Shown one piece after another: positions 1-40,621 of a stretch of DNA of 40,621 bases. Position 1 is the stretch's first letter; the number at the start of each line of letters is the position of its first letter. A program made the position numbers and the translations under genes. Under the pieces are notes generated by a model. That model was not told the DNA's origin, did no database searches, and was given only the letters and a program-made list of their open reading frames with translations. The DNA is taken from assembly GCA_944320965.1 (NCBI GenBank), contig CALUJO010000019.1, positions 1 to 40,621 of the forward strand, read 5' to 3'. The DNA is from an uncultured Bacteroidaceae bacterium (lineage in GTDB: Bacteria; Bacteroidota; Bacteroidia; Bacteroidales; Bacteroidaceae).

Positions 1-2
1 TT

Positions 3-59
3 GCCCGTTCTCGTGCGAGTTTTATCCAATCTGTTGATAGTCAAATAAAACCTACCTGA
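3..59 (+). CDS. C-terminal end of an unknown gene (cut by window edge)
   Basis: Frame 3 is open from the first base to a TGA at 57-59 and encodes 18 residues ending in SVDSQIKPT. The composition looks like a protein tail, and the other two plus frames stop at 34-36 and 46-48. The stop touches the likely start of the next gene, which suggests an operon. Too little is present to name a family. Real coding status is an inference from openness and context. Confidence 0.4.
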   Translation, partial: ARSRASFIQSVDSQIKPT

Positions 60-73
60 TTACAACAAATATA

Positions 74-676
74 GTGATAATCAACGGTAGTCCAAGGGCT
101 CCAAAGTCCAACTCCAAGGAGTATGCTTTAATATTTTCAAAGTATTGCAATATAGATTCCGATTACTACAATTTAAGTAATTCCAATCATCAGGAACTTT
201 GCAGACGTATGGAAGAATACAGTGATGTCTTATTTGTTTTTCCTCTTTATGCAGATTCCCTTCCGGTAGGCCTTCTCAACATTCTGAAGTATATGGAAGT
301 AAATCCTCCGGTAAACAAACCGGTTCTTTCCGTATTGATTAATTGCGGATTTTTGGAGTACTCGCAAAATGAGGTTGCAGTAAGAATGTTTAAACTCTTC
401 TGTAAACAGAATAAATATATTGTAGGGGCTGTTCTTATGCTTGGTAGTGGAGAAGCAATTTTGAATACTCCTTTCCGTTTTGTAGCTGTAAGTGCAATAA
501 AAAAACTTGCCAAATCAATTGAAATTAGAATGTATAATACGGTTAAAGCTACGATGCCACTCCCCAAAATACTGTTTAAATTAGCAGCTGATATATATTG
601 GACTAAATATGGAAGAAAGTTTGGTGTATCCAAAAAGATGATGCAGACTATGGAAATAGAGAGCAAAAAGCTGTAA
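74..676 (+). CDS. Flavodoxin-like NADPH-dependent FMN reductase family protein
   Basis: The protein begins with the flavodoxin-fold phosphate-binding loop (INGSPR, then a Ser/Asn-rich turn). It continues with a second typical loop (FPLYADSLP), which in this family contacts the flavin ring. It is about 200 residues, cytoplasmic, with no signal peptide. The family reduces FMN or quinones with NAD(P)H; the substrate here is unknown. The GTG at 74 is the first conventional start, but it would leave the first beta strand without its usual leading residues. An in-frame ATT at 59-61, overlapping the previous stop by one base, would add five residues (MTTNI) and fits the family better. A strong bidirectional terminator follows. 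Family fairly sure, exact start unsure. Confidence 0.75.
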   Translation: MIINGSPRAPKSNSKEYALIFSKYCNIDSDYYNLSNSNHQELCRRMEEYSDVLFVFPLYADSLPVGLLNILKYMEVNPPVNKPVLSVLINCGFLEYSQNEVAVRMFKLFCKQNKYIVGAVLMLGSGEAILNTPFRFVAVSAIKKLAKSIEIRMYNTVKATMPLPKILFKLAADIYWTKYGRKFGVSKKMMQTMEIESKKL

Positions 677-704
677 AGATATAAGGGGATTGTTTTATAA
701 TAAA

Positions 705-763
705 TAATAATGGCAAACAGATTATTCCAGATTAAATAAAGAATAATCTGTTTGCCATTATTA
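705..763. terminator. Bidirectional terminator hairpin between convergent genes
   Basis: A perfect 22-base inverted repeat (705-726 pairs with 742-763) surrounds a 15-base loop. It lies between the convergent reductase and phosphorylase genes. Flanking A/T-rich sequence on both sides allows termination in both directions. Confidence 0.85.
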
Positions 764-783
764 ATATTTCTTATTTTAGAATT

Positions 784-1665
784 TTATTCCTGGCAGAAAC
801 GGTCAAGAACTGTTTTGATAAGTGTGTCAATACTGTTCTTGTAGCCGGTGTTGGCTTCTTTGATGCGGCGGTTGGCAATTACCATACAAACTGTCATTGC
901 CTTGTGTCCCAGCAGTCTTGCAAGACCTGCGAGTGCCGAGCTTTCCATCTCGAAATTGGTTATGCGGTATCCGTTGTATTCAAATGCCTCTACCTTTTCG
1001 TTCTGATGCGGGTCGGCAAGCGGAATACGCAGTTCACGTCCCTGAGGCCCAAAGAATCCTCCGGCAGCGATTGTAACACCGCGCACCATATCGTCCTTGG
1101 CAATTCTGTTGATAAGTTCCTTGTCGGCATCAATGACATAAGGCGAGCAGTGGAGCGGTGACCAGTTCATGTGCTTTTTGAATGCTTCTTCCATTTCAAG
1201 GTCACAAACTTCATTGCGTCCGGAATAGTAGTTAAGCAGACCGTCAAAGCCGATTGATTTTTCAGAGCATATGAATGTTCCGATGGGAGTATATGGCTGA
1301 AGACCTCCGCAAGTGCCTATTCTGATGAGTTCCAGTGATGTCAGTTGAGGTTTTATTTTACGGGTATTGAAATCTATATTTGCCAAAGCGTCAAGCTCGT
1401 TCATAACAATGTCAATATTGTCGCATCCGATTCCTGTAGACAATGCTGTGATACGTATTCCGTTGTACTTACCTGTGATAGCATGGAACTCTCTGCTTGC
1501 CACATCACATTCAATGTCTGTGAAATGAGATGCTACGAGACTTACACGTCCAGGGTCACCAACAAGGATGATTTTCCGTGCAAGCTGTTCCGATTTTAGA
1601 TGCAAATGAAAAACAGACCCGTCGCTGTTTATTATAAGTTCCGATTCTTCAAAATATTCTTTCAT
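784..1665 (-). CDS. Nucleoside phosphorylase, uridine phosphorylase-like
   Basis: This 293-residue protein belongs to the PNP/UDP phosphorylase superfamily, which splits nucleosides with phosphate into base and ribose-1-phosphate in salvage. Seen: the phosphate-binding GDPGRV near residue 36, STGIGCDN followed by IVMNEL, RIGTCGG near residue 115, and NFEMESSAL near residue 238, whose Glu-Met-Glu binds the ribose. The order and spacing are those of uridine phosphorylase, slightly longer than the E. coli enzyme. No signal peptide. It starts 26 bases after the stop of the TPR gene on the same strand and is probably co-transcribed. Uridine preference is inferred; other nucleosides are possible. 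Confidence 0.88.
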   Translation of the reverse strand: MKEYFEESELIINSDGSVFHLHLKSEQLARKIILVGDPGRVSLVASHFTDIECDVASREFHAITGKYNGIRITALSTGIGCDNIDIVMNELDALANIDFNTRKIKPQLTSLELIRIGTCGGLQPYTPIGTFICSEKSIGFDGLLNYYSGRNEVCDLEMEEAFKKHMNWSPLHCSPYVIDADKELINRIAKDDMVRGVTIAAGGFFGPQGRELRIPLADPHQNEKVEAFEYNGYRITNFEMESSALAGLARLLGHKAMTVCMVIANRRIKEANTGYKNSIDTLIKTVLDRFCQE

Positions 1666-1691
1666 GGTATATCCTCCTTGTTTAAAAGGTT

Positions 1692-3128
1692 TTACAATTT
1701 CTTGTTTATCTCTGTATTTCTGATGTTTCTTTCCATTTCCTTCAGTTCGGCAGTCTTTGTCTCAACTCTTTTCTCCATATCCAGGATTTCATTGCGCATT
1801 GCGTTTTGTGTAGCCTTGTCTGAATAATGATATTTTTCTCTGGCAGCTTCCAGATCCGTTTTCAGTTTTTCCAGTTTGGCTGTTTCTTCCTGCCATTGGA
1901 TAAAAATTTCCTGTGCCGGTTTTGACATGAAATCGTAGATGTTTGTATAAGTTCTGTCATCGTCAATCACGAATTTGAACTGTTTTTTCTTGTTGCTTTC
2001 CTTTTGGTCGGAGAAGATGTTTTTCAGGCTTTCCATACCTTCAGCTACCATTTCGGTGTCATATTGCACTTCATGAAAGCCGCTTAATGATGCAGCCTTG
2101 CGGAGAATTGCCGGGTCGGTTGTATCATAATCGTAGGTAGTTTTTTCATTGTTTGGCACAAATACGTATATACAGACTTTGTTTTCCGGCTGGAAACGGT
2201 CGGATGCAAACCATCCAAGGTTATTGTTCTCGTCAATTACATACATATAGTCGTTGTACATTGAATTGAACGGCATACCTATGTTCTGTGGCTGCATATA
2301 TGTATGGGTGTTTGTGTTGTAGGCTGTTGCAAAAATATCATAGCCTCCAAGACTTTCTTCATTCATGGATGCATAGTATATGGTAACACCGTCCGACAAC
2401 AGGAACGGGTAGTTCTGGAACATTCCCTTATTTACAGTTTCAGGCAAAAGCTCAGGCTTTGACCAGGATTCACCTTGTTTGAATGCTCTGTACAAAGCCA
2501 TTCCTCCATCAGCCTTTTTGTCTCCGTAAATCATTGCGTTTCCAAGCTGTGTTACGTATACGATACCGTAATGTTCATCGTTGGTTCCAAAGAAGTTGTT
2601 GTAATAGTCCAGTGTTCCTGTTTCACGGCTCAGTCTGTAAGCTGAAAGAAAATCGCTTTTGTCAATGACAACACTGTCAATTACATTTATCTTTTCAACA
2701 CCGCGCATCATATTTGCCGCACGTTGTACTTCGTTCATTTTGTTTTGGTATTTCTCGGCACTTTGTGCTTTCTTTGCTTTTTCAAGCTGCTCTATATATT
2801 TATCATACTGCTCCAATGCTTCTTCAAATCTGTAACTTTCGGTATATAGTTCGGCTAATGCACGGTATGATTCCGAATATCTGCGCTTTGCTGAATTATT
2901 AAGGTATTTTTCGGCATTGGCTTTATCGTTTAGTTTCATGAAAGTGAGCCCGTACCAGTAATTGTATGCCGCACTGCTTGGTGATGATTTCACGAGTTTC
3001 TTGAATGCGAGTTCCGCTTTCTCGTATTCGCCGTCACGATACAGTTTCTTTGCACTGTCAAAACTTTGGGCTTCGGCAGACAATGAAAGCCCGAGTATTA
3101 ATGATATGAATAATATTCCTGATCTCAT
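1692..3128 (-). CDS. Exported TPR and beta-propeller (PD40-like) repeat protein
   Basis: A signal peptide (residues 1-20, cleavage after AEA) is followed by TPR-like helical repeats at about 22-140 with the pattern YRDGEYEKAELAF. Next are propeller-type blades at about 190-330, with motifs such as YPFLLSDGVTIYYAS, GGYDIF and GWFASDR. A charged coiled coil (about 400-478) ends the protein. The first two parts resemble the periplasmic PD40/OmpA-type proteins of Bacteroidota, but no OmpA domain is present. It is probably periplasmic or surface-linked. The function is unknown; scaffolding or peptidoglycan linkage is an inference. A -7 match (CAAATATA on plus, 3180-3187) and a palindrome lie upstream. 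Confidence 0.72.
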   Translation of the reverse strand: MRSGILFISLILGLSLSAEAQSFDSAKKLYRDGEYEKAELAFKKLVKSSPSSAAYNYWYGLTFMKLNDKANAEKYLNNSAKRRYSESYRALAELYTESYRFEEALEQYDKYIEQLEKAKKAQSAEKYQNKMNEVQRAANMMRGVEKINVIDSVVIDKSDFLSAYRLSRETGTLDYYNNFFGTNDEHYGIVYVTQLGNAMIYGDKKADGGMALYRAFKQGESWSKPELLPETVNKGMFQNYPFLLSDGVTIYYASMNEESLGGYDIFATAYNTNTHTYMQPQNIGMPFNSMYNDYMYVIDENNNLGWFASDRFQPENKVCIYVFVPNNEKTTYDYDTTDPAILRKAASLSGFHEVQYDTEMVAEGMESLKNIFSDQKESNKKKQFKFVIDDDRTYTNIYDFMSKPAQEIFIQWQEETAKLEKLKTDLEAAREKYHYSDKATQNAMRNEILDMEKRVETKTAELKEMERNIRNTEINKKL

Positions 3129-3150
3129 GTTCCTTTAATTTTTTCGGTTT

Positions 3151-3187
3151 GGATATACAATTGTGTATCCTATAACTTACAAATATA
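3151..3187 (-). promoter_or_regulatory. Promoter -7 and 20-base palindrome upstream of TPR gene
   Basis: On the minus strand TATATTTG (3187-3180) matches the Bacteroidota -7 element. Just downstream, 3151-3170 is a near-perfect palindrome with core ACAATTGT flanked by GGAT and ATCC. It would cover about the first 20 transcribed bases, an operator-like place. No clear -33 element was found. Confidence 0.45.
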
Positions 3188-3260
3188 CTTATTTTTCCTT
3201 TTGTAGATTTCTGATATATATTCTATTATGTTAATTCTTCTTTAATTCATTATTTTGCAT

Positions 3261-3268
3261 TACTTTTG
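3261..3268 (+). promoter_or_regulatory. -7 promoter element of ttcA-like gene
   Basis: TACTTTTG fits TAnnTTTG and lies 24 bases before the ATG. The -33 region is poor, so only the -7 element is called. Confidence 0.45.
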
Positions 3269-3292
3269 CCGCACTTTAACTGAAAAACGGAA

Positions 3293-4054
3293 ATGGCGAG
3301 ATATAAAAACGAAAACAGGGATATACTTGATGTCATAAAACTGTTCAACAAAGGTGTTGTTACCTATGGTCTGATTCAAGACGGTGACAAGATTTTGGTA
3401 GGACTTTCTGGCGGTAAGGATTCAATGGCCTTGCTTGAGTTGCTTGCCAAACGTTCAAAGATTTATAAACCCAAGTTTGAAGTCATTGCCGCGCATATTG
3501 CCGTAAGAAATATAAATTACAAGTCGGACATAAAGTATCTTGAGGATTTCTGTAAAAGCCTTGATGTTCCGTTTATATATGCCGAGACAGAGTTTGATCC
3601 GTCTACGGATACACGAAAATCGCCATGTTTCCTTTGTTCATGGAACAGGCGTAAAATGCTGTTTACAGTTGCACAGGAAAACGGATGCAACAAGATTGCC
3701 TTGGGACATCATATGGATGATATTATTGAAACCCTGTATATGAATATGATGTTTCAGGGAGCATTCAGCACAATGCCTCCTGCCCTTAAGATGCGCAAGT
3801 TTGACATAACCATAATAAGACCTATGTGTCTTGTTCCGGAAAAGCTTCTTATTGAAATGGCTGAACTGCGACAGTACAGAAAACAGATAAAGAACTGTCC
3901 TTATGAGCATGACTCCCACCGTTCGGATGTGAAGCAGCTTTTAAAAAGGATAGAGGAGATAAATCCGGAAGCCAGATATAATATTTGGGGAAGCATGACG
4001 AATATCCAGAAAGAACTGCTTCCGTTTGTTGAAAACAATAATAAAACTATATAG
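3293..4054 (+). CDS. TtcA-family tRNA 2-thiolation ATPase
   Basis: The N-type ATP pyrophosphatase loop SGGKDS is at residues 39-44. Cys112 and Cys115 (PCFLC) and Cys201 match the three cysteines that hold a [4Fe-4S] cluster in TtcA. The histidine pair and acidic residues in LGHHMDDIIET complete the site. TtcA adenylates and thiolates cytidine 32 of some tRNAs. At 253 residues it is shorter than E. coli TtcA (about 311), the usual size for this branch. A related PP-loop role on another tRNA base cannot be excluded. Cytoplasmic. The next gene begins two bases after the stop, so the two form an operon. Confidence 0.8.
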   Translation: MARYKNENRDILDVIKLFNKGVVTYGLIQDGDKILVGLSGGKDSMALLELLAKRSKIYKPKFEVIAAHIAVRNINYKSDIKYLEDFCKSLDVPFIYAETEFDPSTDTRKSPCFLCSWNRRKMLFTVAQENGCNKIALGHHMDDIIETLYMNMMFQGAFSTMPPALKMRKFDITIIRPMCLVPEKLLIEMAELRQYRKQIKNCPYEHDSHRSDVKQLLKRIEEINPEARYNIWGSMTNIQKELLPFVENNNKTI

Positions 4055-4056
4055 AT

Positions 4057-4425
4057 ATGAATGGAGTTTATACAATTATTCTGCTGATTGTTTCAAACAT
4101 TTTTATGACTTTTGCATGGTATGGTCATATAAAGCTTCAGGAAACAAAGATTATTGACAACTGGCCTTTGATTGGTGTAATTGCCTTTTCGTGGGCAATA
4201 GCTTTTTTTGAATATTGCGCGCAGGTTCCTGCCAACCGTATCGGTTTTGTCGGAAACGGTGGTCCTTTCACATTGTTGCAGTTGAAGGTTATACAGGAAG
4301 TGATAACACTTGTCATATTTACAGTGTTTACAACTGTATTTTTCAAAGGCGAAGCTTTGCACTGGAATCATGTTGCAGCGTTTATCTGCCTTGTGCTTGC
4401 AGTATATCTTGTTTTTATGAAATAA
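4057..4425 (+). CDS. DUF486/DMT-type small membrane protein
   Basis: The 122 residues form four hydrophobic helices (about 3-21, 38-56, 75-97, 102-121). A conserved patch, FEYCAQVPANRIG, links helices two and three. This is the pattern of the DUF486 branch of drug/metabolite transporters, which resembles a small multidrug-resistance protein. Such proteins probably work as dimers in the inner membrane; the substrate is unknown. It directly follows the TtcA-like gene with a 2-base gap. No terminator hairpin is evident in the 130 bases before the convergent mltG end. Confidence 0.8.
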   Translation: MNGVYTIILLIVSNIFMTFAWYGHIKLQETKIIDNWPLIGVIAFSWAIAFFEYCAQVPANRIGFVGNGGPFTLLQLKVIQEVITLVIFTVFTTVFFKGEALHWNHVAAFICLVLAVYLVFMK

Positions 4426-4557
4426 GATTCCGTCTGTCAGAAAATCCGAATTCATTTGATGTTTTTGAAACTGTAAGCTTCGGTTTTAAAATGTGTCGTA
4501 TGTCCTGTACTTACATCAATTGTCTTTCTATTTAAAATATCAGGAAAGGTTCTTGTC

Positions 4558-5580
4558 TTATTTTATACCTCTGCGGTTAAGCGCATTCTGATACCTGCGG
4601 GCATTGGCATTGTGCTGTGCAAGATTGGTTGCGAAATTATGCCTTCCCGAAAAATCTTCTTTTGCGCACATATAAATATAATCGTGTTTCTGGTAGTTCA
4701 ATACGCTGTTCAGACCGATGATTGACGGCATTCTGATAGGTCCAGGAGGTAGTCCCGCTACCTTATATGTGTTGTATGGCGAATCTGTTTCAAGATGTTT
4801 GTGCAGTATTCTTTTAAGAGTAAAATCACCGACTGCAAATTTAACCGTAGGGTCTGCCTGAAGAGGAATGCCACGTTTCAGACGATTGATATACAGTCCG
4901 GCTACCGTAGGCTTTTCATCATTTACTGCAGTTTCTTCCTCTACGATTGAGGCAAGGATAGATACCTCAAGTTGGCTGAGGCCTATTTCCTCGGCTTTGG
5001 CAAGTCTTGACTGGTTCCAGAATGCCTTGTGTTCCTTGTCCATACGTTTCAGAAGCTTTTCAACGTTCATGTCCCAATAGACTTCGTATGTGTTTGGGAT
5101 GAACATTGCAATTATTGTGTTTGGAGCATATCCGTACGAACTGCATATTGCTGTATCATTAAGCGCTTTGATTATCTCTGTAGAGTCAAGCATTATCTGT
5201 TTTGCTATTCTGCCAGCAAGCTGTTCGTTTGTACGTATGTTGTTCATTACAAGCTTTACTGGAGTCTGCATTCCATGTCTTACGGTCTTGTATGCTTTTA
5301 TTGTGCTGCTTGTTGACGTAAGTCTGTAGTATCCTGTTCTGATTTTCTGTTTGCCGTCTATATTGTCAAGCAGTTTCCATCCTTTTATGGCTAACGGCCG
5401 CAGGTGAGGAAATATTTTTGTTTGCAGTGAATCGGCATTGTCGTCTGTGTCGATATATATTTCAACAACGTCATTGCCCGCAAAGGCTTTCCCGTATATC
5501 ATTCTGTAGCCAACGGATAAAGTCGTGATTATTAATAATGCGGCAATAGCCGCTGCAATGATAATTTGCTTTTTTTTCAT
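4558..5580 (-). CDS. mltG: Endolytic murein transglycosylase MltG
   Basis: This protein cuts nascent glycan strands in peptidoglycan and acts on the outer face of the inner membrane. It has one N-terminal membrane anchor (residues 5-26), a LysM-like region, then the YceG domain. The catalytic glutamate is in SIVEEE (Glu214). It is followed by YINRL, LQADPTVKFA, the SPYNTY turn and GLPPGPI, all family hallmarks. Length 340 is normal. The start overlaps the stop of the nuclease gene by four bases (ATGA), indicating translational coupling. Last gene of a three-gene operon. Confidence 0.93.
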   Translation of the reverse strand: MKKKQIIIAAAIAALLIITTLSVGYRMIYGKAFAGNDVVEIYIDTDDNADSLQTKIFPHLRPLAIKGWKLLDNIDGKQKIRTGYYRLTSTSSTIKAYKTVRHGMQTPVKLVMNNIRTNEQLAGRIAKQIMLDSTEIIKALNDTAICSSYGYAPNTIIAMFIPNTYEVYWDMNVEKLLKRMDKEHKAFWNQSRLAKAEEIGLSQLEVSILASIVEEETAVNDEKPTVAGLYINRLKRGIPLQADPTVKFAVGDFTLKRILHKHLETDSPYNTYKVAGLPPGPIRMPSIIGLNSVLNYQKHDYIYMCAKEDFSGRHNFATNLAQHNANARRYQNALNRRGIK

Positions 5581-6500
5581 TTGATGTTCCAGTATTTTAA
5601 GCTGTATGTACTTTCAATTTTGTTTTCAATGTCATCGGGCAGGGCAGAGAAGAAGTCCATCTTGGTTATTTCCTCAACCTTGTCTATACTGCACGCATAA
5701 TGACTTAGCGGATTATTTCCTGCCTTGTTGGGCATTATGAAGCCTATGGCCTGAGGATTGTTCTTGAATGGCGAAAGTATAATCTTGAAAAAGGCATCCG
5801 GCACGGCTACATTGTTCCCTATCTTTTGCGGCCTTTTGGATACTATCGGTCCGCATACAATTATTATTGCGCTGTCACGTTTTGCCCAGCTGCGTACCTT
5901 CTCTTCAAGATCGTTCCAGTCACCTCTGTTCAGATTCTGATTTTGCGGGCATATGTTGCTTAGGTAAAATGATTCCTTCATTACTTTTTTGCTCCATTTC
6001 ATATCGGCTGCTGGAGCCATGTGGCCGCGGTCATATCCTGAATTCTTGTAGTCGGAAAGCTGGGCTTTGTTTCCTTTTACCATTGGATCCGGAGCAAAAC
6101 TGTCGTTTCTGGGGTTTGTTCCCATAACTTCACGGCGTGTGAGTTCGTAACCTACCCAGTTTGGTATTTTCCATTTTGAGTTATGTGAAACGGTATATCC
6201 GGTATGTTCTATTATTTCCTCTCTTGTATTTGACGGGACAATGACATATTCAAGTCTGTCCTTCAAATCCTTTCCCTGTTTAATGCTGTTGTCTTGTGAT
6301 GAACTATTGTCGGGAATACGGATGCTTTCCTTTAAGCCGGAGATTTTGTTTTCAACTTCCTGCGAAACGGATATTATGTTTTTGAAGTCAAGATCGTAGG
6401 ATTGGCTGAAAAGCAGTCCTATTGATACAAATGCGAAAACAAACAATACCAACCTGCCAAGAAAGGATTTCCTGGCAGTTGATTTTTTCTTTTTCTTCAT
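5577..6500 (-). CDS. Membrane-anchored DNA/RNA non-specific endonuclease (NUC1 family)
   Basis: The beta-beta-alpha-metal nuclease signature DRGH is at residues 157-160 (His160 as general base). The magnesium ligand Asn191 and Glu199 sit in LNRGDWNDLE, with the same spacing as in Serratia nuclease. A lysine-rich N-terminus and one hydrophobic segment (about 16-33) suggest a signal anchor or uncleaved signal, so the enzyme probably works in the periplasm. It degrades DNA or RNA without sequence preference. It lies between the fucose-isomerase-like gene (3-base gap) and mltG (4-base overlap). The shared job of this trio is unclear. Confidence 0.88.
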   Translation of the reverse strand: MKKKKKSTARKSFLGRLVLFVFAFVSIGLLFSQSYDLDFKNIISVSQEVENKISGLKESIRIPDNSSSQDNSIKQGKDLKDRLEYVIVPSNTREEIIEHTGYTVSHNSKWKIPNWVGYELTRREVMGTNPRNDSFAPDPMVKGNKAQLSDYKNSGYDRGHMAPAADMKWSKKVMKESFYLSNICPQNQNLNRGDWNDLEEKVRSWAKRDSAIIIVCGPIVSKRPQKIGNNVAVPDAFFKIILSPFKNNPQAIGFIMPNKAGNNPLSHYACSIDKVEEITKMDFFSALPDDIENKIESTYSLKYWNIK

Positions 6501-6503
6501 ATC

Positions 6504-7742
6504 TTATTTTACTCTTTTACTGTTTGTATATTTGAAGAAACATTTTATCAGTTTGCTGTAGTCGTTCTTTATAAGCAGGTGATGGTTTCCTATAGGGTTA
6601 CTTGTAAAGTATGAAACAGGATTCTTCAATTTCACCATTATCTGTGTACGACAGAATCTTTCATCCTGTTCGAACGGAACCGTTTCTCCTTTTGAAACAA
6701 AGTATTCGTCAAGGCTTTCTCCTCCGCATTTTACGATAGTCACTTCCTGACCAGGCTCTAAAGTTCCCTGTATGGCAACGCTTACACCGCTTTCATAGTG
6801 GCTTCGGATAATGTATCGGTCAGTTATGTCTGTGCTTATTGTGCATCCGGAAAGCATTACATAGTTCTCGTCTGGCACTATTTGGGAGACGTTTCCCGAA
6901 AATGCAGTTTCGCCTGTAAGTTCCTTTATTGCCATTGCTGTGAATACGCTCTGCAGGTCCCCTTCGCTTATAGCCGGTATACCTTCATTATTCAGTATTG
7001 AAAGAGCAACACAGCATGAAGTCTTTATCTGTTCAAATATCTTATAGGCATTGATTGTTATGGCGTCAAGTTTGTATTTTTCTATTACAGACTTTATAGC
7101 CTTATACATTCTCAAATCTTTTAGCAAATCATCTGGCGTAGCTTCTATACACATTTCTGCCTTTGCTGCTGTTTCAGCAGCCAATTCTCCTACCTCATCA
7201 TTATTTGTTTTTTTGTATTCGTCAATAACTTCATCAGTAGAAATATCTATATATTCAACTCCCCATCTTCTTTGTGCGAGCAGGTAGTTCACACTGCTTG
7301 AGACAAGCCATTGGCTTGGTGTGCCTATAACTCCAATCTTTTTGCCTTTTATGTTGTTAAGGCTTTTGTGGATTCTGTAAAGGGTATTTATCTGTTCAAT
7401 AATGTCCTCATCACCGGCATACAGTATGTTTGCTTTTATTGACTGGCTGTTTGCCCATGCCTTTAGCTCCATAGCCGCAGAAAGAGAATTGTTGTAACCG
7501 TCTATGAGAAAGAATAACGGGTGCGGAAGATGTTCATAATTGTTTATTATTGTATGCTCAACGCTTCCGCTTGCGATGAAAATGATTTTGAAATCCTTAT
7601 CTGTGAGACGATCTATGTTTCTTACGTTAATAAGGTTTACGTCATATTCGTTTTTTAGTCGGTCAAGCAGTTCGGTGTGTTTTTCGGTTATTGTGCCTTT
7701 ATGAGTCTCGGATGTAAAAGTTATGAGATGTATTGTTTTCAT
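6504..7742 (-). CDS. L-fucose isomerase-like protein
   Basis: The 412-residue protein resembles the short fucose/arabinose isomerase-like family. It has an N-terminal Rossmann-like half with GVIGTPSQWL near residue 137. The later stretch LNNEGIPAISEGD contains the putative metal ligand Glu260, and a C-terminal GNHH (385-388) supplies the expected histidine. Such enzymes isomerise aldoses and ketoses, but many short members have no known substrate. No fucose pathway genes are nearby, so a sugar role is unproven. No signal peptide. A -7 match, TAAATTTG on the minus strand (7801-7794), lies about 50 bases upstream. First gene of the operon with the nuclease and mltG. Confidence 0.72.
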   Translation of the reverse strand: MKTIHLITFTSETHKGTITEKHTELLDRLKNEYDVNLINVRNIDRLTDKDFKIIFIASGSVEHTIINNYEHLPHPLFFLIDGYNNSLSAAMELKAWANSQSIKANILYAGDEDIIEQINTLYRIHKSLNNIKGKKIGVIGTPSQWLVSSSVNYLLAQRRWGVEYIDISTDEVIDEYKKTNNDEVGELAAETAAKAEMCIEATPDDLLKDLRMYKAIKSVIEKYKLDAITINAYKIFEQIKTSCCVALSILNNEGIPAISEGDLQSVFTAMAIKELTGETAFSGNVSQIVPDENYVMLSGCTISTDITDRYIIRSHYESGVSVAIQGTLEPGQEVTIVKCGGESLDEYFVSKGETVPFEQDERFCRTQIMVKLKNPVSYFTSNPIGNHHLLIKNDYSKLIKCFFKYTNSKRVK

Positions 7743-7793
7743 GTTAAGATTTGTTTTGTCGAATTATGTGCCACGTTGTAATGTTTGCATGTA

Positions 7794-7801
7794 CAAATTT
7801 A
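7794..7801 (-). promoter_or_regulatory. -7 promoter element of the isomerase-like/nuclease/mltG operon
   Basis: TAAATTTG on the minus strand matches TAnnTTTG, 51 bases before the start codon. The -33 part is weak. Confidence 0.4.
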
Positions 7802-7880
7802 GAATAATATTTGGATTTATCTTTACTATTAATGATTTATTATTTGTTTTAAACTTACATAGTTAAATTAAGATTAAACG

Positions 7881-7911
7881 GTTGTTTTAAACACCAACAA
7901 GTATATATTTG
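7881..7911 (+). promoter_or_regulatory. Promoter of rlmH
   Basis: GTTG at 7881-7884, then 19 bases, then TATATTTG at 7904-7911. Both elements and the spacing fit the Bacteroidota sigma-ABfr promoter. The ATG follows 47 bases later. Confidence 0.6.
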
Positions 7912-7958
7912 CGTTAATTTCGCATTAATGATTTTTTATATATAGAACACAGATAAAA

Positions 7959-8432
7959 ATGAGAACGGTACTGATGGTTGTAGGAAAAACTGTTGACAAG
8001 AATTTTATCAACGGTATAAATGACTATATTGAAAGGGTGAAACATTATATCCCTTTTGACTATATTGTAATTCCTGATTTGAAGAACAACAAGAATATGA
8101 GTTTTGAACAGCAGAAAGAGAAGGAGGGAGAGATGATTTTGAAGGAACTTCAGCCCGGAGACTTTGTTGTGCTTCTGGATGAGAACGGCAAGGAGTTCAA
8201 ATCACGTGATTTTGCCGTTTGGTTTGAGAAGAAAACACATGCTGTTGGCAAGCGTCTTGTTTTTGTGATAGGGGGGCCTTATGGCTTTTCGGAGTCTGTT
8301 TACGGAGTTTGCAACGAGAAGATTTCTCTTTCAAAGATGACTTTTTCGCATCAGATGGTAAGGCTTATTTTTGTTGAACAGCTTTATCGTGCAATGAATA
8401 TCCTGAATGGCGGACCGTATCATCACGATTGA
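7959..8432 (+). CDS. rlmH: 23S rRNA (pseudouridine-1915-N3) methyltransferase RlmH
   Basis: A SPOUT-type methyltransferase that methylates pseudouridine 1915 in helix 69 of 23S rRNA, on the assembled ribosome. Seen: the SAM-binding loop IGGPYG (residues 104-109) in the knot, LDENGKEF near residue 73, SKMTFSHQMVRL, and the C-terminal YRAMNILNGGPYHH tail typical of the family. Length 157 is standard. It is a single gene with its own promoter and a good terminator at 8541-8577. Confidence 0.96.
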   Translation: MRTVLMVVGKTVDKNFINGINDYIERVKHYIPFDYIVIPDLKNNKNMSFEQQKEKEGEMILKELQPGDFVVLLDENGKEFKSRDFAVWFEKKTHAVGKRLVFVIGGPYGFSESVYGVCNEKISLSKMTFSHQMVRLIFVEQLYRAMNILNGGPYHHD

Positions 8433-8540
8433 TTATCTAAATGCAAAATGTAAACGTAAAATATAGTGACAGAGAATAAGATTTTCTGTTCTTTGTCTGG
8501 ATATGAAAAAGTTTGTCTTTTTGTGTACGATATAAAATAA

Positions 8541-8577
8541 AACGTGGCAACTCAAAATATTCGGTTGCCACGTTTTT
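8541..8577. terminator. Terminator between rlmH and the convergent protease gene
   Basis: The 11-base arms 8541-8551 and 8564-8574 pair perfectly around a 12-base loop, with a T-run to 8577 on the plus strand. On the minus strand the hairpin is followed by a T-rich stretch, so it can serve both genes. Confidence 0.88.
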
Positions 8578-8600
8578 GTTTGCAATCAGTTATGCTTTTA

Positions 8601-11006
8601 TTATAGAATAACCACTTTTTCTGAGAACTGTTCTCTATTGTCGCCAAGTACTGTCTTGACTGTTACGATATATACGCCTTTGTTTGCTCCTGAACAGTTT
8701 ACATTTACAATGTTTGAACCTTCAGTCATTCCTGCCAGTGTTTCTGCAGCAATTCTCTGCCCTGTCATGTCGTAAACTTCTACAGTTACATTTGCTCCTT
8801 CTCTGTTGCAATGTATGTTGCAGACAATATTTGATGAGCTGCCGTCGTATGAACATGAAACAACGTTTCCGCTGTTGCTGTACATGGTTTCTTCAATTCC
8901 TGTTACTGGAACTGTTGACTTTCCTGCGGTTTCAACATCATTATCCCAAGCAGAAACTACTGTATATGTAGCACCTGTTCCTGGAACATATTCCCAGAAT
9001 TCATATCCTGTAGTGTTTCCTATGTATTCGCCGTTCTTGTAAATTCTGAACTCCTTGAATTTTGTTTCACTTATATTCTTCTTTGTTTCATCAACTTCCC
9101 ATTTAAGGATAGTTACCTTATCATCTTCTCCTGCGTATAAAGATGTGATGCATTCTTCAGGGAAAAATACAGTAAAGTCATATCTGTTGCTTGTTTTTCC
9201 ATTGTCATATGTCAAGTCAAATGCATATGTATATGAACCGCGCAGTTTTGACATTGTTATTTCCTGATAGTTGCTGTTCTTTATTGTTGCCACCGGAGTA
9301 TATGAGTTTCCTGATTTATGATACATGTTGTACTGTTTGAAAGTAGAACCGTCAGCTTCAGGACCGTTCATTATGAATCTGTACTTCTGTGTTGTTCCAT
9401 ATCCTTTACCTGTGACTCCGTCAAAATTGAAAGTCTTGTCCTTATAGAAGTTGAATGAAACTTTATATTCCAGATTTGTTACATTGTAAATTCCGCCCTG
9501 TGCAAGTTCCTTTTTCCAAGAATATGAACCTGGAGTAGTATACTGGTTGAAACCTGTATGCTGTCCTCCAAATAAAGCATCACCGCTGTCCATGTTGCCA
9601 TAAGTAGCCGGTGTCTGTCCTGGTTCGGTAGTTGCGTTTGCTGCAACAACGTATACAGCCTGTCTTGCCTTAGTATTTATTTTATTATAATACTCATATT
9701 GGTTAAAAAGGTTCTGATCAATGTGATAAATAAGCAGACCGCTTCCCTGAAGACCCTGTTCAAATGGACTTGCAGACTGCTGTCTGTTTTCAAGAAGGAA
9801 GTAATCATAGTCTTCGTTTGTCGGTATCTTATATACTTTCTTTGATATGTTTATTGCTTCAAGATCTTTGATTTCAGTATTCTGTGTTAGAGTTTCTGGT
9901 TCAGGTAACCATCCGAACAATATTCTTTGATATGCGTTTATCATTGCAGGCCTGTCACCTTGCATACCATTCCAGCTACCTGATGCCATAAGGTCCCAAG
10001 TTCCTGTTCCGTTCCATCCGACATTTCCTGTATCATAATAGTCAGGTGCTCCAAGATTGTGTGTGAATTCATGACAGAACACACCTACGGTTGTCTGTTC
10101 ATTATTTCCCCATTGGTCCTTAACCAATTCAGGCTCTACTGTGTATGCATTGAAAATCTTGCCGTCAAATGTTCTCTTCTTTACGTCTGGTTCAAAAGAT
10201 TCAAGTGATGAACTGTGTGACCATATATCAGATTTGTCGTAGCTTGATTCCTGCCCAGTTCCCTGATGTACGACCATTATACCGTCAATATATCCGTCTT
10301 CGTTGTTGTCGTATTTAGTGAAGTCATATTCGTCGTCAATAAGCCTTAGAGCTTCTAGAATAAGTTCATAAGTGTTTGTACCATATTCGTTATAGTAAAA
10401 GTCATCGTGCGGTCTTGAAATTTTAATCCAGTCAGTAACTGTTGTGGTAATATCCAGTTTGCCGTCTGATGCTTCAAGCATATAGTCTCTGAAAGAACCT
10501 ATTTCGTTGTATCCTTCCTGATTCATCATATTGTCAAGAGTCTGCCTGTCTACGGTTACTTCTGTATCAGAGAAGTTTACCAACAGCATAAGAAGATTGC
10601 ATTTTCCTTCTCTTGGGAAAATGGCATTGCTTTCTGTTGCATATGGTGTTCTCTGCTGTGCTTCCATAATCTGAGCCTTGCTGAATGTCGCATTCTTGCT
10701 GATGTTCATATTGCTTTTCAGCATATTGCTGTTAATGTTGCCTTCACGATAAATTATATTGGATGGGACCAGATCTCCTTTTTCGTTATTTATTGCATAG
10801 ACAATAAAGTCTTGGTCATTACGGAGCAATTTGTATCCGTCTTCTGTTTCAAGCCAATTCAGACGTTCGTCTCCGCAAAGTCTTACTGTTATTTCTGTGC
10901 CGTCTGGCTGTTTAACCTTATGTAACCCTGGTTTTGCAGGTATAGCCATTGCCGGACCTGCCAATAGTAAAGAAAAAAGTAAAGAAAATGCTGCTTTTGA
11001 TTTCAT
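8601..11006 (-). CDS. Secreted M6-family (immune inhibitor A-like) metalloprotease with T9SS-type sorting domain
   Basis: A cleavable signal peptide (1-21, AMA end) leads to an M6 peptidase domain. The zinc motif HEFTHNLGAPD starts at His312 (ligands His312 and His316), followed by GTWDLMASGSWNG, the family's methionine-turn region. An extended beta-rich region with a fibronectin-like segment follows (about 560-715). The last 80 residues (VEVYDMTGQRI ... GVYIVTV ... KVVIL) look like a type A sorting domain of the type IX secretion system. The enzyme is therefore probably exported to the surface or medium. A proprotease region precedes residue 130. Substrate unknown. It lies 231 bases downstream of the TonB receptor gene, with no strong promoter match between. 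Confidence 0.88.
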   Translation of the reverse strand: MKSKAAFSLLFSLLLAGPAMAIPAKPGLHKVKQPDGTEITVRLCGDERLNWLETEDGYKLLRNDQDFIVYAINNEKGDLVPSNIIYREGNINSNMLKSNMNISKNATFSKAQIMEAQQRTPYATESNAIFPREGKCNLLMLLVNFSDTEVTVDRQTLDNMMNQEGYNEIGSFRDYMLEASDGKLDITTTVTDWIKISRPHDDFYYNEYGTNTYELILEALRLIDDEYDFTKYDNNEDGYIDGIMVVHQGTGQESSYDKSDIWSHSSSLESFEPDVKKRTFDGKIFNAYTVEPELVKDQWGNNEQTTVGVFCHEFTHNLGAPDYYDTGNVGWNGTGTWDLMASGSWNGMQGDRPAMINAYQRILFGWLPEPETLTQNTEIKDLEAINISKKVYKIPTNEDYDYFLLENRQQSASPFEQGLQGSGLLIYHIDQNLFNQYEYYNKINTKARQAVYVVAANATTEPGQTPATYGNMDSGDALFGGQHTGFNQYTTPGSYSWKKELAQGGIYNVTNLEYKVSFNFYKDKTFNFDGVTGKGYGTTQKYRFIMNGPEADGSTFKQYNMYHKSGNSYTPVATIKNSNYQEITMSKLRGSYTYAFDLTYDNGKTSNRYDFTVFFPEECITSLYAGEDDKVTILKWEVDETKKNISETKFKEFRIYKNGEYIGNTTGYEFWEYVPGTGATYTVVSAWDNDVETAGKSTVPVTGIEETMYSNSGNVVSCSYDGSSSNIVCNIHCNREGANVTVEVYDMTGQRIAAETLAGMTEGSNIVNVNCSGANKGVYIVTVKTVLGDNREQFSEKVVIL

Positions 11007-11237
11007 ATTGTTTCTATTAATTACTTTTTGATATTAACTCTTATAAAGATATGTATAAAAGATGGAACATTTGACGTTTTGTGGATTTTATAATACATAA
11101 TAATCTGTTAAAATAAGTTGTATCCTATTTTTGTGCCTTTGTTTCTTTAATCTTGTAATCTAAATATGACATTATTATGAAAAAATAGTGGCCCATATAG
11201 ATTTGGTCCCCTTATAATTAAAATATTTAGTTACTGC

Positions 11238-13607
11238 TTAAAAACTGAATTTTATATTCATGCCAAAATGGAACGGCTTGCCTTTCTGAAAGAATCCTGC
11301 TTTGTCTGACATGGTTTGGCCTATTGTTTCAAAATAGAACGTCTTGTATTCAGTATCAAGTATATTATTGAACCATAAATCCAGTTTGAAATTGTTTTTC
11401 TCAATGCCGGCTGTAAAGTTGAGAGTACCGTAAAATTTCTGTTTTACATCATTTTTCTCTGTAAAATATATGTTACCGACTCCGTTATAGTTCATGCCTA
11501 AGTTGACAAAGTCAAATATGGATATTGTTTCCATACACTTTATTCTGTAGTCAGCTCCGACTGCAAATGTATTTTGCGATGTCATTGGAATATAATTTCC
11601 GTCATAATTTATTTCTTGTGTTGTATTGCTTATCTTCTCATTAGTTGAGTAGTCTGTGAATTTCGCATTTGTATATCCGTATGAGGTGTATAAATGTAAT
11701 CCTTCTACAGGTATGATGCTGGCTGATATTTCAGTACCTATACTTCTGCTCTTTCCGCTGTTTACTGTCATTCTTCCCAAGCCGCTGGGTGCAAACATTG
11801 CTATTTGCTGGTCAGTGGTCTGCATATAGAAAGCGGCAATGTCAATGTTCAGTCTGTTGTTCCATAAATTCATGTGTGAACCAATTTCATAGTTCCATGT
11901 CTGTTCAGGCTTATACCTTATGATGTCTTTAATATTTGCATAACTGTCTGAAGATGTTGCTCCAGAAGTAACTCCGTTCTGTTTGCTTCCTGGCATTCCG
12001 TTTCCGGGTTTTCCTCCTCCCATATCAGGCTTGGACATTAGTTTGTCCTTAACAATATCAGAGAACATCTGTATATTGTATCCACCTGAACGGTATCCAC
12101 GGCTTATTGTCGCATATATATTGCTGCTGTTGTTGGAGAAATCATATTTTAACGCAATTTTGGGAAGCAGTTTCAAATAGTCATCATTTTCTTCCCCTTC
12201 GATGTTTACAGGCATTGTTATTGGGTTACCCATAGGTTTGCCCATCATTGATGCCTGGGCTGTCATTGCTGCGCTTGTATTGTGTGTAATCCACATTTTC
12301 TCATAATCGAGTCTTAATCCCAAGGTAAGTGAAAGTCCTTCGGTAAACAGATTGTTGATAACAGACTGGTGATATACGGCTGCCCCCATAAGTGGAGTAT
12401 CGTAATTACCGTGTATCGGCATTTCTTCATCGAGCAGTTTGACTTTTACTGGGGAATTGCCCATTGCCTGGTCCATAATATCCTGTATCATACCAATACC
12501 GTCCTTGCGGAATGTAACAGGTGCATTTGTGTTAAGTGACTGGTAAAATCCGAATACACCTGCAGTCCACTGATAATTCTTGTCGTGGTTGCTTCGTGCA
12601 ACAAATTCCTGGCTTATGGTATGTATTTTCTGGTTCTGTTCAATAGTATAGATATCACGTGGAGTAAAATCCTGGTCCATAAACATTCTGTCTTTCAGAT
12701 ATTGGTATCCTGTTATAGAGTTGAACAGAATATTGTCGTTTGTATATCCTATTTTCAGAGAACTGTTCATCATATCCCTTTTGTAGCGTCCTTCCTCGTT
12801 GGATGCTATTTCACCGACTTTATCATGTTCCTTATCATATGCAGCATATGCATATCCGCCTTGATTGTTCCTTTCGTATGCAACAGCGATGTCAATATCC
12901 AGATTGCTGTTCGGTCTTACGATAGCCCTCATTCTTCCTCCGCCGTTGTTCATACTGTCTGCTTTCTTGTTCAGGTAAGTGTTTTCGAAGAAACCTCCTG
13001 AATACTTGTAGAAACCTCCGGCAGAGAAAGCAAATTTCTCGCTGATTCTATGGTAGTGTGTTACCGATGCGCTGTAGTTATTGTAAGTTCCTATTCCAAA
13101 TTTTATATCTGTTCCCTGATAATTGAATGGTGAACGGGTATAGATGTTTATAAGGCCTCCCATCGTATTCCTTCCGTAAAGTGTTCCCTGAGGTCCTCTT
13201 AGTACTTCAATTTTTTCTATGTCATAGAAGTTAAAATCAAAGGCTGACTTGTCTATATACGGAACATTGTCAACATACATTCCGATAACAGGCGTATTTA
13301 TTCTTGAACCTATGCCTCTGATACTTATTGCAGATGTAAGTCTTGAGCCGTATTCCGGTGTATAAAGGTTGGGAACAAAGTTGCTTAATCCCTTTATTTC
13401 ATTGATTTTTCGTTGCTCAAGCATATTTCCTGATATTGTCGTGCTTGAGGCGGGCAGTGATCTTAATTGTGAATTTTCTTTTGCAGAAGCCACAACAACA
13501 ACTTCATTAAGACCGAATACGCTTATTGAATCGTTGGTTTCTACAATGTTTCCTGCCATTATTGGAGCAGAAATTGAAGCCATTACGGCTGGTAAAATCT
13601 TTTTCAT
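11238..13607 (-). CDS. TonB-dependent outer-membrane receptor
   Basis: The 789-residue protein has a signal peptide (about 1-18) and a plug domain opening with LNEVVVVAS. The plug contains the conserved RGIGSR, YVDNVPY and VLRGPQGTLYGRNTMGG. A 22-stranded-type barrel follows, ending in an aromatic C-terminus (HFGMNIKFSF). It imports a ligand across the outer membrane using TonB energy. It lacks the carboxypeptidase-like N-terminal domain of SusC proteins, and no SusD gene is adjacent, so it resembles siderophore/vitamin/metal receptors rather than glycan importers. Loops near residues 375-400, 445-475 and 520-545 are unusually rich in Met, Gly and Pro, which suggests a metal ligand (inference). 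An inverted repeat overlaps its promoter. Confidence 0.92.
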   Translation of the reverse strand: MKKILPAVMASISAPIMAGNIVETNDSISVFGLNEVVVVASAKENSQLRSLPASSTTISGNMLEQRKINEIKGLSNFVPNLYTPEYGSRLTSAISIRGIGSRINTPVIGMYVDNVPYIDKSAFDFNFYDIEKIEVLRGPQGTLYGRNTMGGLINIYTRSPFNYQGTDIKFGIGTYNNYSASVTHYHRISEKFAFSAGGFYKYSGGFFENTYLNKKADSMNNGGGRMRAIVRPNSNLDIDIAVAYERNNQGGYAYAAYDKEHDKVGEIASNEEGRYKRDMMNSSLKIGYTNDNILFNSITGYQYLKDRMFMDQDFTPRDIYTIEQNQKIHTISQEFVARSNHDKNYQWTAGVFGFYQSLNTNAPVTFRKDGIGMIQDIMDQAMGNSPVKVKLLDEEMPIHGNYDTPLMGAAVYHQSVINNLFTEGLSLTLGLRLDYEKMWITHNTSAAMTAQASMMGKPMGNPITMPVNIEGEENDDYLKLLPKIALKYDFSNNSSNIYATISRGYRSGGYNIQMFSDIVKDKLMSKPDMGGGKPGNGMPGSKQNGVTSGATSSDSYANIKDIIRYKPEQTWNYEIGSHMNLWNNRLNIDIAAFYMQTTDQQIAMFAPSGLGRMTVNSGKSRSIGTEISASIIPVEGLHLYTSYGYTNAKFTDYSTNEKISNTTQEINYDGNYIPMTSQNTFAVGADYRIKCMETISIFDFVNLGMNYNGVGNIYFTEKNDVKQKFYGTLNFTAGIEKNNFKLDLWFNNILDTEYKTFYFETIGQTMSDKAGFFQKGKPFHFGMNIKFSF

Positions 13608-13639
13608 TTACTTGTTATGTTACTGTTTTTTTTTGACTG

Positions 13640-13688
13640 CAAAGTAATTGCTAAACTTCCGGTCCTACAATCCTAATAAATTAGGATT
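13640..13688 (-). promoter_or_regulatory. Promoter and inverted repeat upstream of TonB receptor
   Basis: On the minus strand TTG (13670-13668), 20 bases, then TTACTTTG (13647-13640), a fair Bacteroidota promoter. A perfect inverted repeat with arms AATCCTAA (13669-13676) and TTAGGATT (13681-13688), 4-base loop, overlaps the -33 element. This placement suits a repressor site. Confidence 0.5.
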
Positions 13689-13778
13689 TTGAGGATGATT
13701 GATGGAGCCTTTTATATATGTATATGTAAAAGGTTACAATAAAAATGATTTTATATTACAACCGTATATTATAAAATG

Positions 13779-13786
13779 TATATTTG
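13779..13786 (+). promoter_or_regulatory. -7 promoter element of methyltransferase-like gene
   Basis: TATATTTG, an exact TAnnTTTG match, ends 17 bases before the ATG at 13804. No good -33 element. Confidence 0.45.
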
Positions 13787-13803
13787 CACAAAACTAATAC
13801 AAT

Positions 13804-14484
13804 ATGAAAAGAAGTCTGCTTTGCCGCATAAAAGTCTGGCTGTCAAGATTCAGATATAGAAGGGGATATGGAGTGCAATCACCGTTTGCATATTCATTCT
13901 TTAGGGACATATTGTTTGAGGAAATGCCATATTACGGTTTTGACAAATTGAGAAATTTGTCGGATCCGTATCTGACACGTCATACTCTGCAGGTCCTTTA
14001 TAGAATTGTAAATATGCAAAAAACCGGGATTGTTTTGGATATTCTTCCTGCGTCTTCTGCGGTTTCATGCTATATCGGTGGAGTATCTTCAAGAAACAGG
14101 ACAATATCTCTTGTAAATGACAATGTTCTTGCCAAACGCATATCCGACGATACTTCAGAGCTAGGCATTTTTGTGGAAGTAAAAAACAGCAATATACTGA
14201 AGGAACTTTTGCAGATAAACGGCTCTTTGGGCAAGATAACCTTTGCACATGTCGGTCTGACAGATGACAGAAAGCTCTTGTATGAGATATGCAAGGTCTT
14301 ATCAGTCAGTATGTCAGCAAATGGTGTGATTGTTATTGACGGAATTAACCGTGATTATGTAAAAGATGTTTGGATGGTGTTAAATGAAGAGAAAAATGCA
14401 TCGGTGGCATTTGATTTGTATGATATTGGTATATTGTTCTTTAATGGTACATTAAATAAGGAATATTATAAGGTAAACTATTAA
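13804..14484 (+). CDS. Methyltransferase-like protein of Bacteroidota
   Basis: The N-terminal motif [14 protein letters not shown] is characteristic of a Bacteroidota family annotated as class I SAM-dependent methyltransferase. The body has a Rossmann-like pattern: a strand ending [14 protein letters not shown], acidic VNDN after the next strand, and VIVIDGIN. The usual glycine-rich SAM loop is poorly kept, so catalytic activity is doubtful. 226 residues, cytoplasmic. It sits 10 bases before the cobalamin adenosyltransferase and is probably co-transcribed with it. Function unknown. Confidence 0.6.
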
Positions 14485-14494
14485 AACTGGATAT

Positions 14495-15067
14495 ATGGAT
14501 GAAATAAAGAAAAGTCTGGTATATACCCGTACTGGAGATAAAGGGCGTACAAGTCTTGTAGGTGGAACACGAGTTTCAAAGACGGATCTTCGCCTTGAAG
14601 CATATGGAACCATTGATGAGTTGAACTCATTTCTTGGAATGATGAGAAGTTTTATGGATGAGGGACATGACAATGATTTTGTTCTTCGTATCCAGAATTG
14701 TCTTTTTTCTGTAGGTGGGTATCTTGCAACAGACAGAAGCAAGACCGGACTTGACATGTCATGTACCGTTACTCCTGAAATGGTATCTTCAATGGAGAAA
14801 GAAATTGATATTATTGACTCAGAACTTCCTCCGCTTCAGGCTTTTGTTATTCCTGGCGGAAGTTCAGCAGCTTCATATTGCCATATATGCCGAACTGTCT
14901 GTCGCAGGGCCGAACGTATAGTATTGCGCCTTGCAGAAAAGATAGAAATTGACAATGTTTTACTGTCATATTTAAACAGATTATCAGATTATTTGTTTGT
15001 TTTGTCACGCAAAATGAACTATATAAAGAAAAATAAAGAAATTTTTTGGGATAAATCTTGCATGTAA
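14495..15067 (+). CDS. Cob(I)alamin adenosyltransferase, PduO type
   Basis: PduO-type ATR transfers the adenosyl group of ATP to cob(I)alamin to make coenzyme B12. Seen: the N-terminal [15 protein letters not shown]-binding motif, [12 protein letters not shown], the CRRAERIV helix near residue 136 and [14 protein letters not shown] near 158, the standard set for a trimeric ATR. Length 190 is normal. No other cobalamin gene is in the window, so its role is salvage or supply for B12-dependent mutases elsewhere. Confidence 0.93.
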
Positions 15068-15087
15068 TATTTTTTATTATACATTTG
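15058..15087 (+). promoter_or_regulatory. Promoter of DUF2795 gene
   Basis: TTG at 15058-15060, a 19-base spacer, and TACATTTG at 15080-15087 fit the Bacteroidota consensus. The elements overlap the end of the adenosyltransferase gene. The ATG is 67 bases downstream. Confidence 0.6.
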
Positions 15088-15154
15088 CGCTTCAAATAAA
15101 ATAAAAGATTAAAATATCAAACACGAATATAATAACTGTTAAAAAATAAAAACT

Positions 15155-15376
15155 ATGTATTGGACACTAGAATTGGCATCAAAGCTTGAAGATGCACCAT
15201 GGCCTGCAACAAAAGACGAATTGATTGACTATGCTATGCGTTCGGGAGCACCTCTCGAAGTAATTGAAAACCTACAAGAAATGGAAGATGAAGGTGAAGT
15301 TTATGAAAGCATAGAAGATATCTGGCCAGATTATCCTTCAAAAGAAGACTTTTTCTTCAACGAGGAAGAATATTAA
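15155..15376 (+). CDS. Small acidic DUF2795 protein
   Basis: 73 residues, strongly acidic toward the C-terminus (DEGEVYESIEDIWPDY and a final NEEEY). The centre, WPATKDELIDYAMRSGAP, is the DUF2795 core, a short helical domain of unknown function. No signal or membrane segment. It has its own promoter and a strong terminator, suggesting good expression. Its last codons and terminator are echoed in diverged form at 17262-17355, beyond the hipBST-like genes. Confidence 0.85.
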   Translation: MYWTLELASKLEDAPWPATKDELIDYAMRSGAPLEVIENLQEMEDEGEVYESIEDIWPDYPSKEDFFFNEEEY

Positions 15377-15407
15377 TAGCCTACAGATAGGTTAAATAAT
15401 TGAGTGT

Positions 15408-15455
15408 CAACGCGATAAGCAAAGATGATTTGTTTGTCGCGTTGGTGTTTTATAC
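15408..15455 (+). terminator. Terminator of the DUF2795 gene
   Basis: Arms CAACGCGA (15408-15415) and TCGCGTTG (15437-15444) pair. The stem extends inward to 16 pairs with two G-U pairs around a GATGA loop, followed by a T-rich tail. Confidence 0.85.
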
Positions 15456-15573
15456 TCCTTTTTTATTGCGGTTTGTTTTATAATTTATAAGGTGTGATTT
15501 ATAAAATAAGTTTATTGATGTTCTGCTAAAGGGTATTTCTTATTTCTCTTATTAATCTAAATTATATCATAGA

Positions 15574-15646
15574 GGGTATAATGTATGTATTGTATAAACA
15601 TTTTATACCCAATGTGGTGTAAAATGTTTGGTTTTTATTATATTTG
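15574..15646 (+). promoter_or_regulatory. Putative operator cluster and -7 element of hipB-like gene
   Basis: GGGTATAA at 15574-15581 and TTATACCC at 15603-15610 form an inverted repeat. A related GGTGTAAAATG lies at 15616-15625. The -7 element TATATTTG is at 15639-15646, 25 bases before the ATG at 15672. The layout fits autoregulation by the HipB-like protein, as in other hip operons (inference). Confidence 0.45.
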
Positions 15647-15671
15647 TACCCGAACTGATATAATTATAAAG

Positions 15672-15881
15672 ATGAATAGCTTATCTGTTACAGTAAAATC
15701 GTTGCGCAAGCAATTCAATATGACTCAAGAAGAGCTTTCAGTCAAGTCTGGTGTGGGGTTACGGTTTGTCCGTGATTTGGAACAAGGAAAATCTACGTTA
15801 CGTCTTGATAAAGTAAATCAATTGCTTGATTTCTTTAACTATGAAATGGTACCGCAACCGAGACAAAATCAACAACGATGA
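15672..15881 (+). CDS. HipB-like XRE-family antitoxin/repressor
   Basis: A 69-residue protein with a helix-turn-helix of the Cro/CI type: LRKQFNMTQEELSVKSGV, then RFVRDLEQGKSTLRLDKV, as in HipB/Y4mF regulators. HipB binds operator DNA and restrains the HipA or HipT kinase. The start at 15672 is chosen because the reading frame open further upstream runs through the promoter. The stop overlaps the next ATG (ATGA), so translation is coupled. It is the first gene of a three-gene set. Confidence 0.85.
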   Translation: MNSLSVTVKSLRKQFNMTQEELSVKSGVGLRFVRDLEQGKSTLRLDKVNQLLDFFNYEMVPQPRQNQQR

Positions 15882-16216
15882 AACAGGCAAATATATATTA
15901 CAAGAATTTATTGGCAGGGGTTCTTACTGAAGTAGACGATGGTTATGAGTTTTTTTATCTCCCCGAATATTTGGCGCTGGACAATGCCAAACCTGTTAGT
16001 CTGACTTTGCCTCTACATAATGAAACATACAAAAGCAATGTGTTGTTTCCATTTTTTGATGGGCTTATACCAGAGGGGTGGTTGTTGGATGTAGCATTGC
16101 GCAATACTGATATCAGTATACTTGACAGAATGTCTTTACTCTTACTTTGCTGTAATGATTGTATAGGTGCTGTAAGTGTTAAACCTGTAGTAGAGGAGGA
16201 AAGTGGAAATGAGTAA
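15878..16216 (+). CDS. HipS-like protein: separate HipA N-terminal domain
   Basis: 112 residues matching the N-subdomain 1 of HipA kinases: KNLLAGVLTEVDDGYEF strand pair, PVSLTLPL, and the conserved LFPFFDGLIPEGWLL. In classical HipA this domain is fused to the kinase; here it is its own gene, as HipS is in the E. coli HipBST system, where HipS acts as the antitoxin. It overlaps hipB-like by four bases and the kinase gene by eight. The antitoxin role here is by analogy. Confidence 0.82.
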   Translation: MKQANIYYKNLLAGVLTEVDDGYEFFYLPEYLALDNAKPVSLTLPLHNETYKSNVLFPFFDGLIPEGWLLDVALRNTDISILDRMSLLLLCCNDCIGAVSVKPVVEEESGNE

Positions 16217-17150
16217 ATGCTTGTATTGTTATCGTCCGCTTGAAAACGGAGAAATGGAATTTCATGCTAAGTGTGCAAAGAAATTTTTTGGCACTGATAA
16301 AGTTCCTGCTCTTGATTATACTTGTGAGGATTTGGATAAATTGGCTGTACAAGTTATAAAAGACCAGACTTCGCTTACTGGAGTACAGCCTAAATTATCT
16401 TTACACCTTAATGAGTATGAAGGGAGTCAAAGATTGACTATTGTTGGTTTATGGGGCGGTTTTATATGTAAACCTCAAACAGTACAATATGAACAGATGC
16501 CTGAAACCGAAGATCTGACGATGCATTTGGCTGAATTGGCTAGAATAGATGTTGTGCCACATACGCTGATGCGTATGGCAGATAAAACTCTATGTTATCT
16601 GACAAAGAGGATTGACCGCTCAAGTACTGGTGAAAAGTTGGCGATGGAAGATATGTGCCAGTTGACCGAAAGACAGACTGAGCATAAATACAAAAGCAGT
16701 TATGAACGTATCGCAAAAGCGATAGTACAATATTCTTCAATGCCCAAAATGGATGTTACAAATTTCTTTGAAGTAATATTGTTTTCTTGGATTACCGGAA
16801 ATAACGATATGCATCTGAAGAATTTTTCTTTGTATGAACCTATAGATAGATTTATACGCCTGACTCCGACATACGATATGCTGAATGCTGTAATTTTAAA
16901 TCCGAAAGATGATGAGGAGTTGGCATTGACTTTGAATGGGAAAAAGAGGAAACTAAAGAGGTATGACTTTATTTTATCAGGTTTGGCTATGGGAGTTGAA
17001 CAGAAAACTATAGAACGGCTTATTCAGAAATATGTAAAACTTTTGCCTAAATTTCAAGAGATTATCAGTGAATCATTCCTTAATGAAGAACTTAAGGACA
17101 AATATTCAGGATTAATTAGTGAACGTATAGGCAGATTAATTCAAGTATAG
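16209..17150 (+). CDS. HipT-like Ser/Thr kinase toxin (HipA C-terminal domain)
   Basis: 313 residues from the ATG at 16209, which has an AGGAGG-like site about 9 bases upstream (16193-16200); a GTG at 16203 is the alternative. A Cys-x2-Cys ... His-x2-Cys set (Cys4, Cys7, His19, Cys22) suggests an N-terminal zinc site. The gly-rich loop is SLTGVQPKL (Ser55, Thr57), equivalent to the autophosphorylated S-x-S of E. coli HipT. Catalytic NNDMHLKN (Asp200) and metal-binding TYDML (Asp223) are intact, so an active kinase is expected. Known HipA and HipT phosphorylate aminoacyl-tRNA synthetases (GltX, TrpS); the target here is unknown. Confidence 0.85.
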   Translation: MSKCLYCYRPLENGEMEFHAKCAKKFFGTDKVPALDYTCEDLDKLAVQVIKDQTSLTGVQPKLSLHLNEYEGSQRLTIVGLWGGFICKPQTVQYEQMPETEDLTMHLAELARIDVVPHTLMRMADKTLCYLTKRIDRSSTGEKLAMEDMCQLTERQTEHKYKSSYERIAKAIVQYSSMPKMDVTNFFEVILFSWITGNNDMHLKNFSLYEPIDRFIRLTPTYDMLNAVILNPKDDEELALTLNGKKRKLKRYDFILSGLAMGVEQKTIERLIQKYVKLLPKFQEIISESFLNEELKDKYSGLISERIGRLIQV

Positions 17151-17243
17151 TTTCTGTTGATCCAATATTCTAATCGTCTTAGATATTTTTTGATGGTTGG
17201 GATTCTTTGTTTAAAGCTTATTAAAATCATTGTAAATAGATAA

Positions 17244-17279
17244 TCAATTTTGAAAAAAATTGACGAGGGAGAATATTAA
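17244..17279 (+). pseudogene. Possible remnant of a second DUF2795 gene 3' end
   Basis: The bases before the second terminator read IDEGEY then stop (17259-17279), echoing NEEEY-stop of the DUF2795 gene. The frame is closed by a stop at 17241-17243, and similarity fades upstream of about 17262. It may be the tail of a lost paralogue or part of a duplicated segment. Confidence 0.4.
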
Positions 17280-17309
17280 TTGCCTTCAAATGGGTTAGAA
17301 ATTTGAATA

Positions 17310-17355
17310 ACCGGCGCGATGAACAAAGATTATTTGTTTGTCGCGCCGGTGTTTT
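17310..17355 (+). terminator. Terminator after the hipBST-like genes
   Basis: ACCGGCGCGA (17310-17319) pairs with TCGCGCCGGT (17341-17350). Inner pairs extend the stem to 18 around a GATTA loop, and TTTT follows. It is homologous to the terminator at 15408. The rest of the gene-free stretch 17151-17467 shows no other clear signal. Confidence 0.88.
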
Positions 17356-17467
17356 ATGTCATAAATAGTATGTGTTTGTTTTAGAGATCGTTATGAGTTC
17401 CTGAAAGAACGGATTATAGTCTTTCCCTTATAGCTTTTTAGTTGTATGTAACAGTCGGTGGCTTTTA

Positions 17468-18220
17468 TTATTTCCCGTCTTTTGCTATCAGTCTTAGCAA
17501 GCCGAACAGATAACGGCGGAAGCCGGGTATATATGAAAGGACACGGTCAAACCATTTTATGCGTGCGCTGACAAATTTTACGACAAGCCCTACATATACC
17601 ATTGCGAACATGGTTCCCACTCCAACTACATTCCATAACCATTTTCCGAAAAAGATGTAACTTGCGGTTACTGCAAGCATTACAAGTATGGTGTCTATGA
17701 TTATTTTCACTTTGGGGAATGGCTTTTTGCTGACCTGACTGACTGCTATTGAAATTCCTTCTCCGGGCATTGTCAGTGAGCCGCATTTTATTTCAAATGC
17801 AATTCCTATTCCCATGACTGTACATCCTGCAAGTTGTGTCAATACCTGTGCCGGGATAGTTGTGCATTGCAGGAAATCTGTAAGCCACATGTTGAAGTCT
17901 ATCAGCCAGCCGAAGACAAATCCAATCAATATTTGCAGGAGCTGGAACGGATCAAAGTCCTTGCGCAGTATGATTATTTGCAATACTACAAAGATGAAGT
18001 TCATTATGATTGTATATGTCCCGATTGTCCATTCAGGCATGATGCTTATTGGACCGGCAAGTGACATGACATAGGGCAATGATGATATAACACTGCTTCC
18101 CAAGTTTGAACGGACACACAGTGCAACTCCAAGTGTCATGAGATTAAGTGATAGAAGCAACAAGAAGTGTTGCCATAGAAATGACAGAATTCTTTGTTTT
18201 ATTGTCTGACTGTTTTTCAT
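17468..18220 (-). CDS. YitT/YczE-like membrane protein (DUF6198 type)
   Basis: About 250 residues with five or six hydrophobic helices. Typical motifs are LGVALCVRSNLGSSVIS near the first helix and KCGSLTMPGEGIS in the middle, as in the YczE/YyaS/YitT group of integral membrane proteins. Their transport role is undefined. The ATG at 18218-18220 is preferred over a TTG at 18244, because a -7 element (TAATTTTG on minus, 18249-18242) overlaps that TTG. Single gene on the minus strand. Substrate not assignable. Confidence 0.75.
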   Translation of the reverse strand: MKNSQTIKQRILSFLWQHFLLLLSLNLMTLGVALCVRSNLGSSVISSLPYVMSLAGPISIMPEWTIGTYTIIMNFIFVVLQIIILRKDFDPFQLLQILIGFVFGWLIDFNMWLTDFLQCTTIPAQVLTQLAGCTVMGIGIAFEIKCGSLTMPGEGISIAVSQVSKKPFPKVKIIIDTILVMLAVTASYIFFGKWLWNVVGVGTMFAMVYVGLVVKFVSARIKWFDRVLSYIPGFRRYLFGLLRLIAKDGK

Positions 18221-18241
18221 TGATGTAGTTTTTTGAGAGCA

Positions 18242-18249
18242 CAAAATTA
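18242..18249 (-). promoter_or_regulatory. -7 promoter element of the YitT-like gene
   Basis: TAATTTTG on the minus strand is an exact TAnnTTTG match 22 bases before the ATG, which decides against the upstream TTG start. Confidence 0.5.
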
Positions 18250-18369
18250 CTATTCTTTTGCCTATTTATATTCAATGATTTTAATATTTTGTTGTGCAAA
18301 ATGTATCCGGTATTGAATTCTAAGGTTTTGATTGGCTGTATTTCTTTGATGGGATTGCCAATAAAAAAT

Positions 18370-18420
18370 CTCCTGCCTTTTTACCGAAAACATTTAAGGT
18401 TTTGGGTGAAAAGGCAGGAG
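18370..18420 (-). terminator. Terminator hairpin of the acyl-CoA ligase gene, within an intergenic repeat
   Basis: 18370-18386 and 18404-18420 pair nearly perfectly (CTCCTGCC / GGCAGGAG ends) around an inner AAAAC/GTTTT stem. On the minus strand it is followed by a T-run (GATTTTTTAT). It lies about 105 bases past the ligase stop. Confidence 0.75.
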
Positions 18421-18472
18421 GTTTTTGTCTGAAACATTTAAAGTTTTTGGCCGAAAATGTACGCTCGTTTTT
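18386..18472. repeat. Intergenic repeat, copy 1
   Basis: Contains AAAACATTTAAGGTTTT (18387-18403), a second diverged unit GAAACATTTAAAGTTTTTGG (18431-18450), and ATGTACGC followed by two bases and GTTTTT (18457-18472). The same modules recur at 34617-34680 with one mismatch in the 17-base core. Confidence 0.6.
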
Positions 18473-18525
18473 GAGTTGATACAATGTCTTTTTAATGTTT
18501 GACTTTAAATTTCATTTATTGCCGT

Positions 18526-20172
18526 TTACTGGTACAGGAATCTCTTGATACTCTTCTTAGGAGTTTTTTCAAACTCTTCGTTGTAAATCTTGATTGAAGA
18601 GATTTGTGAGTATGCCGGCAGCATGCTGTTAAGTTCAACTCTGTTCTGTTCCATTATTTCTGGAATCTTGCTTTCGCTGATATTGTCCTTGAATGCTTCG
18701 TCAAAGTCAGGATAAACAAGTCCTATTAATTTGTCTTCTTTCTGTATGACAATAGATTCGGCAACGTATGGAAGATTGTTCAGCTTGTCTTCTATTTCTT
18801 CAGGATATATGTTCTGACCTGATGGACCAAGCAGCATATTCTTGCTTCTTCCCTTTATGAACAGGTTGCCTTCTGCGTCCATTATTCCAAGGTCGCCGGT
18901 ATGCAGCCATCCGTCATTGTCGATTGCCTGTCTTGTTGCTTCTTCGTTTTTATAGTAGCCGAGCATTACGTTCATACCGCGGCATACGATTTCTCCGACA
19001 ATATTCTGCGGGTCTGGCGACAACACCTTGACTTCCATTCGTGGAGCTGCCTTTCCGCATGAACCCGGAACAAAGTCTTTCCAGTCTTCGTATGTGATGA
19101 TTGGTCCGCATTCGGTCATTCCGTATCCTACTGTGTATGGGAAATTGATGCTCTTGAGGAATGTTTCAACTTCCTGGTTGAAGGCTGCACCTCCTATTAT
19201 TGCTTCGTAGAAGTTTCCTCCAAGCGCATTTATTACCTGTTCGCGCACTGTGCTTCTTATCTTGTCGTTCACGAAAGGAACCTTCATCAGAAGTTTCATC
19301 TTCGGAGTTTCAAGCTTAGGAAGTACGCTCTTCTTGATGATTTTTTCAATTATAAGAGGCACTGCAATGATTATTGCCGGTTTTACGTCGGCAAATGCCT
19401 GGGCAATTATTTTGGGGCTTGGTATTCTTGTAAGGAAATATATGTGGCATCCGTTTGTAAATTCGAACAGGAATTCGAATGCCATTCCATACATATGTGC
19501 CATTGGCAGCATTGATACTATTTTGCTTCCCGGTTCAATCTTGATTACCTGGTAGGCAAATTCGGTGTTTGACCATAGTGCCCTGTATGGAAGCATAACG
19601 CCTTTTGAAGAGCTTGTTGTTCCTGAGGTGTAGTTTATCAGGGCCAGTTCCTCGGGAGAATCTTCGTGATATTTTATCATTTCCTTCTTGAACTGACGGG
19701 GATACTTGCGTCCGAACATTTCGTTCAAGTGTTCACGAGCATAGGTAAGTTTTTCTGAACGTGAAACAAGCAGACTGTAATCGTTGATAAGGATAATGCC
19801 TTCAAGATTTGGCATAGCCGCTTCGTTAAGGTTCTCCCAGACCATGTCGCCAACAAAAAGCAATTTTGCGTCCGAGTGGTTTACTATGTTGTGAACATTG
19901 TCTGCCTTGAATTCGTGAAGGATTGGAACTGCTACTGCACCATAGGTCAATGTTGCCAGAAAGGCTACTCCCCAATGTGCGCTGTTGCGGCCGCAAATGG
20001 CAATTTTATCTCCTTTTTTTACACCGCTTTCCTGGAAAAGAATATGAAGTTTCTCTATTTTTCTTGCTACATCCTTGTATTGGAGTGTTATTCCTTTATA
20101 ATCTGTAAGCGCATCCATATACCAGTTTTTCTGGATGCTGTTATAGATTAATGATATAAAACTATTTTCCAT
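18526..20172 (-). CDS. AMP-forming acyl-CoA synthetase (long-chain fatty acid-CoA ligase-like)
   Basis: An adenylate-forming enzyme that activates a carboxylate with ATP and transfers it to CoA. Seen: the P-loop-like YTSGTTSSSKG near residue 181, GYGMTECGP near 340, DGWLHTGDLG near 423, and KNMLLGPSGQNIYPEEIE before the C-terminal lid. The C-terminus ends with a lysine-rich PKKSIKRFLYQ tail holding the usual catalytic lysine region. Length 548 is normal for bacterial fatty acyl ligases. No signal peptide; peripheral or cytoplasmic. Chain-length preference cannot be read. Single gene with its own promoter. Confidence 0.88.
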   Translation of the reverse strand: MENSFISLIYNSIQKNWYMDALTDYKGITLQYKDVARKIEKLHILFQESGVKKGDKIAICGRNSAHWGVAFLATLTYGAVAVPILHEFKADNVHNIVNHSDAKLLFVGDMVWENLNEAAMPNLEGIILINDYSLLVSRSEKLTYAREHLNEMFGRKYPRQFKKEMIKYHEDSPEELALINYTSGTTSSSKGVMLPYRALWSNTEFAYQVIKIEPGSKIVSMLPMAHMYGMAFEFLFEFTNGCHIYFLTRIPSPKIIAQAFADVKPAIIIAVPLIIEKIIKKSVLPKLETPKMKLLMKVPFVNDKIRSTVREQVINALGGNFYEAIIGGAAFNQEVETFLKSINFPYTVGYGMTECGPIITYEDWKDFVPGSCGKAAPRMEVKVLSPDPQNIVGEIVCRGMNVMLGYYKNEEATRQAIDNDGWLHTGDLGIMDAEGNLFIKGRSKNMLLGPSGQNIYPEEIEDKLNNLPYVAESIVIQKEDKLIGLVYPDFDEAFKDNISESKIPEIMEQNRVELNSMLPAYSQISSIKIYNEEFEKTPKKSIKRFLYQ

Positions 20173-20188
20173 ATATTAAAAATTTGCA

Positions 20189-20219
20189 CAAATATATGGT
20201 TTAGTGTGCAATTAACCAA
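20189..20219 (-). promoter_or_regulatory. Promoter of the acyl-CoA ligase gene
   Basis: On the minus strand TTG (20219-20217), 20 bases, then TATATTTG (20196-20189). Good match in both sequence and spacing, 17 bases before the start. Confidence 0.6.
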
Positions 20220-20401
20220 ATATTTGTATAAAAATACGGACAATGCAACATTAATAATTATCTGAAATAAGAAAAATGGTTGTTATATTTGAATTGCAAA
20301 ATGTTATTTGAACCTATGTTTGTTTCTCTTTTATAATTGTATTTTCTGCTGTTTATCATATAAAACCTGTATGCCAGCTGTCTTTTTGAAAAATAAATAT
20401 G

Positions 20402-20409
20402 TATATTTG
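20402..20409 (+). promoter_or_regulatory. -7 element upstream of the hut operon
   Basis: TATATTTG, an exact -7 match, 54 bases before the ATG of the ftcD-fchA fusion. The -33 region is weak (no TTG at the right distance), which is common for activated promoters. Confidence 0.45.
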
Positions 20410-20463
20410 AAGGAGAAAAGGTCTTGGTAACCTTTCTTTGTTTTGTTAATAGCATTAGATATT

Positions 20464-22164
20464 ATGAATAAAAGACTTGTAGAATGCGTTCCTAATTTCA
20501 GCGAAGGACGCGATATGGTTGTTATCAATCAGATAACAGATGAGATAAAATCAGTTGAAGGTGTTTCTTTGTTGAATGTTGACCCGGGCGTGGCAACCAA
20601 CCGCACTGTCGTTACTTTCATTGGCGAACCTGAAAATGTTTGCGAAGCTGCTTTCCGTGCCATTAAAAAGGCTCAGGAACTTATTGATATGCGTTATCAT
20701 CATGGTGAGCATCCTCGTATGGGAGCTACCGATGTTTGTCCGCTTGTTCCTGTAGCAAATATTTCAATGGAAGAAACAGTAAAGTATGCAAGGGCTTTGG
20801 CTCAGCGAGTGGGCGAGGAACTTTCTATTCCGGTATACTGCTATGAAGCTGCAGCTTCTTCCCCGGCAAGAAAGAATCTTGCTGTGGTTCGTGCCGGAGA
20901 ATACGAAGGTCTTGCAAAGAAATTTGAGGATCTGGCAATGCAACCCGACTTTGGTCCTGCTGTTCTTGACGAAAGTGTTGCACGCAGCGGTGCTTCTGTT
21001 ATCGGTGCACGCGATTTCCTTTTGGCTGTGAACTACAATCTTAACACAACATCAACCCGCCGTGCAAATGCGATTGCTTTTGATGTCAGGGAAAAAGGCC
21101 GTGTCAAGAGAGAAGGTAATCCTATTACAGGCAAGAAAGTGGTTGACGAAAACGGTCATGACGTATATATCCCTGGAACACTAAAGGGAACAAAGGCTAT
21201 AGGATGGTTCATCAAGGAATATGGCATTGCGCAGGTTTCAATGAATATAACGGACATGTACACAACTCCTTTGCATGTTGCGTTCGAAGAGGTTTGTGCC
21301 AAGGCTGCTGCAAGAGGCGTACGCGTAACAGGCACTGAAATTGTCGGTCTTGTTCCTAAAAAGGTTCTTATTGATGCCGGAAAGTATTTCCTTGCAAAGC
21401 AGAACCGTTCTGCCGGAATTGCCGAGAGCGAAATCATAAAGATTGCAGTCAAGTCATTGGGACTTGATGACCTTGCTCCGTTCAAACCTGAAGAAAAAGT
21501 TATAGAATATCTTATAGAAGACAAATCTCCAAAGCTTGTTGACATGACATGCAACGGCTTTGCCGAGGAAACTGCAAGCGAGTCTCCTGCTCCGGGCGGT
21601 GGTTCCGTATCGGCGTATATGGGTGCTTTGGGTGCTGCTCTTGGTACAATGGTTGCAAACCTTTCGGCTCACAAGCCGGGATGGGATGACAGATGGGAAT
21701 TCTTTGCAAAATATGCTGAAGAAGGTCACGCCATTATGGAAGAACTTATTCATCTTGTTGACGAGGATACTGCTGCCTTTAATGAAATCATGGCAGTGTT
21801 CGGTATGCCTAAGTCAACTCCTGAAGAAAAGGCGGCAAGAGCTGCAGCAATGGAAAAGGCAACTCTTTATGCAACAGAAGTGCCTTTGAGAACAATGCGT
21901 TGCGCTTACAGGGCATTCCCTGTGTTGCAGGCTATGGTAGAATCAGGAAATCCTAATTCAGTATCAGATGCAGGTGTTGGCGCGCTTGCCGTAAGAGCTG
22001 CTGTTTTGGGTGCAATGCTTAATGTGAAAATCAATGCTGCCGGTTTGAAAGACCGTGCCGCAGCTGACAAACTTGTAGGAGAAGCCGAAGAACTTGCAGC
22101 CAATGCCAAGAAGTTGGAAGCAGAACTTCTTGAAAAGGTAGAAAAAGTAATAATGAAAAACTAA
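20464..22164 (+). CDS. ftcD: Bifunctional glutamate formimidoyltransferase / formimino-THF cyclodeaminase
   Basis: The enzyme moves the formimino group from formiminoglutamate to tetrahydrofolate, giving glutamate, then cyclises it to methenyl-THF and ammonia. The N-terminal transferase domains (1 to about 330) open with RLVECVPNFSEGRD and contain GEHPRMGATDVCP, with His83 matching the catalytic His82 of the mammalian enzyme. The cyclodeaminase domain (about 358-566) begins ETASESPAPGGGS. The fusion is the same as in animal FTCD and is common in Bacteroidota. The ATG at 20464 is preferred to a TTG at 20443 because homologues begin MxxLVECVPNFSEG. First gene of the hut operon. Confidence 0.94.
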   Translation: MNKRLVECVPNFSEGRDMVVINQITDEIKSVEGVSLLNVDPGVATNRTVVTFIGEPENVCEAAFRAIKKAQELIDMRYHHGEHPRMGATDVCPLVPVANISMEETVKYARALAQRVGEELSIPVYCYEAAASSPARKNLAVVRAGEYEGLAKKFEDLAMQPDFGPAVLDESVARSGASVIGARDFLLAVNYNLNTTSTRRANAIAFDVREKGRVKREGNPITGKKVVDENGHDVYIPGTLKGTKAIGWFIKEYGIAQVSMNITDMYTTPLHVAFEEVCAKAAARGVRVTGTEIVGLVPKKVLIDAGKYFLAKQNRSAGIAESEIIKIAVKSLGLDDLAPFKPEEKVIEYLIEDKSPKLVDMTCNGFAEETASESPAPGGGSVSAYMGALGAALGTMVANLSAHKPGWDDRWEFFAKYAEEGHAIMEELIHLVDEDTAAFNEIMAVFGMPKSTPEEKAARAAAMEKATLYATEVPLRTMRCAYRAFPVLQAMVESGNPNSVSDAGVGALAVRAAVLGAMLNVKINAAGLKDRAAADKLVGEAEELAANAKKLEAELLEKVEKVIMKN

Positions 22165-22176
22165 ACACAAAATATC

Positions 22177-24195
22177 ATGAATAACCAGCTGACAGATTTT
22201 CAGAAAGAAATACTTGCCGGAATACCTGACGTACTTCCACCGGCAAAACCTTATGATACGGAAGTGAACCATGCTCCGAAAAGAAAGGATATTCTGACTC
22301 CCGAGCAGAAGAAACTTGCTATCCGTAACGCACTTAGATATTTTGACCCGAAACATCATGCAACTCTTATACCTGAATTCAAGGAAGAATTGCGTAAGTA
22401 CGGACGTATATATATGTATCGCCTGAGACCTGATTATGATATGCATGCACGTCCTATTGACGAGTATCCGTACAAATCAAGACAGGCTGCCGCAATCATG
22501 CTGATGATTAACAATAATCTTGACAAGGCTGTTGCACAGCATCCGCACGAACTTATTACTTACGGCGGAAACGGGGCGGTGTTCCAGAACTGGGCCCAGT
22601 ACAGACTGACAATGCAGCTGCTTGCAACAATGACAGACGAGCAGACTCTTGTAATGTACTCTGGTCATCCGCTGGGATTGTTCCCTTCACACAAGCGCGC
22701 GCCGAGAGTTGTTGTGACAAACGGTATGGTTATCCCTAACTACTCAAAGCCTGATGACTGGGAAAGATTCAATGCGCTTGGAGTTTCTCAGTACGGACAG
22801 ATGACAGCAGGCTCCTATATGTATATAGGTCCTCAGGGTATTGTTCACGGAACAACAATTACTGTATTGAATGCCGGCCGCAAGCAGGCTGGAGGCTCTG
22901 ATGCTTCTCTTCGCGGAAAGCTTTTCGTATCTTCCGGTTTGGGAGGAATGTCCGGTGCTCAGCCAAAGGCAGCTGTGATTGCAGGTGTTGTAGGTGTCGT
23001 TGCAGAGATTAACCCTAAAGCTGTTCAGAAAAGATATGAACAGGGATGGGTCGACGAAGTCCACACCTCATTGGATGAGCTTATGCCAAGAATAAGAAAG
23101 GCTGTTGCCGACAAGGAAGTGGTTTCATTGGCATATCAGGGAAATATTGTTGACTTGTGGGAATGCCTTGTTGAAGAAGATATCCGTGTAGACCTTGGTT
23201 CAGACCAGACTTCACTTCACAATCCTTGGGCTGGCGGATACTATCCTGCAGGATATACTTTGGAAGAATCAAACGAAATGATGGTAAGCAATCCTGAAAA
23301 GTTCAAGGCAGAAGTTGAATCTTCACTCCGCCGTCAGATTGCTGCTATAAACAAACTTTCGGCTAAAGGCATGTATTTCTTTGATTATGGAAACGCATTC
23401 CTTCTTGAATCTTCAAGAGCCGGAGCCGATGTTATGAAAGAAGACGGTACATTCCGCTATCCTTCATACGTTCAGGATATCATGGGGCCGATGTTCTTTG
23501 ACTACGGATTCGGTCCTTTCAGATGGGTATGTACTTCATGCAAGCCTGAAGACCTTGCCGTTACAGACGAAATAGCGACACGCGTACTTGAAGAGATTGC
23601 AGAACATGCAACAGATGATATAAAGGGACAGCTTAATGACAATATTCACTGGATAAAGGAAGCCGCAAAGAACAAGCTTGTTGTCGGTTCACAGGCACGA
23701 ATTCTTTATGCAGACTGCGAAGGACGTACAAAGATTGCCCTTGCATTCAACGAGGCTATCCGCGACGGTCGTCTTTCTGCTCCTGTGGTATTGGGACGTG
23801 ATCACCATGATGTATCCGGAACAGACTCTCCTTACAGAGAAACTTCCAACATTTATGACGGTTCAAGCTTCACGGCAGATATGGCAGTCCAGAATGTTAT
23901 AGGCGACTCATTCCGTGGCGCAACATGGGTTTCTCTTCACAACGGCGGCGGTTGCGGCTGGGGAGAAGTAATTAACGGCGGATTTGGTATGGTGATTGAC
24001 GGTTCACTGGAGGCAGAAACCAACATACGCCAGATGCTTCACTGGGATGTCAACAATGGTATTACCCGAAGAAGCTGGGCACGAAACAAGGGAGCCATGG
24101 ATGCTATCCGCCGCGAAATGGAAAGAACTCCCGAACTGAGAGTCACTCTTCCAAATCTTGTTGACGACTCTCTTTTGGAAAATCTTGAATTTTAA
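22177..24195 (+). CDS. hutU: Urocanate hydratase
   Basis: Second step of histidine breakdown: water is added to urocanate, using bound NAD+, to give imidazolonepropionate. Seen: YGGNGAVFQNWAQYRLT, SGHPLGLFPS, GLGGMSGAQPKA (NAD-binding), DQTSLHNPWAGGYYPAG, and GFGPFRWVCTSCKPEDL near the catalytic region. At 672 residues it is about 115 longer than the proteobacterial enzyme, and the classic FQGLPARI signature reads VVGSQARILYAD, a Bacteroidota-type variant. Starts 12 bases after ftcD. Confidence 0.95.
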   Translation: MNNQLTDFQKEILAGIPDVLPPAKPYDTEVNHAPKRKDILTPEQKKLAIRNALRYFDPKHHATLIPEFKEELRKYGRIYMYRLRPDYDMHARPIDEYPYKSRQAAAIMLMINNNLDKAVAQHPHELITYGGNGAVFQNWAQYRLTMQLLATMTDEQTLVMYSGHPLGLFPSHKRAPRVVVTNGMVIPNYSKPDDWERFNALGVSQYGQMTAGSYMYIGPQGIVHGTTITVLNAGRKQAGGSDASLRGKLFVSSGLGGMSGAQPKAAVIAGVVGVVAEINPKAVQKRYEQGWVDEVHTSLDELMPRIRKAVADKEVVSLAYQGNIVDLWECLVEEDIRVDLGSDQTSLHNPWAGGYYPAGYTLEESNEMMVSNPEKFKAEVESSLRRQIAAINKLSAKGMYFFDYGNAFLLESSRAGADVMKEDGTFRYPSYVQDIMGPMFFDYGFGPFRWVCTSCKPEDLAVTDEIATRVLEEIAEHATDDIKGQLNDNIHWIKEAAKNKLVVGSQARILYADCEGRTKIALAFNEAIRDGRLSAPVVLGRDHHDVSGTDSPYRETSNIYDGSSFTADMAVQNVIGDSFRGATWVSLHNGGGCGWGEVINGGFGMVIDGSLEAETNIRQMLHWDVNNGITRRSWARNKGAMDAIRREMERTPELRVTLPNLVDDSLLENLEF

Positions 24196-24206
24196 AACAA
24201 AAAATA

Positions 24207-24252
24207 AGATGGAACAGGTTGATTGTCCGGTGGATGAGGCCCTGTTCCATCT
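24207..24252 (+). promoter_or_regulatory. Hairpin between hutU and hutH
   Basis: A perfect 12-base inverted repeat (24207-24218 with 24241-24252, AGATGGAACAGG arm) with a 22-base loop. No T-run follows, so it is more likely an RNA-stability or partial-attenuation element than a full terminator. Confidence 0.6.
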
Positions 24253-24282
24253 GCCGTTTAATCTGATATAAATAATAACAAA

Positions 24283-25776
24283 ATGGAAAAACATTATATT
24301 TCATCCGAACACTTGTCAGTTGAAAGACTGGCATATATTGTAGAAAACAATGTAGAAATAGCATTGAGCGAAGATGCTAAGCGTAGAGTTGTTGAATGCC
24401 GCAACTTCCTTGACCGTAAAATAGAAACATCAAAAGAGCCTATTTATGGTATTACAACAGGTTTCGGCTCTCTTTGCAGCGTATCAATAGACAAGGATTC
24501 ATTGAGTACTTTGCAGAAGAATCTTGTAATGTCACATGCATGTGGTATGGGAGATGAGGTTCCTTCTGATATAGTAAGGTATATGATTATCCTCAAGATA
24601 CAGTCATTGTGCTACGGTTATTCAGGCGTTCAGCTAAAGACTGTTGAAAGACTTGTCGATTTCTTTAATAACGGAATCTATCCTATCGTATATCAGCAGG
24701 GGTCTCTCGGTGCATCCGGCGACTTGGCTCCTTTGGCAAATATGTGTCTTCCTCTAATAGGACTTGGTGAAGTACGCTTCAAAGGTGAAAGAATGTCGGG
24801 TGAAGAGTTGTGCAAGTGCATGGGTTGGGAACCTATCGAACTTGCTTCAAAGGAAGGACTTGCATTGCTTAACGGTACACAGTTCATGTCTGCTTACTCT
24901 GTATGGAGCCTTATCCGTGCAAAGCGTCTTAATGTATGGGCAGACTATATTGCAGCAATGAGCATTGACGCGTATGACGGAAGAATAAGTCCTTTCCTTC
25001 GTCCTGCACACACAGTACGTCCTCACAAGGGACAATTGGATACTGCAGAACGTATTTATAATATTCTGCAGGGCTCTGAGATTATAACACGCTATAAGGA
25101 GCATGTTCAGGACCCGTATTCATTCCGCTGTGTGCCTCAGGTTCACGGAGCAGTGAAGGATACTGTAGATTATGTTGAGAAGGTTGTCACTACCGAAATA
25201 AACAGTGCTACCGATAATCCTATTGTTGTGCCTGAAGAAGACATGGTAATCTCGGCAGGTAACTTCCACGGCGAACCTCTTGCTTTGGTAAATGACTTCC
25301 TTGGAATAGCAATGTCCGAGCTTGCAAGTATTTCAGGCCAGAGAACATATCAGCTGATTTCAGGCAAGCGCGGCCTTCCTGCATTCCTTGTTGCTAAGCC
25401 GGGATTAAACAGTGGCTTCATGATCCCTCAATATGCTGTTGCATCTGTGGTGAGTCAGAACAAGCAGTATGCAACACCAGCATCTGTTGACTCTATTGAA
25501 TCTTCACTCGGTCAGGAAGACCATGTAAGTATGGGAGCAAACGCAGCAACAAAATGTGCGCGCATCATAGACAATGTTTACAAGGTTCTTGGTACAGAGC
25601 TTATGAATGCTGCCCAGGCACTTGAATTCCGTCGTCCGTTAAAGAGCTCGCCTCTTGTAGAAAAGCTTCTTGACGAATACAGAAAGATTGTTCCTTTTGT
25701 GGATGTTGACAGAGTGCTTTATACAGACATGGCCAAGTCTATAGAGTTCCTGAAGAATAACAATTATGAATTATGA
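24283..25776 (+). CDS. hutH: Histidine ammonia-lyase
   Basis: Removes ammonia from L-histidine to give urocanate. The Ala-Ser-Gly triad (144-146, in GSLGASGDLAPLA) forms the MIO electrophile. Other family marks are TTGFGSL near residue 61, ALLNGTQ, the NSATDNPIV stretch and SSLGQEDHVSMGANAA. Length 497 is standard; cytoplasmic tetramer by family. Its stop overlaps the hutI start by four bases (ATGA), coupling the two genes. Confidence 0.96.
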   Translation: MEKHYISSEHLSVERLAYIVENNVEIALSEDAKRRVVECRNFLDRKIETSKEPIYGITTGFGSLCSVSIDKDSLSTLQKNLVMSHACGMGDEVPSDIVRYMIILKIQSLCYGYSGVQLKTVERLVDFFNNGIYPIVYQQGSLGASGDLAPLANMCLPLIGLGEVRFKGERMSGEELCKCMGWEPIELASKEGLALLNGTQFMSAYSVWSLIRAKRLNVWADYIAAMSIDAYDGRISPFLRPAHTVRPHKGQLDTAERIYNILQGSEIITRYKEHVQDPYSFRCVPQVHGAVKDTVDYVEKVVTTEINSATDNPIVVPEEDMVISAGNFHGEPLALVNDFLGIAMSELASISGQRTYQLISGKRGLPAFLVAKPGLNSGFMIPQYAVASVVSQNKQYATPASVDSIESSLGQEDHVSMGANAATKCARIIDNVYKVLGTELMNAAQALEFRRPLKSSPLVEKLLDEYRKIVPFVDVDRVLYTDMAKSIEFLKNNNYEL

Positions 25777-27014
25777 GACATATATATAAAAATATAAAAT
25801 CACTGATGGGGGGATACTCTTCCCCCGTCGTGCGTTTAAAGGGCAAGCAGATGGCTGCGGTCCCCGAGATTGAGAACGCATATCTTATTGTAGAAGACGG
25901 AGTGGTCAAGGATTTCGGCAAAATGGAAGACCTTGATGCCTCTCTGTGCGCCGGAACTGCTGATACTGTGGTTGAGGATTTGACCGGAAAGTATGTTTTC
26001 CCTGCATTTGCCGACTCACATACACACATAGTATATGCCGGCAGTCGTGAGACAGAATACGAAGATAAGATAAGAGGCCTTTCGTATGTTGAAATAGCAA
26101 AGCGCGGAGGCGGTATATTGAATTCTGCCGATTTGCTCCATGTAACGTCGGAAGACGAACTTTATGAAACGGCAATGAAGCGTTTGCATATGTGTGTTGA
26201 AGGCGGTACAGGCGCCATTGAGATTAAGAGCGGTTATGGTCTTTCAACAGAGGACGAATTGAAAATGCTAAGGGTTATCAGACGTATGAAGGAGAATGCA
26301 CCGATTGCTGTCAAAAGCAATTTCCTTGCAGCACACGCATTCCCAAGAAACTATCTTGACAACCACGAAGGATATGTTGACTTGATAGTAAATGAAATGA
26401 TTCCTTTAGTAGCAGGCGAGGGACTTGCCGACTTCATAGATGTGTTCTGTGACGAAGGTTTCTTTACAGTTGAGCAGACTGACAGAATGCTTGAAGCAGG
26501 ATGCCGTTATGGACTCCGCCCGAAAATTCATGCCAACGAGCTGGCTTTGTCCGGAGGGGTGCAGGTTGGTGTCAAATACAATGCACTTTCTGTTGACCAT
26601 CTTGAACATATCGGGCAGGCAGAACGCGATGTTTTGCGCGATAGTGAGACTATGGCAACAGCTTTGCCTGGTGCCGCATTCTTCCTTGGTATGCCATATT
26701 CTCCTGTAAGGGAAATGATTGACGACGGACTTGCCGTTGCTCTTGCTTCCGACTTCAATCCAGGTTCATCACCATCCGCAAGTATGAAGTTTGTGCTTTC
26801 GCTTGCTTCAATAAAGATGAAGCTGACACCTTTCGAGGCATTGAATGCTGCAACCGTTAACGGTGCCTGTGCAATGGGGCTTGGCGGCGAGTATGGTCAG
26901 ATTGTCCGTGGCAAGAAAGCCAATTTCGTAATAACAAAGCCAATGTCATCATTTGCCTATTTCTCTTATGCTTATACGGAGAACCTTATTGACAAGGTAA
27001 TTGTTAACAAATAG
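25773..27014 (+). CDS. hutI: Imidazolonepropionase
   Basis: An amidohydrolase that opens the imidazolone ring to yield N-formimino-L-glutamate. The metal pair His83/His85 is in DSHTHIVYAGSRETEYE. KSGYGLS, AHAFP, DVFCDEGFF, KIHANELALSGG and ALASDFNPGSSP supply the other ligands and substrate contacts, all in family order. Length 413 is usual. Product feeds FtcD, so the operon is complete to glutamate. Confidence 0.95.
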   Translation: MRHIYKNIKSLMGGYSSPVVRLKGKQMAAVPEIENAYLIVEDGVVKDFGKMEDLDASLCAGTADTVVEDLTGKYVFPAFADSHTHIVYAGSRETEYEDKIRGLSYVEIAKRGGGILNSADLLHVTSEDELYETAMKRLHMCVEGGTGAIEIKSGYGLSTEDELKMLRVIRRMKENAPIAVKSNFLAAHAFPRNYLDNHEGYVDLIVNEMIPLVAGEGLADFIDVFCDEGFFTVEQTDRMLEAGCRYGLRPKIHANELALSGGVQVGVKYNALSVDHLEHIGQAERDVLRDSETMATALPGAAFFLGMPYSPVREMIDDGLAVALASDFNPGSSPSASMKFVLSLASIKMKLTPFEALNAATVNGACAMGLGGEYGQIVRGKKANFVITKPMSSFAYFSYAYTENLIDKVIVNK

Positions 27015-27024
27015 AATACTGACA

Positions 27025-27049
27025 AATAGCGGTTATTTTAACCGCTATT
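27025..27049 (+). terminator. Hairpin after hutI
   Basis: Perfect 11-base arms (27025-27035 and 27039-27049, AATAGCGGTTA) with a TTT loop, followed by GTTTAAAAGG. A short weak T-stretch suggests partial termination before the yjbQ-like gene. Confidence 0.6.
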
Positions 27050-27070
27050 GTTTAAAAGGTTAATACAATT

Positions 27071-27481
27071 ATGGTTAGACAGACAGAATTTTCACTTAAA
27101 CCACGTAATAAAGGCTTTCATCTCGTCACTTCCGAGATATTGGGCAATCTGCCCGAATTGCCGGAATATGGGTTGCTTAACCTGTTTATAAAGCACACAA
27201 GTGCCGCGCTGACAATAAATGAAAACGCGGACCCGGATGTGCGTGCCGATATGAAAAGCATATTCGAGCATCTTGTCAGGGAAAGGGAACCTTATTATCG
27301 TCATACCCTTGAGGGAGATGATGATATGCCTGCCCATGCCAATTCAACACTTACGGGAGTCAGTCTGACAATTCCTATAACAAACGGCAAACTGAATCTT
27401 GGTGTATGGCAGGGGATTTATCTGTGCGAGTTCCGTGAATGCGGGGGAGCAAGGAAAATCGTTGCTACAGTAATTGGATAG
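27071..27481 (+). CDS. YjbQ/UPF0047 family protein
   Basis: 136 residues with the family motifs HTSAALTINENADPDV, HANSTLTGVSLTIPI and LGVWQGIYLCEFR. The fold is a small beta-rich trimer with a conserved histidine/acid pocket. Members have been reported with weak thiamine-phosphate synthase activity, but the physiological role is unclear. It lies 56 bases after hutI past a hairpin and 15 bases before the response regulator, so it may be read with both. Confidence 0.88.
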   Translation: MVRQTEFSLKPRNKGFHLVTSEILGNLPELPEYGLLNLFIKHTSAALTINENADPDVRADMKSIFEHLVREREPYYRHTLEGDDDMPAHANSTLTGVSLTIPITNGKLNLGVWQGIYLCEFRECGGARKIVATVIG

Positions 27482-27496
27482 AAAAAGTAAAGTATT

Positions 27497-28174
27497 ATGA
27501 AGATACTTGTAATTGAAGATGACGCTTCATTGCGTAAGATTATAACAGAGGCGCTTGAAGGCGAACGCTTTGTAGTTGAAAGTGCCTCTACTTACAGAGA
27601 TGCATTGATGAAGATAGAGGATTACAGTTATGACTGTATTCTTCTGGATATAATGCTGCCTGACGGCAGCGGACTTGATTTGCTTAAGTATGTAAAGGAA
27701 ATTGGCAAAGATGAAAATGTGATAATCATATCTGCCAAGGACTCAATTGAAGACAAGGTCTTTGGACTTGAAATCGGTGCAGACGACTATCTTGCAAAAC
27801 CGTTTCATATTGCCGAACTTATCGCAAGGATAAGGAGTGTGATACGCCGTAAGAACAATGGCGGAGAGATGAGTGTCAAACTTGGAAACGTGACTATAAT
27901 ACCCGAAAAGTTCCAGACTTTTGTAAACGGAACTCTTATTGAATTGAACCGTAAGGAGTTTGATATTCTTCATTTCTTCCTTAACCGTCCCAATCATCTT
28001 GTAAACAAACAGACTCTTGCCGAGGCTATTTGGGGTGATCATATTGACCAGGTTGACAATTTTGACTTTATCTATGCGCAGATAAAGAACCTTCGCAAGA
28101 AGATGGCAGCAGCCGGTTCTGACGTTGAGATCAAGGCTGTCTATGGAATAGGATACAAGATTGTTGTCCTTTAA
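27497..28174 (+). CDS. OmpR/PhoB-type response regulator
   Basis: A receiver domain (1-115) with acidic pair Asp8/Asp9, phosphorylation site Asp51 (LLDIMLPDGSG), Thr/Ser switch position in ISAKD and Lys101 (KPFH). It is followed by a winged-helix DNA-binding domain (about 130-225) with NRKEFDILHFFL and AVYGIGYKI. It works with the kinase 24 bases downstream. Targets unknown; the hut operon just upstream is one candidate by position only. Confidence 0.93.
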   Translation: MKILVIEDDASLRKIITEALEGERFVVESASTYRDALMKIEDYSYDCILLDIMLPDGSGLDLLKYVKEIGKDENVIIISAKDSIEDKVFGLEIGADDYLAKPFHIAELIARIRSVIRRKNNGGEMSVKLGNVTIIPEKFQTFVNGTLIELNRKEFDILHFFLNRPNHLVNKQTLAEAIWGDHIDQVDNFDFIYAQIKNLRKKMAAAGSDVEIKAVYGIGYKIVVL

Positions 28175-28198
28175 AGAACTCTTTTTTCAGAATAGCTT

Positions 28199-29470
28199 AT
28201 GAAACTGATATACCGTATAGCATTAAGAACACTGCTTGTGCTTTTGCCCATAATGTTTCTTTGGGGAGTATTGTTTTACAAGGCAATGCTTAACGAAGTA
28301 ATGGATGAAATGGATGATAATCTGGAAGACTATTCCGAAGAGATTATACGCCGGGCACTTGCAGGAGATGACTTGCCTGCTGTTTCAAACGGTTCGAACA
28401 ACCAGTATTTTCTTATGCCCATTGAAGAGGATGTGGCAAAGGCAATACCCGAAATAGCATATAAGGACTCGATGCTATATATAATTGACAAGAGAGAAAA
28501 AGAGCCGGCACGCATACTCGAAACTGTTTTCGTTAATGATTTAGGTCAGAAATATCTGCTTCATGTAGCTACTCCGAGCATAGACCGTTTTGACCTTATG
28601 CAGTCAATCTTTTACTGGATTGTTATTCTTTATGCGCTGCTGTTCATTACTGTCGTGATGGCAAATATGTTTGTGTTTTATCGTAGTTTGCGACCATTAT
28701 ACAAGCTTTTGAATTGGCTTGACAGCTATAAGGTCGGAAAGAGCAACAAACCGCTTGTAAATTCCACTGCTATTCCCGAGTTTCGTAAACTGAATGAGGC
28801 TGTAATGAAGAATACCCAGCTTCATGAGTCGTATAATGAAATGCAGAAACAGTTTATCGGTAATGCGTCACATGAAATGCAGACACCGGTTGCAATCTGC
28901 ATGAACCGTCTTGAAATGGTAATGGAGGACGAAAATCTTTCGGAAAAGAATATGGAACAGCTGGGAGAAATATATTCTTCTCTGATGCATTTGTCAAAAC
29001 TGAACAAGTCCTTGCTGCTGATGACGCGTATAGAAAGCGGTCAGTATGCCGATGTTGCTGATGTCTCCTTTGCTCCTATTGTAGAAAAATATATTGAAAA
29101 CCTTGGAGAAGTGTATTCATATATGGATGTATCGCTTGAATATCTCAAGGATGCTGATTTCAAAAAGGAGATGAGTGTCACACTTGCCGAACTGCTTGTT
29201 ACCAATTTGTTGAAAAACGCCTATGTACATAATGTCACAGGCGGAAGGATTAAAGTGAAACTTTCCGATTCAGAACTTGTAGTGTCAAACAGCGGAAATG
29301 CGGAACCTCTTGATTCGGAAAGAATCTTTTCACGTTTTTATCAGGGAAGCAAGAAGGAAGGCTCTACAGGTCTTGGACTTTCCATAACAAATCAGATATG
29401 CAAGGTTTCCGGCCTGACTGTATCCTATCTGTTTGTTGACGGGATGCATACGTTTGTTGTGAAGAAGTGA
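28199..29470 (+). CDS. Sensor histidine kinase
   Basis: Two membrane helices (about 8-28 and 136-160) enclose a periplasmic sensing domain of about 110 residues. The dimerisation domain has the phospho-acceptor His225 in NASHEMQTP, and the ATPase part has the N box LLVTNLLKNAYVHN and G box GSTGLGLSITNQI. The first-helix mRNA starts close behind the regulator, so they are a pair. The signal cannot be read from the sequence. Confidence 0.93.
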   Translation: MKLIYRIALRTLLVLLPIMFLWGVLFYKAMLNEVMDEMDDNLEDYSEEIIRRALAGDDLPAVSNGSNNQYFLMPIEEDVAKAIPEIAYKDSMLYIIDKREKEPARILETVFVNDLGQKYLLHVATPSIDRFDLMQSIFYWIVILYALLFITVVMANMFVFYRSLRPLYKLLNWLDSYKVGKSNKPLVNSTAIPEFRKLNEAVMKNTQLHESYNEMQKQFIGNASHEMQTPVAICMNRLEMVMEDENLSEKNMEQLGEIYSSLMHLSKLNKSLLLMTRIESGQYADVADVSFAPIVEKYIENLGEVYSYMDVSLEYLKDADFKKEMSVTLAELLVTNLLKNAYVHNVTGGRIKVKLSDSELVVSNSGNAEPLDSERIFSRFYQGSKKEGSTGLGLSITNQICKVSGLTVSYLFVDGMHTFVVKK

Positions 29471-29571
29471 TTTTGGATGGTTTCAGAATCAAAGTATTGC
29501 CTTGCATTGTTTTATACGGTTCATCCTGACAGAAAAATTATACAATTTTAGTTTTATATAATATACTTTTT

Positions 29572-29624
29572 TATCTTTGTAACTGGTTTGAATTGAAAGT
29601 GTAGGAATAATCCATATATGGATT
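29572..29624 (+). promoter_or_regulatory. -7 element and perfect palindrome before the helicase gene
   Basis: TATCTTTG at 29572-29579 matches the -7 consensus; the -33 is weak. A perfect 16-base palindrome, AATCCATA joined to TATGGATT, is at 29609-29624, between promoter and the ATG at 29645. It would lie in the leader and may be an operator. Confidence 0.45.
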
Positions 29625-29644
29625 CAAGACACAGATAGAAGTAT

Positions 29645-32600
29645 ATGTCAATATGGAACAGACTTTTTGGAATTAAAAGTACCGATGATAGGGATAAAGA
29701 CAAAGTCACCGGTAATGATTTCGTATCTGTTTCCAGAAATCCCTCCCATTATACAATTGTAGATGTTGAAGTCGGAATTAATGATGACAAGATTCATGAC
29801 ATAGGTGCGGTACGTTATGACGGAGCCGTATTCCATAAGGCTTCAAAAAATGAATTGTTTGATTTTCTAAGTGATACTGATTATGTGTGTGGGCACAATA
29901 TAATCCATCATGATGCAAAGTATCTGTTTGGAAATGAAGAATGCCAGTGGGTGCTTGTCGATACGCTTTACATGTCGCCTTTATTGTTCCCCGAGCGTCC
30001 TTATCATAATCTTGTCAAAGATGACAAACTTGTCAGTGATCAGGTTAACAATCCTGTAAATGATTGTGAGAAGGCAAACGACCTGTTGCAGGACGAAATT
30101 GCATACTGGAATCTGTTGCCTGAAGAGAAACGCAAGATATTTGCATCATTGCTTAGAGGCAAAAAAGAATTTGAAGGTTTCCTTTCCTTGGTTCGTGCGG
30201 AATATTTAAGGAAGGAACTATCCGACTATATAAGGAGCTATTATAAAGGAAAGATATGCATGAATGCTGATGTTGACATGATGATAGAACATTATCCGTG
30301 TGAACTGGCATATGCTTTGGCTCTTATTGATACTACTGACCATCGTTCAATCACTCCTGCCTGGGTACTCCGCAATTACCCGGATGTGGATTTTGTAATG
30401 AAATTGCTCCGGGATACTGCATGCAATGGCGGGTGTCCGTATTGTGATACCCAACTTGATGTTCATCGTAGCCTGAAAGCCTATTTCGGTTATGACCAGT
30501 TCCGTACTTATGAGGGAGAGCCATTGCAGGAACTTGCGGCAAAGGCGGCGGTTAAAGGGAAATCATTGTTGGCTATTTTCCCTACCGGCGGCGGAAAATC
30601 CATAACATTCCAGTTGCCTGCACTTATGGCAGGTAATTCTGTTCACGGACTTACTGTGGTTATTTCTCCACTGCAATCACTGATGAAAGACCAGGTCGAT
30701 AATCTGAGCGACAGGGGGATTACTGATGCTGTTACGATTAATGGCATGTTAGACCCGATTTCCAGAGCGCTGTCCATACAGAGGGTTTTGGAGGGGGAGG
30801 CTTCATTGCTTTACATATCTCCCGAAATGCTCCGTTCAAAGACAATTGAGAAAATACTTTTGGCGAGAAATGTTGTACGTTTTGTGATAGACGAGGCCCA
30901 TTGTTTCTCTTCATGGGGGCAGGATTTCAGAGTTGACTATTTGTATATAGGAAAGTTTATAAAAGAATATCAGATAAAGAAGAAGTGCAGGAATACAATA
31001 CCTGTATCATGCTTTACGGCTACTGCCAAACAGAAAGTTGTTCAGGATATTTGTGATTATTTCAAACAGACTCTTGATTTGGATTTGGAACTGTTTACTT
31101 CCAAGGCTGCGAGAACCAATCTGCATTATTCTGTTATACATGCAGAAACGGATTCTGACAAATATATGAAGCTGAGAGAGCTTGTTTCTGAATCCGACTG
31201 TCCGACAATTGTATATGTTTCGCGTACCAGACGCTCAAAAGAACTGGCGGAAAAATTAACCCGAGACGGCTACAAGGCATTATGCTATAATGGAAAAATG
31301 GATTCTGATGAGAAGATTGCCAATCAGGAAGCATTTATGAATGACAGAGTACGTATCATTGTGGCAACTTCTGCTTTCGGTATGGGGGTTGACAAGAAAG
31401 ATGTCGGACTTGTTGTTCATTATGATATATCAGACTCTTTGGAGAATTATGTCCAGGAAGCCGGAAGAGCAGGGCGTGACCCTAACCTCGAAGCCCGTTG
31501 CTATGTCCTTTATTGCGATAATGACCTGGACAAGCATTTTATTCTTCTCAATCAGACCAAACTTAGTATAAGCGAAATACAGCAGGTATGGAAGGCTGTC
31601 AAGGATCTTACCAAAAAAAGAAATAGAGTATGTTGCTCTGCTCTTGAAATTGCCCGTCAGGCTGGTTGGGACGATTCTGTTTCTGATATAGAAACCCGTG
31701 TAAGAACAGCTTTGGCAACATTGGAGCAGACTGGGTATATCGTAAGAGGAAACAATGTCCCTCATGTTTATGCAACCGGAATTACTGTAAAGAATATGGA
31801 AGAAGCCAAGAAACGAATAACGGCTTCAATCTTTTTTGACAGCGATGACAAGGAAAAAGCTGTGAGGGTAATAAAGTCACTTATTTCACAAAAGTACGTT
31901 GCAAAAGCACATGATTCAGATGCAGAATCAAGAATTGATTATTTGGCTGATATATTGGGATTAAGCAAAAGAGAGGTTCTTTCTGTTGTTGACCGTATGC
32001 GTCAGGAAGGTATTCTTGCAGACAGCAGGGATATTTCAGCTTATCTTATGGATGCCGGTGATTCGCAAAAGAAGTCTATAAGTATGCTTGATCGTTTTGC
32101 CAGACTGGAAGAGTATATACTTAACCACATTCCCGACAATTCGTTGCGCATATCATGCAAGCAGCTTAATGAAAATGCTGTGAACGACGGTATAAATACT
32201 TCAAGGGAAAAGGATATCCGTACTTTGCTTTATTTCTTGACTATAAAGGGATATACACGTAAAAAAGAAGATTCTGTACATAATATAGAGCTTAGCAGAG
32301 TAACTGACATTGAAACAACTATCAGCCGTTTTGAAAAGAGAATGGAGATAAGCCGTTTTGCTATTGACTGGCTTTACGGTATTGCTGCCGAGTATGAACG
32401 GACTGGTTCTGGAAAAACATCCGTACAGTTCTCTGTCGTAGAGCTTTACAACCAGATAAAGTCGGGCAACAATACGCTTTTCACAAAGCTTGACAATCTG
32501 CAGCTTGAAGATATTGAAGAGGCATTGCTTTATCTTTCAAAGATAGGTGTTCTGAAACTTGAAGGCGGTTTCCTTGTCCTTTACAATGCAATGGATATAA

Positions 32601-34525
32601 AGCGTCTGAAAGACAATAAGGCAAGATACCGTCAGGATGATTACAGAATGCTGAATGAATTCTATAAACAGAAAATCCAGCAGGTGCACATCGTGGGCGA
32701 GTATGCCAATCTGATGGTAAAAGACTATAATGCTGCTTTGAAATATGTTCAGGACTATTTCCAGATGGATTACAGGAAGTTTATCCTTAAATATTTCAAG
32801 GGTGAGAGAGTCGGCGAGATACAACGCAACCTGACTCCTGAAAAATATGAACAGCTGTTCGGGCAGTTGTCAAAACGACAGATGGAAATTGTTTCAGACA
32901 AGGAATCAAGATGTATTGTTGTAGCCGCAGGTCCTGGCAGCGGCAAGACCAAAGTGCTTGTACATAAGCTTGCTTCATTGCTTTTGCTTGAGGATGTCAA
33001 ACACGAACAGCTGCTGATGCTTACTTTTTCAAGGCAGGCAGCAACGGAATTCAAACAGCGGTTGATGGAACTTATCGGTAATGCGGCGCATTTTGTTGAG
33101 ATTAAGACATTCCATTCCTATTGTTTTGACCTTCTTGGAAGAATAGGAAACCTTGAAGAGGCAAAGAATGTTGTGGCTAAGGCTGCCGAGATGATTGACC
33201 TTGGAGAAGTGGAACCTAACAGAATAGGGAAGACTGTTCTTGTAATTGATGAGGCTCAGGATATGGGAGCCGATGAGTATGCGCTTGTAAAAGCTTTGAT
33301 GGACAGAAACGAAGAAATGCGTGTCATTGCGGTTGGTGATGATGACCAGAACATTTATGAATTTCGTGGTTCCGATTCTGGTTATATGTATCAGCTTGCT
33401 CAAAGGCAGGATAGCGTATTTATCGAGATGACAGAAAACTACAGGAGTTCACGTCATGTAATAACTTTTGCAAACGAGTTTGTCAAGACAATTAACCGTA
33501 GGATGAAGAGTTCGCCTATCATTCCGATGCGGAAAGAAAACGGATTTGTCAGCGTTACAAGGCATATGTCCAAATATATGTACCTGTCTATTGTAAACGA
33601 ACTGCTTCATAATTCGGACGAAGGGACTTCATGTATTTTGACCATGACAAATGAGGAAGCTGTAATTATTGTAGCGCTTCTGAAAAGATATGGTGTAAAC
33701 TGTAAGCTTATACAGTCTATGGACGGACTTAGATTCTGTAACTTGGCAGAAATCAGATTCTTCCAGAAATATCTTGGCAAGCGTATAGAAAGTCCGCTTA
33801 TTCCTGATGAGTTGTGGGAGGAAGCTAAGACTGCTACATATTCTTATTATGACAAAAGTCAAAGTATTGTTTATATAAAGCGTTGTATTGAATTGTTTGA
33901 AGAAACAAACAAAAAGAAATATTATACCGATTTTAGGGAATTTGTTTTTGAATCTTCTTTAGAAGACTTTTGTGATGTTTCGGGTACAGATGTAGTCGTT
34001 TCTACAATACATAAGGCAAAAGGCCGTGAGTTTGACAATGTTTTTATGCTTATATCCGACAACTATTCAAAGGATGTGAATCTGATGCGCAGACTGTATG
34101 TCGGCATTACGCGTGCCAAAAACAGACTTTTTGTTCATACAAACGGAGATTGCTTTAATCTTAATAGTGCGGATAGTTTTAAGGTAGATAGGAATGAGTA
34201 TCTGATGCCTGGTGAAATTGTTTTGCAATTGTCACATAGGGACGTTAACCTGGGATTTTTCAAGGACTTGAAGCGTGAAATACTGGCATTGAGGTCGGGA
34301 GATCCTTTGTCTTATGATAATTATATGCTGTATGACCCTATGAACCAAAAGGCAGTTGCCAAATTGTCTCAGAATATGCAGACTGTACTTGCTGAATGGG
34401 ACGAAAAAGGGTATAAGGTGAAATCTGCTTCTGTTCGTTTTATTGTAGCATGGAAACCTAAGGATGCTCCAAAGGAGGAATCTGAAACAGCGGTTTTACT
34501 TGCTGATCTTGTACTTTCTGTTTAA
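29645..34525 (+). CDS. Exonuclease-RecQ-UvrD triple-domain helicase
   Basis: 1626 residues with three enzyme modules. First, a DnaQ-like 3'-5' exonuclease region (about 34-150): VDVEVG (Asp40, Glu42), GHNIIHHD (Asp90) and an acidic last motif near Asp146, so the site looks largely intact. A CPYC with an earlier Cys (260-267) may bind zinc. Second, a RecQ helicase (about 290-690): Walker A TGGGKS, DEAH at 416-419, QEAGRAGRD, then a winged-helix-like part. Third, a UvrD/PcrA helicase (about 1075-1560): GPGSGKT (1096-1102), IDEAQD (1201-1206), GDDDQNIYEFRG, STIHKAKGREFD and GITRAKNRLF. It should unwind and trim DNA in repair, recombination or defence. Role unknown; possibly lineage-specific. Confidence 0.9.
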   Translation: MSIWNRLFGIKSTDDRDKDKVTGNDFVSVSRNPSHYTIVDVEVGINDDKIHDIGAVRYDGAVFHKASKNELFDFLSDTDYVCGHNIIHHDAKYLFGNEECQWVLVDTLYMSPLLFPERPYHNLVKDDKLVSDQVNNPVNDCEKANDLLQDEIAYWNLLPEEKRKIFASLLRGKKEFEGFLSLVRAEYLRKELSDYIRSYYKGKICMNADVDMMIEHYPCELAYALALIDTTDHRSITPAWVLRNYPDVDFVMKLLRDTACNGGCPYCDTQLDVHRSLKAYFGYDQFRTYEGEPLQELAAKAAVKGKSLLAIFPTGGGKSITFQLPALMAGNSVHGLTVVISPLQSLMKDQVDNLSDRGITDAVTINGMLDPISRALSIQRVLEGEASLLYISPEMLRSKTIEKILLARNVVRFVIDEAHCFSSWGQDFRVDYLYIGKFIKEYQIKKKCRNTIPVSCFTATAKQKVVQDICDYFKQTLDLDLELFTSKAARTNLHYSVIHAETDSDKYMKLRELVSESDCPTIVYVSRTRRSKELAEKLTRDGYKALCYNGKMDSDEKIANQEAFMNDRVRIIVATSAFGMGVDKKDVGLVVHYDISDSLENYVQEAGRAGRDPNLEARCYVLYCDNDLDKHFILLNQTKLSISEIQQVWKAVKDLTKKRNRVCCSALEIARQAGWDDSVSDIETRVRTALATLEQTGYIVRGNNVPHVYATGITVKNMEEAKKRITASIFFDSDDKEKAVRVIKSLISQKYVAKAHDSDAESRIDYLADILGLSKREVLSVVDRMRQEGILADSRDISAYLMDAGDSQKKSISMLDRFARLEEYILNHIPDNSLRISCKQLNENAVNDGINTSREKDIRTLLYFLTIKGYTRKKEDSVHNIELSRVTDIETTISRFEKRMEISRFAIDWLYGIAAEYERTGSGKTSVQFSVVELYNQIKSGNNTLFTKLDNLQLEDIEEALLYLSKIGVLKLEGGFLVLYNAMDIKRLKDNKARYRQDDYRMLNEFYKQKIQQVHIVGEYANLMVKDYNAALKYVQDYFQMDYRKFILKYFKGERVGEIQRNLTPEKYEQLFGQLSKRQMEIVSDKESRCIVVAAGPGSGKTKVLVHKLASLLLLEDVKHEQLLMLTFSRQAATEFKQRLMELIGNAAHFVEIKTFHSYCFDLLGRIGNLEEAKNVVAKAAEMIDLGEVEPNRIGKTVLVIDEAQDMGADEYALVKALMDRNEEMRVIAVGDDDQNIYEFRGSDSGYMYQLAQRQDSVFIEMTENYRSSRHVITFANEFVKTINRRMKSSPIIPMRKENGFVSVTRHMSKYMYLSIVNELLHNSDEGTSCILTMTNEEAVIIVALLKRYGVNCKLIQSMDGLRFCNLAEIRFFQKYLGKRIESPLIPDELWEEAKTATYSYYDKSQSIVYIKRCIELFEETNKKKYYTDFREFVFESSLEDFCDVSGTDVVVSTIHKAKGREFDNVFMLISDNYSKDVNLMRRLYVGITRAKNRLFVHTNGDCFNLNSADSFKVDRNEYLMPGEIVLQLSHRDVNLGFFKDLKREILALRSGDPLSYDNYMLYDPMNQKAVAKLSQNMQTVLAEWDEKGYKVKSASVRFIVAWKPKDAPKEESETAVLLADLVLSV

Positions 34526-34616
34526 TAGTTTATTCGTTTTTCATGAAATAATCATTTCCTAGGCTTTCTCCAAAAACATAGGACCTTTTCCTCAAAAATA
34601 TACAATGTTTTGAGCC

Positions 34617-34680
34617 AAAACGTTTAAGGTTTTCTGCAAAAACTTCCTGCCTTTTCGGGCATTTATGTACGCATGTTTTT
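34617..34680. repeat. Intergenic repeat, copy 2
   Basis: AAAACGTTTAAGGTTTT (34617-34633) differs from copy 1 by one base. CCTGCCTTTT follows, and ATGTACGC with two bases and GTTTTT ends it (34665-34680). Confidence 0.6.
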
Positions 34681-34816
34681 TGTTTGTGAGGGAAGATTGT
34701 GCCATGCAGTATATAAAAGTATGGTTTGCATGAATATTTTTTCCTGCTGTTTCTTTTCTTGTCTGTATCATAAACCTGTTGCTGTTATTCTGTTTTTATT
34801 GATTTTTCGATAAAAA

Positions 34817-34848
34817 TTTGGAATATCTGTATTTACTTCATATATTTG
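34817..34848 (+). promoter_or_regulatory. Promoter of the CbxX-type AAA+ gene
   Basis: TTTG at 34817-34820, a 20-base spacer and TATATTTG at 34841-34848. This is the best consensus match in the window. A second -7-like TAATTTTG is at 34876-34883. Confidence 0.65.
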
Positions 34849-35130
34849 CTGCAGATGTGGAAGTTTGCCACGTTTTAATTTTGCGAAAACATAAACAACA
34901 AAAATGTCCAAGATGCTAAACAGCAGGTTTATGGTTTAAAAAATCATTGATTAAACTATTAGTCTTAACAGTTACAAAATGTTGTGACAGGGAATGCTGT
35001 GCTCTTTGACATTCTGGCTCATACCTGTGGTTTCGAATGGGAAATCCGGGTTCTTTTCATTTCGTTTCCGTTGCGGGAACGGGATTTATTTCTTCAAAAA
35101 AATTATTATTCACTCTAAAATTTGTTGTTT

Positions 35131-37062
35131 ATGGAAAATATGTATTTACGCGCAAAGCGCAATTTTGAATCAAATGTAGATTTTGTTACTCCCGAGTTTG
35201 CCAACAATATTCTTGATGTTGAGGTGTCTGTCCCTCAGGGATTGGACGGAGTCAATGATGTGTCTGTGCGAATATACTCTTCATCCTATAAACTTGTTTC
35301 GGCAGAATGTGTATTGCACCAGGTTGGAAAGACATTCAGAAAGGCGCTTCTTCAAATGGGCTCTGAAGAAGTGTGGTGTGAAGGACTTTACCGTGTGTAC
35401 GTATATGTCAATAGTGTACCGAAATGGTTCTGCGAACTTTCGTTGAAGGATGACAATGAAAAGTGGTATAAGGCTGCGTTGAAACCCATAGAGGAGAATT
35501 ATGGGGAGATGATGTTTGCCGACAAATGGTGCCTGACCGACTGGTGGCACAAGATACACTGTGCACGTTTTAAGGAACCGCTTGTAAAGCTGTTGGTCGA
35601 AAGACTTGGGGCTTTCAGCCGTGACCTGGAAAATGGAACCATATCAAAAGTTCCTAATCTGCTGGTTATAGGCGATGGCGAGACGGTTGGGGCAAGTGCT
35701 TTGTCATCTATGGTTATTGGCGGATACATTACGGATGATGACATCTCAAAGAGGTACAGGTTTTCGCTCGAAGAACTTGCGACCTGTTCTTACGGATGGA
35801 ATCATATGGTGGATGAGATTGCTCAGGCAAAAGCCGTGATAGTTGATGTTCCCGAACTGAAATATACCGGTCCGGTGATTAATCTTGTAAATCTGTTTGC
35901 CAGTGTGATAAAGTATGATACTTTCAGAAATACCACTTTCATATTTAACGGCATGAGGCAGAATATCAATCTGATGATGGAACATTGTGTGCTGATGAAA
36001 GATTTGTTTACAGAAGAAACAACCTTCCGTCTGACATACGACAGGTCTGTTGTCATTGACGATGAAAACTTTGGGGAATTTGAGGCATTGCTGAAGAATT
36101 TTATCGAGAATGACAGTGAAGCTGAAGACAGTAGCTGTGAGAAAGAGGAACCTGCTGTTGTAAATGAATGTATTGATGCTGAAAAGAAACTGGCGGCAAT
36201 GGTTGGTCTGCAGCGTGTGAAGGATGATATACAAGAGGCTCGGACAATGGCTCTTTTCAATAAGAAAAGGGCAGAATATTGCTTGCAGACAAATGATAAA
36301 AACTGTAACCATATGCTGTTCCTTGGCAATCCCGGAACGGGAAAGACTACGGTTGCAAGGCTTATAGGAAAAATGTATTATGGCATGGGACTGCTGAGCA
36401 AGGGGCATACTGTTGAGACAAATCGTGCGAAACTGGTTGGCGAATTTATTGGTATGACGGAGAAAAAAGTTTTGGAGACAATAGAGGAAGCGCGTGGCGG
36501 AGTACTCTTTATTGATGAGGCTTATGCGCTTGTGACAGACGAGACTGACAAAAAGGATTTCGGTAGGGAAGTTCTTAATGCTTTGCTGACAGTTCTTTCG
36601 GAACCTAATCCGGATATGATAATAATTCTTGCCGGATATGAGGACAAGATGAACGTCATGCTCAAGACAAATCCGGGACTGAAGGACCGTTTCCCACTGA
36701 CATTCCATTTTGAAGATTACTCTGCCAGCGAACTGATGGAGATTGCCTGCCGCACTCTTGACGAACGTAATTTCAATTTGACTGATGATGCCCGTGATTG
36801 TCTTGCAGGTATAATTGAAAGATATTCAGCAAACCGTGATTGTTATTTCGGTAACGGACGCTGGGTTCATAACCTGATAGAGCAGGGGATAATAAAGAGT
36901 ATGGCACGTCGTGTAATGTCTTCTCCGGCTGCAAACGGACTGTTTGATGTAAATCTGTTTTGTACTGTCGAAAAGGATGATGTTCTGGATGCCGAACGTA
37001 ACTTTCTTCAGTCCAAAACAATAAGAATGTTCTCTCCACGCCCGATTGGTTTCCGGGCGTGA
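35131..37062 (+). CDS. CbxX/SpoVK-type AAA+ ATPase with novel N-terminal half
   Basis: The C-terminal half (about 350-643) is a CbxX/CfxQ/SpoVK AAA+ domain: Walker A GNPGTGKT (399-406), a pore-like LVGEFIGMTEKK, Walker B VLFIDEAYAL (Asp462, Glu463), an LAGYEDKM sensor and PGLKDRF arginine region. An acidic linker (about 323-345) joins it to about 320 residues I do not recognise, which include an alternating strand-helix section (LLVIGDGETVG, AVIVDVPELKY) that may be a degenerate nucleotide-binding fold. It probably forms a hexamer that remodels a protein partner. The ATG at 35131 is preferred to a TTG at 35122. Same strand as the helicase but 605 bases away with its own promoter. Confidence 0.82.
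   Translation: MENMYLRAKRNFESNVDFVTPEFANNILDVEVSVPQGLDGVNDVSVRIYSSSYKLVSAECVLHQVGKTFRKALLQMGSEEVWCEGLYRVYVYVNSVPKWFCELSLKDDNEKWYKAALKPIEENYGEMMFADKWCLTDWWHKIHCARFKEPLVKLLVERLGAFSRDLENGTISKVPNLLVIGDGETVGASALSSMVIGGYITDDDISKRYRFSLEELATCSYGWNHMVDEIAQAKAVIVDVPELKYTGPVINLVNLFASVIKYDTFRNTTFIFNGMRQNINLMMEHCVLMKDLFTEETTFRLTYDRSVVIDDENFGEFEALLKNFIENDSEAEDSSCEKEEPAVVNECIDAEKKLAAMVGLQRVKDDIQEARTMALFNKKRAEYCLQTNDKNCNHMLFLGNPGTGKTTVARLIGKMYYGMGLLSKGHTVETNRAKLVGEFIGMTEKKVLETIEEARGGVLFIDEAYALVTDETDKKDFGREVLNALLTVLSEPNPDMIIILAGYEDKMNVMLKTNPGLKDRFPLTFHFEDYSASELMEIACRTLDERNFNLTDDARDCLAGIIERYSANRDCYFGNGRWVHNLIEQGIIKSMARRVMSSPAANGLFDVNLFCTVEKDDVLDAERNFLQSKTIRMFSPRPIGFRA
37037..37061 (+). other. GC-rich hairpin over the AAA+ gene stop codon
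   Basis: CACGCCCG (37037-37044) pairs with CGGGCGTG (37054-37061) and spans the last codons and stop. No T-run follows, so this is not a standard terminator. The rest of 37063-37171 shows no signal. Confidence 0.5.
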
Positions 37063-37171
37063 TGGGAATTACCAATGTGGATTTATTGCTTTAAATATAA
37101 TGTATTGTTGATATCTGTACTTTTGGATATGATATGCAACATTGTTTTATATAAGGTATATGGCTTACAGA

Positions 37172-37999
37172 TTAAACGGATATGTTACTGATAAAATATC
37201 GGCCATCCCTGTATTCTGTCCTGATGTTTATTTTTAGCATGTGATTGCCTGCCTGATATGTAACCAGATATTTATTGCTGCTTAGCTCGGTTATTTTAAG
37301 ACTTTTAAACCACATGCAGTCAAAGTCAAAATTGTTGATTATAATGTCATATCCCAATAAACCGTCATACAGTGATTCTTCTTCTGCATTTTTGAATTGT
37401 TCCAATGCCTTTTCAGACATATTTGACAAACGTAATTCAGACAACTTCTGGTCCATGTCTTTACTCATACTGCAATATGTGGCAGTATATGACTTATAAA
37501 AACTTTCAATAAATGATTTTTCAGATGTATTGTCTGTTTCGTAATGGATTGTATCTTCCAAATGTGACAGTAGCTCGTCTCCATATTGAATACCATTTTC
37601 AATTGGAGTTATATATGCTATTTTGCATTTGCCGTTGATATGCTTCACTTTTAATGGTATTTCTGTAAGAGTTGTACTGTCTTTTTCCTTCCACAGATAA
37701 CTGACCATATACCAGTCATCACTTATTTTTCTTACATCCAGAGTCTTTATTGCATCAGAATTCATGTCTTGTGCACGTATTATAGGATTCCCTCCACTGG
37801 CATTTCCCATTCTTTGAACTTTGGATATCATTTCATCAGTCATGTAGGTTTTGCATAGAGTTTCATTATTGGAATTGTATTCCAATACATTAATCATGTA
37901 TTTTTTGTAAAAATTCTTGATTTCTTCCAAATCTTCACTATAACCAGTCAAACATGAACATATCAAAAGCACAATTGTAAAAAGAAAACTTCTGCTCAT
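37172..37999 (-). CDS. Putative lipoprotein with two similar halves
   Basis: 275 residues with an N-terminal signal (LFTIVLLICSC) whose cysteine fits a lipoprotein signal. The rest has two similar halves: each starts with a helix of the form FYKxY (residues about 29 and 167) and ends in strands of the form WYMVSYL / KYLVTYQ, then an IAYI / FISNIS strand. This recalls DUF3828-like domains, found in some immunity and stress proteins; that match is tentative. Expected in the outer or inner membrane facing the periplasm. It stands alone on the minus strand, and no promoter match was found. Confidence 0.6.
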   Translation of the reverse strand: MSRSFLFTIVLLICSCLTGYSEDLEEIKNFYKKYMINVLEYNSNNETLCKTYMTDEMISKVQRMGNASGGNPIIRAQDMNSDAIKTLDVRKISDDWYMVSYLWKEKDSTTLTEIPLKVKHINGKCKIAYITPIENGIQYGDELLSHLEDTIHYETDNTSEKSFIESFYKSYTATYCSMSKDMDQKLSELRLSNMSEKALEQFKNAEEESLYDGLLGYDIIINNFDFDCMWFKSLKITELSSNKYLVTYQAGNHMLKINIRTEYRDGRYFISNISV

Positions 38000-38244
38000 T
38001 TTTTTATTGTCATATTTTAATTGTATAATATTTTGTATGTTTTATCTGTATGCTATTCATATTTTAGATTCTAAATGATTTGATACAATCATTTAAAAAA
38101 CAAACCTTTAACACGATATCTGAGGAACAATGGTAACGATTTAGCGACCGTACAATCTTCTGCATTCCACTTTGTTTTACTGTCAAATAACTCTATAAGT
38201 TGATGCAAATATAGTGATTATTTTTAATACATAAATCTCTGTAA

Positions 38245-40524
38245 CTAGAACTTCTCACAGTATTTAATTTGTTTTGGAAACAATGTTTCAATATGAGTTA
38301 TAATTGTTTCACATACTTCTTTATAATCCTCATCTGTTAGAGGAGTTTGTTCGTTTCTCCATCCACCATGAGATAAGTCATTTATAAATATATATGATTT
38401 CTTGTCATTAGGAATATTATCCCTTATATATTCTGCAATACTGTCATTAGATACTTCGATGTTCTGAAATTTAGTTAGTGTTTCTATAATATGCCTTATA
38501 GAGTTTGCTGTGGTATGATTTGCCTTTTCTCCTTTGCGGGCAATTCTATAAATATCAATTAAGTGACTTATATATGGCACCGTAAAGTTTTCATTAAAAT
38601 CGACAAGGTCACTATTACGTAATAATAATTTCTTTTCAATGATATTATTTGCGCATAATATTCTCATAAAATCATTATTATGCGTCAGGATAATGAATTT
38701 TTCTCTATTGAGCTTTTCAAGTATCTGTTTTATATCGCGGATTATTCCACTCACGGTATAAACATATGTAAAGTCCATACTTGATATGGGATCATCAATT
38801 ACAAAGAATAGGTTCTTATAATCCTCTTCCTTTTCTATTTTTAAGTGTGCATCACCCAAATAATATGCGAACGCAATGATATTTTTTTCACCTTCACTAA
38901 GAACTCGTTTGACTTGTCCTTTATTTAGAGTAGTGCTATTAAGAATTAGATGAAAATCATCTTCACTTAAAGTGTATTTGCCAGAAAAGAAATAGTCAAG
39001 TACACATTTTATTGTTTCATATACTTTCTTCTTTTTACTAACTTTTTCAGCCTCTTTTCTTTTGGAAATATCATCATTCAATTCTTTATATTCTTTTCTT
39101 AATTCATGTATTTTTAGGATATCCTTATTACAAACCTCAACAAGATGTGCATATGCTGATTTGCATATAGCTTTTCTTATATTTTTATTTTCTTCCCCTA
39201 TTTTATTTTTCTTCTGATTGATAGTTCTGATTTTTTCATTATTACTCTCAATCAAATAATTTAATGTAATTGTATGTTTTTTAATATTTTGGATAATATC
39301 ATCACCAACTTTAATCGAAATGTCTATAGCTTCTATTTTTTTATTCGTAGCATCTAGCACATTTTGAATACAATCTTTAATTAATGTAATAACGGCAATA
39401 CTTTCCAAATTGTCATTGTCTACTGAAGGAATATATTTGGTCTTATATTCATTGTACAAATTTACTCTTTGAATTACTGTATTTTCGACATTCGACAATA
39501 GGTATATAATATTTTGCAATTGCTTACTATAGTTTTGAAATAGTTTTATGGTTTGAGATTCCGAATCAGTCAGGAATTGCGTGTATTTGTCAATCAATGC
39601 GAGAGAATCAATAGTTAATTCTTGCTCACAAAAAGGGCAATGATTATCCTTAAATAATTTAACACCTTCTTCTATAAAATTCTGTTTACTCTTGATTTTG
39701 GCTTTAAATTCGCCCGAGAACGAACTGAGATTATATTGCTTATCTAAATCACTTACAATAGTTTGTATAAAGTCGGCATCAATGGATATCTTGTCTATTA
39801 ACAATATATCCTCAAGATTTTCAGGAGTAGACTTAACCTTATTATAATCAGCAAGTAGATCTTCAACTGTTTTAGAGCAACTATGTTTTTCCCGATTTAT
39901 AGAGTCTAAAATTGCTTCTGTATTTAATAAATCTTTATATTCTTGTAATCGTTTTATATCTCTAATTGAATCAATGTTTTTTATCAAATAGGCTTGAATA
40001 ATTTTTTCGATTTGGTTTCTTAGTACGACTCCATCTTCTTTGATTTTCTTCAATTTATTTTCATCATCAGTCAAATCAATATTTGCTCTACCTAGAATAT
40101 ATCCCTGAATATCAGAGTCTTTTTCATAATTTAGGACCCTAATATTTTCTTCAACATAATCTTGATTGAATACATGATATAAGTAATGGGGATTTGGCAA
40201 AGTCGGAATATTTTTTTCTTTAATATCAAAGGATATGTCTTCAATGACAGCGTTTTCTTTGTCTGTAATTTTAAAAGCAAAATGTCCCCAATTATGGCCA
40301 AATCTAATTAATGAATCAGTAGGGCTACAACCATTCCCATCTAAACTTAAATTCTGATTAGTATGATCTAGAAGTCGAAATAATCTACTTATGAATGTTT
40401 TTCCACAGCCATTGTTTGCAAAAATACCAATCTTCAAAGAGCCAAGATGAAATTCTCTTTGCAATTTTTCTATTGGGGCAATCTGTTGACATTCAATATA
40501 TACTTTTATTTTGCTATCTGCCAT
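38245..40524 (-). CDS. RloC-like ABC-type ATPase, putative anticodon nuclease
   Basis: 759 residues. N-terminal Walker A GIFANNGCGKT (33-43) and VFNQDYVEENI are as in AAA_13 ATPases. A long coiled coil carries a zinc-hook CPFC (Cys296, Cys299). The ATPase returns with the signature LSEGEKN and Walker B FFVIDDPISSMD. The C-terminal domain has Arg677, Glu681 (R-x3-E) and His719 in NDLSHGG, spaced much like the Arg320/Glu324/His356 of PrrC anticodon nuclease. RloC and PrrC cut tRNA anticodons when phage or DNA damage is sensed. The start at 40524 is chosen over a TTG at 40542 because AGGGA lies just upstream. The gene is very AT-rich, suggesting transfer. Nuclease activity is inferred. Confidence 0.75.
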   Translation of the reverse strand: MADSKIKVYIECQQIAPIEKLQREFHLGSLKIGIFANNGCGKTFISRLFRLLDHTNQNLSLDGNGCSPTDSLIRFGHNWGHFAFKITDKENAVIEDISFDIKEKNIPTLPNPHYLYHVFNQDYVEENIRVLNYEKDSDIQGYILGRANIDLTDDENKLKKIKEDGVVLRNQIEKIIQAYLIKNIDSIRDIKRLQEYKDLLNTEAILDSINREKHSCSKTVEDLLADYNKVKSTPENLEDILLIDKISIDADFIQTIVSDLDKQYNLSSFSGEFKAKIKSKQNFIEEGVKLFKDNHCPFCEQELTIDSLALIDKYTQFLTDSESQTIKLFQNYSKQLQNIIYLLSNVENTVIQRVNLYNEYKTKYIPSVDNDNLESIAVITLIKDCIQNVLDATNKKIEAIDISIKVGDDIIQNIKKHTITLNYLIESNNEKIRTINQKKNKIGEENKNIRKAICKSAYAHLVEVCNKDILKIHELRKEYKELNDDISKRKEAEKVSKKKKVYETIKCVLDYFFSGKYTLSEDDFHLILNSTTLNKGQVKRVLSEGEKNIIAFAYYLGDAHLKIEKEEDYKNLFFVIDDPISSMDFTYVYTVSGIIRDIKQILEKLNREKFIILTHNNDFMRILCANNIIEKKLLLRNSDLVDFNENFTVPYISHLIDIYRIARKGEKANHTTANSIRHIIETLTKFQNIEVSNDSIAEYIRDNIPNDKKSYIFINDLSHGGWRNEQTPLTDEDYKEVCETIITHIETLFPKQIKYCEKF

Positions 40525-40545
40525 ATTATTCCCTATCAACAATTG

Positions 40546-40620
40546 TTATGCTGCGTTATAAATTTGAATTAGTTTTGTTTTTATCTCTCCGAAAGTCAGG
40601 CTTGTACTAAAATCAGTCGT
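40546..40620 (-). CDS. C-terminal end of an unknown upstream gene (cut by window edge)
   Basis: On the minus strand one frame is open from the edge for 24 codons, ending LTFGEIKTKLIQIYNAA then TAA (40548-40546). It stops 21 bases before the ATG of the RloC-like gene, the spacing of an operon partner. Another frame stops quickly. The family cannot be named from this tail. Confidence 0.4.
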   Translation of the reverse strand, partial: TTDFSTSLTFGEIKTKLIQIYNAA

Positions 40621-40621
40621 T

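Follow-up and report, generated by a model that had tools for sequence, protein, structure and literature searches.

A zinc-hook ATPase gene of the RloC type, encoding a predicted anticodon nuclease, in an uncultured Bacteroidaceae bacterium

The rloC locus and its genomic setting

The window analyzed here, the whole 40,621-nucleotide stretch of DNA from an uncultured Bacteroidaceae bacterium, carries near its end the gene rloC (38245..40524, minus strand), an intact frame of 759 codons that starts with ATG and encodes a protein of 759 aa. An in-frame TTG upstream, at 40542, would lengthen the protein by 6 aa; the ATG is the start position for all 11 homologs shown in the alignment. Upstream of the ATG, the view extends over 97 bp, to position 40621, where the contig ends. 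On the other side, the next frame downstream, 245 bp away, encodes 275 aa with a sub-threshold match to DUF3828, and the DNA between the two genes holds a dispersed repeat. Two large frames lie farther inward: one of 646 aa (35122-37062), with a C-terminal AAA+ ATPase of the CbbX/SpoVK/EccA type, an N-terminal half that matches no family clearly, and no DNA match in four congeners; and one of 1626 aa (29645-34525), in which a DEAD-box helicase (PADLOC DpdF, E = 2.3e-93, residues 272-658) is joined to a UvrD-type helicase (from about residue 1073 onward). A broken rloC gene is ruled out, the frame being open and the motifs intact.

As the initial annotation had noted, rloC is distinctly AT-rich: its GC content is 28.7%, versus 39.8% for positions 1-37100, where the lowest value for any 2280-bp stretch is 33.6% (697 stretches, in 50-bp steps). 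The same annotation had placed the gene at the edge of an accessory region, and comparison with the four congeners bears this out. Positions 34600-40621 have no DNA match in any of them, positions 28100-34600 have a partial match in three, and positions 22000-28000, with histidine utilization genes and a regulator, match in all four, in one of these (G002) in short pieces only.

The gene is sporadic in its order, with full-length relatives in 3 of the 392 other genomes sampled (393 with its own) and weak ones in 3 more. In the family sample (n = 301, with at most three candidates scored per genome), the only full-length copy is that of the window's own genome, and three others have partial matches at 27% identity; in the genus sample (n = 5), likewise, the full-length gene is found in its own genome only. 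Among 50,697 phage records, there are 3 partial matches, and among 72,556 plasmid records, 64 match, none of which reaches 60% identity; in 5, the match extends over at least 80% of the query, at about 25-26%. Matches to N6_Mtase (HsdM-type) in the window's own genome are located on contigs C4, C31, and, weakly, C1; there are none on the rloC contig as far as its end 97 bp past the ATG. RloC is usually unlinked to type I restriction-modification (R-M). It has been pictured in the literature as a laterally moved, stand-alone gene, and a gene that is sporadic, AT-rich, without a DNA match in four congeners, and without HsdM-type matches on the visible part of its contig is consistent with this picture.

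The neighborhoods of relatives were surveyed at 33 loci (L003-L035) on 32 contigs, with 10 chosen frames searched against profiles. Genes of R-M type are found near rloC in L004, L020, L022, and L028, as well as, by sequence clustering, in L021 and L035. One frame of L011 was identified by profile as a tyrosine integrase, and L012, L013, L020, and L022 have frames in its cluster. L021 and L035 share one contig of Candidatus Endomicrobiellum agilis, which carries a full rloC and a separate 137-codon frame that matches the C-terminal nuclease domain only, without hook or ATPase; other frames nearby fall into one cluster with an N6_N4 methylase. In 2 of the 33 relatives (L028 and L029), rloC is in two frames, through decay or sequencing error. 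In Zunongwangia pacifica, pieces spanning residues 419-757 (L030) and 1-215 (L034) lie on two contigs of one genome, as if the assembly had broken at an insertion or repeat inside rloC, or as if there were two partial copies.

Motifs, conservation, and predicted structure

All the motifs of the protein are encoded on the minus strand. The Walker A motif, ANNGCGKT (residues 36-43, A36 to T43; 40396..40419), precedes a long helical insert that harbors the putative zinc-hook motif C296-P-F-C299 (39628..39639), the sole CxxC in the protein. The remaining ATPase motifs come after this insert, namely, the ABC signature LSEGEKN (residues 542-548; 38881..38901), the Walker B motif with the D-loop, LFFVIDDPISSMD (L572 to D584; 38773..38811), and the H-switch THNN (residues 614-617; 38674..38685). 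The C-terminal helical domain (residues 643-759; 38248..38598), tentatively predicted to be a HEPN ribonuclease from the domain model and the PADLOC PrrC profile, contains R677-x3-E681 (38482..38496), with the first two residues of the putative catalytic triad, and S718-H719 (38368..38373), where H719 is the third. The Walker motifs, the hook within the insert, and the C-terminal R-x3-E and His, all of which the initial annotation had read from the sequence, are indeed present.

A homolog search with the rloC product, with scoring confined to the 7993 candidates that had the most words in common with it, returned 345 proteins, the best 120 of which were listed; a second search, with the distant Sulfurovum relative (L031) as the query, returned 115, partly shared with the first. 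The alignment consists of 215 rows, that is, the query and 214 proteins of 650-850 aa out of 222, the other 8 being the query's own copy and 7 proteins shorter than 650 aa. Both hook cysteines, R677, H719, S543 and G545 of the ABC signature, and H615 of the H-switch are kept in all 215 rows, and G39 and K42 of the Walker A motif, D577 and D578, E681, and S718 in 214; the ABC motif residues counted are kept in 210-215 rows, and the exception at E681 is one protein (P0022) with Lys in this position. In a closer set of 54 rows (the query and 53 proteins hand-picked from the 120 listed), the hook, the triad, S718, and D577/D578 do not vary, and every row has a Glu-His spacing of 38. Counted over 214 rows, with P0022 left out, this spacing is 38 in 161 rows, 37 in 48, 36 in 2, 40 in 2, and 59 in 1. 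The motif scan of the relatives' loci took in none of L032-L034, partial genes at contig ends; in L023, checked separately, the hook and the triad are kept.

The hook and the triad belong to the 57 of 759 columns that agree with the query in at least 98% of the rows. General conservation is expected because the homologs were picked by similarity. Among 2000 shuffles of the whole protein, R-x3-E-x36-52-H appeared within the last 120 aa in 7%, the same pattern with Ser before His in 0.6%, and a CxxC anywhere in the protein in 18%; therefore, the motifs alone are moderate evidence. The conservation of the hook and the triad is not due to chance.

Structural modeling supports a layout in which an SMC/Rad50-like ATPase head is split by a helical arm with the CPFC hook and is followed by the C-terminal helical domain. 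In the model, helices flank the hook on both sides (residues 152-290, in pieces, and 305-513), and the best matches of the whole model among solved structures are SMC/Rad50 heads, with Lamassu and retron PtuA structures among the Foldseek matches of the head. The initial annotation had named a closest structural match among non-nuclease families as evidence against its proposal. Such a match was obtained for the ATPase head only, where it is expected because the RloC head is Rad50-like; for the C-terminal domain modeled alone, HEPN proteins ranked first in VIA-align, weakly, and Foldseek gave no significant matches. In sequence comparisons with PDB, the rloC product yielded no matches at E <= 10 as a single sequence and, by profile, 9 weak ones (ribosomal L27, a membrane protein, and a GCN4 fusion; best E = 0.005).

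Family identity, proposed function, and alternatives

A profile search against RloC and PrrC, which the initial annotation had suggested, yielded a match of the PADLOC PDC-S06 model PDLC04898 to residues 1-758 of the 759-aa protein (E = 1e-292) and one of the PADLOC PrrC profile to its C-terminal part (residues 483-749, E = 2.8e-16). Each of 12 proteins chosen by hand also matches PDC-S06. In Pfam, AAA_13 covers residues 40-743 (E = 9.1e-40, with the TTG-started 765-aa frame); in PHROGs, the only significant match is phrog_2801, of unknown function; and the NCBIfam search gave no match to an RloC model. Public record names among the matches listed include 'translation-disabling ACNase RloC' and 'wobble nucleotide-excising tRNase'.

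By the definition of Davidov and Kaufmann (2008, PMC2610378), RloC proteins are PrrC homologs that measure 658-897 aa and have an ATPase domain with an inserted CxxC zinc hook, and their nuclease motif has been given as R-x3-E-x36-52-H, often with Ser before His (PMC2610378). At the sequence level, every one of these features is found in the window protein, which, at 759 aa, falls inside the size range, has the same domain order, with the ABC-ATPase motifs (here at residues 36-43, 542-548, 572-584, and 614-615) split by the insert, and has in common with RloC the CxxC hook, the R-x3-E-x36-52-H pattern, and the Ser before His. The initial annotation had set the Glu-His distance of 38 residues (E681-x37-H719) against the 32 of PrrC. 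The figure is correct, but it is not an anomaly: the range given for RloC is x36-52 (PMC2610378), and the spacing here is, therefore, an ordinary one. For the experimentally tested RloC of Geobacillus kaustophilus (GkaRloC), the published residues are C288, C291, R692, E696, and H737, with a Glu-His spacing of 41 (PMC2610378) versus 38 here. The accounts of RloC activity in these sources concern two proteins, GkaRloC and AbaRloC of Acinetobacter baylyi (PMC2610378, PMC3874168), which share 33% identity and both cut anticodon loops (Klaiman et al. 2013, PMC3874168), whereas most of the named full-length relatives of the window gene come from Bacteroidota.

PrrC shares with the window protein the ABC ATPase and the C-terminal R-E-H nuclease, the latter predicted here. 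However, PrrC is described as a protein of 341-416 aa, without the zinc-hook insert, with a Glu-His spacing of 32, and encoded in a type Ic hsd locus (PMC2610378), as opposed to 759 aa with the CPFC insert and a contig that, seen to 97 bp upstream of the ATG, has no N6_Mtase matches. Length and hook rule out a PrrC orthologue, the genomic context being partly visible.

PDC-S06, matched over the full length of the protein, is a PADLOC candidate single-gene defense system, and its entries carry no description of a mechanism. For Pseudomonas aeruginosa PA14, one source counts two RloC proteins (PMC2610378) and another two PDC-S06 systems (PMC11878078), an agreement that points to a single family with two names. 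PDC-S06 is also among the PADLOC candidates reported to be identical in protein to DefenseFinder systems, in a statement that does not say which ones (PMC11811056). RloC and PDC-S06, then, are probably one family, and our results support reading the PDC-S06 label as RloC.

Profile, motif, conservation, and head-fold evidence thus assign the protein to the RloC group, in keeping with the plan that the initial annotation had proposed. We consider it very likely that the gene is an RloC, predicted to encode a self-contained anticodon nuclease that is triggered by DNA breaks, shuts down translation, and so would probably protect the cell population against phages. By analogy with the tested relatives, two hooks would pair via zinc and keep the nuclease off; linear DNA ends, exposed by phage attack or DNA damage, would engage the head, and the ensuing ATP hydrolysis would release the nuclease. 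The Arg-Glu-His triad would then excise the wobble base of a tRNA by cutting to either side of it, with tRNA-Glu and/or tRNA-Gln as the probable targets. Phage repair enzymes might have difficulty in mending such damage, and translation would stop and the infection would fail or the cell would pause. Cleavage, target, and trigger are all inferred here from the tested relatives. The tRNA target and phage defense as the benefit are the least certain points, the latter because the published field and deletion data on RloC are mixed (PMC12447246; PMC3874168, discussion).

A different target is improbable, although HEPN specificities do vary. The protein could be a PrrC-type or general HEPN ribonuclease that cuts mRNA, or another tRNA without excision of the wobble base, and would then be RloC by descent and not by product: among HEPN proteins, RNase LS and LsoA cut mRNA (PMC3710099), and RloC differs from PrrC in the choice of tRNA (PMC3874168). 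Yet, anticodon loops are cut by both tested RloC proteins despite their 33% mutual identity (PMC3874168), and the Ser before His and the Glu-His spacing of the window protein match RloC.

Two further readings start from the ATPase head. The ATPases PtuA and LmuB act together with separate nucleases, and a protein of this Septu/retron or Lamassu type would merely regulate a partner. The head is related to theirs by the model search, with Lamassu and retron PtuA among its Foldseek matches, and the PADLOC LmuB profile is matched with E = 7.2e-14. Nevertheless, we deem this reading highly improbable: the LmuB match spans residues 112-624 only; where PtuA works with the separate nuclease PtuB (PMC11555353), the window protein has an additional, conserved R-E-H domain, predicted to be a nuclease of its own; and no partner-like gene is seen downstream, the upstream view stopping at the contig end. 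That the protein is a DNA-repair relative of SbcC/Rad50 without a nuclease role, as the SMC/Rad50 heads among the best structural matches might suggest, is scarcely credible, given that the C-terminal triad domain, reported to be absent from SbcC and Rad50 (PMC2610378), is highly conserved here, and that, unlike a core repair gene, the gene has no match at E <= 0.001 in 297 of the 301 family genomes (at most three candidates scored per genome). An SbcC/Rad50 or PtuA/LmuB protein alone is rejected on account of the conserved R-E-H domain.

The window rloC is, accordingly, an ordinary member of a known family. With it, the family gains a branch that is well conserved and comes mainly from Bacteroidota, and the general picture stays unchanged. 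Testing a member of this branch would show whether the tRNA-Glu/Gln target and break sensing are family-wide.

A dispersed repeat 3' of rloC

About 43 bp from the rloC stop and before the next gene lies a non-coding repeat (38060-38202), with an aligned unit of about 141 bp and a small terminal hairpin, that recurs elsewhere at 67-75% identity. In a sample of 151 genomes of the family, 17 have some match to a 245-bp query containing the repeat, and at least 120 bp of its core are found in the window's own genome and in 7 of the 150 others. No Rfam model reaches its gathering score anywhere in the window, and positions 37950-38300 give no Rfam match at E <= 1. A structured RNA is not convincing: of 29 pairs predicted from 7 sequences, 3 have changes on both sides, with a covariation term of -0.03. 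The hallmark of integron attC sites is the R'/R'' boxes, and no such conserved boxes were seen by eye. The repeat may be a MITE-like element, may mark the boundary of a cassette, or may have a regulatory role.

It is conceivable, if unlikely, that in this bacterial family rloC travels as a gene cassette, and that the 141-bp repeat is the site of recombination for a system, as yet undescribed, that moves cassettes and thereby spreads defense and resistance genes. In line with this scenario, the repeat is found on the 3' side not only of rloC but also of other genes in relatives: blaMUN-1 on the Bacteroides uniformis plasmid pBUN1, where the 3' end of this gene flanks the repeat on one side and an IS256 transposase gene on the other; a gene for the repair endonuclease Vsr (L057, some 20 bp away); and a gene for a hexapeptide acetyltransferase (L060, about 120 bp away). 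Against it, the window's own genome and the pBUN1 stretch examined each hold a single copy, and several copies, among them that of the window, also have a gene immediately downstream; one copy is found just before a TIR-WD40 gene (L056), and another just before an EamA transporter gene (L059).
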